64,000 nucleotides of DNA from Curtanaerobium respiraculi (GTDB lineage: Bacteria > Actinomycetota > Coriobacteriia > Coriobacteriales > Eggerthellaceae): contig NZ_JANIPD030000042.1 of assembly GCF_024609215.1 (NCBI RefSeq), forward strand, positions 41,739-105,738, given 5' to 3'. This document shows positions 1-64,000 of this stretch, piece after piece. Each line of letters starts with the position of its first letter. Within the stretch, counting starts at the first letter, position 1. The translations under genes and the position numbers were made by a program. The notes beneath the pieces were generated by a model, which was not told where the DNA came from, did no database searches, and saw only the letters and a program-made list of their open reading frames with translations.

Positions 1-41
1 AGGGCCATCCGAGAAATCGGAGGAAAACGAAAGAAGATCCC

Positions 42-209
42 TTATTCCTTGGTTTGCCTAGAACTAAAGAAGGAGATGAGACCTCCATGGCAGACGATAC
101 CAACCCGCAGGCCCACGCGATAGGCGTACTTTGCGAGTCCAGCTGCAATCAATGCGATAGGCTTTACCGTAGGCTTTGCCGCCTCTTCGTTGTTGCATTC
201 CTTTTTCAT
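42..209 (-). CDS. Possible small protein, 55 aa, unrecognised
   Basis: An open frame starts at ATG 209 on the minus strand after a weak AGG and ends at TAA 42. It begins MKKECNNEE and has a hydrophobic, basic middle (about residues 15-40) that could be one membrane-associated helix. It diverges from the transporter gene at 362, with a perfect 18-bp palindrome between them. I recognise no family. The frame could be chance, since the region is otherwise empty. Confidence 0.3.
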   Translation of the reverse strand: MKKECNNEEAAKPTVKPIALIAAGLAKYAYRVGLRVGIVCHGGLISFFSSRQTKE

Positions 210-220
210 CTTAACCTGCT

Positions 221-238
221 GGAATTCAATTGAATTCC
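221..238. promoter_or_regulatory. Perfect 18-bp palindrome, operator candidate
   Basis: GGAATTCAATTGAATTCC is a perfect inverted repeat between the possible minus-strand small gene and the plus-strand transporter. Its size and position suit a dimeric repressor site. No flanking T-run supports a terminator. The rest of bases 1-361 shows nothing else I can support. Confidence 0.35.
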
Positions 239-361
239 CAATGATTCACGATGAAGCCAGCTATTCACGCCTCCAGCTATTTCTCTGTGATCCAAAGTGT
301 GACTTAACGGTAAATGAGTCCTTGGTATTCATCTCGGCAGAGCAGATGAGAGGGGTTTGAA

Positions 362-1285
362 GTGGAAAAACGAACCGGAAGTAAATCGGGGTCTCTTGGC
401 ATCGGAATTTTAGCCGCAGTCGTTTGTTCGTTGTGGGGTCTTACGTTCGTCTCGTTCACTGTAACGCTGAGGTATTTCACCCCAGCGCAAATATTGTTCT
501 TACGGTGTTGTATCGCATATCTCTCGATGTGGATTGTATATCCGCATTTTCACCGGCATACGAAACTCAAGATCGAATTGTTGTTGTTGGCCGCAGGCTT
601 GTGCGGAACCACGTTGTACGTATGTTTGAGCAATACCGCGCTTCTGTACACGGCGACGTCGAACGTTTCGGTTTTGTCTTCTCTGTCGCCGATATTTACT
701 GCGTTGTTTGTGCCTCTGTTTATGCGTGGCTCGAAGATTTCCGGTCGTGTCATCTTCGGATTCTTGGTTGCAACGGTGGGCGCCTCAATCGTGTCGACAG
801 GCGGACATTTCGAATTCGATGCCCAGCTCTTTGGTTGCTTGCTTGCAATAGGAAGTGCAGCCTCCTGGGGCATTTACACAAACATCCTGCGTCTACTGAA
901 GAACGAGTGCGATTACTCGCAGAACTACATTACACGTCGCGTTATGGGCTATGGCGTTATCACCGTTATTCCCGTCATGCTGATTCAGGGCGTTCCTATC
1001 GATACAAACGCATTCTTTAATCCCGAAGCCGTTCTCAACTTGTTGTTCCTTGCCTTGGTTGCGCAGACATTCTGCCATGTGGGTTGGGGACTTGTCGCTC
1101 GCAAGAAAGGTTCAGTCTGGGCGAGCCAATTTACTTACATTACGCCGATCGCCACTATGATCGGGTCGGCTTTTATCTTGGGTGACGTCATTACTGGCAT
1201 CATGATTGGCGGTACGGTGCTTATTCTCTTAGGCGTCATGGTTTCTGATGGCACCGTTATCAAGAAGTTGATGGAAAAAAGTTGA
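362..1285 (+). CDS. EamA/DMT-family transporter
   Basis: This 307-aa integral membrane protein has about ten hydrophobic helices in two similar halves, the usual layout of drug/metabolite transporters with two EamA repeats. Family members move small metabolites across the cytoplasmic membrane. The start is GTG 362, preceded by GAGAGG. It lies 147 bp upstream of a molybdenum hydroxylase on the same strand, so it may carry that enzyme's substrate or product; that is an inference from position. The family is clear, the substrate is not. Confidence 0.88.
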   Translation: MEKRTGSKSGSLGIGILAAVVCSLWGLTFVSFTVTLRYFTPAQILFLRCCIAYLSMWIVYPHFHRHTKLKIELLLLAAGLCGTTLYVCLSNTALLYTATSNVSVLSSLSPIFTALFVPLFMRGSKISGRVIFGFLVATVGASIVSTGGHFEFDAQLFGCLLAIGSAASWGIYTNILRLLKNECDYSQNYITRRVMGYGVITVIPVMLIQGVPIDTNAFFNPEAVLNLLFLALVAQTFCHVGWGLVARKKGSVWASQFTYITPIATMIGSAFILGDVITGIMIGGTVLILLGVMVSDGTVIKKLMEKS

Positions 1286-1432
1286 CTCTGACATCTGATG
1301 GGGAAGAGCAGTTCTCCGACGTGAACAAATAAATCTAAAAGGTATCGGCAACGGGCACATCTGGACTCCAAAGCAAGTACACCCGTTCATGAAGGCGCAA
1401 TCAATCCGTTTGCTGAGTGGAAGGATCGAATA

Positions 1433-4303
1433 ATGGTAATGTTTACGGTCAATGGAGAATCGTACAGTTATGAACCAGCAGAGGATGAGAAACTCAGCTT
1501 GCTCGATTATCTGCGTAACGACTTGCATCTGACGGGAACAAAGCGCGGATGCGAAGAGAGAGTCTGCAACGCCTGTACCGTTCTTATCGATGGGAAGGCA
1601 AAAAAATCATGCGCTACATTCATGAAGGACATGGACGGCAAGAACGTCGTCACTGTTGAAGGGCTTGAAGCTGCAGACGGTACGCTCGACCCGCTACAAG
1701 ATGCCTTTATCGAGTATAATGCAGTGCAATGCGGGTTCTGTACGCCTGGTATCCTAATGGCGGCGAAGGGCTTACTCAATGAAAAACCCGATCCAACCGA
1801 GGATGAGATTCGAAAGGCTCTGCGGCTGAACTTGTGCCGCTGTGGTACGTATCCGCGTGTCGTCATGGCGGTGCAGAAGGCAGCTGCAGTCATGCGCGGG
1901 GATGAAGCGCCGGTGTATCATCCGTTTGATCTTTCGACGAGTAAGGAGAGCTTCATCGGCAAATCCATTCCTCGTCGCGATCTTCCCGACAAGGTGACGG
2001 GCCGTACGAGATTCTATGCTGACATGCAATTCGACAACATGCTGTATGGAAAAGCCGTCTATGCGGAATACCCACATGCGAAGATTCTGTCTATTAATAC
2101 GAAACCCGCGTACGATGTTCCCGGCGTCGTGCTGGTTCTGACAGCGAAGGATGTTCCGGGGAAGAACCGCTTCGGAGTGCTTTGCCCTGACCAGCCGGTG
2201 TTTTGCGATAAACGTGTGAAATATATTGGCGATACCGTAGCGGTTGTGTTCGCCGAATCGAATAAAGCTGCCGAAGAGGGCGTAAAGAAAGTTGAAGTCG
2301 AATACGATGAACTGCCTGTTATCGGCAGTATCGAAGAAGCATTGGCGCCGGATGCTGTGCTGATTCCCGACATCGACAATCCCCCGCATCCCATGGCATT
2401 TATCAGCGGTGAGAGGGGTAACATCTGCAAAGACGTGAAATTGCACCGTGGAAATGTTGACGGGGAGTTTGCGAATTGTGCTGCCATTGTCGAGGAGTCG
2501 TACGTTACCCAGCGGCAGGAGCATGCGTGGATAGAAACGGATGGTGCCATCTCCACGATTGATGAGGATGGCAAGATCACGGTGTATGCACCGAACCAGA
2601 GCCCATTTGCCGATCGCGACCAGCTCGCGGCAATCCTCGGAATGGACGTGGACGATGTGCGTATCATTCATATGCCCGCAGGCGGCGCATTTGGCGGCAA
2701 GACGGAGCTGACCACGCATGCACCCTGTGCCATTGCAACGCTTAAGACGGGCAGACCCGCGAGCATGGTTCTTTCCCGTAGGGATTCTCTGCGCACTCAT
2801 CCCAAGCGGCATGGTTACAACATGACATACAAAATTGGTGCGGACGAAACGGGCAAAATAAAAGCGATGACCGTGGAGATCACCTCCGATGCTGGAGCGT
2901 ACGCAAGCTGGAGTCCGCGTGTTCTCGAGCAGGGGCTCAGCTACTGTACAGGTCCGTATTATGTTCCGAACTTAAATCTCCATCTCCAGGGTGTCTATAC
3001 GAACAATATGATCGCTGGCGCTATGCGCGGGTTCGGTGCCATCCAGAGTCATTTTGGCGCAGAATCGGCGATTGATAAACTCGCTGAAGAACTGAACATG
3101 GATCCGTTGGAGTTGCGCCGCGTGAACGCACTCGATCGCAATCTGCCCATGACGACAGGCCAATATCCCAACACGCAGGGCATTGACTACAAGAATACGA
3201 TCAAGGGAGCCCATCGCCTCATCGAAAAGCTCAATCCGAAGCTTACAGCAATGCGCGCAGAAGGAAAAATCGTAGGGTTGGGCATCGCCAGCGGTTGGCG
3301 AAGCGTTGCAGGTGGATTGGGTCCAGCAGAAGTTGCAGGTGCAACCTTCACGCTCAAACCCGACGGTCGCGTGTTTTTTGGCATTGCGTGCACCGAGATG
3401 GGACAAGGTTCGCATACTTCTTTGGCTCAGATGGCAGCAGAAATAACGGGTATAAGCTGGGACGACTTCGATATTTGTGCTGGCGATACGCAGAAAGTGC
3501 CGTACGGTGGAGGAGTCATGGCATCTCGCGGCGTGTATCTGTGGGGTCATCCAACCATAAAAGCTGCCGAGCAATTCCGCGAGGACCTGGTGGAAGCTGC
3601 AGCGTCGCTGTTGAACATCGAGCAAGATGCCATGAAGTTGGAGAACAGCACGTTCGTCTCCACAGAGACGGGTGATAAGCTTCTGACTTTGGTAGAGCTT
3701 GCGAGTAAGCTGAAAGACCCCCTCTCGGTTACGGTCGATTTCGAGTTGCCCAAGAGCAATCCCGTTGCCGAAAACACGAACGAGGACAATCATATCCCAA
3801 CTTCTGAGTATAACCCACATCAGACTGTTTCGTACAATACCACCATTGCTGTGGTTGAAATCAATCCGGAGACGGGCAAGGTCACGATTCCTTACATGGG
3901 TGCCGTCGTCGATGGCGGGCGCATCATCAATCCCGATGCAGCTAAGCAGCAAATTGAAGGCGCGCTCATTATGGGAACAGGCTACGCGATGACGGAGAAC
4001 TTCAAAGTCGAAAATGGCATCAATGTCACGAACAGCCTGGGCAAGGTAAAGATACCCCGCTTCGACAACTATCCGCCGAACCTCGAAGTGCACTTTACCG
4101 AGGCGACGGACCAGACTGGGCCTTTCGGATCAAAAGGTATCGCAGAGGTTGCAGTACTCACACCGGCCCCTGCTGTCTGCAACGCCATTCACGATGCCGT
4201 GGGCATCCGCATCAACACATTGCCAGTTAACGACCATCTCGAGGAGATCAAGTATGCCGCTAAGAAGATTCTCGCGTACAACCAATCCAAAGCGGTTAAA
4301 TAG
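1433..4303 (+). CDS. XdhD-like molybdenum hydroxylase, fused 2Fe-2S and Mo domains
   Basis: This 956-aa protein joins an N-terminal ferredoxin-type [2Fe-2S] domain (Cys40, 45, 48, 60), a second all-alpha [2Fe-2S] domain (Cys100, 103, 135, 137) and a long xanthine dehydrogenase/aldehyde oxidase Mo-cofactor region. Visible Mo-site motifs are GGAFGGK, AMRGFGA, TEMGQGSH and GSKGIAEV, whose Glu905 matches the catalytic glutamate of the family. There is no FAD domain and no FAD-subunit gene nearby, so electrons probably pass to ferredoxin or another carrier. The layout resembles E. coli XdhD and aldehyde oxidoreductases. YqeC, MocA-YqeB and XdhC neighbours point to the selenium-dependent hydroxylase group. 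The substrate (purine, aldehyde or other N-heterocycle) is unproven. Confidence 0.92.
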   Translation: MVMFTVNGESYSYEPAEDEKLSLLDYLRNDLHLTGTKRGCEERVCNACTVLIDGKAKKSCATFMKDMDGKNVVTVEGLEAADGTLDPLQDAFIEYNAVQCGFCTPGILMAAKGLLNEKPDPTEDEIRKALRLNLCRCGTYPRVVMAVQKAAAVMRGDEAPVYHPFDLSTSKESFIGKSIPRRDLPDKVTGRTRFYADMQFDNMLYGKAVYAEYPHAKILSINTKPAYDVPGVVLVLTAKDVPGKNRFGVLCPDQPVFCDKRVKYIGDTVAVVFAESNKAAEEGVKKVEVEYDELPVIGSIEEALAPDAVLIPDIDNPPHPMAFISGERGNICKDVKLHRGNVDGEFANCAAIVEESYVTQRQEHAWIETDGAISTIDEDGKITVYAPNQSPFADRDQLAAILGMDVDDVRIIHMPAGGAFGGKTELTTHAPCAIATLKTGRPASMVLSRRDSLRTHPKRHGYNMTYKIGADETGKIKAMTVEITSDAGAYASWSPRVLEQGLSYCTGPYYVPNLNLHLQGVYTNNMIAGAMRGFGAIQSHFGAESAIDKLAEELNMDPLELRRVNALDRNLPMTTGQYPNTQGIDYKNTIKGAHRLIEKLNPKLTAMRAEGKIVGLGIASGWRSVAGGLGPAEVAGATFTLKPDGRVFFGIACTEMGQGSHTSLAQMAAEITGISWDDFDICAGDTQKVPYGGGVMASRGVYLWGHPTIKAAEQFREDLVEAAASLLNIEQDAMKLENSTFVSTETGDKLLTLVELASKLKDPLSVTVDFELPKSNPVAENTNEDNHIPTSEYNPHQTVSYNTTIAVVEINPETGKVTIPYMGAVVDGGRIINPDAAKQQIEGALIMGTGYAMTENFKVENGINVTNSLGKVKIPRFDNYPPNLEVHFTEATDQTGPFGSKGIAEVAVLTPAPAVCNAIHDAVGIRINTLPVNDHLEEIKYAAKKILAYNQSKAVK

Positions 4304-4479
4304 CTGGAACTACGTATTGCTAGCGATTATTTGCACTGCGTAAACGCCGATTATACGTAACAGTTCGGAGCTGCGACGGCATTTCATCTCATCGAGGAAT
4401 AGTGCAAAGGGGTGAATGCCGTCGCCTAGAAGGGCATGCGTTGGATGTGTTCGCGGCATAGAAAGGCAGGAGGTATGCA

Positions 4480-5196
4480 ATGTCCAAGGCGCTTTATGAA
4501 CTGCTCGGAATTGGTAAGCACGATCTCGTCTCCGTGACGGGTGCGGGCGGTAAGACGACTATGGTTTATTTGCTTTGCGACGAGCTTGCAACAACTGGCC
4601 GCAATGCCGTGGTTTCGACGACAACCCATATGCAGCGCCCGAAGGAGTTTAAGGGTGCAGTTGTCGTCGAACAGAACCCTGCTGCCGCAGCTGTAGCGGT
4701 CAGGGCTATCGGCAATAGACGGACGTTTGCTGCCTCGGAGAGTGCGGCCGGGTGCAAGGTGAAGGGGTTCGATGGCCCCGGCCTTGACCTGATGCATGCC
4801 GTGCTTGACAACTCCACCATACTAAACGAGGCAGATGGCGCAGCAATGAGACCGTACAAATTCTACAGGGCAAACGAACCGGTCATTCCCCAATCGACCA
4901 CGCTGATCATCCATGTGATTGGGTGTGAGACGTTCGGGGAGGCAATGAATGATACCTTGTTCCATCGCTGCCCTCCCGACAAGGTGGGGCGAGTTTTCGA
5001 TGAGGCGGAGTTTACGGAGCAGTTGCGCTGGTTTAGAGACAACAAGCTCGCTCCGTTTCATTGCCGCAAGGTTCTCGTTGTCAACAAGATCGATGGTGGT
5101 CGTGAAGAAGCTGCGTATTGCATGCGCGACATCGGCCACTCTTATTTTGATGCGTGTCTGGTCACATCGCTCCATGAAAGACGGTGGGAATCGTGA
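4480..5196 (+). CDS. yqeC: YqeC-family accessory protein of Se-dependent Mo hydroxylases
   Basis: This 238-aa putative nucleotide-binding protein has an N-terminal P-loop (GAGGKTT, about residues 21-27) and the YqeC signature NEADGAAMRPYKFY in mid-protein. YqeC occurs with YqeB in genomes with selenium-dependent molybdenum hydroxylases and is thought to help insert or activate the labile selenium-containing cofactor; its exact reaction is not established. An AGGAGG lies just before the ATG. The gene overlaps the next one by 13 bp, so the two are probably translated together. The family call is firm; the role is taken from the family. Confidence 0.85.
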   Translation: MSKALYELLGIGKHDLVSVTGAGGKTTMVYLLCDELATTGRNAVVSTTTHMQRPKEFKGAVVVEQNPAAAAVAVRAIGNRRTFAASESAAGCKVKGFDGPGLDLMHAVLDNSTILNEADGAAMRPYKFYRANEPVIPQSTTLIIHVIGCETFGEAMNDTLFHRCPPDKVGRVFDEAEFTEQLRWFRDNKLAPFHCRKVLVVNKIDGGREEAAYCMRDIGHSYFDACLVTSLHERRWES

Positions 5197-6566
5197 TGTA
5201 TGCGATGGTGTTGGCAGCTGGATTGTCATCGAGGATGAAAGAGGAAAAGCTGCTGTTGCCACTCGAAGAGCATACCATTCTCGAGAGGTCGTTGGAAACA
5301 GCGAGTCGGCTCTGCGAAAATGTTCTTGTGGTGACCAAGCCCAAAATCGCTGCGGACACTGCATTTCCGGAAAACGTTCAGGTAGCAATCAATGAAACCC
5401 CCGAGGCGGGACTTGCGTCTTCGATCACCGTAGGCATCGCATGGCTTAAAGCCAACGCACCAGAATGCGAGGGCGTTCTCATGCTCTTAGCCGATGAGGT
5501 TTCAATCAGAATGAACGTTGCTTACGAGGTAATGGAGAAGCTGCAAGGTCGATACGACGCGATTATCGCAGTGAGCTGCAATGGCAAAATTTGTCATCCC
5601 GTTGCATTCGGCGCTGCATGGTTTAATCAGCTAGCGGCCTTGAAGGGCGACAAAGGCGGGAGCCAGATCCTAAAAGCCTATCCTGAGTCGGTCGAGTACG
5701 TAGAGGCGGATGATGAGGGCGATGTGGACATCGACACGCAAGAAGACTACTTACACGCAGTGTTGCAGCACCGTAAACTGGTGCTTGTACGGGGGGCGGG
5801 CGATATCGCGACCGGCTCGATACATCGACTGCACGAGGCTGGTTTCCTAGTAGCTGCGATGGAGATAGCGCACCCGACCGTTATCCGTCGTAAAGTTTCG
5901 TATGCGCAAGCACTGCTGTCGGGTGAGTGCATCGTTGAAGGGCAACGGGCGGTTCTGTGCGCCACACCCTTCGACATGGCAAAAGCGTTCGGGCAGGGTG
6001 AGATTCCCGTGTTCGTCGACCCTGATGCGGTATTAGTGACAAAACTGAGACCGGATGTTGTTGTCGACGCAATACTAGCCAAGCGTAACCTGGGTACGAC
6101 AATCGATATGGCGCCAGTGGTCGTGGGACTAGGTCCCGGATTCACCGCCGGCGTAGACTGCCATGCAGTGGTGGAGACGATGCGTGGTCACACGCTCGGA
6201 AGAGTTATTTACGACGGGAGTGCCATTCCCGATACCGGTATCCCCGGGAATATCGGGGGATACACCAAGGAGCGGGTGATGCATGCACCTGCATCGGGCG
6301 TTGTGAACTTGATGCACGACATCGGCGACTATGTCGAGTGTGGAGAATGTCTAGCAATGATAGGCGATACGCCGTTGACGGCGAGCCTTACCGGCTATCT
6401 GCGCGGGATAATCGCGGATGGAAGCGAAGTATGCCAAGGTTTGAAGATGGCCGATATCGATCCGAGAGACGTCTACGGACACTGCTTCAGTATATCCGAT
6501 AAAGCTTTAAGCATCGGCGGCGGAACGCTCGAAGCGGTCATGCATCTCCTGCATTGCAAGATGTGA
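5184..6566 (+). CDS. MocA-YqeB fusion (cytidylyltransferase plus Se-hydroxylase protein)
   Basis: Two usually separate proteins are joined in 460 aa. Residues 1-190 are a MocA-type molybdenum cofactor cytidylyltransferase with the nucleotide-binding LAAGLSSRMKEEKLLLPL motif and the LLADE acidic site; this class attaches CMP to molybdopterin to make the cofactor used by xanthine dehydrogenase-type enzymes. Residues 197-460 match YqeB (EF2563 family), with RGAGDIATGSIHRL near the domain start. YqeB is a marker of selenium-dependent molybdenum hydroxylase systems. The fusion couples cofactor maturation to the hydroxylase at 1433. It overlaps yqeC by 13 bp. Confidence 0.87.
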   Translation: MGIVMYAMVLAAGLSSRMKEEKLLLPLEEHTILERSLETASRLCENVLVVTKPKIAADTAFPENVQVAINETPEAGLASSITVGIAWLKANAPECEGVLMLLADEVSIRMNVAYEVMEKLQGRYDAIIAVSCNGKICHPVAFGAAWFNQLAALKGDKGGSQILKAYPESVEYVEADDEGDVDIDTQEDYLHAVLQHRKLVLVRGAGDIATGSIHRLHEAGFLVAAMEIAHPTVIRRKVSYAQALLSGECIVEGQRAVLCATPFDMAKAFGQGEIPVFVDPDAVLVTKLRPDVVVDAILAKRNLGTTIDMAPVVVGLGPGFTAGVDCHAVVETMRGHTLGRVIYDGSAIPDTGIPGNIGGYTKERVMHAPASGVVNLMHDIGDYVECGECLAMIGDTPLTASLTGYLRGIIADGSEVCQGLKMADIDPRDVYGHCFSISDKALSIGGGTLEAVMHLLHCKM

Positions 6567-6644
6567 CTGGGAAAGTGGAAAGTCACTATGTCTATGTTGG
6601 TTGATGAAAGACCGGCCGTTCGCAATGGCTGCGAAAGGAGTGTC

Positions 6645-7610
6645 GTGCCAACTGAACTTCGCAACATGGAAACGACTTCGAATTTCATGCAGATTGGGTC
6701 GGGCAGACATGGTTCGTACGTGACTCTTAATAGCTGCGTACATAAGAATGCGGTCGGATCAGCGCCTTTGCGCAGTTTCGAACCCATAGAGCAACGAGCA
6801 CGTGAAGCGCTCGTTTCAGGACAGGATATCGTAACCGCTCGAATCATCGAGACGAGGGGGTCGGTGCCGCGGCATCGAGGCACGTCGATGCTGCTTGTGG
6901 AAGATGGATCGAAATTCGGTACCGTAGGCGGTGGCCGCATCGAATCGCTCATCGAACGTATATGCCGGGATACGTTTCGCGAACGAGAATCGTGGCATGT
7001 CTACGATGTTGGCGTCAGCTCGCATATCAATGGACAGCGCGACAACAGCGGTGGATCGGTGAAAATCCTTGTCAGATATTACAGCAAGGAGCGCCCGTTC
7101 GAGTACGATGAAATGCCTTTGCCTGTAACCACAGCATACATTTTCGGGTGTGGCCACGTAGGGAGTGCATTGGAGCCTGTTCTTCGGAGTATCGGTTTCG
7201 ATATAGTCATGGTCGACGATCGCGAGAGCATGGTAAGTCGTGACAAATTTCCTTTTGCGACTCAGGTATGGAAGGTTCCTACGCTTGAACATGGATTGGA
7301 TATGGTTGAGCTCAATGAATTCAGCTACGTGTTCCTGATGGGCTACAAACAGGAGAAGAACCTTGGTCTCTTGCGCGCTGCGCTGAAAAAGCCGCACGCT
7401 TATATTGGCTTGCTCGGAAGCCGCCGGAAAGTTGCATCGATCTTTCGGATGTTGGAAGAGGAAGGCATCGACGTCTCCACTGATAAGACCGTTCACGCAC
7501 CAATAGGTGACTACATTAAAGCGGAAACGCCAGCGGAGATTGCAATCAGCATTGCTTCCGAGGTCATACGAGTACGTGCCGAACTTCTGCAGAACGGCTG
7601 CTCGCATTGA
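6645..7610 (+). CDS. XdhC-family molybdenum cofactor insertion protein
   Basis: XdhC-type proteins bind mature molybdenum cofactor, oversee its sulfuration and hand it to the apo-hydroxylase. An N-terminal XdhC/CoxI domain (TRGSVPRHRGTSML and GTVGGGRIES) is followed by a Rossmann domain (FGCGHVGSAL). I chose GTG 6645 because AAAGGAG sits four bases upstream; an in-frame ATG at 6588 would add 19 residues. Where the second XdhC of this window has MACGGEVDI, this one has DNSGGSVKI, so a usually conserved cysteine is replaced. It follows the MocA-YqeB gene on the same strand. The family is certain; full function of the altered motif is not. Confidence 0.87.
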   Translation: MPTELRNMETTSNFMQIGSGRHGSYVTLNSCVHKNAVGSAPLRSFEPIEQRAREALVSGQDIVTARIIETRGSVPRHRGTSMLLVEDGSKFGTVGGGRIESLIERICRDTFRERESWHVYDVGVSSHINGQRDNSGGSVKILVRYYSKERPFEYDEMPLPVTTAYIFGCGHVGSALEPVLRSIGFDIVMVDDRESMVSRDKFPFATQVWKVPTLEHGLDMVELNEFSYVFLMGYKQEKNLGLLRAALKKPHAYIGLLGSRRKVASIFRMLEEEGIDVSTDKTVHAPIGDYIKAETPAEIAISIASEVIRVRAELLQNGCSH

Positions 7611-7707
7611 TTGAGGTCGAATGCGTCTTCACTATACGAAGTGAAAGTTTTCCTCATCGGAGTGAAAATTCATTCCAGTATTCCTGCTAGAGAAGCGATT
7701 GCCGGGG

Positions 7708-9249
7708 CTATTTTTCGTCGATGGTGTAGAACCGATTCATAGCGTCCTCAAGCGTCGTGTAGAACGATTCTGTCTCTTTGTTGTCTTGATACGTTATTAG
7801 GCTGACCACGATCATGACGACGGTCGATGCGAGCAGCCCGATGGTGCCATACCACACGTTGCCCATATCCCATACAGCGTACGTCATAATCACGAGTGCT
7901 GTTCCTACAAGGGTGGCGGCAATCGCTGCCTGTTTAGTTGCATGCTTCCAGTACAATGCGCATACCATGACAGGAAATAGGGGCATTACCAGGGCTATGG
8001 AAAACATGATCAGTGTGAATATCAGCTGTGGGGGATTGATAGCAATCAACGTTGATGTCGTGCCAAGAATGATAATGATGATACGTCCAATAATTTTCTC
8101 GCTTTTTGGGGTGATATTCAGGTGAAATGTGTTTTTCAGCAAATCTGACTCTACGATGGCCGAAGAAACACCTAAAAACGCATTTGCCGTGGAAAGACCG
8201 ACGGCGGTTGCCCCCACGAAGAACGTCAACATCAGGAACACTGCAAGTGGCGGGTTGGCATCGAACACAATGTTGTTGATTAGATAAGGGATTATCAGTT
8301 CGCTTTCGCTGCTGGTCATTCTGTCAACAAGCGCCAAGCCAATAAGCCCTATCAGCATGGTTCCCGTCCATACGAACACCTGTAATACGGGCGTGGCGAA
8401 GGACAACCTGCGCTGAGAATGCAAGCTGTTGCCGAAGTATCCTGATCGAACGAACACGTGCGGCAGCATGATGGTCCAGCCTATTGCGCAGGAAAACGGA
8501 TAGCCGAAACGGAATGCGTACGTGGTTGTGCCTGAAGGTCCCGGGTACGAGAAGAATCCAGCAGTGTTGGGGTTGCGCCAAATCGTTTGCAACGCCTCGT
8601 TGAGAGAGCCATGGAAACCGACGACCAGGCAGGAGATAGCGATGACCCAAAGGGCTGCTATGAAGAACAGTCCTTGAATGGTATCGGCGAACGCGGCGGA
8701 TTTCATACCGCCAATGCATACAAATACGGTCATTGTAATGCCAATGACCACGACGGCATTTGCGTAACTAATGGCTCCGCCTGTCGCATATTGTGCCGCC
8801 TGAGAGATGGCGACGAGCACTGAGGCGATGTACGGAAACGAGCAGGCGAGGAATACCAGTCCGAGTATGGTGCGAAGCGCTGGGCTTTTGAATCGTTCGT
8901 AATAAAAATCGGATGGGGTGATAAGCTTTCGACCTTTTTGCTGATTGTAGGCCCATACCTTGTTCATAGTGAAATGGGAGATTACCGGGAACAGACATAT
9001 GTAACTCAGTTCCGCTACCCAGTAGCCTAACCCGTTGCGGTAATACGCACCAGGGCCGGCAAAGAAAACCCAAGTGCTCATTAATGATGCGAGGTAGGTC
9101 ATGATCAAAACAGGCCAAGGGACAGTGGCGGTAAGCAAATTGCCGCCGTCCTTTCGTTTCCTATCCCGTACAGTGACGTACGCAGCCACGCTCAGGAGAA
9201 AACAAATATAAAGAGCAAATGTTACCCAAATCGTTGTGGAACTCAGCAT
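7708..9249 (-). CDS. Sodium:solute symporter family permease
   Basis: This 513-aa permease has about 13 hydrophobic segments and the overall pattern of the sodium:solute symporter (SSS) family, including the CIGGMKSAAFADTIQG region. It should import an organic solute with sodium across the cytoplasmic membrane. A GGAG precedes the start. It ends the minus-strand group XdhC-small membrane protein-symporter, which converges on the hydroxylase operon. Import of the hydroxylase substrate (for example a purine or aromatic acid) is a reasonable inference, but nothing visible in the sequence fixes the substrate. Confidence 0.9.
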   Translation of the reverse strand: MLSSTTIWVTFALYICFLLSVAAYVTVRDRKRKDGGNLLTATVPWPVLIMTYLASLMSTWVFFAGPGAYYRNGLGYWVAELSYICLFPVISHFTMNKVWAYNQQKGRKLITPSDFYYERFKSPALRTILGLVFLACSFPYIASVLVAISQAAQYATGGAISYANAVVVIGITMTVFVCIGGMKSAAFADTIQGLFFIAALWVIAISCLVVGFHGSLNEALQTIWRNPNTAGFFSYPGPSGTTTYAFRFGYPFSCAIGWTIMLPHVFVRSGYFGNSLHSQRRLSFATPVLQVFVWTGTMLIGLIGLALVDRMTSSESELIIPYLINNIVFDANPPLAVFLMLTFFVGATAVGLSTANAFLGVSSAIVESDLLKNTFHLNITPKSEKIIGRIIIIILGTTSTLIAINPPQLIFTLIMFSIALVMPLFPVMVCALYWKHATKQAAIAATLVGTALVIMTYAVWDMGNVWYGTIGLLASTVVMIVVSLITYQDNKETESFYTTLEDAMNRFYTIDEK

Positions 9250-9332
9250 GGTCTATGCTCCATTACCTTCGCACTCGTGCGCATGTGCTTGTGTTTAAAC
9301 TGAGAAAGAAAACATTGTCTGACCATCAGCAT

Positions 9333-9354
9333 CTACGACATCATGATGTCGTAG
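9333..9354. promoter_or_regulatory. Perfect 22-bp palindrome between small membrane gene and symporter
   Basis: The left arm CTACGACATCA is followed directly by its exact reverse complement. It lies just after the stop of the small membrane protein gene and about 85 bp before the symporter start. With no T-run it is not a classical terminator; an internal operator or an mRNA hairpin setting the two genes' ratio is possible. Confidence 0.4.
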
Positions 9355-9357
9355 CAC

Positions 9358-9579
9358 TTATTTCGCTTTGTGCGGGACCTCGTTGTCCTTTAACTTGTAG
9401 ATACGGCATACTTTCACAAGACCAATGTAAACAGCGGTCCATAACGGGATTATGGTCGCCAAAGCATAGATGATGGTTGGTACAGCCTGGCCGTAGGGAG
9501 GTAGGCCAGGGATATTGAAGACCGCGTACAACACGATAACCGCTGCCAGCCAAATTTTTTCCGTTCTTGTGACTTTCAC
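9358..9579 (-). CDS. Small two-helix membrane protein paired with SSS symporter
   Basis: This 73-aa protein has two hydrophobic helices (about residues 8-25 and 34-56) and a basic, lysine-rich C-terminus. Small two-helix proteins of this kind (DUF3311-like) are often encoded immediately upstream of sodium:solute symporters and are assumed to be accessory subunits. The assignment rests on position, size and hydropathy; I cannot confirm the domain from sequence alone. It lies between XdhC and the symporter in one minus-strand group. Confidence 0.7.
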   Translation of the reverse strand: MKVTRTEKIWLAAVIVLYAVFNIPGLPPYGQAVPTIIYALATIIPLWTAVYIGLVKVCRIYKLKDNEVPHKAK

Positions 9580-9604
9580 AACTATTTATCGAATCGCGCC
9601 CGTG

Positions 9605-10441
9605 TTACAACCGATTGCCATGCCCCGACCGAACCCTAATCATTTGTGCGGCTATGCTAATGGCAATCTCTTCAGGTGTTTCTGCGAAGATTCTTTCTCC
9701 GATGGGTGCATATACGGTTTGCAGTGCATCTTCGCTTACTCCGTCCCGGCGTAGCATATCGAATATGGTTGCAGTTTTCTTATGGCTTCCAATCATGCCT
9801 ATGTAGGCATGATTTTGCTTCAACGCGCTTTTCAAAATGGCGTAGTCTCCTTTATGCCCGCGCGTGACAATGATGATGTAGGTGTTCTCGTCTGTCGTGA
9901 TAGTGCGAAAGCCGTCTTCGTACGAATCGATTACTACCACGTCTTTTGCGTGAGGGAAGCGATCGTGGTTTGCGAATTCTTCTCGATCGTCGAGCACGAT
10001 AATATTGAACCCGATGTAGCGTAAAACCGGGTCAAGCGCTAATCCCACATGCCCCGCTCCAAAGATAAGGGCAGTTTCCTCTAATTGCATAGGCAATTTG
10101 AGTGCATTGGGGTTGTCAGCTGAGTAGTATTCGATAAGGATGTCAACCTCTCCACCGCATGCCATATCCAACGCCTCTGTGTCTAGTCCATCTAGATTGA
10201 AGTGGCAAAGATGGCTTTTTTCCTTGGTCTTGAAGGTCTTCATGCACTCTTCGGTAGTTTTCGCTTCGAGCAAACCGCCACCGACGGTGCCCCAGTTCCT
10301 TCCATCGGCAACGAAGGCCATTGTGGCACCATTGTGGCGCGGCGACGACCTGGCACTCACTGTCTCCACTATCCGCGCGACAACGACGTCGTAACCTTTC
10401 TCCAGCTTCTCGTACGCGCGATACGCGGCGTTGTTCTTCAC
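9605..10441 (-). CDS. XdhC-family protein (second copy)
   Basis: This 278-aa XdhC has the N-terminal XdhC/CoxI domain with GTVGGGLLEAK, the conserved MACGGEVDILIEYY motif with its cysteine, and a C-terminal Rossmann domain (FGAGHVGLAL). The family binds molybdenum cofactor and delivers it to xanthine dehydrogenase-type enzymes. It is first in the minus-strand group with the small membrane protein and symporter, and is divergent from the HTH protein gene. Two XdhC proteins in one cluster, one with and one without the motif cysteine, suggest divided roles. Confidence 0.88.
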   Translation of the reverse strand: MKNNAAYRAYEKLEKGYDVVVARIVETVSARSSPRHNGATMAFVADGRNWGTVGGGLLEAKTTEECMKTFKTKEKSHLCHFNLDGLDTEALDMACGGEVDILIEYYSADNPNALKLPMQLEETALIFGAGHVGLALDPVLRYIGFNIIVLDDREEFANHDRFPHAKDVVVIDSYEDGFRTITTDENTYIIIVTRGHKGDYAILKSALKQNHAYIGMIGSHKKTATIFDMLRRDGVSEDALQTVYAPIGERIFAETPEEIAISIAAQMIRVRSGHGNRL

Positions 10442-10765
10442 TGAGCGCCCCCATCCTTAAGTGAGTTCCTCCTATTGGAATCTAACTATGCCATGAGGTG
10501 GGATCAGGTGAAAACCACGTTCGTATGAAGAAAAAAGATGCCAGTTGAATCAAAAGATGAATTCTTTGTATCCTCTAGGGAACGGCAACTGGTATCAGTG
10601 AGAAGCAGTAGGGGAAATCGCTTACCGATGATTTGCGATGCTGTCTTGGGCTATCGTATCCTCCTGCTTGATATTGGTATATTTTACATCTTGAAGATTT
10701 CAGTAGTGTTTTACGAGCATTGCATCAGGGGTTGCAGAAGTATCTTTTGCTCTTTGAAATAAGGG
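10442..10765. promoter_or_regulatory. Divergent intergenic region, 324 bp
   Basis: This region separates the minus-strand xdhC-symporter group from the plus-strand HTH protein gene, so it must hold both promoters. It is A/T-rich. I see no clear palindrome or riboswitch fold and do not assign promoter elements. Confidence 0.4.
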
Positions 10766-10789
10766 ATGAGCGATAAGGGGGCAAGTGCA

Positions 10790-12172
10790 ATGGGCGCTTT
10801 CGGGAAATGCTGCAAGGAGATAATGAACAAATACGGATTGAAATATCGCATCATCGCAAATGCGGTCGGATACGACGTATCATACATTAGCAAATGGGTT
10901 AATAACGACATACTGCCTGCCGCGGCATCGGCAAGAGACATCTGCTCGCTTATTGCAAAAGTGGCATCCGATTGCGAAGATGGGAATGATGATAAGAAAC
11001 ACGAACAGCATGATAAGTTGTTCCATGACCTGTACAACGCATACGAAGAGGATGAGCAGCGGTCTACGAGAGGTGTTCCCGTTACCGAACGGGGAGTGTT
11101 CGATCGGAAGACGGCCATCTTCGACCGGCTGAAGGATCTCCGCAAGGCAACCGATGTCTGCAAGTTGACAATGTTCGTCGATTTAAAAAATCTGGACAAT
11201 GGTGAGCTTATTTTCCTTATTGACGTCGCCAATTATATCCGCGACTTGCGTTTCGATAGCGGTGGGATTTATGTGCTGCTGCCGGAACTCGGTTTGGACG
11301 GCATCGAGAACGGAAAGACCCTTGTTGCCATTATCAACCTGTTTATGGTCCAATCGCATGTAAAGCTGTATTGCTATTGTGCCCTGGTGTCTCAGTTCGG
11401 CATGGTCTTGTTGAGCGACCAATTCTTATATTCTGCCCAGTGTTGGGCGCATAAGTGCTGGTTGCATGAGGCAATATGCGACGATGTCTCCTTGGCGGTA
11501 AACGCGCTAAATCGAGAAATCATGCCCACGGCGACCGAACTGTTCCATTGCATCCCAATCGGGCATACCGAATCCGTAGAGTGCTCGGACGCTCTTTTTT
11601 GGCGAGCGTACAGCTATCAGTTGCTGGGAGTGTTGGGAACACAGTTCTGCAGCGACGAACTGCTTGCAAACATTACACATAACATGGATGCCGACACGGC
11701 GCAACGATGTGAATCGCAGCGTAATAGCCATGTATGCGCGCTTGATGCAGGCGAGCAGATACAGTGTTTGATCTATGGATACGCGATGCACTCGCTCGTT
11801 TATGATGGGTCCATTTTCGCAGGGGGTAAGTACATCGTGCTCGGCGCACAACAGCGTTTGCAGTATCTTTATGGTATGTGGAATATGATACAGCAATACC
11901 CGAACCTGCAAATCAGGGTAACTGGGGACTATATAGTTCGCGACGTCAAGCATCGTTTTCTTCCTGTTGTTCTATTCGATGCTCGAGGATGCTGTTTTCT
12001 GACATTTCCCGTAGACAAGCAATCGGCTGTCTGCCAAGTGAAGAACAGGGGGTTTCGCAAGTCGATCGAAAACGGGTTCTCCAATCTTTGGAAAGGTGAC
12101 AACCTGACTGTATACGATTTCGAAGAAATGTTTTCCGAGTATCTTGACGAATGTGAAGCGGGTCTGCTGTAG
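10790..12172 (+). CDS. HTH-domain protein, candidate regulator, otherwise unrecognised
   Basis: The N-terminal 60 residues resemble an XRE-like helix-turn-helix (KYRIIANAVGYDVSYISKWV). The remaining 400 residues are cysteine-rich and match no family I know. ATG 10790 is preceded by an AGGGGG at good spacing; ATG 10766 is in frame but lacks a properly spaced site. The gene is divergent from the xdhC-symporter group, so it may regulate the hydroxylase cluster. The large C-terminal part could sense a ligand. Function is inferred from position and HTH only. Confidence 0.65.
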   Translation: MGAFGKCCKEIMNKYGLKYRIIANAVGYDVSYISKWVNNDILPAAASARDICSLIAKVASDCEDGNDDKKHEQHDKLFHDLYNAYEEDEQRSTRGVPVTERGVFDRKTAIFDRLKDLRKATDVCKLTMFVDLKNLDNGELIFLIDVANYIRDLRFDSGGIYVLLPELGLDGIENGKTLVAIINLFMVQSHVKLYCYCALVSQFGMVLLSDQFLYSAQCWAHKCWLHEAICDDVSLAVNALNREIMPTATELFHCIPIGHTESVECSDALFWRAYSYQLLGVLGTQFCSDELLANITHNMDADTAQRCESQRNSHVCALDAGEQIQCLIYGYAMHSLVYDGSIFAGGKYIVLGAQQRLQYLYGMWNMIQQYPNLQIRVTGDYIVRDVKHRFLPVVLFDARGCCFLTFPVDKQSAVCQVKNRGFRKSIENGFSNLWKGDNLTVYDFEEMFSEYLDECEAGLL

Positions 12173-12477
12173 CCATTGACTGTGCACCGAATGTTGATGT
12201 CACTGGCGGTGTTATACGTGGAATGGCCGCTACCTAGAATCGCTGATGGAGGCGAAACGATTCGGTGAAAGGGCAGCGACTACCTTTAGACGCTCTACTC
12301 GAAGATATCTCCGCCCATAAGGTCTGAGACGATCGATATTGACCAGATTCTGCATCGCTAGCTTGAGCTGGTAGTGAACACGATTGTGGACATCTGACCC
12401 GACGAAATCCTTGGCGAGAGCAACTGCCGCGACGACTGCTATGAGCACAACTCTGCTACTATCGTAGGCGAGATAGC

Positions 12478-12511
12478 CATGTTCCACCCCGAAGTTCCGG
12501 GGTGGAACATG
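12478..12511 (+). terminator. Strong hairpin with T-run, Rho-independent terminator
   Basis: Arms CATGTTCCACCCCG and its exact complement pair over 14 bp around a 6-nt loop, followed by TTTT. It lies about 300 bp after the HTH protein gene and could end that transcript. An unusually long perfect stem could also be a relic of the mobile element debris that follows. Confidence 0.65.
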
Positions 12512-12708
12512 TTTTCCTGACGAGTTAAGCGAGCTGTACTCCCGCGCCGACCATACAGTGATTGTCATCGTAAAAAAGTCTAGATTCTAGATGCGGGGAT
12601 TACCCATGCACCGGGTCGACAATGCAACCGACGTACTCAAACCTGTAAGCCTCAGCACGTTGCGCGCGGTACTTGGGACTGATCCTCGAATAGCAAGACA
12701 AAGTCAAA

Positions 12709-13033
12709 ATGAACGCGCTCACGCGTCTCGACTTTCCGTACGAGCAACCACATTTACCTGCACTCAACAATATTCAGACGCGCGTCAGCGAGGAGATAGG
12801 ACATTGCAGCAAGGTGATCGGGATGTTCCAGTCCTTTAAGAGCTGATGCGGCCAGTCGGTTCGGTGCCAATCAGAGTGAATGGAGAATGGATCGATGAGT
12901 TTCATAGTTGCTGGCGCGCTCAAGGATATTGCACGCAAGAGCGAGGGTGCGAAGCCGCTCGAAACCGAAAGTCGCCGAGAAAGCCGAGGCGTTCATCCTC
13001 ACGGCGATTGAGCTCAAGAGAAGGATTGCGTGA
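12709..13033 (+). pseudogene. IS256-family transposase C-terminal remnant
   Basis: Three successive frames spell a degraded mutator-type transposase end. Frame one reads LDFPYEQ, then NNIQTRVSEEI and VIGMFQSFKS, matching the family's NN-x-QxR-x-x-EI and VFPS-KS blocks. After a frameshift near 12843 it reads LMRPVGSV with GEW. After another shift near 12970 it reads PKVAEKAEAFILTAIELK and stops at 13033. The N-terminal two thirds are absent. With the IS110 remnant that follows, it marks the edge of the A/T-rich island. Bases 12173-12708 and 13034-13578 hold no gene I can support apart from the terminator. Confidence 0.68.
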
Positions 13034-13578
13034 TGTGTGCGATAGGAATCCTGGCCACGGTCGCTGCCACGGACTGTGCGTACTTTTGTTCGCTCAGGGC
13101 GTGTCCCGAGAAGCCCTGTTGCTAAGATTTGACGTATTACGCGAAGCGGAGCGCCTGGATTCTTTCGTCGCAGCTGTCCAGGCCAAGTGTATTTCGCTAT
13201 GGCTTCATATCTCATGACGACACTACCTAGTTATCTCGTGGTAACCAATGTTTAACCAGACCGGTCACTGGCTTCAATGAAGCTGACGTTCTTATTACCT
13301 TATGGTTTGAGAATTCAGTTGATGTCATTTGATTCATAATGATGCATGGATTTCATGGCCCTCTTCTTCCCCGAGGCATTCAAAATGCACAGAAGTTAAA
13401 AACATCCGTCATCTTCAATCCGTCAGAGCCATCGTCCGTCATTTGAGGCTTGCATTTTTAAATCAAGGGGTAATCCCGAGATTATCAAAAAGAACCTTGA
13501 GAAGTGAACATGGGATAAAGGGCACGCATGCTGGCACTGCCCTAGACATGAGTTCGTGCCGACGCTTATGCAGTTGTT

Positions 13579-13869
13579 CTAATCGGCTTGCCCGATCTCT
13601 TTGAGATGGCCCGGCCGGTGGTTTCCCGGCAGGGCCGGCTCGTACGGCCTGCCCTCCTTCATGAGCCCGAGGCACACGCCCATCAGCTTGCGTGCCGCGC
13701 CGGAGAAGACGACGTAGTGGTGTTTTTTGTCAACCCTCTTCTTCTTGTCGTAGTAGTCGCCGAAGTAGGGGTCGTGCCCGCGAACGCTGTCCGCGGCCTG
13801 CATGAACGCCCGCTTGGCTCGAGGCCGAAGGTCCCCTCTGGTCTCCACAGGCGTAACCTCATTAGACAT
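13579..13869 (-). pseudogene. IS110-family transposase C-terminal remnant
   Basis: A 96-residue frame carries the C-terminal part of an IS110/IS116-type transposase: [24 protein letters not shown] and a [13 protein letters not shown] block close to the end. The N-terminal RuvC-like catalytic part and most of the insertion sequence are missing, so it is not active. Base composition has already changed here to the high GC of the following core region. No terminal repeats are visible. Confidence 0.7.
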
Positions 13870-14067
13870 CCATCGCCGGACGACATCCTGCCTAATCCAC
13901 GTCCGCCTGCGGGCCAGAGGCGCCTGCCTTTCTCGAAGAGCCGAACTTCTGGAACGAACACCAAGTGCCCTCCACCCATGCATGCCCTTTATCCCATATT
14001 TGCATTTATGGGAAAAGAGCGCGGCCGCTGCGCGAGAAGCGGCAGAAAGAATATAGGAGGAAAAATC

Positions 14068-14241
14068 ATGACAGCACCAACTATTAACACAGAAGAATGC
14101 ATCGCATGTGGAGCATGCGCAGAGGTGTGCCCGAACGATGTGATCGTCGTCGAAGATGTGGCAAAGGTTGTCAACCCCGACGACTGCATAGAGTGTGGGT
14201 CGTGCATCGAGGAATGCCCGTCCGAGGCGATTACGCTCTAG
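14068..14241 (+). CDS. Clostridial-type 2[4Fe-4S] ferredoxin
   Basis: This 57-aa protein binds two [4Fe-4S] clusters through [12 protein letters not shown] (Cys11, 14, 17, 21) and [12 protein letters not shown] (Cys40, 43, 46, 50). It is a low-potential cytoplasmic electron carrier. A strong TAGGAGG stands seven bases before the ATG. It is too short for most gene-length cut-offs but is certainly real. It stands alone between transposon debris and a repeat region. It could serve the FAD-less hydroxylase at 1433 or the Etf and dehydratase systems; no operon link shows which. Confidence 0.95.
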
Positions 14242-14420
14242 CTTGTGCAATAAAAGGCCGGCAACCGCAGAAGGCGGTTCGGCACGTTCCTGCAGCATCG
14301 ACATGAGACAGGAGCCGACCCGGCCAGGTTGCATGGGGATGAGGCAGAGCGAACTCGCATCCCAAAACGAGCCTGTTTCGGCATGCGACATGCATACGGG
14401 GAGAGAGGAACGCCCCGATA

Positions 14421-14691
14421 GCCAACTTCGAGGGTATCTTGCTTTCTGCAAGCCTGGATGACTCAAAAACAGCCCTCCAGGGCCAACTTCGCTTGTTTTC
14501 AGCCTTTTCGAAAGCTGCGCAAGCGGACAGGATTGAAAGCTATCAGCTATGACCTGCGAAAATGCAGACTATTCTCGTTAGAGGCCAGCACATCCAGGTT
14601 GGGAAAAAGCTGGAAACCCTTGAAGTTGGCGCCCGGGAGGTCGTTTTCGAGCATTCAGGTAACGCAAAAGTTGAATACCCGCGAAGTTGGC
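14421..14691. repeat. Four degenerate ~40-bp repeats in inverted arrangement
   Basis: Copies at 14421-14460 and 14482-14520 read forward; copies at 14591-14630 and 14651-14691 read in reverse. All begin GCCAACTTC, usually continue with GGGTAT or GGGTTT and a CTTTT block, and three end near CCTGGATG or CCTGAATG. The two halves could fold into a large cruciform or RNA stem. Bases 14242-14773 otherwise hold no gene. Confidence 0.6.
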
Positions 14692-14773
14692 TCTCGAGGT
14701 AAGCGATTTTCCGAAAGCGTTTTCCTTCGCTATCATGGAGCATCGAGCATCGAAAGCCTCAAAGGAGCTGTCC

Positions 14774-15685
14774 ATGGCAGAGAACAACCTCCCCGTACCG
14801 GATCCGGCCACCGCGGCCGACCATCCCGAATTCAACGCGTTCGTGGAAACGATTGCGGCGCTGCGCAGCCCGCAGGGCGGATGCCCCTGGGACATGAAGC
14901 AAACCCACGCCTCCATCGCGAAGAACATGATCGAGGAGTCGTACGAAACGGTGGCGGCGATCGAGGAGGGCGACGCCGGCCATATGCGAGAGGAGCTGGG
15001 CGACGTCCTCTTGCAGGTCGTTCTCCAAGCGCAGATAGCGGCGGACGCCGGCGAATTCACCATCGACGACGTCGCGCACGACGTGAACGAGAAGATCGTG
15101 CGCCGCCATCCCCATGTGTTCGGAGCGCAAGCCGCCATGGCGGCCGCCGGGCTGACCGAAGCGGAGGTGGAGAACGCCCGCACCGCCGACGAGGTGCTCG
15201 ACCTGTGGGAGGTGGTGAAATCCCATGAACGCAAGCAGAAAGATGCCGCACGGACGGAGAAGCTGCGCGCCGCGGGACTCGATCCGGATGCCCCGCGCGG
15301 CTTGCTGGAGGACGTGCCCCGCGGAGAACCCGCCCTGATGCGCGCGCAGGACATCTCGCGCAAGGCGGTAGGCGTGGGATTCGAATGGGAATCGACTGAG
15401 GACGTCTGGAGTCAGGTGAAAAGCGAGGTCGACGAATTCAAAGCCGCTCCCGAACGGAGCGCGGAAGCCGAGATGGAGTTCGGCGACGTGCTGTTCGCTC
15501 TGGTCAACGTCGCACGCCGGGAGCATATCGACGCCGAGACCGCTCTGCGCCGCAGCTGCGACAAATTCTCGCGGCGGTGGGAGCAGATGGAAGCCACCGC
15601 CCATGCCGCGGGCTGCCGCATCGAGGACTACTCGACCGAGCAGCTGAACGAGCTCTGGAACGCGGCGAAGCGCGAGGTCGGATAA
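14774..15685 (+). CDS. mazG: MazG family nucleoside triphosphate pyrophosphohydrolase
   Basis: MazG hydrolyses (d)NTPs to monophosphate and pyrophosphate, cleaning non-canonical nucleotides and affecting stress responses. Two tandem MazG domains are visible: residues about 20-125 with CPWDMKQTHASI, EESYE and EELGD, and residues about 190-290 with a second EExxE/EFGD-type metal site (SEVDEFKA, EFGDVLFAL). The ATG at 14774 follows AAAGGAG. Length (303 aa) is normal. It stands alone, downstream of the inverted repeat region. Confidence 0.93.
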   Translation: MAENNLPVPDPATAADHPEFNAFVETIAALRSPQGGCPWDMKQTHASIAKNMIEESYETVAAIEEGDAGHMREELGDVLLQVVLQAQIAADAGEFTIDDVAHDVNEKIVRRHPHVFGAQAAMAAAGLTEAEVENARTADEVLDLWEVVKSHERKQKDAARTEKLRAAGLDPDAPRGLLEDVPRGEPALMRAQDISRKAVGVGFEWESTEDVWSQVKSEVDEFKAAPERSAEAEMEFGDVLFALVNVARREHIDAETALRRSCDKFSRRWEQMEATAHAAGCRIEDYSTEQLNELWNAAKREVG

Positions 15686-15713
15686 CCGTCAGGAAGAACG
15701 GCTCGGCGGGCTG

Positions 15714-15819
15714 TCTAGAAACTCCCTCCGAGGCTGCTGCTCATACGGCATGTAGTATTTCGATAAACATATTGAAACGATACGCTGTATGCTCGAACAG
15801 ATCGATAGGAGTTTCTAGA
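15714..15819. repeat. 12-bp perfect inverted repeat enclosing ~82 bp
   Basis: TCTAGAAACTCC at 15714 is mirrored exactly by GGAGTTTCTAGA ending at 15819. The enclosed A/T-richer sequence has a weaker internal symmetry (GCATGTAG against CTGTATGC). It may be a miniature element or a structured 3' region after mazG. The rest of 15686-16124 shows no supportable gene. Confidence 0.45.
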
Positions 15820-16124
15820 TACCTGGGGCGGGGACGCCTTCGCATCGCAAGCGCTCGGCGGAATCCCGGAGTCGAACCGAAGGCGGAAAATCGGTGCGTG
15901 GCGACGGCATCGCCGACAGGTGGCCGAGCAGCGCCCGCAATGGTTCAAGGCGTCGCGCAGGCGGCGAGCGCAGCCTCGGCTGGCGCTTATCCAAATTCGA
16001 GGAGGAGTTTCTCCGCCCGCGTACATAGAGAATGGCTGCCGCAGCCCTTGCTGCCAGCGTTCCGGCTCCGGTTTCCATCCGTACGCATGATGGGCGGTCG
16101 GCATCCGACGCGCTTGCGGAAAAG

Positions 16125-19034
16125 CTATCCCAGAAGATCGATTCGCTCCAAATCCTCCGCAGCGGCATCGATAAGCGCAGCGCTTCCGAACACGCACACC
16201 GCAGGCGACGCTCCCACGGCGGTAAGGGCAGGAGCGAGCGAGCGCAGCGCCTCGGGCGTTGCGGCGAGCATCTGGCTGCGGACGCGCTCGCGGAAATCAG
16301 CCGGCTGTCCGCTGAAATACCCGGCATCTTGGCGGCGGGCGATAGCACGCGGCTTCGCCGGGGCATCGTGCGATGCAACCGTGCTCACGATGTAGCCCTC
16401 CATCTCGTCCGTCGAAGGCTCGAATCCTGCGAGCCACTCCCCCGCGGCGGCATAGCGCGCAAGGGTCTCGTCGATGCGGGGGTCGCGGAAGCTATAGAAG
16501 CGCGCGTACCCCATGGGTGCGCGACGGAACCCGCACCCGTAGGCGCCGCCTTTCACGCGTACCTCATTCCACAAATAGTCAAGCGAAAGCGCGTTCGAGG
16601 CGACCTCCCATACACCGTGGTAGGCGCCGAACCCGCGCGCATCGAATCCACGCGCCACATACGCGACGTCGGAGGGGATGACGAACGCCTCGCGCTTCAT
16701 CCGCGGCACCGGGATTCGCAGCGCATCTTGCCCTAAGGGCGCCCCGGCGGAAAGCCCGAGGTCGCCGGCCGCCCGCCAGAAGGCGGCGTAATCGTCCTCG
16801 CTCCCCGTGAAGCTCCCCAGGAACCCCTCGCGCGTGAAGACCGCATCGCGTACCGCGTTCAGCCGCGCGACAACGTCCGCGGAGCGCTCGTCGAACCGCG
16901 CTATCAAATCGCAGAGGAATCGATAGAATTCGACGCCCGAGATCTGCTCCTGCAGCACGGCGATGGGGTACACGTACGACGCCGCGCGCGATGCGGCGCA
17001 GGTATGCCCGCTGGTCGTGAACGCCTGCTCCATCATCACGCGACGCTGGACCAGTATGTCGCGAATGCGGTCCACGTCGTCAAAGCGCGTCGTCTCCCAG
17101 ATCTCGCGCGGGATCGAGGCGAGGCTGCCCACCTCCTCGGAAAGCGCGCTCGCGCTCACCGTCAGCACCGCTCTCACATCGTCGGCATCCTGCCAACTCG
17201 CATGCGTGTCGATGAAGAACTTCAGGCTGCCCAGATGGCTGCGCGACCACGTGTCCACCTCCGCGGCGGTGCGGTCAGACGTGCCCAGCGAGCCCAGCAG
17301 CAGGCACAGCACCTGCACGTAGGGGATGTCTTCCCAGCTTAAGCCGTTCAGATTGAAATATCCGTAGAAGTAATCGACGTTGCGCGTGGGCATGATATGG
17401 GCCAGGCACGGCAATGCGCCGCCCTTGCGCAGCTCGTACGCGGGATCGGGCTTCGCCGGACCGATGTCGGCGATACGCAGTTGGGGAAGCTTCGCCACGT
17501 CCTCCGGCGCATCGTCGGCCTCCTGCCGCGCGCGCAGGGCGGCGACGTCTGCGCGAATGGCAGCCTTGTCGGCATCGTCGAGGGAAGCCTCCGTCGCGGC
17601 GAGCTCATCGGCCTCCGCGTCTGCATCCTCGTCCGACGGCACGATGTCGATGAGCGCCTTATGGTCGCTTTGGCACACCAGGCTCTCCAGGACATCCTCG
17701 AAGTAACGTCCGTCCAGCCCCGCGCGCATACGCGCCAGCGGCTCCTCGTAATGCAGGTAGGTCGTCGCGCCCGCGCCGTCGTACAGCCATCCGGAAAGCG
17801 CGTTCATCGCAAGCGCCACGCCGTCGGCGATCCCGCGGTCGCGCTCGCGCAGTGAGAACGCCATCTGCGACAGGCTCGCCTCCAGCACGTCGCGCGGGAT
17901 CCCCCCGTGCGCCAACTTCGCCGCCTGCTCCTCGATGATGCGCTGGAATTCCCCCGCAACTCCGGGTTTGGCGTGCCGCAGCACGAACAGAACCGCCGGC
18001 CGCTCCTGCGCATCCATCAGATACGCTGTGCAATCGCCGCCTAGGTCGGCATCGAGGATGGCGCGCTTGATCGGGCTTTCGTTCCCTCCCATCAAGGCAT
18101 CGGAAAGCACGTCGCACGCCAGCACCCGCTCGAAATCACGGGAATCGCCGATCACATATCCGACGCCCACAGTGGCGTTTTCGGGCGATGTGGCCATCTT
18201 CACCACATGATGGTCCACCACGACAGGATCGAACGATCCCATCGGGTTCGCCTCCCCCGGCGCGGGGCTCTGCGCGACCCCGAGGTACTTCGCATCCAGG
18301 AACTCGAGCATGCGGTTTGCGTCCAAATCGCCGTACAGAACGATGTAGCTGTTGTCCAGGCGGTAGTGACGCGCGTGCGCGTCAAGGAGGCCCTCGTATG
18401 TGAGCGTGGGGATCTTGCGCGGATCGCCTCCGCTTTCGAAAGCGTAGCACGAATCGGGGAACAACGCATGGTTCGCCGCGCGGTACAGCGCGCCCTCGGG
18501 GTCGCTCAGCGCGCCCTTCATCTCGTTGAACACCACGCCGTTATAGATCAGATGCGCCTCATCGGAGCCATCGCCGCCCCCGGCGAATTCGTAGTGCCAC
18601 CCCTCCTGCTCGAAGATCTCGCGCTCGTGGCGGATCATCGGATGCAGGACCGCATCGAGGTACACATCGACCAGGTTCATCAAATCCTGCTCGTTGGTGC
18701 TGGCAACCGGGTACATGGTCTTATCCGGATACGTGAGCGCGTTCAAAAACGTCTGCATGCTGGTTTTCAGCAAGTTCACGAACGGCTCTTTCACGGGAAA
18801 TCTCTCAGATCCGCATAGCACCGAATGCTCCAGGATGTGGAACACGCCCGTATCATCGGCGGGCGGTGTGTTGAACGCGATGCTGAAAGCCTTGTTCTCG
18901 TCTTGGTTGTGCAGATACAGCAGGCGCGCGCCGCTTTTCGCATGGCGCATGACGATTGCCTCGCCGTCGATTTCCGCTAGCTCCTCACGCGATTCCACCG
19001 TGAAACCGTGCAACGTTTCTCCAACATCGAACAT
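16125..19034 (-). CDS. M16C (PreP/Cym1-like) zinc metallopeptidase
   Basis: This 969-aa insulinase-superfamily peptidase has the inverted zinc motif HxxEH (HILEH, residues 66-70) in its N-terminal domain, followed by FVNLLKTSMQTFLNALTYPDKT, a region typical of the presequence-protease subfamily. The length and central M16C-associated region fit a single-chain four-domain enzyme that degrades unstructured peptides, probably in the cytoplasm because no signal peptide is seen. It is a single gene followed by noncoding sequence. Confidence 0.92.
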   Translation of the reverse strand: MFDVGETLHGFTVESREELAEIDGEAIVMRHAKSGARLLYLHNQDENKAFSIAFNTPPADDTGVFHILEHSVLCGSERFPVKEPFVNLLKTSMQTFLNALTYPDKTMYPVASTNEQDLMNLVDVYLDAVLHPMIRHEREIFEQEGWHYEFAGGGDGSDEAHLIYNGVVFNEMKGALSDPEGALYRAANHALFPDSCYAFESGGDPRKIPTLTYEGLLDAHARHYRLDNSYIVLYGDLDANRMLEFLDAKYLGVAQSPAPGEANPMGSFDPVVVDHHVVKMATSPENATVGVGYVIGDSRDFERVLACDVLSDALMGGNESPIKRAILDADLGGDCTAYLMDAQERPAVLFVLRHAKPGVAGEFQRIIEEQAAKLAHGGIPRDVLEASLSQMAFSLRERDRGIADGVALAMNALSGWLYDGAGATTYLHYEEPLARMRAGLDGRYFEDVLESLVCQSDHKALIDIVPSDEDADAEADELAATEASLDDADKAAIRADVAALRARQEADDAPEDVAKLPQLRIADIGPAKPDPAYELRKGGALPCLAHIMPTRNVDYFYGYFNLNGLSWEDIPYVQVLCLLLGSLGTSDRTAAEVDTWSRSHLGSLKFFIDTHASWQDADDVRAVLTVSASALSEEVGSLASIPREIWETTRFDDVDRIRDILVQRRVMMEQAFTTSGHTCAASRAASYVYPIAVLQEQISGVEFYRFLCDLIARFDERSADVVARLNAVRDAVFTREGFLGSFTGSEDDYAAFWRAAGDLGLSAGAPLGQDALRIPVPRMKREAFVIPSDVAYVARGFDARGFGAYHGVWEVASNALSLDYLWNEVRVKGGAYGCGFRRAPMGYARFYSFRDPRIDETLARYAAAGEWLAGFEPSTDEMEGYIVSTVASHDAPAKPRAIARRQDAGYFSGQPADFRERVRSQMLAATPEALRSLAPALTAVGASPAVCVFGSAALIDAAAEDLERIDLLG

Positions 19035-19286
19035 AGTCAGCCTTTCGTACCGGATCCGTTACGCCCCGCAGCACCGGGGTGCGTGCAACCCCCCGACGAG
19101 CATCACGCCGCGATGGCTGCGCAGCTTTCCGGCCCCGCCTGGTGCGCGCCCCGGAACGCGAGGGCCCCGAACGCCGCGGGGCCGGAAAGCAACTGGTCAA
19201 TACCGCATTTTTCTTATCGTTCGCGATTATAGCGATAAGCGGTATCATGAGGGGATACGTTTACACGATGTGAAGAAAGGGCCCCC

Positions 19287-19784
19287 ATGGAGACGCTGAC
19301 CGACAGGCAGAAGGCAATCGCGGGCGTGCTGGTGGATTGGGCGCGCGAGCGCGTCCATGGACCGATGGAAGACCTGCTGATCGAGGAGGGCCAGCTGGCG
19401 CAGGCGCTCGGCGATAGCGGTTGGGTGCGCTCCAACGCGAACGACCTCGGCATACTATGCGCCTATTGCGACCGGAAGGGATTCCCCCTGGTACCGCTCC
19501 TGGTGGTGATTCCCGGGCTGCGCAAGCCGGAGAAGACCATCTTCACGCACGCGTTCAAGGCAACGCTTTCCACGGCGGAGAACAACAAGCGGTGGGCGGA
19601 GGAGCTGAAGGCGATCAAAAAGACCAAGAAGGCGGTATGGGACGAGTTCGCCGAGAGCGTGAAGCCGGAAGAACCCGCCAAACCGAAGCGCACGCGCACG
19701 GCGGCACCGAAGAAAACCGGCGCGAAGAAGGGATCGGGACCCGCCGGCGAGACGCCCGCTGAAAAAGCTTTCCGCACGTTTTAA
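19287..19784 (+). CDS. Hypothetical protein with Lys/Ala/Pro-rich tail
   Basis: This 165-aa protein has a folded-looking first 125 residues and a basic, low-complexity tail (about 127-158, rich in K, P, A and T) resembling histone H1-like tails that bind nucleic acid or other polyanions. An AAGGG lies upstream of the ATG. I recognise no family for the N-terminal part. The imperfect hairpin TTATCG/CGATAA in the short upstream region may be part of its promoter. Confidence 0.7.
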   Translation: METLTDRQKAIAGVLVDWARERVHGPMEDLLIEEGQLAQALGDSGWVRSNANDLGILCAYCDRKGFPLVPLLVVIPGLRKPEKTIFTHAFKATLSTAENNKRWAEELKAIKKTKKAVWDEFAESVKPEEPAKPKRTRTAAPKKTGAKKGSGPAGETPAEKAFRTF

Positions 19785-20093
19785 AACAGACGTTTTCGCC
19801 TTCGACCATCCTAATGCGGGAAGTTTTTAGAAGACTTCGCCCTTTGGCTTTTCCGGGGATCCTTTTCTGGCGCAGCACCCTCAAAAGCACGGTTCCCGCA
19901 TGTCCCGGTGCACCTCTTCTGCCAGGAAGCGGAAGAGGGCAAGGATCGCCCCGTCAGCCCTTCACGATCAGCACGGCAATCCTATTTCCAGCTCCCCCAT
20001 CTATATGTCATCATGCGCCCTGCAAAAGAGCCGGACCGAAGGAGCCAGCCTCCAATCCGAATGCAGGCAACCATGGCCATCGGGGACGCACGC

Positions 20094-20118
20094 AAAAAGG
20101 GGCGCCCGTGGGCGCCCC
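20094..20118 (-). terminator. Rho-independent terminator
   Basis: GGGGCGCC and GGCGCCCC form a hairpin around CGTG; on the minus strand it is followed by TTTTT. It sits about 36 bp beyond the stop of the minus-strand gene at 20154 and should end that transcript. Confidence 0.8.
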
Positions 20119-20153
20119 TGGACAGATGCGTTTCGCGTGCATGCTGCCTGCCG

Positions 20154-20453
20154 CTACTCGGGCTTGTAACTCGCATAGAACGTCGCGTCGGCGAACACGT
20201 CCTCGATCGTCTTCCCGTCCACGAACGGGATCGCCAGGAATTCACCGACCGTGGGAACCAGATCGGAGCAGTCCGTGTAATGGCCCTTTTCGTTCAGCTG
20301 CGCGGTGCATTGCGCGCGCCAATCGTGGGAGTTCGCATCGGTTAGGTAGTACAGATCATCGCCGACCCGCATGTACACGGAATGATTCACGCGCAGGTAC
20401 ATGGCGAGATCTTCGTAGTTGATTTCGAGTGCCTCTTCCGAACGCTTGCCCAT
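20154..20453 (-). CDS. Hypothetical protein, 99 aa
   Basis: The protein begins MGKRSEEALEINYEDLAMYL and is acidic and soluble, with no membrane segment. ATG 20453 follows AAAGGA at six bases and is preferred over the in-frame ATG 20468. A clean terminator downstream supports a real gene. I recognise no family. It may form a single-gene transcript. Confidence 0.65.
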   Translation of the reverse strand: MGKRSEEALEINYEDLAMYLRVNHSVYMRVGDDLYYLTDANSHDWRAQCTAQLNEKGHYTDCSDLVPTVGEFLAIPFVDGKTIEDVFADATFYASYKPE

Positions 20454-20797
20454 CTTCAATCCTTTCACTGCGAAACCGTGGCGCCCGATACGCCCATCGG
20501 CTACATCATACCAGTAACCCGCAGTCCCTCAGGGGCGATTTTGGGCACCTGCCGACCAACGACTTCCCCATCGGCCCGGCGGCCCGCACGGCGTTCGGGC
20601 GGTGCAACATGGACGCGCGATGCGCAGGATGCCGCGCGCGCGTGGCTCGAACGGCACGCGGATCATATTGCGGTCCACGGGCCCGGTCAGCCAGCTCCAT
20701 GGGGCGCGGAGGAAGCGGCATCCGCGCCGAACCGGATCGCGTACGCCCAGCTGCTCGCGCCCGCGGGTGCAAGCAGCTCGGGGGCGCGACCGCCCCG
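20454..20797. other. Gene-free gap with coding-like composition
   Basis: No intact gene is supportable. A stretch at about 20610-20790 in one plus-strand frame has codon use like nearby genes (it contains AARAWLERHADHIAVHG) but no start with a ribosome binding site and no recognisable domain. It may be a decayed gene end or chance in GC-rich DNA. Confidence 0.3.
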
Positions 20798-22561
20798 CTA
20801 TCTGGCATGGCGCGCGGGGATATCGGCGATGCTCCTCAAGAACGCCTCGATATGGCGCTTTTCACGGTGGGCGATGCTCATCAGTTCGCGGAACTCCGCC
20901 ACAGGAAGCGTGCTTTTCTCGCCGGTCTGGCGATTCTTCAACTCGAGCTCGCCGTTCGCCACGCTGCGCTTGCCGATGATCACCTGCACGGGCCATCCCA
21001 TCAAGTCGGCTTCGGCGAACTTGACGCCTGGGCGTTCCTTGCGGTCATCGATGACCACCTCGAGCCCCAGATCGGCCAATTCGGCGGCGATCCTCTCAGC
21101 CGCAGGCTCCACTGCCTCGTCACCCACCACCAACGGCAGCACGCAGATATGCGCAGGCGCGACCGATGCGGGCCACTTGATGCCGTACTCGTCGTTGTAC
21201 TGCTCTACGATGGCCGCCATGCAGCGGCTGATCCCCACGCCATAGCAACCCATTTGGAAGAACTGCTCCTTGCCGTTCTCGTCCAGGTACGTCGCATTCA
21301 TCGCGCGACTGTATTTGTCCCCAAGCTCGAACACCTGGCCGACTTCGATGCCGCGGTTCATCTCCAGCGTTCCTCCGCATTTCGGGCAGGTGTCGCCCGC
21401 TTTGGCGGTGCATAGGTCGCCCCATTCATCCACATGGAAATCGCGATCGAGAATCGCCCCCACGTAATGGAAGCCGTGCTCGTTGGCGCCCACGGCCCAG
21501 CCTTCGACGCCCTTCAGGCTCCGGTCGGCGAGCACGCGCACGCCCTCGGGCAAGCCGACCGGGCCGATGCTCCCCTTGGGTAAGCCTGCATCCTCCATCT
21601 CGGCATCGTCCATGAAGCTGAAGCCCGGAATCGCACGCTCGATCTTGATCTCGTTCAACTCGTGGTCGCCGGGAACGAAGACCGCCACCGGCGCGCCATC
21701 CGCGTCTTTGCCCACCAGGGCCTTGACCGTCGCGCTTTCAGGGATGCCCAGGAACTCCGCCAAAGCGGCGATGGTCCCCACGCCGGGCGTTTCGATCCGG
21801 CGCAGCTGCGTCTCCCCCTGCGCCGTCGGATGGGAAATGCACTCCGCGACCTCGGTGTTGGAAGCGAATCCGCAGGTGCAGCTCACGAGCTCGGCCTCGC
21901 CCGCCTCGGCGAGTGCATGGTATTCGCACGTGACGCTTCCCCCGATCTGGCCGCTATCCGCCTCCACGGTGCGCCAATCCAGGCCCAGGCGGTCGCAGAT
22001 GCGCCCGTACGCCTTGCTCATCGCAGCATACGATTCGTGCAACGACTCCTCGTCCTCGTTGAAGCTGTACGCGTCCTTCATGATGAACTCGCGGCTGCGC
22101 ATCAGCCCGAAGCGCGACCGGATCTCATCGCGGAACTTGCTCTGGATCTGGTACACCGTGGTGGGCAGCTGCCTATAGCTCTTCAGCTCGTTGCGCACTA
22201 GCGCCGTGACCAGCTCCTCGTGCGTCGGCCCCAAGCACAGCCCCACCTCGTGGCGATCGCTCATCCGCATGAGCTCGGGGCCGTAATCGCCCCAGCGGCC
22301 GCTCTCGTGCCAGATCTCGGCGGGCTGCAGTATCGGCATCATGATCTCCTGACCGCCGATGGCGTCCATCTCCTGCCGCACGATGCGCTCGATCTTCCTG
22401 ATCACGCGCCAGCCCAGCGGAAGGAAGGTATACAGGCCGGTCGCCGTTTTGCGCATGAAGCCCGCGCGCAGCAGCAGCTGATGGCTGGCGATGGCGGCAT
22501 CGGCGGGAACTTCTTTCAGCGTGGGTGCGTACAGCACGCTCATGCGGGTGATCTGGGTCAT
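20798..22561 (-). CDS. proS: Prolyl-tRNA synthetase
   Basis: This class II synthetase charges tRNA-Pro. At 587 aa it matches the bacterial ProS type with an editing insertion. The N-terminus has the typical RAGFMRKTATGLYTFLPLGW and REFIMKDAYSF sequences; the middle holds the insertion domain; the C-terminus has the anticodon-binding domain (IGKRSVANGELELKNRQTGE). It lies 38 bp after ispG and 1.2 kb after the RseP-like gene on the same strand, an order common in Actinobacteria and Coriobacteria. Confidence 0.97.
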   Translation of the reverse strand: MTQITRMSVLYAPTLKEVPADAAIASHQLLLRAGFMRKTATGLYTFLPLGWRVIRKIERIVRQEMDAIGGQEIMMPILQPAEIWHESGRWGDYGPELMRMSDRHEVGLCLGPTHEELVTALVRNELKSYRQLPTTVYQIQSKFRDEIRSRFGLMRSREFIMKDAYSFNEDEESLHESYAAMSKAYGRICDRLGLDWRTVEADSGQIGGSVTCEYHALAEAGEAELVSCTCGFASNTEVAECISHPTAQGETQLRRIETPGVGTIAALAEFLGIPESATVKALVGKDADGAPVAVFVPGDHELNEIKIERAIPGFSFMDDAEMEDAGLPKGSIGPVGLPEGVRVLADRSLKGVEGWAVGANEHGFHYVGAILDRDFHVDEWGDLCTAKAGDTCPKCGGTLEMNRGIEVGQVFELGDKYSRAMNATYLDENGKEQFFQMGCYGVGISRCMAAIVEQYNDEYGIKWPASVAPAHICVLPLVVGDEAVEPAAERIAAELADLGLEVVIDDRKERPGVKFAEADLMGWPVQVIIGKRSVANGELELKNRQTGEKSTLPVAEFRELMSIAHREKRHIEAFLRSIADIPARHAR

Positions 22562-22599
22562 GGATGAATCCTTCTCTTCACGGTATAGGCAGGTGGATA

Positions 22600-23673
22600 T
22601 TATAGGTTCGCCGGGGGAATCTTGTCGATTTCCTCCATCAGGGCATCAACGATCTGGTTTTCGGGAACCTTGCGCAGCGTCTCCCCCGCACGGAACAGGA
22701 TGCCCTGGCCCGCGCCGCACGCGACGCCTATATCGGCATCCGCCGCTTCGCCCGGCCCGTTCACCACGCATCCCATCACGGCCACCTTGAGCGGGTTGGC
22801 GACGTTGCGCAGCCGCCCGTCCACCTCTTTGGCCAGGCCGATCAGGTCCACCTGGCAACGCCCGCACGTGGGGCAGCTGACCAGCTCCGGGCTGCGGCGG
22901 CGCAGCCCGAGCGCGGACAGCAGCGCCCAGCACGCATGCACCTCCCGCACCGGGTCGTCGGTGAGGCTGATGCGCATGGTGTCGCCGATCCCCTCCTCCA
23001 ACAGGATGCCCAGGCCGCTCGCGCTCTTCACCAGCCCCTGGAACAGGGTTCCCGCCTCGGTGACCCCGATATGCAGCGGAATCCGGGGGAGCCGCTGCGC
23101 CATCAGGCGGTAGGCGGCGACAGTGGTGGGAACGTCGCTCGCCTTGGTGGAGATCACGAGGTCGGTGAACCCCCGCCCCTCGAAATACTCCGCATAACCC
23201 GCAGCGCTTTCCACGAGCTTCTCGGGAAGCGTGAGATCCTGCCGGGCGGCCAGCCCATCATCGAGCGAACCGCCGTTGACGCCGATGCGGATGGGGATGC
23301 CCGCCTCCCCCGCCGCGTCGATCACCGCGTCGGCCTTCGCGAGCCCGCCGATATTCCCCGGGTTGATGCGCAACTTCGCCGCCCCCCGCCTTGCCGCCTC
23401 GATGGCGATCCGGGCATCGAAGTGGATATCGGCGACGATGGGCAGGGGGGATTGCTTGCAGACCGCCTCGAACGCGTCGAGGCATTCGTGCCGCGGAATC
23501 GCCATGCGGACGATTTCGCAGCCGGCCTCCGCCAGCCGATCGATTTGGTCGAGGTTCGCCTGCACGTCGGTCGCAGGCGCGCACAACATCGACTGCACCG
23601 CGCATGGGGCGCCCCCGCCGATGGGCACGTTCCCCACCATCACGCGTCGTGTGAGCTCAAACGGCTTTGCCAT
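22600..23673 (-). CDS. ispG: 4-hydroxy-3-methylbut-2-enyl diphosphate synthase
   Basis: IspG (GcpE) catalyses the penultimate step of the non-mevalonate isoprenoid pathway, reducing MEcPP with electrons from ferredoxin or flavodoxin. The TIM-barrel N-terminal part is intact and the C-terminal [4Fe-4S] ligands are visible as CPTCGRCQVDL and GCVVNGPGEA. ATG 23673 follows AGGGGA and is preferred to an in-frame upstream ATG. It sits between the RseP-like protease and ProS. The dxr gene that often begins this cluster is absent here. Confidence 0.96.
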   Translation of the reverse strand: MAKPFELTRRVMVGNVPIGGGAPCAVQSMLCAPATDVQANLDQIDRLAEAGCEIVRMAIPRHECLDAFEAVCKQSPLPIVADIHFDARIAIEAARRGAAKLRINPGNIGGLAKADAVIDAAGEAGIPIRIGVNGGSLDDGLAARQDLTLPEKLVESAAGYAEYFEGRGFTDLVISTKASDVPTTVAAYRLMAQRLPRIPLHIGVTEAGTLFQGLVKSASGLGILLEEGIGDTMRISLTDDPVREVHACWALLSALGLRRRSPELVSCPTCGRCQVDLIGLAKEVDGRLRNVANPLKVAVMGCVVNGPGEAADADIGVACGAGQGILFRAGETLRKVPENQIVDALMEEIDKIPPANL

Positions 23674-23761
23674 GCTTCCCCTAACATCGATTGAAAAACC
23701 GGCACCCATTATCTCACGTGGGAGGACGCGGTGCGCGGCACGTCCGCGTGGCGCGGGCCTA

Positions 23762-24838
23762 CTACCAGTTCCCGAATATGAAACGCTGGATGTCTTGGTT
23801 CAGCATCACCACGAAGAGCAGCGTGAACGCCGCCATGCCCGCCATCGAGAGCGCATTGACCGCGCGCTGGGACACCCATCTCCGCCGGATGCGCTGGTAG
23901 ACCTCCACCACGAACTTGCCGCCGTCCAAGGGCGGGATGGGAAGCATGTTCATGATGCCCAGCGAAACGCTGATCATGGCGGTGAACATGCAGAACGAGA
24001 TCAAGCCCTGGTCGGCGGCGGTCTTGCTGAGCACTGCCACGCCGACGACGCTGGCGCTGTTGGACACGGTCTGGGCGGCGGTGGCGGGATTGAACAGTTG
24101 CAGCACGGCCATCGTCACCGTGCCGATGTAGCTCATCCCCGCGACGATGCTGCGCAGCGGATCGACATGGATATGGACAGCCTCGCCGGCCTGGTTGACG
24201 TAATCGATGCCGATGACCGAGTACACGATCACGAAGACCACCAGGGCGAAGAGCAGGTTGACCATCGGCCCGGCGAGCAATATCGCGATGCGCTTGCGAA
24301 ACGGGAGGCTGCGGTACTGGTGTGCGCGCTCCTCGTCGATGAACGCCTTCGCATCGCCGCCCGGAACAGGGCGCGGCTGCCCTTCGGCATAATCGCCCTC
24401 GATGCCCGCCTGCTGGCTGCTCGGGGTGCGGTAGGTGTTGTATTTGTCCGAGCGCATCGGCCCGCGGATGGTTCCCCATTCCGCCAACTCGTCCAATGCA
24501 TGGTAGGCATCGTCCTCCGAAAGGCCGAGCTCGGATTCCACATCCTCCATGTTCAGCTCGCCGCGGCGGAACACCATATCGACGACCTGAGCCAAATGAG
24601 GGCTCTCCTCGCCCGACTCCATGCCGCACACGCGCGCGTAGCCTCCCAGCGGCACGGCGGTCAGCCCGAACCGGGTCCCCTTGCGCCATACCCCCACGCT
24701 CGGGCCGGGCAGGCCCACCATGAATTCCGTCACGCGCACGTGGAACGCGCGCGCTGCGAGGAAATGCCCGCCTTCGTGTATCACCACCAGCACGCCCAGC
24801 ACGATGATGGAATAGAGGATCATGAGAACGACGTCCAT
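23762..24838 (-). CDS. rseP: M50 site-2 protease, RseP-like, with a winged-helix-like insertion
   Basis: This membrane zinc protease has HEGGH at residues 21-25 in the first helix and LPIPPLDGGK in a late helix, the two halves of the site-2 protease active site. Such enzymes cut transmembrane anti-sigma factors or signal peptide remnants. At 358 aa it is short: the usual PDZ region between the middle helices is nearly absent. Instead residues about 81-135 (AQVVDMVFRRGELNMEDVE, then LSEDDAYHALDELAEWG) look like a small winged-helix domain in the loop after the first helix. It belongs to the ispG-proS group. Confidence 0.88.
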   Translation of the reverse strand: MDVVLMILYSIIVLGVLVVIHEGGHFLAARAFHVRVTEFMVGLPGPSVGVWRKGTRFGLTAVPLGGYARVCGMESGEESPHLAQVVDMVFRRGELNMEDVESELGLSEDDAYHALDELAEWGTIRGPMRSDKYNTYRTPSSQQAGIEGDYAEGQPRPVPGGDAKAFIDEERAHQYRSLPFRKRIAILLAGPMVNLLFALVVFVIVYSVIGIDYVNQAGEAVHIHVDPLRSIVAGMSYIGTVTMAVLQLFNPATAAQTVSNSASVVGVAVLSKTAADQGLISFCMFTAMISVSLGIMNMLPIPPLDGGKFVVEVYQRIRRRWVSQRAVNALSMAGMAAFTLLFVVMLNQDIQRFIFGNW

Positions 24839-25061
24839 GCGGTCCTTTCCTGTTCGGTACCGTCATCCGCAAATGAGTATAGCCGTCGGCATTCGGAGCG
24901 CGGAGGGCTTCCATGCGCTCTTCAGGAAGACGTTACCTTGCCGTGCACCTGCACCCGGTTGTTTTGTCCGCCACGTGAAATCTGGCACCGCGCGCGCCAT
25001 CTGCGGATCGCGCGCGTACAATGCCGGACAGAGAGCAGCCGCAAGCGGAGGGAGCGCATCC

Positions 25062-25724
25062 ATGAAGGCGAAGATCGCAGATCTGTACGATCTGTCCCAC
25101 ACCATCGCAGCCGACTACCTGCAGGGATTCGAATACCCTTGGGAAGCGCTCGCGGGAATCAAGGATTTCGTCCTGCGGCTGGGGGCGACGCTCCCCTCCA
25201 GCGAATACGAGCACGTGAAAGAGGGCGTGTGGATCGCCAGGGACGCCACCGTGTTCGAAAGCGCGCATATAGGCGACGCCATCATCATCGACCATGAGGC
25301 CCAGGTCCGCCACTGCGCTTTCCTGCGCGGCCCCGCCATCCTGGGCAAGGGCGCCGTCGCGGGCAACTCGAGCGAGCTGAAGAACGTCATCATCTTCGAC
25401 AACGCCGAGGTGCCCCATTACAACTATGTGGGCGACAGCATACTGGGCTACCGCGCGCACATGGGCGCGGGCGCCATCACCAGCAACCTGAAGAGCGACC
25501 GGAGCGATATCGTCGTGAAGAACGGCGACGAGCGCATCGAAACCGGATTGCGCAAATTCGGCGCGATGCTGGGGGATTGGGTGGAAGTCGGCTGCAACAC
25601 CGTGATGAACCCCGGCACCGTCGTCGGAGCGGGCAGCCGCGTATACCCCCTCTCGCGCGTGCGCGGGTTTGTGCCCGAGAAGCACATCTTCAAGGATTCC
25701 GGCAACATCGTGCCCATCCGATAG
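25062..25724 (+). CDS. Left-handed beta-helix acyltransferase-like protein
   Basis: This 220-aa protein has hexapeptide-repeat character (ATVFESAHIGDAIIIDHEAQ, NTVMNPGTVVGAGSRVYPLS) forming a left-handed beta-helix like that of GlmU. The uridylyltransferase domain of GlmU is missing, so it is an isolated acetyltransferase-like or carbohydrate-binding unit. Strong GGAGGGAG precedes ATG 25062. Substrate is unknown; a sugar-1-phosphate acetyltransferase role is possible by family. It faces the end of the lic-type operon. Confidence 0.82.
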   Translation: MKAKIADLYDLSHTIAADYLQGFEYPWEALAGIKDFVLRLGATLPSSEYEHVKEGVWIARDATVFESAHIGDAIIIDHEAQVRHCAFLRGPAILGKGAVAGNSSELKNVIIFDNAEVPHYNYVGDSILGYRAHMGAGAITSNLKSDRSDIVVKNGDERIETGLRKFGAMLGDWVEVGCNTVMNPGTVVGAGSRVYPLSRVRGFVPEKHIFKDSGNIVPIR

Positions 25725-25746
25725 CGGATCGGCACGGGCCAAGACA

Positions 25747-26028
25747 TCACGCGCGCGGGCCGATGTACTTTCGGATCAGGCTCCTGCCCGCATCGGTTGC
25801 CCGATAGTACGTGCGCAAGCTTTCATCCTCATCGAGCTCGTAGCGCGTCTCGTCGAGGATGCCGTTCGCAACGCCTGTCATCAGGATCTCCTCGATCTTC
25901 TGCGCGGCGAACTGCCGATGGGACGCATACGTTTCCCTCAGGTCGCGCATCACGTCGGATGTGCACACCTCCCCATCCCGGTCGCAGTATCGGAAGACGG
26001 CGTACGTCAGCGGAAGCGTGCCCTTCAT
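25747..26028 (-). CDS. Small winged-helix-like protein of the lic-type operon
   Basis: This 93-aa protein reads as a compact winged-helix fold (helix SDVMRDLRETYASHRQF, then EEILMTGVANGILDETRYEL, wing and TDAGRSLIRKYI). GGGGAGG precedes the start and the ATG overlaps the transporter's stop as ATGA, so translation is coupled. It may bind the palindromic operator in front of the operon at 28100-28142. The DNA-binding call is by pattern; no named family is certain. Confidence 0.65.
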   Translation of the reverse strand: MKGTLPLTYAVFRYCDRDGEVCTSDVMRDLRETYASHRQFAAQKIEEILMTGVANGILDETRYELDEDESLRTYYRATDAGRSLIRKYIGPRA

Positions 26029-27158
26029 CGGCGGACCTCCCCTTCCCTCTTTCTGGCGAGGAACGCGAACGGGTCGGTCGCGATCACGAAGATGCCGAAT
26101 GCCATCACCGCCGCGGCGATCCACTGCACCGGCATGAGCGGAGGATAGGCCTCGGCCGCGCCGCCCAGGTTCAGCGCCCCGTTTATCACCCATATGAACA
26201 GCGGCCCCCAAAACGAGTACATGCCGTTGCATGCCATGCCGAGCGCGGTGCCGCACATGGAGTTGCCCTTGTACCAGAGGGAATACGCGTACATCGCGAA
26301 GAAGCCCGACACCAGGAGCAGCGCGGTTGACGGATCGGAGAGGGCGCCTTCGAGCAGCTGGCCGTACAAGCCCATGCCGCCGCCGTCGACGCAGCACAGT
26401 ACCGGCACCAAAACCAGCAGCGTCACCAGCCCCGATGTGATCTGCCGGATGGTGATTCCCACGTTGAAGTCGATCAGGGCGGTGCCGTATCCGGCCACGC
26501 ACCCCTCGAACCCCCAGCAGATGGCCGCCCCGAAGGCGAACAGGCATGCGACGAGCGCCTGCGTCCCCACGTTTCCGAAGCTGGTGCCCCCGATCACGCC
26601 GCAGCAGGCGAGGCAGATGGCGATGCCCGCCACCATGCGCGCGTTCAATTCCTGCTTGAAGAAGAAACGGCTGAGCACGGCGCCCACTGCCACATTCAAC
26701 GCCGCGACCGGAACGATGATGCCGGGCGCGCCCGCCGCCGTGGCCATGTTGAGCGCCACCACGTACAGCGTGGCACCGCCCGGGCCGCCTACGATCGCGC
26801 ACAGCATCATCACGCGACCGGGCTTGCTGGCGCAGGTACGGGCGAAATCGCCCAACTCGCCGTGAACGGCTGCGAATATCAACGACCAAACGCCGCTGAG
26901 CAGATCGTTGATGCCCGACGCCAGCGACGCGAGGATGAATGTGACGGCGAACGCGGAGAGCGCGGCTTGGCCGCCGAACCAAGCGCCCCAGATGCCCTGC
27001 CCCTCCGCCAGGGTGATGAACCCCGTGTACAGGCCGTACATGATGCCCGAAAGGACGGCGAGGGTCACCCCCTTGCGGAAGAATGACGAGCGGGATCTCG
27101 CCTTCAGCATATCCGCCGTATCGAGCGAGCGCGTCGCGCCCTCCATCGTAGATCGCAT
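26025..27158 (-). CDS. LicB-like EamA family transporter
   Basis: This 377-aa membrane protein has ten hydrophobic helices in two EamA-like halves. It follows the choline-kinase-like gene with only one base between stop and ATG 27158, and precedes the small winged-helix gene with a 4-bp overlap. In lic operons LicB of this superfamily imports choline for LicA, so choline or a similar amino alcohol is the likely substrate; that is inferred from the neighbour. A longer upstream frame lacks a good start. Confidence 0.8.
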   Translation of the reverse strand: MRSTMEGATRSLDTADMLKARSRSSFFRKGVTLAVLSGIMYGLYTGFITLAEGQGIWGAWFGGQAALSAFAVTFILASLASGINDLLSGVWSLIFAAVHGELGDFARTCASKPGRVMMLCAIVGGPGGATLYVVALNMATAAGAPGIIVPVAALNVAVGAVLSRFFFKQELNARMVAGIAICLACCGVIGGTSFGNVGTQALVACLFAFGAAICWGFEGCVAGYGTALIDFNVGITIRQITSGLVTLLVLVPVLCCVDGGGMGLYGQLLEGALSDPSTALLLVSGFFAMYAYSLWYKGNSMCGTALGMACNGMYSFWGPLFIWVINGALNLGGAAEAYPPLMPVQWIAAAVMAFGIFVIATDPFAFLARKREGEVRR

Positions 27159-27159
27159 C

Positions 27160-28077
27160 TTACGCATCCTCCCCATACCAGGCCAACACGCGGTCCACGT
27201 TGCCGACGGCGTAGCGGAGGTAGATCCCCAGCCAATCGCCCGTGCTCTCCCCATGCGACTCGCGCTCCAGCGCCCAGACGTACCAGCACCATCCCGCCAG
27301 AACGATATACGCCCAAAAATGGCGTTTTTCGGCATGCGTCGCCGGACGCCCCAGGTAGAATCCGATAACGGCGTCAACCGTCTCGTCGCTCAGCTGGTCC
27401 TCCACCGCGAACGTCCCGATATCGCTCGCGATATCCGACATGCCCGCGTATTCCCAGTCGATCAAGCGCATGCGGCCGTCATCCGTCACCAGGAAATTGC
27501 GGCTGAAGAAGTCGTTGTGTGAGACGCATGACGGCCATCCATCGGCTTGGACGTGCTGCTTCACCAGCGTAACCTTCAGCTTCAGCTCCTCGTAGCCGGG
27601 GATGGGCCCCGGGCTGCTCCCCAGCAGGATCGATTCGTATTTCAAGCCCTCTTCGAAATAATCGAAGTTTCGCGGCAGCGTCGCCTGACAGGAATGCAGC
27701 TTCCGGCACAGGCGCATCGCCTGCTCGAGCTGGGCCGGATCGCCCGCATCCAAATCGCGCGCATCGGGGATGAACCGCGAGATCTTCCATCCCCGCGAGG
27801 GGTCCTCATGCACGAAGGTGTCGTCGAGCCCCAGCTCGCGAGCGAGCTCGAGTCCCGCGAGCTCGCTCTTCCTATCGATGGTCTGCTCCGTGCCCACGCC
27901 CGGCATGCGGTAGATATAGCGGGCGATCCCATCGGGAGAGCGCACCGTGAACCGGAACGAGGTGTTGGTGATGCCTTCCTTGATGGGGACGAAATCGCCC
28001 ATGCCCGCACGATCGCAGCCAAGCACCCCGCATATGTTATCGATGGCATCGCGGTCGATGCTTCCGATAGCCTCCAT
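27160..28077 (-). CDS. LicA-like choline/ethanolamine kinase family protein
   Basis: This 305-aa aminoglycoside-phosphotransferase-fold kinase has the catalytic loop SHNDFFSRNFL and the metal-binding LIDWEYAG. It also keeps the LicA N-terminal pattern GITNTSFRF. It probably phosphorylates choline, perhaps for decoration of envelope glycans, but no cytidylyltransferase (LicC) or LicD is in the window. GGGAGG precedes ATG 28077. It begins the three-gene operon kinase-transporter-winged helix, with an operator-like palindrome upstream. Confidence 0.85.
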   Translation of the reverse strand: MEAIGSIDRDAIDNICGVLGCDRAGMGDFVPIKEGITNTSFRFTVRSPDGIARYIYRMPGVGTEQTIDRKSELAGLELARELGLDDTFVHEDPSRGWKISRFIPDARDLDAGDPAQLEQAMRLCRKLHSCQATLPRNFDYFEEGLKYESILLGSSPGPIPGYEELKLKVTLVKQHVQADGWPSCVSHNDFFSRNFLVTDDGRMRLIDWEYAGMSDIASDIGTFAVEDQLSDETVDAVIGFYLGRPATHAEKRHFWAYIVLAGWCWYVWALERESHGESTGDWLGIYLRYAVGNVDRVLAWYGEDA

Positions 28078-28099
28078 CGCAACCCTCCCGCTGACGTGT

Positions 28100-28142
28100 A
28101 AGTGTTCAGATATTGAACGGATTATAGGATATTTGAACACTT
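28100..28142 (-). promoter_or_regulatory. Promoter and operator of lic-type operon
   Basis: Inverted arms AAGTGTTCA and TGAACACTT (each followed inward by ATAT after one mismatched base) flank a 15-nt centre. On the minus strand a perfect -10 TATAAT lies inside the symmetry. The promoter is therefore probably repressed by a dimer, perhaps the 93-aa winged-helix protein of the same operon. Confidence 0.6.
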
Positions 28143-28277
28143 TATCGTCGCACTATTTAGGATTTCTACGATTTCGGACAGATTGCCCCTCTTCGATGCG
28201 GCGTTTGGACGTCATCAAGAGCTGTGCGGCTCTCATTTGATGCCCCTATGCAGGCTGCACGCCCGACTCACATAGAG

Positions 28278-28661
28278 CTATTGTTCTACCAGGTCAAGAC
28301 CGTTGTCGGCAGCATACTGCTCGCATGCCTCTTTGAGCTTCGGAAAGTCGCTATCTATGACATTCCAAACGATTTCGCGGTCCACATCGCCGTATGCATG
28401 GGCGAGGCGATTGCGAACACCGCGGGCAGCATGAGCCTCGAAGCCGTACATCCCTGCGGTCGCCTCACCGATATGCCCGGACTCTTCCGCAACGCGGAAA
28501 ACCCGGTTCATCAGACCCTCGCTGACAAGGTCTTCTTCCGCATCCTTTGGGGATACGAACTTTTCAGCGCTCCAACCCAACTCGTCCACCTGGTGAAGCG
28601 TTTGGCAGACAACATCATAGATTTCCTGGATCCGAGACAGCTCGCTACGCTTCGCGCTCAT
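28278..28661 (-). CDS. hepT: HepT-like toxin (DUF86 family RNase)
   Basis: This 127-aa all-helical HEPN protein has the RxxxxH motif as RNRLAH (Arg83, His88) followed by tyrosine, the active site of HepT toxins that cut RNA until modified by the MNT partner. It starts inside the end of the upstream nucleotidyltransferase gene (17-bp overlap), the usual antitoxin-first order. Type VII toxin-antitoxin role is known for the family; activity of this copy is inferred. Confidence 0.85.
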   Translation of the reverse strand: MSAKRSELSRIQEIYDVVCQTLHQVDELGWSAEKFVSPKDAEEDLVSEGLMNRVFRVAEESGHIGEATAGMYGFEAHAARGVRNRLAHAYGDVDREIVWNVIDSDFPKLKEACEQYAADNGLDLVEQ

Positions 28662-29130
28662 AGACGAGCACCCCTTCCTTCTCTATTGCAGCGGCAAGAT
28701 TCTTGTTCCCGATAACGCGCGAGGTCACGACATCGACCTCCCTGCCCGTTAGCCTCTCCACACGCTTGGCGAAGTTAGCAACATCGTTCAGCGTGAAGGA
28801 ACCGGATTCCCTATCCAAATCGAGCCGCACGTCGATATCGCTCTGTGCATTTTGGCTACCGGTCGCAAACGAGCCGAACAGCCAGGCGCGCTCGATAGCG
28901 GGGAACGCCGAGGATGCATCCGCGATCGCAACAGCTGCGGCGGCCTTGGTCGAGCACGCCGGAGCGACGTTACGCGCCTCAGAAACCTCGAACGGTATGC
29001 TCCGCGTTGCCACCGCCTTCTTCAGGAACATCCTTATCGCCGTCGACAGATCGAGACCCAGGTTTTCAAACACCTGGACAGCCTCCTTCTTGAGCTCGTC
29101 TTCAACTCGGGCTTGGACTATCGTACTCAT
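28645..29130 (-). CDS. MNT-type nucleotidyltransferase antitoxin with N-terminal RelB/DinJ domain
   Basis: The C-terminal part (residues about 72-161) is a minimal nucleotidyltransferase with GS-x10-DxD (Gly86-Ser87, Asp98, Asp100), as in MNT antitoxins that AMPylate HepT. The N-terminal 50 residues (VQARVEDELKKEAVQVFENL, then LSTAIRMFLKKAV) are a RelB/DinJ-type ribbon-helix-helix DNA-binding domain. The fusion should repress its own operon through the 30-bp palindrome upstream. AGAGGTGA precedes ATG 29130. Confidence 0.87.
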   Translation of the reverse strand: MSTIVQARVEDELKKEAVQVFENLGLDLSTAIRMFLKKAVATRSIPFEVSEARNVAPACSTKAAAAVAIADASSAFPAIERAWLFGSFATGSQNAQSDIDVRLDLDRESGSFTLNDVANFAKRVERLTGREVDVVTSRVIGNKNLAAAIEKEGVLVYEREA

Positions 29131-29143
29131 ACTATCACCTCTT

Positions 29144-29173
29144 GTATATTCATTGTATGACAATATCATATAC
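29144..29173 (-). promoter_or_regulatory. 30-bp near-perfect palindrome, toxin-antitoxin operator
   Basis: Nested symmetry has inner arms ATTGT/ACAAT around ATG and outer arms GTATAT/ATATAC. It ends 13 bp before the antitoxin start and overlaps the A/T-rich promoter. It is the expected type of site for the antitoxin's ribbon-helix-helix domain. Confidence 0.65.
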
Positions 29174-29428
29174 CCATACTGATGCAAATAGCAAACTCGA
29201 TGGCTTTCCCGGATCGGCTCCCCACGCCGCCAGTCCCCGATAACCTGCGGTATCGCAGCGAAAATCGAGTTCAAGTCTGTTTCGCGCGTGGAAACCGCCT
29301 CGGGCCATCCGCATCGGGGCTATTCCCCACTACAATCTGGCAAGCAACCGCCATCGCCTTGCGCCTTGGCGGATTCGTGCCGCGTGCTGCGCGCCGGCGC
29401 GACAACGCACGCGAAGAAAGGCGAACTC

Positions 29429-30802
29429 ATGGGCAAGTATTTCGGCACCGACGGCTTCCGCGGCGAGGCGGGCAAGATCCTCACCGCCGACCACGCGTAC
29501 AAGATCGGCCGCATCCTGGGCTGGCTCGCCCTGCAGGACGAGAACGAGAAGCAGCAGCGGGCCCTCGGCCGCCCGCGGATCATCATCGGAAAGGACACGC
29601 GCCGCAGCGGGTACATGCTGGAGAGCGCGCTTGCGGCCGGCATCGCGGCAAGCGGGGTGGATGCGTACATGATGTACGTGACCACCACGCCCAGCGTGGC
29701 GTACATCACCCGTACCGAGGACTTCTGCTTCGGGGTGATGATCAGCGCGAGCCACAACCCATATTACGACAATGGGATCAAGGTGCTCAGCGCCACGGGC
29801 GAGAAGCTCGACGAGGGGACGATCGCCCGCATCGAGGAATTCATCGATGGTGCCCCCGATTCGGTGCCCTACGCCACGGGCGACGCCATCGGCGTGACGA
29901 GGGACTACAGCGCCTGCCGCGAACGCTACGCGGGCTATTTGATCCAATGCCCCGCCGTCCGCTCCTTCGATCGGCGCATCGCACTCGACTGCGCCAACGG
30001 CGGCAGCTATATGCTGGCGAAGCACGTGTTCGAGGCGCTGGGAGCGGAAGCGCACGCCATCCATTACGCTCCCAACGGGCTGAACATCAACGTCGACTGC
30101 GGCAGCACCCATATCGAGAGCCTGCAGGAATACGTGCGCAACAACGGGCTCGACGTGGGATTCGCCTTCGACGGCGACGCCGACCGCTGCCTTGCCGTGG
30201 ACGAGAACGGCAACGTGGTGAACGGCGATCAGATCATGTACGTCGCCGGCGTGTGGCTGAAGGGCAAGGGACAGCTGGCGAACAACACCGTGGTGACCAC
30301 CATCATGAGCAATTTCGGGCTGTACAAGGCGCTGGATGCCGCGGGAATCGGCTACGAGAAGACGAAGGTCGGCGACAAGTACGTGTGGGAGAACATGCGC
30401 GCCAACGGCCATGTGCTGGGCGGCGAGCAAAGCGGCCACATCATCTTCGGCGATTACGCGCGAACCGGCGACGGCATCCTCACCGCCCTGATGGTGATGC
30501 AGGTGATGCTGGAGACCGGCGAGCCCCTGAGCGAACTCGCCGCACCGTGCCGGATGTACCCGCAGGTGCTGAAGAACGTGCACGTGGATAGCAAGGAAGG
30601 CGCGATGGACGACCCCGCGGTCGCCGCCGCGGTCGCCGCCGCGGGGGAGGCGCTGGGGGATACCGGGCGCGTCCTCGTGCGTCCCAGTGGCACCGAGCCC
30701 GTCGTCCGCGTGATGGCGGAGGCCCCCGATGCCGCCGTGTGCGAGAAGCACGTGGACGACATCATCGCCGCCATGGAGGCGAGCGGGCATATCGCCGGCT
30801 AG
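29429..30802 (+). CDS. glmM: Phosphoglucosamine mutase
   Basis: GlmM converts glucosamine-6-phosphate to glucosamine-1-phosphate for peptidoglycan precursor synthesis. This 457-aa protein shows the N-terminal GTDGFRG, the catalytic serine loop ISASHNPYYDNG, the metal loop AFDGDADRC, the sugar-binding GGEQSGH and the phosphate-binding RPSGTEPVVRV. ATG 29429 follows GAAAGG. It is a single plus-strand gene between the HepT/MNT locus and the membrane-protein operon. Confidence 0.96.
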   Translation: MGKYFGTDGFRGEAGKILTADHAYKIGRILGWLALQDENEKQQRALGRPRIIIGKDTRRSGYMLESALAAGIAASGVDAYMMYVTTTPSVAYITRTEDFCFGVMISASHNPYYDNGIKVLSATGEKLDEGTIARIEEFIDGAPDSVPYATGDAIGVTRDYSACRERYAGYLIQCPAVRSFDRRIALDCANGGSYMLAKHVFEALGAEAHAIHYAPNGLNINVDCGSTHIESLQEYVRNNGLDVGFAFDGDADRCLAVDENGNVVNGDQIMYVAGVWLKGKGQLANNTVVTTIMSNFGLYKALDAAGIGYEKTKVGDKYVWENMRANGHVLGGEQSGHIIFGDYARTGDGILTALMVMQVMLETGEPLSELAAPCRMYPQVLKNVHVDSKEGAMDDPAVAAAVAAAGEALGDTGRVLVRPSGTEPVVRVMAEAPDAAVCEKHVDDIIAAMEASGHIAG

Positions 30803-30864
30803 GTTCACGCCAACCCGCGTGCGGCGTCGAACTGCGCGCGGGAATTGACGCGGCATCCGACTTC

Positions 30865-33609
30865 TCAGGGTTCCGTTCGAAGCGCGCGGCGCACCCGCGA
30901 TGCGATCGGCTTTCGAAACGCGAGGATCGTGGCAGCGGCAAGTGCGGCAAGCGATATCAGAACCCCCTCGCGCAGGTAGGGTGTGCGATAGCGCAGCTCG
31001 ACCGCATGCTCCCCGGGGCTGACGGCGATGCCCGTGTACATGACCCCCGAAGCGAAGGTTTCGGCCGGGTCGCCATCGACGTACGCCTGCCAGCCGACGC
31101 TGTAGGGGATGGATAGCTGCAGCACGCCGCCGGATTGCGTCGAGACGGTCCCCTGCACGATATCCGCGCCGACACGGACGTCCCGCATCGCGCCCGACGC
31201 GCGGTCGCCGATCAGGCCCTGGAGGAAGTCCGTGGGGACCGCGACGATCTCGAGCCGGTCGAATCCGACTTCGTATCCCTTGCTGCCGCTCAGGTACACG
31301 ATGTTCGCGCCTGGCGCGCCGCTTCCCAGATCGTACACGAGCTCGTCCCGGAATACGGGCCAGTTGTTGCGCGCGTTGCTGAGCTGCGCCCACTTCGATA
31401 CGCTGAAATCCCCCGCGGTGCGCTTCACGTCCAGGATCGCGTTCGCCGGATTCTTCGCGTGCGCGAAATCGATTCCCGGCATCCTCAGGTACAGCTCGCA
31501 GCCGTGCGGGACGTCGACCGAAAGCTCCACGAGGCCGTCCTTGCCCTCGAGCTTCAGGGATGTATCCGTCAGCTTCGCCTTCGAGGCTCCGGCTACCGTA
31601 TAGGGAAGCACCTCCCCCCTGGTCGCGATATCCGCTCTGGGAACTCCGCCGGGGGCCTCATCGGCGACCGCGCTCTGCAGGAGCGCCTGCTCCTTCCGCA
31701 CCGCATCGAGCGAATCGTACTCCGAACGCGCGATGCAGCCCTCGTAGACGACGCCCAGCACGTCGGGCGTATTCGATTCGAACACGGAGTACGGGCCGGC
31801 GACCCCCTCGACGCGAGAGAACCCCGCAGGAGCCGCATCGGCATCGCCCGGCCTGCACGTGTAATAGCGGACATCGGCGATCGCCAAAAGCCCCGGCCTG
31901 TTGTCCAGCCCCCGGAAATCGCAGTTCTGATTCAGGGAATCGAGGCCGAGGCCGGTGTAGTATTCCGACATGCCCCGCGAGAGCGCGCTCCACCAGATCT
32001 GCGTGCCGTTCGCGCCGGCGAGCAGGGGCGCGTTCCGGTTGGTCTCGCCCCGTTCCGTGCGGAAGAATCCCTCCGCGCCGAGGCTTTCGGCATCGACCGC
32101 GGAAAGGCTGTCCCGCAACGACGGCTCGATGTCGTTCGCGGCGAAATAGTCCCCGACGTAACCGCCGCCCTGCGGTGCGTACGCCACGCATGCCTGCACG
32201 CATGCGCACGCGAGCACCAGGCCGCAGGCGATGCGGGGAAACGCCCGATCGGCGCGGAATCGCGCGGCGACGAGCACCGCCAGCGCGCATGCGATGGCCG
32301 CAACGGCGATGGCGACCTCGATCTGCCATTTCATGCCCAACGCTATCGCGCATGCGCACAGGTACGCGAGCACCGCCCCGCCGGCGATCGCCCAGTCGCG
32401 CCGTGAACCTCGGCGCATCAGGGGAAGCGCCTGCACGATGGCGACGCTCACGAAGAAGGCGAACACGTACGAGAAGCGGTTCGAAGCGTATCCCATGCCG
32501 TTCATCATGCGACCTGCGAGCGGGATGCACAAGGCCAAAAACGATACTGCCAGGCAGGCCTTGAGGAATCCGCTTCCCTTGCGGACGAAGAGGAAGGGAA
32601 GCGCCGCCGCGGCGACCGCGTTCAGCCCGATGTGGGTGTAGTATCCCGTCGAGGCTCCCTCGGCGAAAAGCAGCGTGGCGAGGCGCCCGTAGAAATTCGC
32701 CGGATAATGCCACCACGAGGCCGTGTAACCCGTCGCGACGCCGACGCGGGCGCTTTGCGTGAACGCATACGCCACGGGCACGAGCACGACCGCGGCAAGG
32801 GCCAGCCCGAAGAGCATCCACCCGGCGATGCCCAGCGCCTGGCGGAGGCACTTCAACGCAACGGAGCCCGTGCGCTCGCGCCACCACCGCGCGATGCACA
32901 TCCCCATGACGTACGCGACGGAGACGACGACGTTCATGTAGAGCGTGTAGTAATTCGCCACCGCGTTCAGAGCGACCGCCGCAACGAGCAGCGGCTTCCT
33001 CCCGTCGCGCGCATGCCGCTCGATGCCGGCGAGCATCAGGGGAAGGCAGTACGCCCAGCTGATGAAGTTGGGGTGCCGCATGAACGTGAAGAGCATCGCC
33101 CCGGAGAACGTGTAGGCGATCGCGCCGCAAAACACGGCGGCGGTGTCGCGGCGCCCGGTGCAGAAGCAGTAGATCCCGAAACTCGCACCGATCAGGTAGA
33201 ACTTCGCGAAGACCATGACGAGGTAGCGGCCCATGCGGTCCAAGGGGATGAGCAGGGCGGCCGCCCACGATATCGGGTCGCAGAAGTCGTAGCCGGCGAG
33301 CGTGGTGAGCGTATCGGCGCCCTGGCCGATCGTGAAATCGAAGAGGGGCGCGCCCTCACCCGCAAGCATTCCGCCGAGGAAATCGCACACGTAGTTGAAC
33401 GCCGTGAAATGCTGGAACAGCCCGTCGTCCCGGAACAGGAACGAAGCGCCATTCCATCCGTAGACGGCCCCTATCGCACCCGCGCCGACCAGCCATGCCA
33501 CCGTGTAGGCGAGGAAGAACCGCAGCACGGGGGAGGTCTTCATCCGGAGCGCGACGGCCGCACCCCCACGGGCCGAGCCGTTGCGCCCCGCTTCGGCTTC
33601 CACTATCAT
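30865..33609 (-). CDS. YfhO-family large membrane protein
   Basis: This 914-aa protein has about a dozen N-terminal transmembrane helices and a large C-terminal extracytoplasmic region with beta-rich character ending in one more helix (EGVLISLAALAAATILAF). It matches the YfhO family, thought to flip or transfer sugars for envelope polymers (for example lipoteichoic acid glycosylation). Start ATG 33609 overlaps the upstream stop by ATGA, so the two genes are coupled. Substrate is not visible. Confidence 0.82.
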   Translation of the reverse strand: MIVEAEAGRNGSARGGAAVALRMKTSPVLRFFLAYTVAWLVGAGAIGAVYGWNGASFLFRDDGLFQHFTAFNYVCDFLGGMLAGEGAPLFDFTIGQGADTLTTLAGYDFCDPISWAAALLIPLDRMGRYLVMVFAKFYLIGASFGIYCFCTGRRDTAAVFCGAIAYTFSGAMLFTFMRHPNFISWAYCLPLMLAGIERHARDGRKPLLVAAVALNAVANYYTLYMNVVVSVAYVMGMCIARWWRERTGSVALKCLRQALGIAGWMLFGLALAAVVLVPVAYAFTQSARVGVATGYTASWWHYPANFYGRLATLLFAEGASTGYYTHIGLNAVAAAALPFLFVRKGSGFLKACLAVSFLALCIPLAGRMMNGMGYASNRFSYVFAFFVSVAIVQALPLMRRGSRRDWAIAGGAVLAYLCACAIALGMKWQIEVAIAVAAIACALAVLVAARFRADRAFPRIACGLVLACACVQACVAYAPQGGGYVGDYFAANDIEPSLRDSLSAVDAESLGAEGFFRTERGETNRNAPLLAGANGTQIWWSALSRGMSEYYTGLGLDSLNQNCDFRGLDNRPGLLAIADVRYYTCRPGDADAAPAGFSRVEGVAGPYSVFESNTPDVLGVVYEGCIARSEYDSLDAVRKEQALLQSAVADEAPGGVPRADIATRGEVLPYTVAGASKAKLTDTSLKLEGKDGLVELSVDVPHGCELYLRMPGIDFAHAKNPANAILDVKRTAGDFSVSKWAQLSNARNNWPVFRDELVYDLGSGAPGANIVYLSGSKGYEVGFDRLEIVAVPTDFLQGLIGDRASGAMRDVRVGADIVQGTVSTQSGGVLQLSIPYSVGWQAYVDGDPAETFASGVMYTGIAVSPGEHAVELRYRTPYLREGVLISLAALAAATILAFRKPIASRVRRALRTEP

Positions 33610-35642
33610 CGCGCGCCGCCTTCCATCAGGTCGATACGGTACAACCGCATGTCGTCCTCGCTCTTCACCAGCGTGAAACCGGGCGTATCGGGGGTGATCG
33701 ACTCGATGCCCGCCCAGTCCTTCTCCTTGTAGCGCAGGCCCGTGGTGGTGCGATGGTCGCCCGAAAGGTCGTCGAGCATCAGCACATACGTTGCGCCGCA
33801 ATCGCGGACCGCCTGCTGGACCTCCTCCGACGTGGCGATATCGCACAGCTTCGTCCTCAGCAGCGCGCTCTGCTGCTCGCCGCCCACTCCCCCGTCTTTG
33901 TACGTGCGGTGGAAGTACGTGTGAAGGCCTTCGACCCCGTAGGTCCAGCAGCTTCCGTCGCTGGGCACGTTCACCACCAGGGAATCGCGCGGGATCTCGC
34001 TCATCACCTGCTTGATGAACTCATCCTCCTCGCGCGTGAGAAGCCTATCCCATCTGTAGCGCCAGTCGATTTGCTGATGCGCCTTCACCAGGCCGAAGCG
34101 GACATCAGACCCGCCAACCTTGAAATGCGCCGGGACGAACTGCCCGCCGACGACGAGAACGGCCACCGCCGCGGCGACGACGGCGCTTCTCCGCGCATCC
34201 CATCGCGAGGGGTTCCTGCCCTTCGCCCATGCGGACAGCTTATCGATCAGCCATGCGCAGCCCATCGCCGCGAGGGGGATGGAGAACAGGGCGCACATGG
34301 CCCCGGTGCGGAAGTAGTCGGTATACCAGAAACCGGTGAGAAAATGCTTCGGCAGCCCTTCCGTGCACATATCGACGATGACGAGCACGAGCGAGAAGGC
34401 GTATGCGACGGTGAGCCAGAGGTATCGACGATCCTTGAACGTGCGCAGGACGCCGACGAGGACGAGGAGGCTCAGAATGGGCTGGATGCCCATACGGCCC
34501 GTGAACATATACAGCAGGGCGGCGGGAACCGCCTTCGGGGGAGCGGCGAGCGCCCTCCAATTCACTGCGATGACCCCGCTGAACACGGGGGAGAAGTACG
34601 AGGCGACCCAGACTCCTATCGCAACCGCCGCCACTGCCACGGCAAGCCCGACCCGCTTCGCGGACACGACGGGCCGCATGGCGCCGGGAGCGTAGAACGC
34701 GCGGGAGACGAGGAAGGCGACCGACCAGATGCCCAGCGTGAACGCCCCGTTCGGCTGGCTCGCCACCACCACGGCAAGGCCTGCGGCGGCCAGCGCCGCC
34801 CCGCGGATCCGCTCTGGCAGCGTGCGCGCATCGACTGCGGACACCACGAAGGCGAAGACGATGGGGAGGAAGGCGAACGACACCATGTTCGGCAACAGCT
34901 GGCCGTAGAGGATGAACCCCCAGGGGAACGCGCAGAATGCCACCGATACGAAAGACCCCGCGCGCACGATCGCGCGATCGCCGCGGAACAGCACATGCAG
35001 CAGCAGGCATACGCCGAGGGGCACGACGAACGCGGTGAAGGCAACGATCGCGGCGTTCGAGGCGAGGACCGCGTCCGCCCCGAAGAGCGAGGCGACCACG
35101 GCAGCCACCACATTCCATACGGCGGGATAGAACGTGCCGGGCGCTCCCTGCGCCAGGTAGCTGCTGACGTTGAGCACCGAATAGCTCCCCGTCTCCACGA
35201 AGCTGCGGATAACGGACAGGTGGAACGTGGTGTCGTCGCAACGGCTGAACGCATCGGGCGTGCGGATTCCATGCACGAACACGATGGACGTGATAAGCAG
35301 CGCCACGGCGACGTACAGCGCGGCGGTGCGCCGCAGGTACCGAGCATCCTCGGATGGATGCCGCACGGCCGCCGGCTCCGCGCCGCCCCGCCGCGCAGAC
35401 GCCGCGCGCGCAAGGAGCCATGCCGCGGCGCACAGGGCAAACGAGGCCGCAGCGAGGATCGCGCCGCTCACCCGCACTCCCGCGGCATCGAAGGCGACCC
35501 CCAGAACGACCAACGCCCCGGTGCCGAAGAGAGGAGCCGATGCCGCGGCGGCGAGCGCGTCCAATCGCGCAGCACGCGCCACGAAGATGCCGGGCACGTA
35601 GAGCACCGCCAGGCAGGCGAGCGTCGCAACTATGAGAATCAT
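33606..35642 (-). CDS. DUF6541-like polytopic membrane protein, GT-C-type layout
   Basis: This 678-aa protein has about 14 hydrophobic helices and a soluble C-terminal domain of about 200 residues. The large loop after the second helix group (CDDTTFHLSVIRSFVETG) is typical of DUF6541 and related GT-C glycosyltransferases, where acidic residues near the first loop catalyse transfer from a lipid-linked sugar. It is translationally coupled to the YfhO-family gene, so the pair probably decorates a cell-surface glycan together. Confidence 0.75.
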   Translation of the reverse strand: MILIVATLACLAVLYVPGIFVARAARLDALAAAASAPLFGTGALVVLGVAFDAAGVRVSGAILAAASFALCAAAWLLARAASARRGGAEPAAVRHPSEDARYLRRTAALYVAVALLITSIVFVHGIRTPDAFSRCDDTTFHLSVIRSFVETGSYSVLNVSSYLAQGAPGTFYPAVWNVVAAVVASLFGADAVLASNAAIVAFTAFVVPLGVCLLLHVLFRGDRAIVRAGSFVSVAFCAFPWGFILYGQLLPNMVSFAFLPIVFAFVVSAVDARTLPERIRGAALAAAGLAVVVASQPNGAFTLGIWSVAFLVSRAFYAPGAMRPVVSAKRVGLAVAVAAVAIGVWVASYFSPVFSGVIAVNWRALAAPPKAVPAALLYMFTGRMGIQPILSLLVLVGVLRTFKDRRYLWLTVAYAFSLVLVIVDMCTEGLPKHFLTGFWYTDYFRTGAMCALFSIPLAAMGCAWLIDKLSAWAKGRNPSRWDARRSAVVAAAVAVLVVGGQFVPAHFKVGGSDVRFGLVKAHQQIDWRYRWDRLLTREEDEFIKQVMSEIPRDSLVVNVPSDGSCWTYGVEGLHTYFHRTYKDGGVGGEQQSALLRTKLCDIATSEEVQQAVRDCGATYVLMLDDLSGDHRTTTGLRYKEKDWAGIESITPDTPGFTLVKSEDDMRLYRIDLMEGGAR

Positions 35643-35774
35643 GTAGGCAGCCCCTTCGCATCGCCTGGAATCAGGTTACCCTGACATGGTACGGAAAGCC
35701 GAAGGAAAAACGGCCGGGACATGTTCTCAATCGAGGAAAAACCAGGATGGCGTAGGGAAAGCGTGCCCCGCCGA

Positions 35775-38339
35775 TCATGGCAGGGGGAGATCGGCCGGTG
35801 CTTGCCACGCCCAGTTGCCGCTCGCAACCCCCGGCACGTTCATGCGCGCGGAGTCGTCCAGCCCGAGCGCATCCTGCAGCTGCATGATGGCGACCTTCGC
35901 ACCCGACGCGGCGATCTTCCGGCGGAGCTCGCGCGCTATCCCACGAGCCCGCTCAAGCGCTTCCGCATCCGGCTCGCACCCACCGGCCCCGCAATATCGC
36001 CCGAGCATCCATCCGACCAATGTGGATGTGTCGTGCGTGCTCGTATAGACGATCGCGTCCGGCAACGGACGCCAATCGCCCCGCGGGTCGGCATCGTCGA
36101 ACTGAATCACCTCCATTCCCATGAATCCGGCCTGCGCGCGCAGGGCGCGAACCGCCGGCGTGATGATCCCCAGATCCTCCGCCACCAAGGGAAGCGGCCC
36201 GAACGCGTCGTAGGCGTGCTGGAACAGGTCGAGCCCCGGGCCGAAGTTCCACGCGCCATCGAGGGCTCGCTTGCCTTGGGGAATCGAATAGAACGACGAA
36301 AAACCCAGGAAATGATCGAGCCGCACGTAATCGTAGCACGCGAACGCGCGGGCGAACCGGTCCATCCACCATCCGTATCCGGTGGCGCGCATCTCGCTCC
36401 AGCGATAGGTCGGACTGCCCCATATCTGACCGTCTGCAGAAAGGGGGTCGGGCGGGCAGCCCGCCACGGCCGACGGCGTGCCGCCCTCATCGACATCGAA
36501 CATGCCGCGATGGGCCCATACGTCGGCCGAATCCGCCGAAACGTACATGGGCATATCGCCGATGATCGAGATTCCGCAGTCGTTCGCGTAGGCGCGCAGA
36601 TCGTTCCACTGGCGATGGAATTCGTATTGCAGGCAGCATTCAACCTCGATTCGGGAAGCGAGGGAAGGGTCTTCCGCAAGCCTCGGGTCCCATGAGCGGC
36701 ACCGCTCCGGCCACTCCCACCAGGGAGCGCCCCCGTGCGCGGCCTTCAGTGCCGAGAACGTCGCATAGGGAAGCAGCCATGCGCGGTTCGCCTCCTCGAA
36801 GGCGCGGTAGCCCCCATCGGACGCGAGCCGCCCGATCCGGTCGACCGCGCCCTTCTCGCCGCCTTCCAACAGCGCCTTGTTCCCCGCGAAGGCAGACGGA
36901 CCGGCATAGGGCGAGCCGAACGCGTCGGCGGGGTTGATCGGAAGGACCTGCCAGTAGGAGTACCCGCAGCCGGCCAGCCAATCGACGAACCGCTTCGCCG
37001 GCTTCCCCAGCGTTCCCGGGCCGTCAAGGTTGGGCAGCGAGGTGATGTGGCAGATTATCCCCGTGCCGGGCTCGAGCGGCTTCTGCAGGCGCTGCTCGTC
37101 GTGGAAATACAGCACGGCGGTGCCCAGCGGCCACAGGAACACCTCCGCCTCGGGCGGGCGCCCTTGCACGGTGCGGACCGGCACCGGCTTGCCGCCGATC
37201 ACGTCGTCCACGCATCCCGCTTCCATCGGAACGCGCACGGTATGCTTGGCCTGCGTGCTCTGGTTCGCGATCACGCACACGGCGGCCCGATCGGTGCGCC
37301 GCCACACCGCCATCACGTCGTCGTTCAACGCGATGGGCTCGAAGCTCCCCCGGGCGAGCGCGTCCATCGACTTGCGCACGCCGATGGCGTTGCGGTAGAC
37401 GGTGAAGCAGTTGGCGTCCCACCCCGTGGAAGGAGCATCCGCATCGACGCCTTCGAGAGTGCGGGCGAACCCCTCCCTCCCCTGCTCATCGCCCCCGTAT
37501 ACGCAGGGGATGCCGGGCAGGGACATCTGCAGAAGAGCCGCGATCCACAGGCGGCTCACCGCTAGGTCGTGCTGGCCGCGGTTCAGCGAGAAGGCGGCCC
37601 GCTGGGAGGGGGAGAGGGCCGATGCCGCCGGCGCATCGCCCAGCCGTGTGAGCAGGCGGTCGCGATCCGGGCCGCCCAGGGCGACCTCCGCGCGGGAGAT
37701 ACCGCCGGGCACGCAGGTCTCGCGCAGCATTTCAAGCTGGATCGCGACCTGCCGGGCGTTTTTCTTCCGTGTGGCGAAATCGACGATGGCATCTCCCATC
37801 GCCGCACCGAGGCCCGAATCCCCGGGTTCGGGGGGAGCGGGCATCGTGATGCCCAGCGGCTTGAGGCCGCCGAGCCCTGCACGCGCTGCCTCACGGCCGT
37901 CCTTCCCCCCAGGGAACCGGTACGCGATATCATCCGAAACCGATGGCTCGTCCGCATCGGGGCGTTCGCCCTCGAGCACCTGGAGCAAGAACGACGGCGG
38001 CTCCCCCATCGCGAAATCGCCCGCGCCCACCGGTCCGGCCCCCGTCGCGCCGTACTGCCACACGGCCCCGTCGGCTGCAGCGATGTTGAACCGGTACCAC
38101 AGGGCGCCGGCGCGATCCGGCTTCACGGACGCGGCGAACCTGATCGCGCCATGCTCCCCGCCATCCGTTCGCTCCATGGGAACCAGGCGCTCGCCTTCTC
38201 CCTCTATCCACAGCCGCAACCATGCGACGGCGGCGGGCTCGTCCCACACGTCAACGGCAAGATCGACCGACTCACCTGCGAATATCGCGCCGAACGGATT
38301 GCGAAACGCCTCGACCGATGTGTTATGCAGCGCTCTCAT
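35775..38339 (-). CDS. malQ: 4-alpha-glucanotransferase (GH77) fused to a degenerate GH13-like domain
   Basis: The C-terminal half (from about residue 416) is a complete GH77 amylomaltase that transfers maltodextrin chains; its catalytic residues sit in YVRLDHF (Asp about 672), VAEDLG (Glu about 720) and TSTHDT (Asp about 770). The N-terminal half has a starch-binding-like beta domain (1-115) and a GH13-like tail (SLPGIPCVYGGDEQGREGF), but the segment with the GH13 nucleophile and acid/base is missing. GGAGGAGG precedes ATG 38339. The N-terminal part probably only binds glucan. Confidence 0.9.
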   Translation of the reverse strand: MRALHNTSVEAFRNPFGAIFAGESVDLAVDVWDEPAAVAWLRLWIEGEGERLVPMERTDGGEHGAIRFAASVKPDRAGALWYRFNIAAADGAVWQYGATGAGPVGAGDFAMGEPPSFLLQVLEGERPDADEPSVSDDIAYRFPGGKDGREAARAGLGGLKPLGITMPAPPEPGDSGLGAAMGDAIVDFATRKKNARQVAIQLEMLRETCVPGGISRAEVALGGPDRDRLLTRLGDAPAASALSPSQRAAFSLNRGQHDLAVSRLWIAALLQMSLPGIPCVYGGDEQGREGFARTLEGVDADAPSTGWDANCFTVYRNAIGVRKSMDALARGSFEPIALNDDVMAVWRRTDRAAVCVIANQSTQAKHTVRVPMEAGCVDDVIGGKPVPVRTVQGRPPEAEVFLWPLGTAVLYFHDEQRLQKPLEPGTGIICHITSLPNLDGPGTLGKPAKRFVDWLAGCGYSYWQVLPINPADAFGSPYAGPSAFAGNKALLEGGEKGAVDRIGRLASDGGYRAFEEANRAWLLPYATFSALKAAHGGAPWWEWPERCRSWDPRLAEDPSLASRIEVECCLQYEFHRQWNDLRAYANDCGISIIGDMPMYVSADSADVWAHRGMFDVDEGGTPSAVAGCPPDPLSADGQIWGSPTYRWSEMRATGYGWWMDRFARAFACYDYVRLDHFLGFSSFYSIPQGKRALDGAWNFGPGLDLFQHAYDAFGPLPLVAEDLGIITPAVRALRAQAGFMGMEVIQFDDADPRGDWRPLPDAIVYTSTHDTSTLVGWMLGRYCGAGGCEPDAEALERARGIARELRRKIAASGAKVAIMQLQDALGLDDSARMNVPGVASGNWAWQAPADLPLP

Positions 38340-38737
38340 GGAAGCCTCCTCCGCCCGGCGGAGCAGCGGATAGATCGCGCGATGCCGGAAAATCTCGAAT
38401 GCGTGCCTATGATAGGGCACTTTCGCGCGCGGCGGGAGAACCGTTTTTGCGCACCCGCAACGCATCCATCGACCGGGTTCCATCCCGTCGCGGCCATCCC
38501 CCGCCCCGGTTCGCCCTTCCGCGCATCTGCACTCCCTCGGCTGACGGCTTGGGGAACAGCGTCCGCCGCCCCGCGGAACCATCGGACCACCAACAGCCCT
38601 TTCGCTATCCATCGCCGTCGGAAATTCGATCGCCAAGCCCCATCCGATCACCATCGGGGTCCGCAGCCATCGAAAAACCCGTCGAAAACCCCTGCCTCGA
38701 TTTCACGGTATGATGTCCGGACAGGAAAGGAGCGCCC
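38340..38737. promoter_or_regulatory. Divergent intergenic region, 398 bp
   Basis: It separates the minus-strand glucanotransferase and the plus-strand hydrolase genes and must carry both promoters. I see no repeat, riboswitch or small gene that I can support. Confidence 0.4.
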
Positions 38738-39430
38738 ATGCTCGAGCCCATTGCGGAAACCATCGACGGGAAACTCGTCACCGTCTATCCATCCACTCAC
38801 GCCCCCGCCCCCATCGTTTTCAGTAACGACTACGTGGAAAACGGCGAGGGGGTTCTCGCGCATTGCGCGGCCGAAGGATCCGGCCCGTTCCATCTGGTCA
38901 CCATCTCCCAAATGCGATGGGACGAAGACCTTTCTCCTTGGGCGGCGGATCCGGTCGTCTCCGAAGAGGACCACTTCACCGGTGAGGCGAAACGGCACCT
39001 GGGTTGGATGCTGGACGCGGTTGCCCCCTTTGCCGAAGATGCGCTCGGCTGTCAGCCTGCCGAAAAGATCATCGCCGGCTATTCGATGGCAGGCCTGTTC
39101 GCGCTGTACGCGTCCTATCTCACCGACGTATTCGACGGTGCGGTATGCGTATCGGGCAGCGTGTGGTTCCCCGGCTTCTTGGATTTTTGCCGCGCGCACG
39201 CCTTTCCGAAGAACCCGCTGGCCATCTACCTCTCCTTGGGGGATAGGGAATCCGCGTCGCGCAACGCGGTCCTGCGCACCACGCAGCGCGCCATGGAGCA
39301 GTTGCGCGATGAATTCGGCAGCAGACATATCCCCACCGTGTTCGAGCTGAACCCCGGCAACCATTTCCACGATATGGATTTGCGCATGGCGAAGGGCATC
39401 GGCTGGATCCTACGCGCGATGTCGGCGTGA
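38738..39430 (+). CDS. Alpha/beta-hydrolase fold esterase-like protein
   Basis: This 230-aa protein has the nucleophile elbow GYSMAG (Ser in mid-protein), then SLGDRE with a likely acid and PGNHFHD with the catalytic histidine. It resembles the putative esterase/enterochelin esterase-like branch of the superfamily. No signal peptide is visible, so it acts in the cytoplasm. GAAAGGAG precedes the ATG. Substrate is unknown. Confidence 0.82.
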   Translation: MLEPIAETIDGKLVTVYPSTHAPAPIVFSNDYVENGEGVLAHCAAEGSGPFHLVTISQMRWDEDLSPWAADPVVSEEDHFTGEAKRHLGWMLDAVAPFAEDALGCQPAEKIIAGYSMAGLFALYASYLTDVFDGAVCVSGSVWFPGFLDFCRAHAFPKNPLAIYLSLGDRESASRNAVLRTTQRAMEQLRDEFGSRHIPTVFELNPGNHFHDMDLRMAKGIGWILRAMSA

Positions 39431-39499
39431 AGGCGATTGCCTCGGCGAGCTGCCGACGCTCGCAAACGACGCTCGCAGGCAAACGGATGCGCTTCGCGC

Positions 39500-39547
39500 A
39501 GGGGTTCCCGCCCGCCGTTAGCACGCGCAGGGCGGACGGGAACCCCT
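39500..39547. terminator. Hairpin between convergent genes
   Basis: AGGGGTTCCCG pairs with CGGGAACCCCT; the stem continues with one mismatch through CCGCC/GGCGG around a ~13-nt loop. It lies between the ends of the hydrolase (plus) and etfA (minus), a usual place for a bidirectional terminator, although no long T-run follows. Confidence 0.6.
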
Positions 39548-39552
39548 CACGC

Positions 39553-40560
39553 TCACGCTTCCTTCTTCGCCTTGATCGCAGCGGTGAGGGCGGGCACGAC
39601 CTCGAACATGTCGCCGACGATACCGTAATCGCACGCCTTGAAGATGGGCGCGTTGGGATCGCTGTTGATGGCGATGATGCGGTCGGAGCCGCTGATGCCG
39701 GCCATATGCTGGATGGCGCCCGAGATGCCCACGGCGATGTAGACCTTCGGACCTACGCTCTTGCCGGTCTGCCCGACTTGCCGCGCCGGCACGGCCCAAC
39801 CGCTTTCGACGGCGGCGCGGGAGGCGCCCATGCTGGCATCCAGCACGTCGGCCAGCTCGCGCAGCAGCGCGAACCCCTTCTCGCCGTGCGTGCCGCGTCC
39901 GCCGGACACGATGAATTCCGCCCCCTCGAGGTCCTTGCCCTCGGCATTCTCCTCGGGGAAGAAATCGATCAGCTGGGTGCGGATCGTGGCGGGATCCACA
40001 TGGAATTCCTCGCGGATGACGGTCGCCTTCCCCTCCACAGGGTCCGTCGCCTTGAACACGCCCGGGCGCACGGTTCCCATTTGCGGGCGGCTGTCGGGGC
40101 ACAGGATGGTCGCCAGCAGGTTGCCGCCGAACGTCGGGCGCGTCCACGCCACGTTGCCGGTTTCCTCGTCGATGCCCAGCTCGGTGCAATCGGCGGTGAG
40201 GCCGGTCTGCAGGCGGCATGCCACGCGGGGGGCGAAATCGCGCCCCGTGTCGGTCGCGCCCACCATGACGGTGGTCGGGCCGTATTTCGTGATCAGGTGG
40301 CACAGCGCCTGATCGTATGCATCGGTGGTGAACTGACGGTACTCCGGTCCCTCCACGACGATGATCTCATCGGCGCCATGAGCATTCGCTGCCTCGATGG
40401 CGGACTCCACGCCGTCCCCGATGATAACCGCGACAAGTTTGCCGCCTTGCTTCGCCGCAAGCTCGCCACCTGGATTCAGCAGCTCGATTCCGACTGGCTT
40501 CGCAGCGCCTTCCTCATCCGTTTCGATGAACACCCACAGGTCCTTGGTTTTCGTTTCCAT
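39553..40560 (-). CDS. etfA: Electron transfer flavoprotein alpha subunit
   Basis: EtfA binds FAD and passes electrons between acyl-CoA or other dehydrogenases and a quinone or ferredoxin partner. The 335-aa chain has the C-terminal FAD domain with [29 protein letters not shown] and [11 protein letters not shown]. Sequences [13 protein letters not shown] and [13 protein letters not shown] resemble those of clostridial electron-bifurcating Etfs, so bifurcation is possible. It lies 11 bp after etfB and downstream of an SDR gene. Confidence 0.95.
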
Positions 40561-40571
40561 GCGAGTCCCTC

Positions 40572-41378
40572 CTAAAATGCCCCTGCGGCGGACAGCATAT
40601 CGGCCAGTTTCTGGGCGTTCGCCTGCGCAGAGCCTTCGTCGATCATCTCCGCGTTGGTCTTGACCTCGGCGGTGCGGGTCCTGCGCACTTTGGTGGGAGA
40701 GCCCTTCAGGCCGGTATGGGCACGGTCGAGGCTCTCCAGGTCATCGGCAACCACCTGCCGGATCTCGGCATGCTTCGCGGCGAGCTTGCGCCTGATCGTG
40801 GGCGGGCGCACCGCGAACGTCGGCTTCGAGAACGTGACCACGCAGGGGAGCTGCACCCCGATCACCGCGATGCCGTCCTCGCGCTGCTTGCTCACCTTCA
40901 GCGTATCGCCCGCCAATTCGCAGGCGAGCCCGCATGTGACCTGGGGCCAACCGAGATGCTCGGCCATTTCGGGCCCCACCTGCGCGGTGTCGCCGTCGAT
41001 GGCCTGCTTGCCGCAGAAAATCATGTCGAATTTCGCTCCGGTATCGGCCTCGATCTTCTTCACGACCTCCGAGAGGATATAGCTCGTGGCGAACGTGTCC
41101 GACCCGCCGAACACGCGATCGGTCGCGAGATATGCATCGTCCGCGGCGATCTCCATGCATTCGCGCAGTGCGGCGGTCGCCTGCGGCGGCCCCATGGTCA
41201 GCACGGAGATCTTGGCCTCGGGATGGGAATCCTTGATGCGCGCGGCTGCCTCGAGCGCGTACTTGTCGAAGGTGTTCACGATGCTGGGCACGCCCTTGCG
41301 GATAAGCGTGTTCTTGACCGGGTCGATTTTGATCTCGGTCGTATCCGGTACTTGTTTGACGCAGACGAGAATGTTCAT
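40572..41378 (-). CDS. etfB: Electron transfer flavoprotein beta subunit
   Basis: EtfB (268 aa) forms the heterodimer with EtfA and binds AMP or the second FAD. It begins MNILVCVKQVPDTTEIKID and has the DGDTAQVGPEMAEHLG motif of the nucleotide-binding loop. GAGG stands before ATG 41378. It lies between the SDR gene (99 bp upstream) and etfA, so all three are probably one transcript feeding electrons from a dehydrogenase. Confidence 0.95.
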   Translation of the reverse strand: MNILVCVKQVPDTTEIKIDPVKNTLIRKGVPSIVNTFDKYALEAAARIKDSHPEAKISVLTMGPPQATAALRECMEIAADDAYLATDRVFGGSDTFATSYILSEVVKKIEADTGAKFDMIFCGKQAIDGDTAQVGPEMAEHLGWPQVTCGLACELAGDTLKVSKQREDGIAVIGVQLPCVVTFSKPTFAVRPPTIRRKLAAKHAEIRQVVADDLESLDRAHTGLKGSPTKVRRTRTAEVKTNAEMIDEGSAQANAQKLADMLSAAGAF

Positions 41379-41477
41379 AGTGCCTCGCTTTCGATTCCCT
41401 TGCATGTATCGTGAGGTGCGATGCGCTCGCGCCCGAAGTCGGGCGGCAGCAAGCATGCCGCCCGAGCATGTACCCGT

Positions 41478-42320
41478 TTACACGGCGGTGTAACCGCCAT
41501 CGATGGCGATCGCAGCACCGGTGATGAACTGGGCGTCGTCGGAAACGAGGAAGTTGATGAGCTTGGCGACCTCTTCCGCCTCGCCGAGGCGCTTCATGGG
41601 ATGGAGCTCGCTGTACAGCTTGCGGTTCTCCTCGTCGATGAGCGGCGTCTTGATCACACCCGGGCACACGGCGTTCACGCGGATGCCCTCAGGAGCGTAC
41701 ATGGTGCCCGCCGCGCGCGTCATCTGGACAACGCCGCCCTTGCTGGCGCTATAGGCGACATTGTTGGGTACGGCGACCAGGCCGAACATGCTGGCGAGAT
41801 TGACGATGGCGCCGCCCGTCCCCTGCTTGAGCATCTGCTTGATGGCCCACTTGTCGGTGATCATCACCCCGGTGAAGTCCACGCCGTTGACTTTATTCCA
41901 ATTCTCCAGCGTCTCGGTGGCAACGGGATTGTTGTCCCCGCCGATGCCCGCGGAAGCGACGCAGATATCCAGCTTGCCGTAGGTGTCGACAGCAAGCTTG
42001 ACCGCAGCCTGCACATCCTCTTCCTTCGCAACGTTCGCACGGACGCCGGTCGCGCCGATCTCCTTGGCGACGTCCAGCACCTTGGGGCTGTAGTCCGCGA
42101 TGACAACTTGGGCGCCGTTCGCTATGAAGAGCTTGGCGGCCGCAAGGCCCAAACCGCTCGCTCCGCCGGTGATGAGGGCAACTTTATCGGTGAGGTCCCC
42201 CAGAAGGGCGGATTGCGTGGCAACGGGGCTGCCGGCAAGGACCTTCGCCGCCTCCAATCCCAGACCGCTCGCGTTGTCGTGAACCAATTCTTCGGGGCTT
42301 TCGAACTCGACTTCTGCCAT
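41478..42320 (-). CDS. SDR-family oxidoreductase with duplicated N-terminal motif
   Basis: This 280-aa short-chain dehydrogenase has the cofactor loop TGGASGLG (residues 51-58), an NLAS serine region and YSASKGG catalytic Tyr/Lys. A 45-residue N-terminal extension contains ASGLGLEAAKVLA (17-29), nearly copying the genuine ASGLGLAAAKLF (54-65). AGGAGG precedes the ATG. It heads the SDR-etfB-etfA group, so it may oxidise a hydroxy compound or support Etf-linked beta-oxidation-type chemistry; substrate is not fixed. Confidence 0.9.
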   Translation of the reverse strand: MAEVEFESPEELVHDNASGLGLEAAKVLAGSPVATQSALLGDLTDKVALITGGASGLGLAAAKLFIANGAQVVIADYSPKVLDVAKEIGATGVRANVAKEEDVQAAVKLAVDTYGKLDICVASAGIGGDNNPVATETLENWNKVNGVDFTGVMITDKWAIKQMLKQGTGGAIVNLASMFGLVAVPNNVAYSASKGGVVQMTRAAGTMYAPEGIRVNAVCPGVIKTPLIDEENRKLYSELHPMKRLGEAEEVAKLINFLVSDDAQFITGAAIAIDGGYTAV

Positions 42321-42465
42321 GAGGGTACCTCCTAAAGGTGGTGGAGAACGTTCTTGATGAACGACTGGCCCCTACTGTGGGCAAGCGCAGCACAATTTCG
42401 AAGAAGGGAAAACCCCAGTGACGGCGAGTGGGGAGTAATCGGCATCGAAGTGGTCTATCGATAGG

Positions 42466-42493
42466 AAAAGCGGCCTCGCCGAAACGAAGCCGC
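42466..42493 (-). terminator. Rho-independent terminator
   Basis: GCGGCCTCG and CGAAGCCGC pair with one mismatch around a short loop; on the minus strand TTTT follows. It lies about 30 bp after the stop of the MarR/RGG gene. Confidence 0.7.
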
Positions 42494-42521
42494 CCTTGTC
42501 GGAATAGCCTTGCGAAACGGG

Positions 42522-43406
42522 TTAGTCGCGGTAGCCGCCGCGATCGTTGCCGCGGTTCCCACCGAATCCGCCGCGATTCCCGCTGAAGCCGCCGCGCCCG
42601 CCGCGGTCGTTGCCATGGTACCCGCCGCGATCGCCGCCGCGGCCCCCGCCGAAGCCGCCGCGGTCGTTCCCGCGGAAACCTCCGCGATCGTTGCGGTCGC
42701 CTCCGCGGTAGCCGCCGCGATCGTTCCCGCGGTTCCCGCCGAATCCGCCGCGCCCGCCGCGGTCGCCCCCGCGATATCCGCCCCTGCGGTCGTCGCCGCG
42801 GCGCTCCTTGCGCTCATCGGTGATACCCGTCGCCTCAAGGGCGGCGCTCACCTGCGACAGCATGCGCCGGAACTTCTCAATCGCCTCGTCGGTGAGGCCG
42901 GGGATGAACGTCTCGCCCTTCACGATGGAGGGGGAATCGGCTGCGGCGATGGCGCGCCCGCTATCGGTGATGGAGATCTTCACCACGCGCATATCCGGCT
43001 CTTCGGGAAGTTCGCGCACGACGGCGCCGGCTTCTTCGAGAAGCTCCATGTCCCGATCGAGCACGCGGAGGCGCAGGCCCAGCAGCTCGGCGATCTCCTC
43101 TTGCGCCATATGCGATTTCAACTCGAGCAGCTTGAGGGCGCGCACGAGTTCGGCGTTCTTCTCCTTGGTCTTCTCACGTACCTCGTCCATCGCGGCGACG
43201 CGCTGATTCAGCAAACGGGCCGTCTTGAATGCGGCATCGAGCAGCGCCTTCTCGCGCTCCGCCGGATCGACCGCCTCAGAGGGCCCCTCGTTGACGGCGT
43301 CCGCCGTCTCGACGCCCTCGGCCTCCGGCTGTTCCCCGGAACCTGCCTCTTCCTGTTCAACCTGCTCGGCGGCATCTTCCACGTTGATGATCTCTTCTTC
43401 GGACAT
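42522..43406 (-). CDS. MarR-like winged-helix protein with RGG-rich disordered tail
   Basis: This 294-aa protein has an acidic N-terminus (1-50), a winged-helix domain like MarR regulators (about 55-165; helices HMAQEEIAELLGLRLRVLDRD, wing MRVVKISITDSG), a helical linker, and about 95 residues made almost only of Gly, Arg, Asn, Asp and aromatic residues in RGG, RGGF, RGGY and GNRG units. Such tails bind RNA and promote condensates. DNA here is repetitive. ATG 43406 is preceded by a purine run. A dedicated terminator follows. Role unknown; nucleic-acid binding is likely. Confidence 0.82.
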   Translation of the reverse strand: MSEEEIINVEDAAEQVEQEEAGSGEQPEAEGVETADAVNEGPSEAVDPAEREKALLDAAFKTARLLNQRVAAMDEVREKTKEKNAELVRALKLLELKSHMAQEEIAELLGLRLRVLDRDMELLEEAGAVVRELPEEPDMRVVKISITDSGRAIAAADSPSIVKGETFIPGLTDEAIEKFRRMLSQVSAALEATGITDERKERRGDDRRGGYRGGDRGGRGGFGGNRGNDRGGYRGGDRNDRGGFRGNDRGGFGGGRGGDRGGYHGNDRGGRGGFSGNRGGFGGNRGNDRGGYRD

Positions 43407-43704
43407 GTCAGTCTCTCTCTTCCCGCGCTCTCGCGCCCGCGCTCCCGCGCAATCGTTTCCACCGCTCCCGCGGTGCATTTCAAAAGCCGCAACCTTGCGG
43501 CAGCCGGGAATCCATGCGCCCGGCACTGGGGGGATAAAAGCCAAAGGCTCAGGTCCGCCCCGGCAATCGAGCGAACGGTCTCGTTCGCTGGCTCGATTCT
43601 ACGTGGCGGCGGGAAACCTCCCCGCCGGAAACCCCTAGACTCCTCAAATGAAACATCGGATTGCGGTACCATGCACACAAAGCACGCACACGTTAGGAGC
43701 GTCC

Positions 43705-44643
43705 ATGCCCGCCATCATCACGCACGATCTCTTCGGCCGCGATTTCCACCAGCGCGCTCCCCAGCTCGTCGGTTCCGGAAAGGACGAGCGCCTCGCCTTC
43801 CTCCTCGGCAACCAGGGGCCCGATCCGCTTTTTTACGCGGTCGCCGATTTCCGCATCCGGCAATGGGCGCATGCGGGCACCGTGATGCACCAGCAGAACT
43901 CCGCCGCGCTCCTTGCGGCGCTTCCCCACGCAGTCGCCGCCCTTCCGCCGACCGATCGCGCCGTCGGCCGGGCGTGGGCCCATGGATTCATGTGCCATTA
44001 CGCGCTCGACAGCACGATGCATCCCTTGGTGCACGCGATCGTCTACGCGCTCTGCGACGCGGGCGTCCAGGGGTTCTCGCGGCAAGACGCCTCGATGGTG
44101 CACGGTGTGGTGGAAAGCGATCTCGACGAGATGGCGCTTTCCGTCAAAAAGGGGGTGACGGTGCGCGAGTTCAAGCCCTACGAGCGCATCCTCCGAGGCG
44201 ACGCCGTCCTGCTCGATGCTTGCTCGTCCCTGTTCAGCACGCTGGCGCGCCGCGCCTTCGGATATGCGATGCCGAGGGGAACCTATGCGGACGCCGTGCG
44301 GGCGTTCCGGCGCGTGCAGCGATTCCTCTACGCGCCGGGCGAGACGAAAAGGAGGCTCGTCAAACGGGCGGAGCAAAGGCTCACGCACGGCTATTCCCGC
44401 TACGACGCCATGGCCCATCGCGCGATACTGCACGAGCGGAGCGATTTCGACAACGAGGAGCATGTCCCGTGGATCAACCCCTTCACCGGCGCGCAGAGCG
44501 ATGCGAGCTTTTGGGACCTCTACCGTCGCGCCCTCGGGCGGGCGGAAGAGGCCGTTCGCGCGATGGATAAACCGGGATTCGATGTCGAGGCAGCGCTGGG
44601 GCTAACCGGCGGCATCAACTTCAGCGGGAGAATCGCGGACTAG
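43705..44643 (+). CDS. Zinc-dependent phospholipase C family-like protein
   Basis: This 312-aa protein has histidines at the positions expected in the bacterial zinc-dependent phospholipase C-like family: an N-terminal ITHDLFG, GNQGPDPLFY, and HGFMCHYALDSTMHPLVH in a helical bundle. There is no signal peptide, so it is intracellular, unlike secreted phospholipases. TTAGGAG precedes ATG 43705. It lies 37 bp before the dehydratase gene on the same strand and may be co-transcribed. Its substrate is unknown. Confidence 0.8.
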   Translation: MPAIITHDLFGRDFHQRAPQLVGSGKDERLAFLLGNQGPDPLFYAVADFRIRQWAHAGTVMHQQNSAALLAALPHAVAALPPTDRAVGRAWAHGFMCHYALDSTMHPLVHAIVYALCDAGVQGFSRQDASMVHGVVESDLDEMALSVKKGVTVREFKPYERILRGDAVLLDACSSLFSTLARRAFGYAMPRGTYADAVRAFRRVQRFLYAPGETKRRLVKRAEQRLTHGYSRYDAMAHRAILHERSDFDNEEHVPWINPFTGAQSDASFWDLYRRALGRAEEAVRAMDKPGFDVEAALGLTGGINFSGRIAD

Positions 44644-44680
44644 GGGTAACCCCGAAACCCGCCGGAGTATACTTCCCGCC

Positions 44681-45988
44681 ATGGACGTGATACGGACATT
44701 CGGCAACATCATAGACTCCCAAGTGGGCAGCCACCCGCTCCGCGCGCGGCGTATCCTCTATGCCGGATGGCGCGCACAGCTGGCGAATCTCACCGTTCAC
44801 GCCGATAAGCGGCTTCCGGCGGCGCGGCGATATGCCGCCCGCGTGGCGATGGGCAAGATCACCCGAGCTCTGAAGCACCCCGAGAAAGCCGCCGCTATCA
44901 GCTTGTTCACGCCGTACGAGCCCCTTCAGACGACGGGCGTCCTACCCTATTCGGTCGAGCAGCTCTCGTGCTTCATCGGCGGCTCGGATGCTGAGAGCGC
45001 CTTCCTCGAGGCGGCCGCGCAAGCCGGGTTCGCCGACACCATGTGCTCGTACCACCGCATCTTCCTCGGCGCGGCGGCGAGCGGCCTGCTCCCCCGGCCC
45101 GCGTTCTGCGTGTACACATCGCTTGCCTGCGATGGGAACCTGATCACCTTCCCCTCCGTGCAGGACCATTTCGACATCCCCGGCTTCTGCCTGGACGTCC
45201 CCTTCGAGCGTAGCGACGATGCCGTCGGCTACGTCGCGCAGGAGATCCGGGATCTCGTGCGGTTCGTGGAGGGTTGCATCGGGCAGGCGATCGACGAATC
45301 CGCCCTGCGTGAAACCGTCGCCCGGGGCTGGCGCAGTGCGCTAGGCTACCGGCGGTTCCTCGACGCCTCGCCCGGACGGCGCCTGCCGGCCGACATGACG
45401 AGTGAGATGTACGCGATCCTCACCAACCACGTGCTCATGGGGTCCCCCGAAACCGAGCGCTTCTGCAGCATGTTGGCGGACGATATGGAATCCGCCCCCG
45501 CAAGCGATGGCTTGCGGCTGCTGTGGCTGCACACCATGCCGTTCTCGCAGGAGCCCTTGATCGAGCGGCTGAATTTCAACGACGACGTGTTCATCACCGC
45601 CAACGACCTCGCCGCCGACCCGATGCTCATCGACGTCGACCCGGACAGGCCCTACGAGGCGATGGCGCGGCGGCTCGTGTATTCCTGCTACAACGGTCCC
45701 GCCAGCGCGCGCACCGAGCGGGCGCTCGACATGGCACGGCGCACGCAGGCGGAGGGCGCCGTGCTCTTCAACCATTGGGGATGCCGCGCGACGCTGGGCG
45801 CGTCGCAGCTTATCAAACAGGATCTGGAGGAAGCGGGGCTGCCCTGCCTGGTGCTGGACGGCGACGGTGCCGACCCCGCGAACCGGAGCGACGGCCAAAC
45901 CAGCACGCGATTCGACGCCTTCATCGAGCTCCTCGGCGCCAAGCGGGAAGAGCGCGCCGGCGCGGCGGACGAGGGGAGCGCCCGGTGA
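44681..45988 (+). CDS. 2-hydroxyacyl-CoA dehydratase family subunit (HgdB-like)
   Basis: This 435-aa protein matches the D-component fold of 2-hydroxyacyl-CoA dehydratases: FTPYEPLQTTGVLPYS at the start of the catalytic region, cysteines in MCSYHR and LACDGN, and GFCLDVPF. These cysteines normally bind an oxygen-sensitive [4Fe-4S] cluster used for radical dehydration after reduction by an ATP-driven activase. Its TGA overlaps the GTG of the next gene, so the two are coupled subunits. No CoA transferase is nearby, so the substrate is open, and a double-cubane-type reductase is an alternative. Confidence 0.85.
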   Translation: MDVIRTFGNIIDSQVGSHPLRARRILYAGWRAQLANLTVHADKRLPAARRYAARVAMGKITRALKHPEKAAAISLFTPYEPLQTTGVLPYSVEQLSCFIGGSDAESAFLEAAAQAGFADTMCSYHRIFLGAAASGLLPRPAFCVYTSLACDGNLITFPSVQDHFDIPGFCLDVPFERSDDAVGYVAQEIRDLVRFVEGCIGQAIDESALRETVARGWRSALGYRRFLDASPGRRLPADMTSEMYAILTNHVLMGSPETERFCSMLADDMESAPASDGLRLLWLHTMPFSQEPLIERLNFNDDVFITANDLAADPMLIDVDPDRPYEAMARRLVYSCYNGPASARTERALDMARRTQAEGAVLFNHWGCRATLGASQLIKQDLEEAGLPCLVLDGDGADPANRSDGQTSTRFDAFIELLGAKREERAGAADEGSAR

Positions 45989-47652
45989 GAACGGTCTGCA
46001 AATACACGCCGAACGAGCTGTTCGCGGGATTCGGCACGACCTGCACCGTGCTCGATGGGATGGCGCACGATCTCGACGAGTCGGATTCGATGGCCCATGC
46101 CAACCTCTGCGGATTCGGCAAGACCCTCATCCAAACCTCGCTCCGAGGCGAGGCGGAGCCGCTGCTGCTGGTGAACTGCTGCGACACGATGCGGCGCGCC
46201 TACGACGTCATCGTGCATGCCGTAACGGGTCCCGGAGGCGGGAAGAGGCCGTTCACCTACCTCATGGAACTCCCCCATACCTGCAGCCCCTGCCAGATCG
46301 AGGCGTTCGCCCACGAGCTCAAGCACCTCAAGGACGCCTACGCCCGGGCAACCGGGCTGACCTTCGACCTTGCCGCCTGCCAGGCCGCCTTCGCGCCCCG
46401 CCATGCAATCGAGGAACCCTACGTGGGCATCATGGGGGTGCGTTGCGGCCGCGAGCTCGAGCAGTTCATCCGCCGCACGTTCGACATGCCCGTCACCAAC
46501 CTCACCTGCACGGGCAACCGTTCGCCGCATATGGATTCCGCCGCGCTGGAAACCGATGACGAGGACGCGTTCTTCGCCGCGTACGCCCAGGCTCTTCTGG
46601 GGCAGATCCCCTGCATGCGCATGCATGACACGACCGGCAGGCGGGCGCTCTTCGAAGATCCGCGGCTCCGGGCGGTGATTTACCATTGCATGAAGTTCTG
46701 CGACTTCTACGGACCTGAATACGCCCAGTTCAAACGCCATTCATCCCTCCCCCTGCTTCGAATCGAGTCTGATTTCACCTTGCAAAGCTCCGAACAGCTG
46801 CACACGCGCATCGAGGCGTTCGCGGAAACCATCGCCCCGAAAAAGGACGCTTCAGCCCCGAAGGCGCGCTCGAGCGGAACGACCTACGTCGCCGGGATCG
46901 ACAGCGGGTCGACAAGCACCGATGTCGTCATATTGGACGAGATGGGCGCCGTGGTCGCTTCCGCTATCATCCCCACCGGGGGCGGAGCGCAGAAGAGCGC
47001 CGAGGAATGCCTTTCGCACGCGCTTGCGCAGGCGGGCATATCCCGCACGGCGATCCGCTCCGTCGTTTCGACCGGATATGGCCGCTCCTATATCGACGAG
47101 GGGGATGATTCCGTCACGGAGATCACCTGCCATGCCAAAGGAGCCCATTCGATCGACCCCTCGGTGCGCACCATCATCGACATCGGCGGCCAGGACAGCA
47201 AAGTCATCCGCATCGACAACGCGGGCAACGTCCAGGACTTCGCGATGAACGATAAATGCGCTGCGGGAACGGGGCGCTTCCTGGAGATGATGGCGCGCGC
47301 CCTGGATCTGCCGCTCGAAGAGATGAGCCGCATGGGCGTCGACCACAAGGAGGACATCGTCATCTCCAGCATGTGCTCGGTCTTCGCCGAATCCGAGGTG
47401 GTCAACCTGGTTGCCCAGAACCGCGCCATCCCCGACATCGTCTGGGGCATCGACAATTCCGTCGCGAACAAGATCGGCACGCTCGTCCGGCGCGTGGGAG
47501 GACGGGAATCCTACATGATGACGGGAGGCGTGGCTCAGAACGCGGGCGTCGTTCGCGCGATCGAGCGGAAGCTCGGTTGCAAAGTGCACGTAAGCGAAAG
47601 CGCGCAACTCTGCGGCGCCCTCGGCGCAGCCCTCTTCGCGCTCGAACGATAA
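45985..47652 (+). CDS. 2-hydroxyacyl-CoA dehydratase subunit fused to its CoA-activase
   Basis: This 555-aa fusion has an N-terminal dehydratase subunit (about 1-285, cysteines in TTCTV, NLCGFG and NCCDTMRR) and a C-terminal BadF/BadG/HgdC-type ATPase activase (about 300-555). The activase has the ASKHA phosphate loop GIDSGSTSTD and cluster cysteines Cys425 (KCAAGTG) and Cys464 (SSMCSVF), spaced 39 residues as in HgdC. Normally the activase is a separate homodimer; here each dimer would carry two dehydratase subunits. GTG start 45985 overlaps the upstream stop. A terminator follows. Confidence 0.88.
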   Translation: MRTVCKYTPNELFAGFGTTCTVLDGMAHDLDESDSMAHANLCGFGKTLIQTSLRGEAEPLLLVNCCDTMRRAYDVIVHAVTGPGGGKRPFTYLMELPHTCSPCQIEAFAHELKHLKDAYARATGLTFDLAACQAAFAPRHAIEEPYVGIMGVRCGRELEQFIRRTFDMPVTNLTCTGNRSPHMDSAALETDDEDAFFAAYAQALLGQIPCMRMHDTTGRRALFEDPRLRAVIYHCMKFCDFYGPEYAQFKRHSSLPLLRIESDFTLQSSEQLHTRIEAFAETIAPKKDASAPKARSSGTTYVAGIDSGSTSTDVVILDEMGAVVASAIIPTGGGAQKSAEECLSHALAQAGISRTAIRSVVSTGYGRSYIDEGDDSVTEITCHAKGAHSIDPSVRTIIDIGGQDSKVIRIDNAGNVQDFAMNDKCAAGTGRFLEMMARALDLPLEEMSRMGVDHKEDIVISSMCSVFAESEVVNLVAQNRAIPDIVWGIDNSVANKIGTLVRRVGGRESYMMTGGVAQNAGVVRAIERKLGCKVHVSESAQLCGALGAALFALER

Positions 47653-47681
47653 CTCCCGGACAGGCTGCGGCGTGCGGGGCG

Positions 47682-47703
47682 CAAGGCTGCGGCCTTGTTT
47701 TTT
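47682..47703 (+). terminator. Rho-independent terminator of dehydratase operon
   Basis: CAAGGC and GCCTTG form a 6-bp stem around TGCG, followed by six T residues. It lies 30 bp after the activase-fusion stop. Confidence 0.75.
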
Positions 47704-47758
47704 CGCAGCTCCCCTTCACGCGAGTGAGTGGGAATAGCCGATTTAGGGCATAACTAAC

Positions 47759-47920
47759 CTAGGGAACCGCTGATATATTCCGCCAGCCCAGGAACGACAT
47801 GCTGGCGCCGGAACGGCTCGATCCTCGTTCGCGCACGTCAGTGCGCTCGCTCGCCTTTCGCCGCCCTGGCACTCAGCCTGCCGTCCCCGGCCAAGGCGGA
47901 ATTAATCAGTGTTTCCCTAG
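47759..47920. mobile_element. MITE-like element with ~26-bp terminal inverted repeats
   Basis: The left end begins CTAGGGAACCGCTGAT and ends in ATTCCGCC; the right end is its inverse with about four mismatches. The ~110-bp interior is GC-rich with secondary structure and no open frame. The ends look like insertion-sequence termini. A clear target duplication is not visible. Confidence 0.55.
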
Positions 47921-47989
47921 CCATCCTAATGGGTGCGCACAAAAGGCAAGCATACGCCGACAGCGGGATCATCGCTGCCGGCGTTCTGG

Positions 47990-48041
47990 GTTAAACCTCG
48001 CTAGGCCGTGCTAAGCGCAAAGTTAACGGGAAATCCATAAT
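47990..48041 (+). repeat. Dispersed ~52-bp repeat, copy 1
   Basis: GTTAAACCTCGCTAGGCC at the start and TAAGCGCAAA in the middle are shared with the copy at 55237-55288 in the same orientation; differences are mostly single bases. It lies 70 bp after the MITE-like element. No coding content is evident between 47921 and 48349. Confidence 0.55.
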
Positions 48042-48349
48042 CGCGAAACACAATGTCTATTACTTTTCAAGCTATGGCGTTGCGCAGACAAGACGACAAC
48101 TCCCTTAGGAACATCAACAAATCGATAGTTGCGCTAACCAATAAAAGACATAAGCACTACGAGAGCCTCCTGCAAGAAATGAAACATGCCGTCTGATACC
48201 TCAAACGGCAATAATGCCGTTGCCCCATCATGGATAACTGCATTCGATGCAGAACTCGGCTGATTTCTACAGGTTGTCGATAGCCTCGGAAAATTCATCA
48301 ATAACAAAAGAATCGAAACTGTCGTTTCGCCCGCCCTCATCGAGAGACG

Positions 48350-49315
48350 CTAGCCTCGACGGCCCCTCGGCGTCACTCCGAACGCCTTGCGGTACGCCTT
48401 GTGGAAGTTGCTGGTGGAGGCGTAGCCGACAGTCCCCGCAACCTCGTCCACCGTCATGTCGGTGCGCTCGAGCAGCAGCCTCGCACCATCCATGCGCGCC
48501 GCTGCCACGTGCTCACGAAACGTCACGCCCGTCTCTCGGCTCAGCAGGGCCGACACGTAGTTTGGATGGTAGCCGAACTCGCACGCCAGACCTTTCAGCG
48601 TAACGTTTCCAAGGTGCGAGCGGATATAACCGACCATAGCCGCCGAGGGTTTCTGCGGGGCGGAATTCTTCGGGGCCTCCTGGCGCAGCTGGCGAGCGGC
48701 CATCTGCGCCAGCGTGAGCGCCATGGACTTGAGAACCTGTTGACTGCCTATACCGGCCCGCGCGTACTCGACGGCCATGAGCTCGATCAGCTCGCGAAAC
48801 CCGCTCGACGCGGCGGGGTGCAGGTGCCGGAAGCTGTCCGCGAAGGCGTCGCGGGCGGGCTCCAGGTAGAAGCGCAGCAGCTCCTCGTCGACCGAGAGCT
48901 GCGGCAGGAACTCGCGGTAGAACACCTCGGCGCGTATGAGCACGCCGACGATGGTTACCTTGCGCTCCGGGTTGCCGCGCAGGGCGTAGCCGCCGAAGGA
49001 CTGGCTCGCGTAGAGCTCGCCCTCGCGCACGGTGATGCGGTTGTAGCGGTCCCGGCTGAGCGCGTCGTAGTTGCCGTCGTAGGCGTAGTTGTAGAAGAAG
49101 TAGCTCTGCCGGTGGAAGCGCTCGTGGATGTGCTGACCCCGGAAGACGCACACCGCCACGTTCTCGTCGGCGCCGGTGCGCCAGTAGAAGGTCTCCTCGG
49201 TGCCTGGGTCCTGGGGACGACCCTCGATCTCGTGGTAGGTCCAATCGATGTCCGCGAACTGATCGGCTAGCTGCCGCAGCGCCTCGTCAACCGCAGCCCG
49301 GTAATCCTTTGCCAT
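48350..49315 (-). CDS. AraC-family transcriptional regulator
   Basis: This 321-aa protein has a C-terminal double helix-turn-helix typical of AraC (VTLKGLACEFGYHPNYVSAL, then TVDEVAGTVGYASTSNFHKA) and an N-terminal sensor domain of about 215 residues that I cannot assign. GGAGG precedes ATG 49315. It is divergent from the iron alcohol dehydrogenase, 119 bp away, and so probably controls that gene, perhaps in response to an alcohol or aldehyde. Confidence 0.9.
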   Translation of the reverse strand: MAKDYRAAVDEALRQLADQFADIDWTYHEIEGRPQDPGTEETFYWRTGADENVAVCVFRGQHIHERFHRQSYFFYNYAYDGNYDALSRDRYNRITVREGELYASQSFGGYALRGNPERKVTIVGVLIRAEVFYREFLPQLSVDEELLRFYLEPARDAFADSFRHLHPAASSGFRELIELMAVEYARAGIGSQQVLKSMALTLAQMAARQLRQEAPKNSAPQKPSAAMVGYIRSHLGNVTLKGLACEFGYHPNYVSALLSRETGVTFREHVAAARMDGARLLLERTDMTVDEVAGTVGYASTSNFHKAYRKAFGVTPRGRRG

Positions 49316-49434
49316 ACCCACCTCCAAAATCTTAAGTTACGACGCATTATAACTTTACACCGGGCGTTGGAAGCGCTGCGTCGCGCTGGGAGAATGGGAC
49401 CCGTAGACAAAAGGCAAATCGATAGGAACCGGCC

Positions 49435-50595
49435 ATGATAGAGAAGTTCGTGTACGACATGCCCACCCGCGTCCTGTTCGGGTCGGGGTCCCTGAAGTCC
49501 CTGCACGAGGAGGACCTGCCCGGGAAGAAGGCGCTCGTCTGCATCAGCGAGGGCGGGTCGATGAAGCGCCACGGCCAGCTCGACGCCCTGGTGGCGGAGC
49601 TGGACGCTGCAGGCGTGCAGCACCTGCTGTTCGACCGCGTGCGCCCCAACCCCGAGGCCGCGAACGTGGACGACGCCGCCAAAATGGCCATGGAGAACGG
49701 ATGTGACTTCATTATCGCGCTCGGCGGTGGCTCGGTCATGGACGCCGCCAAGGCCATAGCGATCGTCGCGGCAAACGACGGCTCCTGCTGGGACTACAGC
49801 CCGTCTGCCACGGGCGGCAAGCAGGCGCCCGAGAACCCGGCGCTGCCGCTGGTCGCCGTCACGACGAGCGCGGGCACGGGCAGCGAGGTGGACATGTGGT
49901 CGGTCATCAGCAACGACGCCACCGAGGAGAAGACGGGCTACCCGACGATCTTCCCGACCATCTCGGTCGTCGACCCCGACCTCATGATGAGCGTGCCCGC
50001 GACCTTCACCGCCTGGCAGGGCATGGATGCCTTCTTCCACGCCGCCGAGAGCGTCATCAACGTCAACGAGCACGTGGTGGGGGAGATGTTCGCGCTCAAA
50101 GCCATCGAGCTCATCGCGAAGTACCTGCCGCGCGCCGTCGCTGACGGGAGCGACGGGGAGGCGCGCGCCAACATGGCGATCGCCAACACGCTGGCGGGCT
50201 ACTACATGCTCTGCACCTCCGAGCACACCATGGAGCATGCCCTCGGAAGCGCGCATCCCGGGCTCGTCCACGGCGCCGGGCTCATCATGATCAGCCACGA
50301 GTACTTCAGGTTCTTCGCCGACCGAAAGGCATGCGAGGAGCAGATGGCCAAGATGGCGCGCGCCATGGGCGTCGAGGGCGCGACGGGTGGCGCGGACTTC
50401 GTGGCCGCGCTCGACAGGCTCATCACGGACGTGCGCTGCGCCGACCTGAAGATGAGCGACTACGGCATCGCGGAAGACGAGCTGCCCACCACCGTGCAGA
50501 AGTACCACGAGGTCTGGGGCGGCAACAACGACGCCGACCCCGTCAAGCTGACCGACGAGGACGTGCTAGGAATCTACCAGCGGTCCTACCGCTAA
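49435..50595 (+). CDS. Iron-containing (group III) alcohol dehydrogenase
   Basis: This 386-aa enzyme interconverts alcohols and aldehydes with NAD(P)H. Visible features are the GGGSVMDAAKAIA nucleotide region, SAGTGSEV, and metal ligands in GMDAFFHAAES and SEHTMEHALG with HPGLVHG. It resembles the butanol dehydrogenase (BdhA/YqhD-like) branch. It starts 119 bp from a divergent AraC regulator and is followed after 47 bp by a flavin reductase-like gene. Confidence 0.93.
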   Translation: MIEKFVYDMPTRVLFGSGSLKSLHEEDLPGKKALVCISEGGSMKRHGQLDALVAELDAAGVQHLLFDRVRPNPEAANVDDAAKMAMENGCDFIIALGGGSVMDAAKAIAIVAANDGSCWDYSPSATGGKQAPENPALPLVAVTTSAGTGSEVDMWSVISNDATEEKTGYPTIFPTISVVDPDLMMSVPATFTAWQGMDAFFHAAESVINVNEHVVGEMFALKAIELIAKYLPRAVADGSDGEARANMAIANTLAGYYMLCTSEHTMEHALGSAHPGLVHGAGLIMISHEYFRFFADRKACEEQMAKMARAMGVEGATGGADFVAALDRLITDVRCADLKMSDYGIAEDELPTTVQKYHEVWGGNNDADPVKLTDEDVLGIYQRSYR

Positions 50596-50642
50596 GAAGT
50601 CGTTTTGCGGCAAAAACATCGACGAAGAAAGGAACTCTGACC

Positions 50643-51041
50643 ATGAGGGAAATCACCGACAAGCACGAGATCGAGGCCGAGCAGGCGTCCGCCCTGCCCC
50701 GCCTGGTGAACGACTGGGCGCTCATCACCGCCGGCGGCAAGGACGACTACAACACCATGACGATCGCCTGGGGGTCGATGGGCGACATGTTCTGGGAGCC
50801 AACCTTGGACGCATACGTGAGCCCGAGTCGCTACACCTACGGCTTCATGGAGGAGAACGACTGGTTCACCGTGAGCCTGTTCCCCGCCGAATACCGCCCC
50901 GACCTGCAGGTCCTGGGCAGCAAGTCGGGGCGCGACGGCGACAAGGTGGCTCTGACCAAGCTCACCCCCGTCGAGGTCGAGCACGGGATGACCATAGAGG
51001 GCAAGGCCTCGAGCATTTCAGGAGAAACCCCGCTTGGATAA
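50643..51041 (+). pseudogene. Flavin reductase-like protein, C-terminally truncated
   Basis: The frame has 132 residues of the flavin reductase-like (FMN-binding split barrel) family: LITAGGKDDYNTMTIAWGSM and YTYGFMEENDWFTVSLFP are typical. Family members are about 180-190 aa; here the match ends after VEHGMTIEG and a dozen unrelated residues lead to a stop, so the last beta strands are lost. AAAGGA precedes the ATG. The break coincides with the start of the inverted AbiE module, suggesting truncation by insertion. Activity is doubtful. Confidence 0.72.
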
Positions 51042-51086
51042 CCATGTGCTCCCTGACCGCGAAATGGATTCCCTGCGCTCGGACTA

Positions 51087-51928
51087 CTATTTCGATGCGT
51101 CGATTCTCGCGATGAGGTCGTTGGCCCATGCGACCGCATCGTCCGCGGACGCGAGAACGCTCAGCCCTTCGGAATCCATGGCATACGCCTCATCCCATCC
51201 TTCGCGCTTCACTAGCTTCGGCGGCCATTCTTGACGCTTCCTGTACGCAAAGAGCCGCACGCATACGCTCCTAGTGAACACCAGGTCGATGTCCCCGTTC
51301 GCCATCATCACCTGCAAGTCAACAAGGTCGCGTGGCCGATCGCCGCCTGTGACGGCATGCAGTTTCTGGGCAACCTGATATGCAGGCATCATGAGCGGAG
51401 CAGGACCGGGCGCGGGAAGTCCGACAGAATCGAAAATGCCCGACACGTCATCTGGCTCAATCCAGTCCGCCTCATCCGCGTCGCCGATTTCGTTGAAGCC
51501 GACCTCGAGTGGAACCGTGCACCATGGTTTTCCTAGATACGAGAGCTTCACATCGAACGGCTGCATCACGTACTCCTCAGGAACATCCTTGGGATGCGCG
51601 GGCTCGCGAGGGATCACCATTCCGTAAAAACCTTGGGTTATAGGCCAAAACCTTCCCAGCCCTTCTCGAGCGAGCCGTTCAATTTACGCGCGTACTCGGT
51701 TGCCTCCATGGCTGTCGCCGTGTCCAAATCGGTCGTGAACCTTGTCGACGCATCGCCTAGGCGCATCTTTATTGCACTGCCGCCCTTTACAACCCCATCG
51801 GGCAGCAGCGACGCCACAATTGCGTTCGCCATGAGCGTGCGTACCTCCAGGTATTTACGAGGCGAGTTACCGCACGCTCGGCGGATGGCGGCATCGAGGT
51901 TGCGCATGCTGTTAGGCCGCTTCGTCAT
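51087..51928 (-). pseudogene. AbiEii-type nucleotidyltransferase toxin, frame-broken by 20-bp insertion
   Basis: The gene is split into an N-terminal piece (51638-51928) with the nucleotidyltransferase motif GGSAIKMR and D67/D69 (TTDLDT) and a C-terminal piece (51087-51620). Removing the 20 bases 51635-51654, which duplicate the adjacent AAAACCTT, restores one frame reading GWEGFYGMVIP across the junction. AbiEii is the toxin of type IV AbiE abortive-infection systems. It overlaps AbiEi by 4 bp. As it stands the toxin is inactive unless frameshifting occurs. Confidence 0.85.
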
Positions 51929-52452
51929 CCTTCAATCCTCTTCTTTAGCTCGTCGCGCTCATCGCTGTTAATGTACCCGAATCGAAGAGCCTCGTCGGCG
52001 GCCTCCGCGGCACGCTTGCGTCCGATCGCCCCAGCGGAATCTACAATCGCGTCAGCGACGCGCTGGCAGGGAACGCCTTCGCAGAACGTCTTCTTCGCAC
52101 TCCCCGTAGCACTCACTACGTGAAAACCCTTTCCAAGGTTTTTTCTCACCCTGCGAGGCGTCGCTACCCACATCCTTCCCGGATTAGTAGGCGCCAGCTT
52201 GAGCAGGGCAACCACGGACTCGCCGTACAGATAGGCATCAGGACCTACACTTTTGACCGCAGCCGCATAAGGGGAGGCTTCTTGATATGGCCAAACGGGA
52301 ATCCGATAGACACCCCACCCCACGCGTTCGAGCCTGCCACGCCTCGCGTACTGCACGAGTTCCGCGTTGGAACACCCCAACACGCGAGCTTCCGCAGACG
52401 TGATGAGCCCGAAGTCGTCTGTTGCATCGTATATGTCATCAATCTTTGTCAT
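51925..52452 (-). CDS. AbiEi-like antitoxin with N-terminal HTH
   Basis: This 175-aa protein has a winged-helix N-terminus (LITSAEARVLGCSNAELVQY) and the AbiEi C-terminal domain (GWGVYRIPVWP, SALLYG-like YLYGESVVALL). AbiEi neutralises AbiEii and represses the operon by binding inverted repeats at the promoter. A perfect 13-bp inverted repeat lies at its start codon. There is no Shine-Dalgarno sequence and the -10 (TATACT) is 6 bp from the ATG, so the mRNA may be leaderless. Confidence 0.85.
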   Translation of the reverse strand: MTKIDDIYDATDDFGLITSAEARVLGCSNAELVQYARRGRLERVGWGVYRIPVWPYQEASPYAAAVKSVGPDAYLYGESVVALLKLAPTNPGRMWVATPRRVRKNLGKGFHVVSATGSAKKTFCEGVPCQRVADAIVDSAGAIGRKRAAEAADEALRFGYINSDERDELKKRIEG

Positions 52453-52488
52453 GCCAAAAGTATAGCGTATTCATAATACTTTTGGCAT
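52451..52488 (-). promoter_or_regulatory. AbiEi operator: 13-bp inverted repeats
   Basis: ATGCCAAAAGTAT and ATACTTTTGGCAT flank 12 bp; the left arm includes the start codon of AbiEi and the minus-strand -10 TATACT. It fits the negative autoregulation known for AbiEi antitoxins. Confidence 0.75.
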
Positions 52489-52907
52489 ATAATTTACATG
52501 TTAAATGATTGATTCGGAGAAAATCGGGTCAAAAACAACCACCTGCAGTCACTCCTCCTGGGAAAACGGGGAATGACTCGCCAAAGCTGGCGACGGTTGG
52601 CGGGATTTGGCGCTATCTGAAAATCATTCCTCACCCTTTTGAATCAAGGGCTGATTCGGGATTGATTCGGATGAGACAGTGCCATATGGACCAGATGGCA
52701 CCATATGGAATCAGGTAGAACCTCAGGGACAAGGTGCGTCACTGAGTGGGAATGAGATTTTGAGATGCACTACAACGCATAGCGTTTCAATGCATCGCTG
52801 CGGCACGATTTGAAAAGGATGAATGGGCAACGTAGGCCAGCCTCCAAGCGGCGGCCTGCTCGATTTCATAGCCGACACCGCGCCGCGCGCCGCGCCCCAT
52901 CCCCATC
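52489..52907. other. Gene-free stretch with short TGATTCGG repeats
   Basis: No gene or RNA is supportable. The octamer TGATTCGG or near copies occur three times (about 52513, 52657, 52667), and ACCATATGG/GCCATATGG occur close together at about 52681-52708. It probably contains the right boundary of the AbiE insertion. Confidence 0.35.
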
Positions 52908-53348
52908 CTAGTATCGATTGATGCGCGCAATCTTGGGCGGAAGTTCCTCAACCGGCATGTTCTTGGGCGTGTCGCAGGTGCCGCTCTCGGCGGCGACGTC
53001 GTAGAACCAACACTTGTAGTAGATGAAGTCGCGCGCGAGCTTGAGATCGTCGATCTGCTCGTCGATCGCCTTCAGGCGCTCGTTCACGATCTCGCGGCGG
53101 CGCTCTGTGGTGGAATCGCCCTCTCGGTGCAGGTCGATACATTCCTTGATTTCGGCGATCGGCATGCCCGATGCTTTCAGGCGCCCGATGAAACGCGCCC
53201 ATTCCAGATCGTCTTCTGCGTAGACGCGCATGCTGCCCTGGCTGCGCGCCACATCCGGGAACAGCCCCCCCTTGCCATAGTAGCGCAGCGTGCTGGCGGG
53301 CATGCCCAGCTCTGCGCTCGCCTCGCCGATGGTGTAGACCTTCTCCAT
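52908..53348 (-). CDS. MerR-family regulator
   Basis: This 146-aa protein has an N-terminal MerR HTH (YTIGEASAELGMPASTLRYY) and a C-terminal coiled coil (NERLKAIDEQIDDLKLARDF). It resembles the branch that controls aldo/keto reductases. ATG 53348 follows AAAGGGCGG; an upstream in-frame ATG lacks one. It is divergent from an aldo/keto reductase whose promoter has the long spacer expected for MerR activation. Cysteines are few, so it need not bind metal. Confidence 0.9.
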   Translation of the reverse strand: MEKVYTIGEASAELGMPASTLRYYGKGGLFPDVARSQGSMRVYAEDDLEWARFIGRLKASGMPIAEIKECIDLHREGDSTTERRREIVNERLKAIDEQIDDLKLARDFIYYKCWFYDVAAESGTCDTPKNMPVEELPPKIARINRY

Positions 53349-53391
53349 TCCCGCCCTTTCGAAAGCTTGGAAACTTTTTCGAGAAATATTA

Positions 53392-53422
53392 TTGACTTGA
53401 ACCATGGTTTAAGGTCAAGAAT
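53392..53422 (+). promoter_or_regulatory. MerR-type promoter with 19-bp spacer
   Basis: A -35 TTGACT and a -10 AAGAAT are separated by 19 bp, and the spacer holds an inverted repeat centred on CCATGG. Long spacers with a central dyad are the mark of promoters activated by MerR regulators through DNA distortion. Confidence 0.7.
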
Positions 53423-53477
53423 CTTTTTCAGTGTTATCAAGCAACTGCAAAAACATACGGCAAAAGGAATATAAGAA

Positions 53478-54419
53478 ATGAAGGAAACCAAACTTCCCAA
53501 GATCGCACTCGGAGCCTGGGCGTGGGGCGACGACGGCACGTTCGGCACCAAACTTGACAACGAAACGCTCCGGGACGTCTTCGACACCGCCATGGACGCC
53601 GGGCTGAACCTGTGGGACACGGCCTACGCCTACGGCATGGGAACGTCCGAAAAGGCGCTCGGCAAACTGCTCGCCGCCCGTCCGCGCGAGAGCTACCTGG
53701 TCTCGGACAAACTCACCCCGCAGTGCATGGACGCCTCCGCAGCAAACCCCGTCGCGGACATGTACGGTATGCAGCTTGGCCTGCTGGGAGTCGAGAGCAT
53801 GGACATTTACTGGATCCACAACCCCTTTGGTGCGCCCAGCTGGACCACGAAGCTCGCAGAGTACCTGGAAGGGATGGACAACCCGCCCGTGATTGGCGTC
53901 TCGAACCATAGCCTGGCCGAGATCAAGCAGGCAGACGAAATCCTGAAGCAGCACGGGCTGAAGCTGGGCGCCGTGCAGAACCACTTCAGCCTGCTCGAGC
54001 GCTCGAGCGAAAGCGGCGGTATCCTGGATTGGTGCAAGGAAAGCGGCGTGGCCTTCTGGGCCTACATGGTGCTCGAGCAGGGGGCCCTCTCCGGGAAGTA
54101 CGACGCGGAGCACCCCATGCCCGCAGGGTCGGACCGTGCGGCGGTGTACAATCCCGTGCTCGGCGAGATCGGGAAGCTCAACTCCGTGCTCGCCGAGGTG
54201 GCGCAGGCCCACGGCGTGTCGGCGGCCCAGATCCCGGTAGCATGGGCCATCGCCAAGGAGACGGTCCCCATTGTGGGCGTGACCAAGAAGTCGCACGTGG
54301 AGGACGCCGCAAGGGCGGCGGCGGTGGAGCTCTCCTCCGACGAGATGGCGAAGATCGAGCAGACAGCAGGCAGCTTGGATCTGAATCTTGTTCGCTACTG
54401 GGAAAAGAGGATGGACTGA
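53478..54419 (+). CDS. Aldo/keto reductase
   Basis: This 313-aa NAD(P)H-dependent oxidoreductase has the (alpha/beta)8 pattern with GLNLWDTAYAYGMGTSEKAL (catalytic Asp and Tyr), LVSDKLTP (Lys) and the cofactor-binding IVGVTKKSHVEDAARA. It is under a MerR-type promoter, divergent from the MerR gene, and followed after 32 bp by a flavin reductase. It probably detoxifies or ferments an aldehyde or quinone; the substrate cannot be read from sequence. Confidence 0.93.
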   Translation: MKETKLPKIALGAWAWGDDGTFGTKLDNETLRDVFDTAMDAGLNLWDTAYAYGMGTSEKALGKLLAARPRESYLVSDKLTPQCMDASAANPVADMYGMQLGLLGVESMDIYWIHNPFGAPSWTTKLAEYLEGMDNPPVIGVSNHSLAEIKQADEILKQHGLKLGAVQNHFSLLERSSESGGILDWCKESGVAFWAYMVLEQGALSGKYDAEHPMPAGSDRAAVYNPVLGEIGKLNSVLAEVAQAHGVSAAQIPVAWAIAKETVPIVGVTKKSHVEDAARAAAVELSSDEMAKIEQTAGSLDLNLVRYWEKRMD

Positions 54420-54451
54420 GCCGCAAGACACTGATTCGAAAGGAACTCTTC

Positions 54452-55009
54452 ATGAGCAAGAAGAACATCGGAAGCAAGCTGGCCCTGTACCCCTGTCCCG
54501 TTGCCGTGATCGGCACCATCGCCGAGGGCGGCAAGCCCACGTGGACGCTGGTCGCCCACATGGGGATCATGGGGCACGACCACGTGATGGTGAGCCTCGC
54601 CCAACCGCACTACATCAACTCCTTCATCAAAGAGAACGGGGCTCTATCCATCAACGTTGTGGACGAAGGCTGGGTTGCTAAAGCCGACCTTTGCGGCATG
54701 GTGAGCGGCAACACGCAGAGCAAGTCGGACTTCTTCACGTGGACCGCAGGCGATGCGGGAGCCCCCGTCGTCGACGACGCTAAGCTCGTCATGGAGTGCA
54801 GCGTTGAGGACGTCTACGGCACAAAGGGCTTCGACAACTTCATCTGCGCCATCGCCAACACGTACGCCGACGAGGCGATTCTCAACGACAAGGGCAAGCC
54901 GGACTACGACTCGTTCGAGCCGGTCCTCTTCGAGATGCCCAACTACAATTATGAGAAATCTGGCGGCGTTCTCGCCCCTTGCCTGAGCTTCGCGAAGGAC
55001 GGCGAGTAG
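54452..55009 (+). CDS. Flavin reductase-like protein (FMN-binding split barrel)
   Basis: This 185-aa protein matches the flavin reductase-like/flavoredoxin family (CPVAVIGTIAEGGKPTWTLV, then MVSLAQPHYINSFIKENG). Such proteins bind FMN and reduce small substrates or carry electrons. AAAGGAA precedes ATG 54452, in a leader (GAAAGGAACTCT) almost the same as that of the truncated relative at 50643. It is co-transcribed with the aldo/keto reductase. Full length, unlike the 50643 copy. Confidence 0.9.
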   Translation: MSKKNIGSKLALYPCPVAVIGTIAEGGKPTWTLVAHMGIMGHDHVMVSLAQPHYINSFIKENGALSINVVDEGWVAKADLCGMVSGNTQSKSDFFTWTAGDAGAPVVDDAKLVMECSVEDVYGTKGFDNFICAIANTYADEAILNDKGKPDYDSFEPVLFEMPNYNYEKSGGVLAPCLSFAKDGE

Positions 55010-55236
55010 CCAAGCCCGCGACACGGCTTTCGCCTATTGCGGGGCGCTATTGGGTGATGCCGGAGATGCGCGAGGGCTTCACGCGAATCGTTCCCCTCTA
55101 CCGGACTCGCGCGGATAGGTCGGCTTTCAAGCGACAACGTTTCGAGGTTAGGCGTGTGCGACAGCCGAGGTTCGAGTCATTCTCTGCCCCTTTGCACGTT
55201 TGATTCGGAGCAGAGCGCCCCAAATTAAACGTACGC

Positions 55237-55288
55237 GTTAAGCCTCGCTAAGGCGCGGTAAGCGCAAAACCAGCGAAATGCCCACAAT
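55237..55288 (+). repeat. Dispersed ~52-bp repeat, copy 2
   Basis: GTTAAGCCTCGCTAAGGC and TAAGCGCAAA repeat the pattern of 47990-48041. This copy ends 42 bp from the stop of the MazF-like toxin gene. Confidence 0.55.
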
Positions 55289-55330
55289 CTTGTCGAGATG
55301 CCGTTCCAACAGTTGGCGCGGCAAGCCGGT

Positions 55331-55669
55331 TCAGCGGGTGATCTCCGCGAGAATTGCCTTTATGGCCGCGATGTCGGAATCGGCGAGTCTGCCGATTCGT
55401 CCTGCCATTCCCAGGTAGCCGGGAGGAATCTCGGCGATGCGGTCGAAACGCGCGATCGATGGCTTGTCGAGACCCGCTGCCCCCCACTCGCGCAGGGGGT
55501 AGTCGTGCGCGAGCGAGAGCTTGTTGGATGAACTCGTCACCATTGCGACGAGCGACCCGTCGGCACGCGCCGCGAGCACGATGACCGGACGGAACTTGTA
55601 ACCGCGCCCTTCCGGGAAGTCGAAGCGGGCATGCCAGACCTCCCATGGCTGGGGCACCCGGTCACTCAT
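55331..55669 (-). CDS. MazF/PemK-like toxin
   Basis: This 112-aa protein has the compact beta-barrel pattern of PemK/MazF endoribonucleases: an N-terminal GEVW-like PWEVWHARFDF, PVIVLAARAD, and SIARFDRIAEIP in the second half. The family cuts mRNA at specific short sites. It starts inside the end of the antitoxin gene (8-bp overlap), and has no separate promoter. Family assignment by pattern is fairly good, activity untested. Confidence 0.72.
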   Translation of the reverse strand: MSDRVPQPWEVWHARFDFPEGRGYKFRPVIVLAARADGSLVAMVTSSSNKLSLAHDYPLREWGAAGLDKPSIARFDRIAEIPPGYLGMAGRIGRLADSDIAAIKAILAEITR

Positions 55670-55940
55670 CGCCGTCGTCCCATTCCGCGGGGAGCACGGC
55701 GACGCCCTCGGCGTTCAGCGCTGGCTTGTAGGCGAGCGCAGCGACGGCGTCGTAGGACGGCGCCTCTGGGCGAAGGTCGAAGGGCAGCCCGCCGACCTCG
55801 ATGGACTTCACGAGGAACGTGTTTATCGCGTCGTTGAGGCTCAGGCCCCATCGGGCGTAGACCTCGGCCGCCTGGGACTTGATCTCGTCTGACGTCCTCG
55901 TCTTGATCTCCGCACGCCTCGGCACTGCTGCTGTCGCCAT
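55662..55940 (-). CDS. RelB/DinJ-family antitoxin
   Basis: This 92-aa antitoxin has a ribbon-helix-helix domain (AEIKTRTSDEIKSQAAEVYA, then LSLNDAINTFLVKSIEVGGL) and an acidic C-terminus that would wrap the toxin. DinJ antitoxins usually pair with YafQ/RelE toxins; here the partner is a MazF/PemK-like protein. GGTGATG lies before ATG 55940. A perfect palindrome follows in the promoter. Confidence 0.88.
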   Translation of the reverse strand: MATAAVPRRAEIKTRTSDEIKSQAAEVYARWGLSLNDAINTFLVKSIEVGGLPFDLRPEAPSYDAVAALAYKPALNAEGVAVLPAEWDDGDE

Positions 55941-55965
55941 GTGGCATCACCCTTTCAGTACCCAT

Positions 55966-55988
55966 ATTGTACCCGTAACGGGTCCAAT
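55966..55988 (-). promoter_or_regulatory. Palindromic toxin-antitoxin operator
   Basis: ATTG-t-ACCCGT and ACGGGT-c-CAAT are symmetric around one central base (23 bp). It lies 25 bp upstream of the DinJ-type antitoxin and is the expected binding site of its ribbon-helix-helix domain. Confidence 0.72.
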
Positions 55989-56113
55989 ACACAATATTTC
56001 TTCAGGACGCTAATCTGCCCGGCTCGTCCTCCACTGGCTCTTGGGGTGCGTCGTGGGGTTGAGCGAGGTTCCGGCCCCGCCCGTTCTCGCGCCTCAGCAC
56101 GCAACAGACTATC

Positions 56114-56320
56114 AGAGAAATGGACCGCGCGCCCGGCTCGAACCGCTCCCAGATCGCGCGGACGCTCGGAATCAGCCGCAACACGGTCGGCAAGCCGAGC
56201 AGCATTCCGCAGAGGTTGAGGAAGGCGGCATGCCCGACCTCGCCGCCAACCAAATCCCCTTCTCCATTAAGGAACTCGAGAAGATGCTCGATACGCCCAA
56301 GGGGAACGTCGCAGGCTAAC
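56114..56320 (+). pseudogene. IS21 IstA-like HTH fragment, frameshifted
   Basis: The frame reads REMDRAPGSNRSQIARTL then GISRNTVGK, close to the N-terminal HTH of IS21-type IstA transposases (EMDRxGxSNREIARxLGVSRxTVxK). After a frameshift it reads IPFSIKELEKMLDTPKGNV and ends at a TAA. Nothing of the catalytic domain remains. It lies in a ~860-bp stretch (55941-56800) with no intact gene. Confidence 0.45.
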
Positions 56321-56390
56321 CCACACAACTGGTCTACTGGGACATTGTATGCGGTGCGCTACTCGCGCTCTTGTTCGGGTTTGGTTTATG

Positions 56391-56594
56391 TCACAGCAGA
56401 CGATGAGTTCGACCCCGATCGCCACTGCACGATTCTGTTGTCTCGATCGAGTCGGCATTCAGTGAGTTCACTGCTGCGGTTGCCTCGTCAAGCCTGGCGG
56501 TATATTCGCTCTGGACCTGCTGCAACGCTGCTTTCCGATCATCAACTGAATCTTTATGGCAATCAGCGCATTGCTGGTAGAGAGCTTCGTTCAT
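56391..56594 (-). pseudogene. Multihaem cytochrome (NrfA-like) C-terminal fragment
   Basis: This 67-aa frame has a haem-binding CADCHKDSV (CxxCH) followed by a helix RKAALQQVQSEYTARLDEAT. This resembles the last haem and long helical segment of pentahaem nitrite reductase NrfA-type cytochromes. No signal peptide, other haems or operon remain, so it is only a fragment. The neighbouring frames up to 56800 may be further debris. The match is by eye and uncertain. Confidence 0.4.
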
Positions 56595-56800
56595 GCCAAC
56601 GCTTTAGAAGACGTGCGTAGTGTACTGTGCGCATACCATATTCCAATCTGAGGACTCCACGTTCCCCTTGGCTGCAGCTTCTTTCACCCAGGTCTTGACA
56701 ACAACAGCCTTGCCCGGTGTATCCCCATGGCGCGAATAGCAAGCAATACTCATGGTCATATATTGAACGCATCCATAACGCCCATCCTCCGGGAAGCGCA

Positions 56801-58291
56801 CTACTGCCGATAGTAGCTCAGGAAGTCGCTCAGCCGTCCCATGGCGTTTTTCAGCACCTCCACGCGCGGCAGGTACACCACGCGGAAATGGTCGGGGCTC
56901 TTCCAGTTGAAGCCGCTACCCTGCACGATGAGCAGCTTCTTGTCCTTCAGCAGGTCGAGCGCGAACTGCTCGTCGTTTACGATGTTGAACTTCTTCGCGT
57001 CCAGCTTCGGGAACATGTAGAAGGCGGCCTTGGGTTTCACCACGCTGACCCCCGGGATGTCCTTGAGCGCGTTGTACACGTATTCGCGCTGCTCGTAGAT
57101 TCGACCGCCCGGCACTAGGTAGTCCTTCACGCTCTGATGCCCCCAAAGAGCCGTCTGCACGATGGACTGCGCGGGCACGTTGCTGCACAGGCGCATGTTG
57201 GATAGCATGTTGATGCCCAAGATGTAATCCTGGGCGATCCGCTTGTTCCCCGAGAGTATCATCCAGCCGATGCGGAACCCGGCGATCATATGGGATTTCG
57301 AAAGCCCGCTGAACGTGATGCAGAACAGGTCGGGCGCGAGACTCGCGATGCTGACATGCTCCTCCCCGTCCATGACCAGGCGGTCGTAGATCTCGTCGCT
57401 GAATATGATGAGCTGATTCTCGCGCGCGATGTCGACGATTTCCTGCAACACTTCGCGCGGGTACAGGGCGCCGGTGGGGTTGTTGGGGTTGATGATGACG
57501 ATCGCCTTGGTGCGGCTGGACACTTTTTTGCGAATATCATCCATATCCGGATACCAATTCGCCTGCTCGTCACACAGGTAATGCACGACGTTGCCGCCCG
57601 CCAGCGTCGCGCAAGCCGTCCAGAGCGGATAGTCGGGCGAAGGGATCAGAATCTCGTCGCCATTGTCGAGCAGCGCCGACATGCACAGGTTGATCAGCTC
57701 GCTGACGCCGTTGCCCGTGTAGATATCCCCCATGTGCACGTTGGGAAGATGCTTTATCTGGGAGTACTGCATGATGGCCTTGCGTGCGGAGAACAGGCCT
57801 TTGCTGTCCGAATATCCTTCGCAATCCGTCAGCTGGCGCGCCATGTCGTGCACCACCTCGTCGGGTGTGCGGAAGCCGAATGGCGCGGGATTGCCGATGT
57901 TGAGTTTCAGCACATGGGTGCCCGCCTCCTCCATGCGGTTCGCCTCATCGACGACCGGACCGCGCACGTCGTACAGAACGTTGTCCAACTTGGAGGATTT
58001 TTTGAATGTGCGCATGGAGGTGCCTTTCGAATGTTCATGTTCGACCTTGGAAGATTGAAGAAGCGTGTCATTCGCTTCCCCCAGCAACCATTCCGCGGTG
58101 GTGCCCAACACTTCGGCGAGGAATTCCATCATGGCGGGCCGCGGTAGGGTCTTTCCGCCCACATATTGACTGAGCTGGCTTTTCCCCAGTTTCACGCCCT
58201 GCTCTTCGGCGAGGCGCAGCACATCGACCTGTTTGAAGCCCCGCTGGATCATGATCTGATTGAGCCGTTCGGAAAATGAACTCTGGACCAT
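56801..58291 (-). CDS. XRE-HTH domain fused to AlaA-like aminotransferase
   Basis: Residues 1-75 are an XRE-type HTH (VDVLRLAEEQGVKLGKSQLS). From Met93 onward is a complete fold-type I aminotransferase (MRTFKKSSKLDNVLYDVRGP), like alanine-synthesising AlaA of about 404 aa, with NPNNPTGALYP, SDEIYDR and PLP lysine (about 331) in SGLSKSHMIAGFRIGW. An AAAGG lies eight bases before Met93, so a free aminotransferase may also be made. It is divergent from the thioredoxin-reductase-like gene. This is not a GntR-type MocR protein. Confidence 0.92.
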   Translation of the reverse strand: MVQSSFSERLNQIMIQRGFKQVDVLRLAEEQGVKLGKSQLSQYVGGKTLPRPAMMEFLAEVLGTTAEWLLGEANDTLLQSSKVEHEHSKGTSMRTFKKSSKLDNVLYDVRGPVVDEANRMEEAGTHVLKLNIGNPAPFGFRTPDEVVHDMARQLTDCEGYSDSKGLFSARKAIMQYSQIKHLPNVHMGDIYTGNGVSELINLCMSALLDNGDEILIPSPDYPLWTACATLAGGNVVHYLCDEQANWYPDMDDIRKKVSSRTKAIVIINPNNPTGALYPREVLQEIVDIARENQLIIFSDEIYDRLVMDGEEHVSIASLAPDLFCITFSGLSKSHMIAGFRIGWMILSGNKRIAQDYILGINMLSNMRLCSNVPAQSIVQTALWGHQSVKDYLVPGGRIYEQREYVYNALKDIPGVSVVKPKAAFYMFPKLDAKKFNIVNDEQFALDLLKDKKLLIVQGSGFNWKSPDHFRVVYLPRVEVLKNAMGRLSDFLSYYRQ

Positions 58292-58307
58292 AGGCGCTTC
58301 TTTCTCT

Positions 58308-58368
58308 AGTTCAATTTAGAAGCGTATTTTGAACTTATCACCGTTCGATTGCAAGATCAAATTGAACT
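58308..58368. promoter_or_regulatory. Three AGTTCAAWWT sites in divergent promoter
   Basis: AGTTCAATTT (58308-58317), its variant in reverse TTTTGAACTT (58327-58336) and AAATTGAACT (58359-58368) lie between the HTH-aminotransferase and thioredoxin-reductase-like genes. Repeated half-sites in both directions suggest control of both genes by one regulator, most simply the XRE domain of the fusion. Confidence 0.6.
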
Positions 58369-58422
58369 TTCCATACATGCTATTATTCTCCCCGTTACTC
58401 GAAAAACCAGGGGAGGAGACCT

Positions 58423-59286
58423 ATGGAACGTTTCGACATCGCGATCATCGGCACAGGTCCTGCGGGACTGGAAGCCGCCATTACTGCGAAGGTGCGCAAC
58501 AAGAGCATCATCCTGTTCGGCAGCGCGCAATCGAGCGAGAAGGTGCGCAAGGCGCATTCCATCCGCAACTACCTGGGCCTTCCCCATATCAGCGGTGGGG
58601 ACATGCAGAAGACGTTCCTCGACCATGCGCTCTCCATGGGAGCCGAGATCTCCGACGAGCAGGTGACACTCGTGTTTCCGCAGGAAGGTTTCTTCAGCCT
58701 GCAGACGAGCAAGGGGTTCTACGAGGCCGAAACCGTCATCCTGGCCTCCGGCGTGGCTCCCGCGAAGACGTACCCGGGCGAAGAGGAATTCCTCGGGCGC
58801 GGCGTGAGCTACTGCGCAACCTGCGATGCGGCGCTGTACCACGGGAAGGTCGCCGCGGTCATCGCGACGAGCCCCGATGAGGAAGCGGAAGCGGATTTCC
58901 TCTCCGAGTTCGCCGACAAGGTGCTCTACTTCCCCCTGTATAAGGGCGATGTGCATGTGAGGGACTCCATCGAGGTTCATCGCGAGAGGCCGCTGGAGAT
59001 CACCGGCCAGACGAAAGTCGCCACGCTGGAGACGGACGGCGGCAGCCATCCCGTGGACGGGGTTTTCATCCTGCGGGAGAGCGTCTCCCCGGGGCAGCTG
59101 GTGCCCGGATTGGAGATGGATGGCAACCACGTGAAGGTCGACCGCTCGATGGCGACCAACGTCGAGGGGCTGTACGCCGCAGGCGATATCACGGGAACGC
59201 CATACCAGTACATCAAGGCCGCCGGCGAAGGCAATGTCGCCGCGCTTGCCGCCGCAACATTGATCGACGCCCGCAAGCGCGCATAG
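58423..59286 (+). CDS. Thioredoxin reductase-like flavoprotein without NADPH motif
   Basis: This 287-aa flavoprotein has the N-terminal FAD motif GTGPAG (10-15), the redox pair Cys131-Ala-Thr-Cys134 and the C-terminal FAD contact YAAGDITGTPYQ. The middle domain (about 141-205) lacks the GGGxSAxEE and HRR motifs for NADPH and is short. Such a pattern is known in ferredoxin-dependent and other flavin thioredoxin reductases. GGGAGGAG precedes the ATG. It is divergent from the HTH-aminotransferase. Confidence 0.88.
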   Translation: MERFDIAIIGTGPAGLEAAITAKVRNKSIILFGSAQSSEKVRKAHSIRNYLGLPHISGGDMQKTFLDHALSMGAEISDEQVTLVFPQEGFFSLQTSKGFYEAETVILASGVAPAKTYPGEEEFLGRGVSYCATCDAALYHGKVAAVIATSPDEEAEADFLSEFADKVLYFPLYKGDVHVRDSIEVHRERPLEITGQTKVATLETDGGSHPVDGVFILRESVSPGQLVPGLEMDGNHVKVDRSMATNVEGLYAAGDITGTPYQYIKAAGEGNVAALAAATLIDARKRA

Positions 59287-59620
59287 CCCCGCGCCCCCGA
59301 CGTTTCATATCGCTGCGTTTCGAAGCGGCCGGCGGTCTCGCGATCGTCAGCCGCTTCCCGTTGCTCGCCCCTTCCCCGTGTCGCAGGCGAATCAGGGAGG
59401 GCATATCTTTCGGGCGCAAGGCGGCGAGGGGGCATGCCGCTGGAGGGTCTCGTCGCTCGCGGCCAGAAGGCCGGCTTTTTGCAAGATACGCGCATATGTG
59501 AATCCTGAAGAGCCATGGTGATGAATCCTAAAGGCGGACAGCGGGCATCGGATTAAATAGTCTAAAATTTTGTTATATTTACTCTTTATTTTTTATTATG
59601 TTTGAGTACAATATTTCGAA
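59287..59620. other. Intergenic region, A/T-rich promoter at right end
   Basis: Most of it is GC-rich and empty apart from a weak hairpin GGCC-AGAA-GGCC followed by TTTTT (about 59460-59480) that may end the upstream gene. From 59552 it turns A/T-rich; TACAAT at 59607-59612 is a good -10 only eight bases before the next ATG. Confidence 0.45.
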
Positions 59621-59935
59621 ATGGACTACTCAAACGCACCAGGCACGGATCTCGTGGATCTGTTCACGTCCGACGCATACCGCTTGCTGCACCTGCTCGT
59701 GCAGCTGCAGGAGCGCACATTGGATGGGAGGCGAATCCGCGAGAGCCAGGAAGAACTCGCTGAACTCTTCCACGTGAGCAAGGGGAAATTGAACCCCCTC
59801 ATGCAGGCGTTGGTTGCGTCGGGGTGCATACAGAAGTACCGCGCGCGCAGCGGATACGTGGTGACCCCCCTTGGCTTGCGAGCGGATAAGATCCTCAGCG
59901 GTTTAGATACGACGGCAAGGCGGGAAATCGATTAG
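59621..59935 (+). CDS. Small winged-helix regulator-like protein, possibly leaderless
   Basis: This 104-aa protein has a winged-helix pattern: RIRESQEELAELFHVSKGKL, then LMQALVASGCIQKYRARSGYV. No ribosome binding site precedes the ATG. The -10 TACAAT ends eight bases before it, so transcription probably begins at or near the A of the start codon. The family is not identified and its target is unknown. Bases 59936-60233 after it hold no gene that I can support. Confidence 0.72.
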   Translation: MDYSNAPGTDLVDLFTSDAYRLLHLLVQLQERTLDGRRIRESQEELAELFHVSKGKLNPLMQALVASGCIQKYRARSGYVVTPLGLRADKILSGLDTTARREID

Positions 59936-60233
59936 ATCGCCCCAGCGGCAAGAGCGCAGAAGCACAAGGGAGCACTCCGATGATAGTTCCTCGAAAACGT
60001 GTTTTCACCAGCAGAAATGCAAGCCTGCATGCAGAGCCGCTCTGTCCGCTGTACACCACGAAGAGCGGGTTCCAAAGCCTCTGCGGGACGCATCTCAACC
60101 CGCCTTCCTGGTTGTTCGAGATCCAGACGAAGGCAATCGGCAGAGCGTCGGGCCAGAACGACCGCGGAGCATATCCCAACTGAAGCGCGCCCCTTGGGCG
60201 CATCCGCTCGACGGCGACGCTGCCCGCCGATGA

Positions 60234-60716
60234 TCACAACTCGTCCGTATCGAGCCAGATGGTGAAGGGCCCGTCGTTCACCAGGCTCACCGCCATGTCG
60301 GCACCGAATTCCCCGACGGAGACGGCACCCATATCGCGCAGGGCGACCGCGCAGAAATAACGGTACAGATCTCCCGCATGGGCAGGGTCGCCTGCGTCCG
60401 CGAAGCTGGGGCGATTCCCCTTCCGGCAGTTTGCGAACAGGGTGAATTGGGAGACTATCAGCACCTCGCCGGCGACATCGCCCAACGCAAGGTTCGTGCG
60501 CCCTTCCCCATCGGCGAATATGCGCATCTTCGAGATCTTGCGCCACAGCCTGTCCGCTTCCGCCTCGCCATCGCCCTTTCCAACGCCGAGGAAGATCACG
60601 AATCCGCGCCCTATGCTGCGCCTCGGCTCCCCCTCGATCAGTCCGTCGAATGTGCCGGACGTAGCATCTTGGATCGCAACTTCCGCTTGCGATACCCGCT
60701 GAATCAAAGCGCGCAT
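60234..60716 (-). CDS. dtd: D-aminoacyl-tRNA deacylase
   Basis: Dtd removes D-amino acids (and glycine) from mischarged tRNAs. The 160-aa protein has the cross-subunit active-site motifs SQFTLFANCRKGNRPSF and NDGPFTIW, and begins MRALIQRVSQAEV as usual. An insertion of about ten residues near position 20-35 is slightly longer than average. It lies 37 bp after ilvE on the same strand and may be co-transcribed. Confidence 0.95.
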   Translation of the reverse strand: MRALIQRVSQAEVAIQDATSGTFDGLIEGEPRRSIGRGFVIFLGVGKGDGEAEADRLWRKISKMRIFADGEGRTNLALGDVAGEVLIVSQFTLFANCRKGNRPSFADAGDPAHAGDLYRYFCAVALRDMGAVSVGEFGADMAVSLVNDGPFTIWLDTDEL

Positions 60717-60753
60717 GGGCTGCTCATTCCAAAGACAGGCCTGCCGTTCACCG

Positions 60754-61788
60754 TTAGTCGATCGTCACGACCCAGCCTTCGGGTCCCTCGATCTCGCCCG
60801 CTTGGATGCCGGTGAGCGTTTCGCGCAGCTTCGTCATCACGGGACCGGCCGCCTCCATGCCGCTTATCTCGATGACCTCGTCGCCTTTCGTGATCCTGCC
60901 GACAGGGCTGATCACGGCCGCGGTGCCGCAAAGCCCCGCTTCCACGAAGTCGCCGTTCTCGACCTCGCTGAACTTCACCGGCCGCTCATCGACCTTCATG
61001 CCCAGGATGTCGCGCGCCACCACGACCAGGCTGCGCCGCGTGATGGACGGTAAAATCGAATCGGTATGGCTCTGGGGAACGACCAGCGTGCCCTCCCTGT
61101 TCACGAATATGATGTTGGCGCCGCCCGCCTCCTCCACGTAGGTGCGGCTCTGGGAATCCAGGTACAGGTTCTCGGAAAACCCGTTCCTATGCGCCTCCAC
61201 GTTGGCCTGCAGGCTCATGGCGTAGTTCAACCCCGCCTTGATGTTGCCGGTGCCGCGCGGTGCCGCGCGATCGTACTCGCTCACGCAAATGCTGATGGGC
61301 ACGGCACCACCCTTGTAGTACGGCCCCACAGGCGTGACCAGGATGCGGAACTGGTACTCGTCAGCCGGCTTCACGCCGATCACGATGCCGGTGGCGAACA
61401 TGAGGGGGCGGATGTAGAGCGTGGCCCCGCTGCCGAACGGCGGCACCCACGCCTCGTTCGCCTTCACGACCTGCTTGACCGCCTCCACGAATTTTTCCTT
61501 GGGGAAGGGCGGCATGCACAGGCGTTCAGCCGTGTTGTACATGCGCTCGGCATTCAGGTCGGGGCGGAAGCAGGTGATGCGCCCGTCCTCGGTAGTGTAG
61601 GCTTTCAGACCTTCGAAGCACTCTTGGCAATAGTGCAGAATACCCGCGCATTCGCTCAGGGTGACGGAGTGATCGGCGGTCAGGCCGCCCTCTTCCCATG
61701 CGCCGTCTTTCCAATTGCACACGTAGCTGTAATCGGTGGGCATGTAGCTGAAGCTCAGGTTTGCCCAATCCAGGTCTTTCTTTTCCAT
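60754..61788 (-). CDS. ilvE: Branched-chain amino acid aminotransferase
   Basis: IlvE is a fold-type IV PLP enzyme that transaminates valine, leucine and isoleucine or their keto acids. The 344-aa sequence shows QECFEGLKAY, the PLP lysine in GTGNIKAGLNYA, and EEAGGANIIFV with the C-terminal phosphate-binding GTAAVISPVG. No T-box or leader is visible upstream. It precedes dtd. Confidence 0.95.
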   Translation of the reverse strand: MEKKDLDWANLSFSYMPTDYSYVCNWKDGAWEEGGLTADHSVTLSECAGILHYCQECFEGLKAYTTEDGRITCFRPDLNAERMYNTAERLCMPPFPKEKFVEAVKQVVKANEAWVPPFGSGATLYIRPLMFATGIVIGVKPADEYQFRILVTPVGPYYKGGAVPISICVSEYDRAAPRGTGNIKAGLNYAMSLQANVEAHRNGFSENLYLDSQSRTYVEEAGGANIIFVNREGTLVVPQSHTDSILPSITRRSLVVVARDILGMKVDERPVKFSEVENGDFVEAGLCGTAAVISPVGRITKGDEVIEISGMEAAGPVMTKLRETLTGIQAGEIEGPEGWVVTID

Positions 61789-61958
61789 GATGCCTTCCTT
61801 CCGAGCGCGTCACGTGCATCGGAAAGGATTGTACAACTTTAGTCGGGTGGAGTGGATGAAATGCTCGGTACGGCCACAATGCACGCGCCTTTCACCATCG
61901 CGATGAATCATGTTGCCGCATCGGATACGCCGCCGCGCCGCGCCTCGTGGGCGGACGT

Positions 61959-63290
61959 TTACCATTCCCTCTTTCTCCCATCCATGAACATCGTGCAGTA
62001 CATCGGCGCGTAGACAATTTTACCGTCGACCTCGATGTTCTCCTCGCAGAGCACCAGCGCCTCGTCGATGCTGTAGTTCCCGATCTCCAATACGTTCTTC
62101 AAGGCGCGGTGCCGCTTGTACGTTTTGCCCGACTTCACCTCTATAGGCAGAACTCTTTCGAGTGAGTTCTCGACGAGGAAATCGAGTTCCCCGGCCGCCT
62201 TCGACTTGAAGTAATAGAGAGGCATGCCCCGAGCAGCGAGCTCCTGGGCAACATAATTCTCGTATATGGCTCCGTAAGCGACGTCCGTCCTTCCCGCCAG
62301 CATCTCGCGTGTCGCCTCCATCCCACACCGATAGGTCAGGAGCCCGACATCGTTCATGAAGAGCTTGAAATACGTCGACCTCTGCGAGATGAGCAGGGGC
62401 GGGCGCGGCTCGCTCACATTGTAGACGGGTAGGGCAACGCCCGCGTCTGCGAGCCATAGGAAGCTGTTTTCGTAGCGGGCGATATGCGCATCCCCGTTTA
62501 TGTCCGAGAGGATGAAGCGCTTATCCTGCGCAGCGAGCTCGGCGGGTACGAGATCGTAGATGCGCCTGATGGTCCGGGTCCTGCGCCTTGCGTACTTCGT
62601 TATGTCCTCGCGGTATCGCGCAACGATATTCCTGTGGATGCTACGCACAGCAGGCAGGCTGTCCTCCCTCACGAACGCGTCCACAGCCGCAGGCATTCCG
62701 CCGACTATGAGGTACTCGTGAAACAACCCCATCAGCCTCTCATGGAGATAGGGGTCCACCGGCTCACGTCCCTCAAACGAGGCGCTGGCGGCAGAGAGTA
62801 CCTGCGCGGGAAGCCCCCTCGCACAGCAGTACTCCTCAAGGTCGAGCGGGTACATCGTCATCGAGTCGAGGTAGCCGACGGGCACCGATTTGATATTCTT
62901 CAGCTCGACACCCAGCAGCGACCCCGACAAAACGAAGTCGTACTGCGGGAAACCGTCCACGAGGAACTTGATCGCAGTGGGAACCCCCTTGCACTCCTGT
63001 ACCTCGTCGAGGAAGATGAGCGTTTTCCCTGCCACGATTTCACCAGACGCGAACGCGGTGATGCGCGCGAAGAGCTCCTGGGCGTTGCGAGCGGTGGAGA
63101 TGGCCTGCGCCGCCGTCCCGTCCTCGATGAAATTGATCTCAGCGAGATGCTCGTAGTTCTCACGCGCGAACTGGCGGACGATATAGGTCTTGCCCACCTG
63201 GCGGGCACCGTCGACGAGCATCGCCTGCTTCGTCTTGTGCTCCTTCCAGAACATAAGCGCATCGTAGGCCTTCCTTTTCAATGCCGGCAT
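61959..63290 (-). CDS. AAA ATPase with DUF4143 domain
   Basis: The N-terminal AAA_14 domain has Walker A GARQVGKTY and Walker B LIFLDEVQE; the C-terminal DUF4143 region has ELDFLVEN, KSGKTYKRHRAL and a nuclease-like YENYVAQEL. This large family is common in host-associated bacteria; its role is unclear, and a role in defence or mobile DNA has been suggested. I chose ATG 63290; an upstream GTG at 63299 is in frame. A TAGACT palindrome lies in the promoter. It is a stand-alone gene. Confidence 0.9.
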   Translation of the reverse strand: MPALKRKAYDALMFWKEHKTKQAMLVDGARQVGKTYIVRQFARENYEHLAEINFIEDGTAAQAISTARNAQELFARITAFASGEIVAGKTLIFLDEVQECKGVPTAIKFLVDGFPQYDFVLSGSLLGVELKNIKSVPVGYLDSMTMYPLDLEEYCCARGLPAQVLSAASASFEGREPVDPYLHERLMGLFHEYLIVGGMPAAVDAFVREDSLPAVRSIHRNIVARYREDITKYARRRTRTIRRIYDLVPAELAAQDKRFILSDINGDAHIARYENSFLWLADAGVALPVYNVSEPRPPLLISQRSTYFKLFMNDVGLLTYRCGMEATREMLAGRTDVAYGAIYENYVAQELAARGMPLYYFKSKAAGELDFLVENSLERVLPIEVKSGKTYKRHRALKNVLEIGNYSIDEALVLCEENIEVDGKIVYAPMYCTMFMDGRKREW

Positions 63291-63309
63291 TCGCCCCACC
63301 CCTCTCCCC

Positions 63310-63327
63310 TAGACTGTGTATAGTCTA
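63310..63327 (-). promoter_or_regulatory. TAGACT-N6-AGTCTA palindrome
   Basis: A perfect 6-bp inverted repeat with a 6-bp spacer lies about 20 bp in front of the ATPase gene, overlapping a possible -10 (TATACA). It is an operator candidate. Confidence 0.45.
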
Positions 63328-63355
63328 TTGTACGGATTCGGAGTGGGTTTCACAA

Positions 63356-63565
63356 TCAAAATGTACACTTTTGGAAGTGCATTTCATGCTCATATGTACA
63401 ATCTTGGTCATCCTGTGGACATGCGAGTTGATAGACGGCCCCGTCTTCGTAGATGGGGTCTACGTGCGATGCGGTAACGCTCCAGCCGCATTGTTCGCAA
63501 GTCATCATGATTGATGATCCAACAGTCTCTGATTTAAGATTTCCGCCGCATTCTGGACAACTCAT
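63356..63565 (-). CDS. Small zinc-ribbon protein
   Basis: This 69-aa protein has two CxxC pairs (CPECGG near the start and CEQCGW in the middle) that should bind one zinc. The sequence VDPIYEDGAVYQL resembles a family of short zinc-ribbon proteins found near toxin loci. Those are sometimes longer, so this copy may be C-terminally shortened. It lies 43 bp downstream of the YafQ-type toxin remnant on the same strand. Confidence 0.6.
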   Translation of the reverse strand: MSCPECGGNLKSETVGSSIMMTCEQCGWSVTASHVDPIYEDGAVYQLACPQDDQDCTYEHEMHFQKCTF

Positions 63566-63608
63566 CGATCACCTCACCTGGTCCTGTTTTTGTGCACAGG
63601 CCTGAGGG

Positions 63609-63761
63609 CTATCTGAACAGGTCGTCATGGGAACCCGTGCGCTGCATGAGCACGATGCTGTCGAACGTGCACCAGATGAGAAGCTAGTCTCCCGCGTTGC
63701 AGACATGGCATTCGCTGCTGCCGGACCAGCCTCCCGTGAGCATGTGGTAAATATTGCATAA
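63609..63761 (-). pseudogene. YafQ/RelE-type toxin remnant with in-frame TAG
   Basis: The frame reads HMLTGGWSGSSECHV, then NAGD, a TAG stop at 63684-63686, then LLIWCTFDSIVLMQRTGSHD and DLFR. This follows the YafQ C-terminal pattern HxLtGxWxGxxECHIxxDWLLIY...RTGSHxDLF, with TAG in place of the tryptophan. The N-terminal half and any antitoxin are missing. It is a dead toxin gene. Confidence 0.75.
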
Positions 63762-63818
63762 GACATGTGTCCGTCAGGCTTGTGGATCACTTTGAATAAG
63801 CGGACGCATTGCGAATAG

Positions 63819-63848
63819 AAAAGTGCCTCGAGAACGCTTCGAGGCACT
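63819..63848 (-). terminator. Rho-independent terminator
   Basis: AGTGCCTCGA and its exact complement form a 10-bp stem around a 7-nt loop, followed on the minus strand by TTTTCT. It lies 50-80 bp after the stop of the gene that enters from the right edge. Confidence 0.82.
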
Positions 63849-63896
63849 GAAAATCACCGAACGATAATGGGGTTATAGGCCAAAACGTGTTGATGG

Positions 63897-64000
63897 CTAA
63901 TCCCAATCGGTGCGCCACTTGGCCGAGTGGTGGAGCTCCGACCAGACCAGCCCGTCGCCCCATTGCGCAGGCCCCTCCTTCTTCTGCGGCTCGAAGGCCG
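63897..64000 (-). CDS. C-terminal end of a gene running off the right edge
   Basis: The last 33 codons of a minus-strand frame end at TAG 63897-63899; they read AFEPQKKEGPAQW and later GLVWSELHHSAKWRTDWD. The codon use fits the core genes, and a good terminator follows. I cannot identify the protein from so little. Confidence 0.6.
   Translation of the reverse strand, partial: AFEPQKKEGPAQWGDGLVWSELHHSAKWRTDWD

Follow-up and report, generated by a model that had tools for sequence, protein, structure and literature searches.

A putative double-cubane subunit fused to its ATP-dependent activase in Coriobacteriia: a candidate ATP-driven radical reductase

The activases of the benzoyl-CoA reductase / 2-hydroxyacyl-CoA dehydratase / double-cubane superfamily are usually treated as separate, mostly transient partners. 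The window, i.e., the whole stretch of 64,000 nucleotides analysed here, carries an activase tethered in cis to an enzyme subunit. The question raised by this locus is which kind of reaction is served by such a fusion: the dehydration implied by the title of the preliminary description, or the repeated electron firing that it also envisaged.

The module consists of two genes on the forward strand. The first one (44681..45988, 435 aa) encodes B, an HGD-D subunit predicted to be the catalytic [4Fe-4S] subunit (BzdO/HadB type). The second one, A-ACT (45985..47652, 555 aa), has a GTG start at 45985 and its stop at 47650-47652. The two genes overlap by four nucleotides (GTGA, 45985..45988, read directly in the DNA) shared by the start of A-ACT and the stop of B; translational coupling, already proposed, is likely. 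The start first given, 43705, is an ATG inside a PLC-like ORF (43648-44643) and is not retained; the gene pair itself (44681-47652) is real. A terminator-like hairpin with a T-run is found directly 3' of A-ACT (47681..47698, forward strand) in a consensus scan only, which detected 4 such hairpins in the region for 3.3 expected.

Both subunits match PF06050 (HGD-D), with 192.5 bits for B and 113.6 bits for A (cut-off 28.4); two HGD-D subunit genes are thus side by side, as expected of HAD. A-ACT comprises (i) the A domain (residues 1-283, 45985..46833), predicted to be a shortened double-cubane subunit (BzdN/DCCP type); (ii) a linker (46834..46887) with a length of about 18 residues between these boundaries, or of 22 when measured from the motifs; (iii) the ACT domain (residues 302-555, 46888..47649), an HgdC-type ATP-dependent activase. 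ACT scores 198.7 bits with PF01869 (BcrAD_BadFG, cut-off 31.5) and 240.5 bits with TIGR00241 (cut-off 125.4). It matches MbdQ (237 bits) and the activator of 2-hydroxyisocaproyl-CoA dehydratase (229.9 bits). The HGD-D domain and the complete activase are in one chain, with no stop between A and ACT, and the tethering announced in the preliminary description is confirmed. The spacing of 39 residues that it gave for the bridging cysteines is found between C425 and C464, both of them present in 50 of the 51 ACT rows (the 51st is cut before them). A match to TIGR03286, the methanogenesis marker 15 protein, reaches into the last part of HGD-D and covers about 50 residues that precede the activase (142.5 bits, cut-off 455.75; residues 252-554 of P0002). 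It must be noted that P0002, the ORF of the profile search, begins two codons before the GTG of A-ACT, so that its residue numbers are shifted by +2.

The same domain order was searched in 396 genomes of the class of the window. A strong A is present in 52 of them (29 genera), and A and ACT are in one open frame in 50 of these 52, which indicates that the fusion is not due to chance. The two exceptions are L043, which ends before ACT, and L122 (G323), where A is divided between two frames and the 3' half of it is fused to ACT. Between two fixed motifs, the A-to-ACT spacing ranges from 21 to 102 residues with a median of 26 (44 of 51 sequences; the other 7 lack a motif). In the tree the fused ACT domains form one clade, and A-ACT therefore probably arose by one fusion event. 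A lost stop codon, previously suggested as a possible origin, or an assembly artefact is ruled out by this single clade together with the 50 one-frame cases. The other counter-indication that had been raised, a stand-alone activase always encoded nearby, does not hold either: 2 of 32 stretches have an activase ORF without A domain close to the module. The one in L044 (287 aa) is accompanied by an HGD-D ORF on the opposite strand, and the one in L168 is an ORF of 1345 aa.

The distribution is patchy, and the 344 genomes of the class without a strong A count against the reading preferred below. A strong A is also missing from G001, the single additional genome searched from the genus of the window. 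Wider sampling covered genomes of the phylum and a contig scan. Outside the class, 198 genomes of the phylum gave two unfused A genes, and closer sampling of the family behind them gave four of 15. These unfused sisters are likely to represent the ancestral state, available for comparison. The scan of genome contigs, which relied on few peptides and was not exhaustive, retrieved 16 loci, and in none of them did the profiles place A and ACT in a single ORF. Among plasmids, the one match was to a yjiL gene (short, 82%), and A had no protein match. No paper on the A-ACT fusion was found in a literature search whose reach excluded most subscription papers, including two on DCCP.

In the A domain, the six cysteine ligands known from the [8Fe-9S] double cubane of BzdN are all present (Cys5, 42, 66, 175, 210 and 239), and they are invariant in the aligned A rows, the partial A-like ORFs of L064, L070 and L071 being left out of the cysteine comparisons. 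An alignment that combined fused with separate chains (A4) placed A rows wrongly onto ACT and was set aside. The structure of A is predicted with moderate confidence (pLDDT 72.9). Its middle domain is short of about 55 residues, and docking may thus differ from that of BzdN. No other family came near A or B in the fold lists, an absence that is not counted as evidence.

B keeps only three of the double-cubane cysteines according to the alignment. All three are predicted cluster ligands: (i) Cys122 (45044..45046), equivalent to BzdO Cys95; (ii) Cys150 (45128..45130), equivalent to the BzdO Cys128/129 doublet and to HadB Cys117; (iii) Cys368 (45782..45784), equivalent to BzdO Cys380. Glu93 (44957..44959) is aligned with HadB Glu55, the acid/base position. 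Cys368 is found in 51/51 B rows; Cys122, Cys150 and Glu93 are each found in 50 of 51, the remaining row (L138) being truncated where the fetched stretch stops. The catalytic His131 of BzdO, which stands beside the cluster water, has no His counterpart in B: the position is Gly152 in the HMM alignment, or Asn153 (N in 51/51 rows) when spacing is used to pair Cys150 with Cys128. Conversely, His125 of B has no counterpart in BzdO. B is thus not a benzoyl-CoA reductase in detail.

Taken together, B and A-ACT may be assigned, with a probability of roughly 60%, to an ATP-driven radical reductase of the superfamily. Judged by sequence, the system is a BzdNO-like reductase whose putative ATP-driven injector is fused to the predicted electron-storage subunit. 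Two ACT domains from two chains would pair around one [4Fe-4S] cluster, and each ATP-driven stroke would load the double cubane of A with one low-potential electron. Electrons stored in A would pass on to B, at whose open-site [4Fe-4S] cluster the bound substrate, most likely a CoA thioester, would be reduced with Glu93 as acid/base. A fusion would be understandable for a reductase, which spends an electron at each turnover, rather than for a dehydratase, which needs one per many turnovers. The earlier guess, repeated firing in the manner of double-cubane reductases, is supported by the presence of all six double-cubane cysteines in A.

In the solved activase:enzyme complexes, activase chains equal HGD-D chains in number, whereas the B.A-ACT unit has one activase per two HGD-D domains. 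The expected particle would thus be either (B.A-ACT)2 sharing one activase dimer or (A-ACT)2 acting as a charger for separate B subunits. In 51 of 52 loci the gene immediately preceding A-ACT is a B gene, a constancy that speaks for a fixed complex. On the other hand, two B genes accompany one strong A in 11 of the 54 genomes with B, so that A-ACT may be a shared electron charger. It is conceivable, though only tentatively proposed, that A-ACT is a one-chain super-reductant (activase plus [8Fe-9S] capacitor) serving interchangeable adjacent, tandem or dispersed B subunits. No plug-in radical reductase platform of this charger kind was found described for the superfamily in the literature searched.

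A doubtful alternative is that (A-ACT)2 corresponds to DCCP:DCCP-R in one chain, which reduces small molecules itself or charges a separate B, B being a client. The best PDB profile match of A alone is DCCP (93.2 bits), and A-ACT has the one-to-one chain ratio seen in the DCCP:DCCP-R entries. The genomes with two B point in the same direction, as do the B genes unlinked to A-ACT (8 loci), which form one clade with one A-linked B (support 100/100), and G276, where the only B is of this unlinked type. The constant place of B upstream of A-ACT and the part of the middle domain missing from A argue against it; moreover, the contig of G227 stops less than 20 bases from the second B, so that a second A-ACT is possible there, and the second B of G297 is internally shortened.

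It is rather unlikely that the pair is a 2-hydroxyacyl-CoA dehydratase with a tethered activase, in which one electron would start the ketyl-radical dehydration and be recycled, the tether only speeding re-activation. HadC-type subunits have a three-cysteine cluster according to PMC11971306 and PMC11574389, against six cysteines in A. The HadB and HadC equivalogs of NCBIfam give 38.4 and 23.2 bits for cut-offs of 750 and 700, and a dehydratase would presumably have little need of one activase per enzyme. The name «dehydratase» is thus probably wrong. Pairing of the fused ACT with a separate activase in the BzdP/BzdQ manner, and not as a homodimer, is very improbable: the genome of the window has a separate activase (252 aa), as have G029 and G010, but it adjoins a DCCP-like gene in a selenium-type locus, and G038, G173 and G276 have no separate HgdC-sized activase over the cut-off.

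The neighbouring genes gave no clue to the substrate, whether in 12 and then 32 stretches or around the dispersed B2 genes, and no aromatic pathway gene was seen among the conserved neighbours scanned. An M16C (PreP-like) peptidase ORF is common to 18 of 32 stretches, NrdD to 6 and a nitroreductase to 6, on the basis of sequence clustering (Pfam was run on two stretches for the first and on one for each of the others); we read these as local gene order. Around dispersed B2 are found a putative ABC-type protein, a Mbeg1-like protein, a nitroreductase, an Fe-type alcohol dehydrogenase and an ArsR-type regulator. The PLC-like ORF matches PF00882 (32.1 bits, cut-off 26.8). It was left unexplained in the preliminary description; a role for it is not borne out, and it is rejected as a part of the system: the query, run on L042-L072, gave no match in these 31 loci, 11 of which carry the module.

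If the assignment is right, B and A-ACT point to a further low-potential reaction, present in 29 or more of the sampled genera. With an activase naturally joined to a predicted double-cubane subunit, the stoichiometry is fixed, and the ATP cost per electron and the order of electron loading could be measured without docking uncertainties. The several types of B offer a comparative handle on the residues that set substrate choice.

In a comparison with known systems, the scores of the pair stay far under the thresholds set for the named families of reductases, dehydratases and double-cubane proteins. BzdNO/BzdPQ and MbdONPQ resemble it in sequence by a six-cysteine double-cubane subunit, a catalytic subunit of the three-cysteine type and an activase that is likewise ATP-driven and belongs to the same family. 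However, class I benzoyl-CoA reductases have two different activase subunits (BzdP and BzdQ, likewise MbdP and MbdQ), whereas a single activase is fused here to the double-cubane subunit, itself shorter than BzdN. The NCBIfam scores are 19.4 (A-ACT) or 19.7 (B) for bzdN (453.8 bits required), 56.8 for bzdO (448.6) and 170.4 for bzdQ (380.2). DCCP/DCCP-R has the same six cysteines as A and the same activase type; DCCP is nevertheless described as a homodimer in which each subunit holds a double cubane, and its DCCP-R is separate, while B has three cysteines only, and NF040772 gives 60.4 bits for A-ACT and 45 for B (cut-off 350). HadBC with its activator is also an HGD-D heterodimer with an HgdC-type activator, and the Glu55 position is kept in B; its activator is nonetheless a separate protein, and A has all six double-cubane ligands in place of the three-cysteine cluster of HadC.

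The gene for subunit B, a predicted catalytic [4Fe-4S] subunit of the BzdO/HadB type, is an open reading frame of 435 amino acids at 44681-45988 (+ strand). It is followed on the same strand by A-ACT (GTG at 45985, end at 47652, 555 amino acids), whose start overlaps the stop codon of B (GTGA, read in the window DNA). B has a Pfam match to HGD-D (192.5 bits); the single A-ACT protein matches both HGD-D (113.6 bits; A, the predicted double-cubane subunit) and a BadF/BcrA-type activase (198.7 bits; ACT). Residues of A-ACT are numbered from the GTG; numbers in the first translation (P0002), begun two codons upstream, are higher by 2. A terminator-like hairpin follows A-ACT (47681-47698), such matches being about equally frequent in shuffled sequence.

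An A-domain profile was searched against 396 genomes from the window's class, which we take to be the Coriobacteriia (families presumably Eggerthellaceae and Atopobiaceae). It matched 128 of them at E <= 1e-15, i.e., 52 strong (E below 1e-30) and 76 weak matches (E 4.7e-24 or worse). The 52 strong-A genomes span 29 genera, five families and one order; strong A is absent from the other 344, including the sole other searched genome of the window's genus. The distribution within the class is thus patchy; phyla beyond the window's own were thinly sampled.

All 52 strong-A loci, window included, were retrieved and inspected. A and ACT form a single open frame in 50 of them (the contig stops within ACT in two of these 50). 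In L043 the contig stops before ACT is reached, and in L122 A is split across two frames, its 3' half being joined to ACT. A B gene lies upstream of A on the same strand in 51/52 loci, with 9-169 nt from its stop codon to the Cys5 codon of A (49 loci measured); the B closest to A in L138 is a copy shortened internally, directly preceded by an intact one. The exception is genome G276, whose B gene sits elsewhere. The linker of A-ACT, measured between fixed motifs in 44 of 51 sequences, has 21 to 102 residues (median 26). In a tree of 40 fused and 19 separate ACT sequences (9 near-copies and 2 cut sequences left out), a single branch with support 99/98 divides the fused from the separate sequences. 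B is present in 54/396 genomes, i.e., the 52 with strong A plus G305 and G045. The B of G305 is a fragment at a contig end; that of G045 runs to a contig end, so its A-ACT may merely be absent from the assembly.

According to the BzdNO paper (PMC11971306), the [8Fe-9S] ligands of BzdN are Cys36/73/100/263/293/327 and the catalytic [4Fe-4S] ligands of BzdO are Cys95/128/380. By profile alignment they pair with Cys5/42/66/175/210/239 of A and Cys122/150/368 of B. Residue counts along the printed chains match the published numbers, save for B Cys150, which was paired with the neighbour of BzdO Cys128 within a Cys-Cys doublet. Cys5, 42, 65 and 66 of A are kept in 51/52 rows, the exception being the split L122, while Cys175, 210 and 239 are kept in all 52. 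Cys122 and 150 of B are kept in 50/51 rows, the remaining one being L138, where the fetched stretch ends within B; Cys368 is kept in 51/51. When eight unfused A-like proteins are compared (named records: Desulfobacterota-type, Desulfitobacteriaceae, Verrucomicrobia, one unassigned), only the six cysteines expected as ligands stay invariant, and Cys65 drops out.

Unfused relatives have the same six-plus-three cysteine pattern: L059 (Desulfobacterales) has separate genes in the order A, B, ACT, and in L145/L146 (same phylum, another class) the 16-kb stretch contains A and B but lacks an activase. The heterodimer in which one subunit has six cysteines thus appears to predate the fusion, which would have come later, together with a rearrangement that put B before A-ACT.

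Domain order, ligand pattern and conservation are direct observations; the mechanism proposed from them is as follows: (i) ACT domains from two chains would pair about a [4Fe-4S] cluster; (ii) ATP hydrolysis would charge the double cubane of A with electrons; (iii) this cluster would act as an electron store, a transfer and storage role being proposed for the BzdN double cubane in PMC11971306; (iv) B would spend the stored electrons at a [4Fe-4S] site with bound water. The 3 DCCP:DCCP-R entries contain 12 chains of DCCP and 12 of DCCP-R; in the MbdONPQ entries, P and Q are present as 10 chains each (3 entries), N and O as 11 each (4 entries). By these numbers a B.A-ACT unit would be short by one activase, and one would therefore expect either two units with a single activase pair between them or an (A-ACT)2 charger. 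Since the electron is recycled in a dehydratase, a single activator can suffice for many dehydratase molecules; in a reductase electrons are spent at each turnover, and a fixed injector would thus be favoured.

Two B genes with one strong A occur in 11/54 B-bearing genomes, in tandem in four and dispersed in seven; A-ACT may therefore act as an electron source common to more than one B. In the B tree the seven dispersed copies and the unlinked lone B of G276 form one clade (support 100/100), which also includes the A-linked B of G026. In G227 a second A-ACT is possible, since the contig ends no more than 20 bases from the second B. The tandem case G297 has one internally shortened copy: the B adjoining A-ACT (L138/L148) is missing its central portion and with it, by profile position, two of the three ligand cysteines; an intact B lies just upstream. 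In a search of eight genomes for activases, no separate one of HgdC size exceeded the Pfam cut-off in G038, G173 or G276. Near the module, among 32 stretches, a separate activase of normal size is found only in L044, and one of 1345 aa in L168.

A short distance downstream of the module, L044 (Pfam), L047 and L051 (both by clustering) carry NrdD (anaerobic ribonucleotide reductase) and a radical-SAM activase-like gene. In the window, ETF alpha and beta genes and a short-chain dehydrogenase lie at 39553-42320 on the strand opposite to the module; the nearest named models for the ETF genes, acryloyl-CoA reductase ETF and EtfB, score below cut-off. Positions 1-14000, possibly acquired, have a G+C of 0.49-0.54, below most of the remaining window, and carry a molybdenum hydroxylase (1433-4303), a MobA-like gene (5184-6566) and a sodium:solute symporter (7708-9249). 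ARAGORN reports an odd tRNA at 34139-34238 whose anticodon is read as four bases (ggga); this call overlaps long ORFs and may be false.

The window's genome also holds DCCP-like HGD-D genes (L053, 12148-16269, contig C18; L054, 304-4083, contig C20), one of them with its own separate activase. Their neighbours are Se/S carrier-like, sulphur-transport, TusA-like and class-V aminotransferase genes, a set resembling the Slackia selenium genes in Table 1 of PMC5322559, which suggests by analogy a selenium-related role for that DCCP. On contigs C14 and C7 of this genome lie open frames 1353 and 1637 residues long, with two activase domains each; such giant frames also occur in 6/8 other genomes searched for activases.

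By NCBIfam scores, B/A-ACT is not a member of the BzdNO/BzdPQ or DCCP/DCCP-R families: bzdO gives 56.8 bits (cut-off 448.6), bzdN 19.4 (453.8), bzdQ 170.4 (380.2), double cubane 60.4 (350) and HAD alpha 38.4 (750). No description of such a fusion was found in the papers searched. Judged from its sequence, B/A-ACT would be a distinct, new form within the benzoyl-CoA reductase / 2-hydroxyacyl-CoA dehydratase / double-cubane protein superfamily, with a mode of action presumably like that of BzdNO/BzdPQ and DCCP/DCCP-R.
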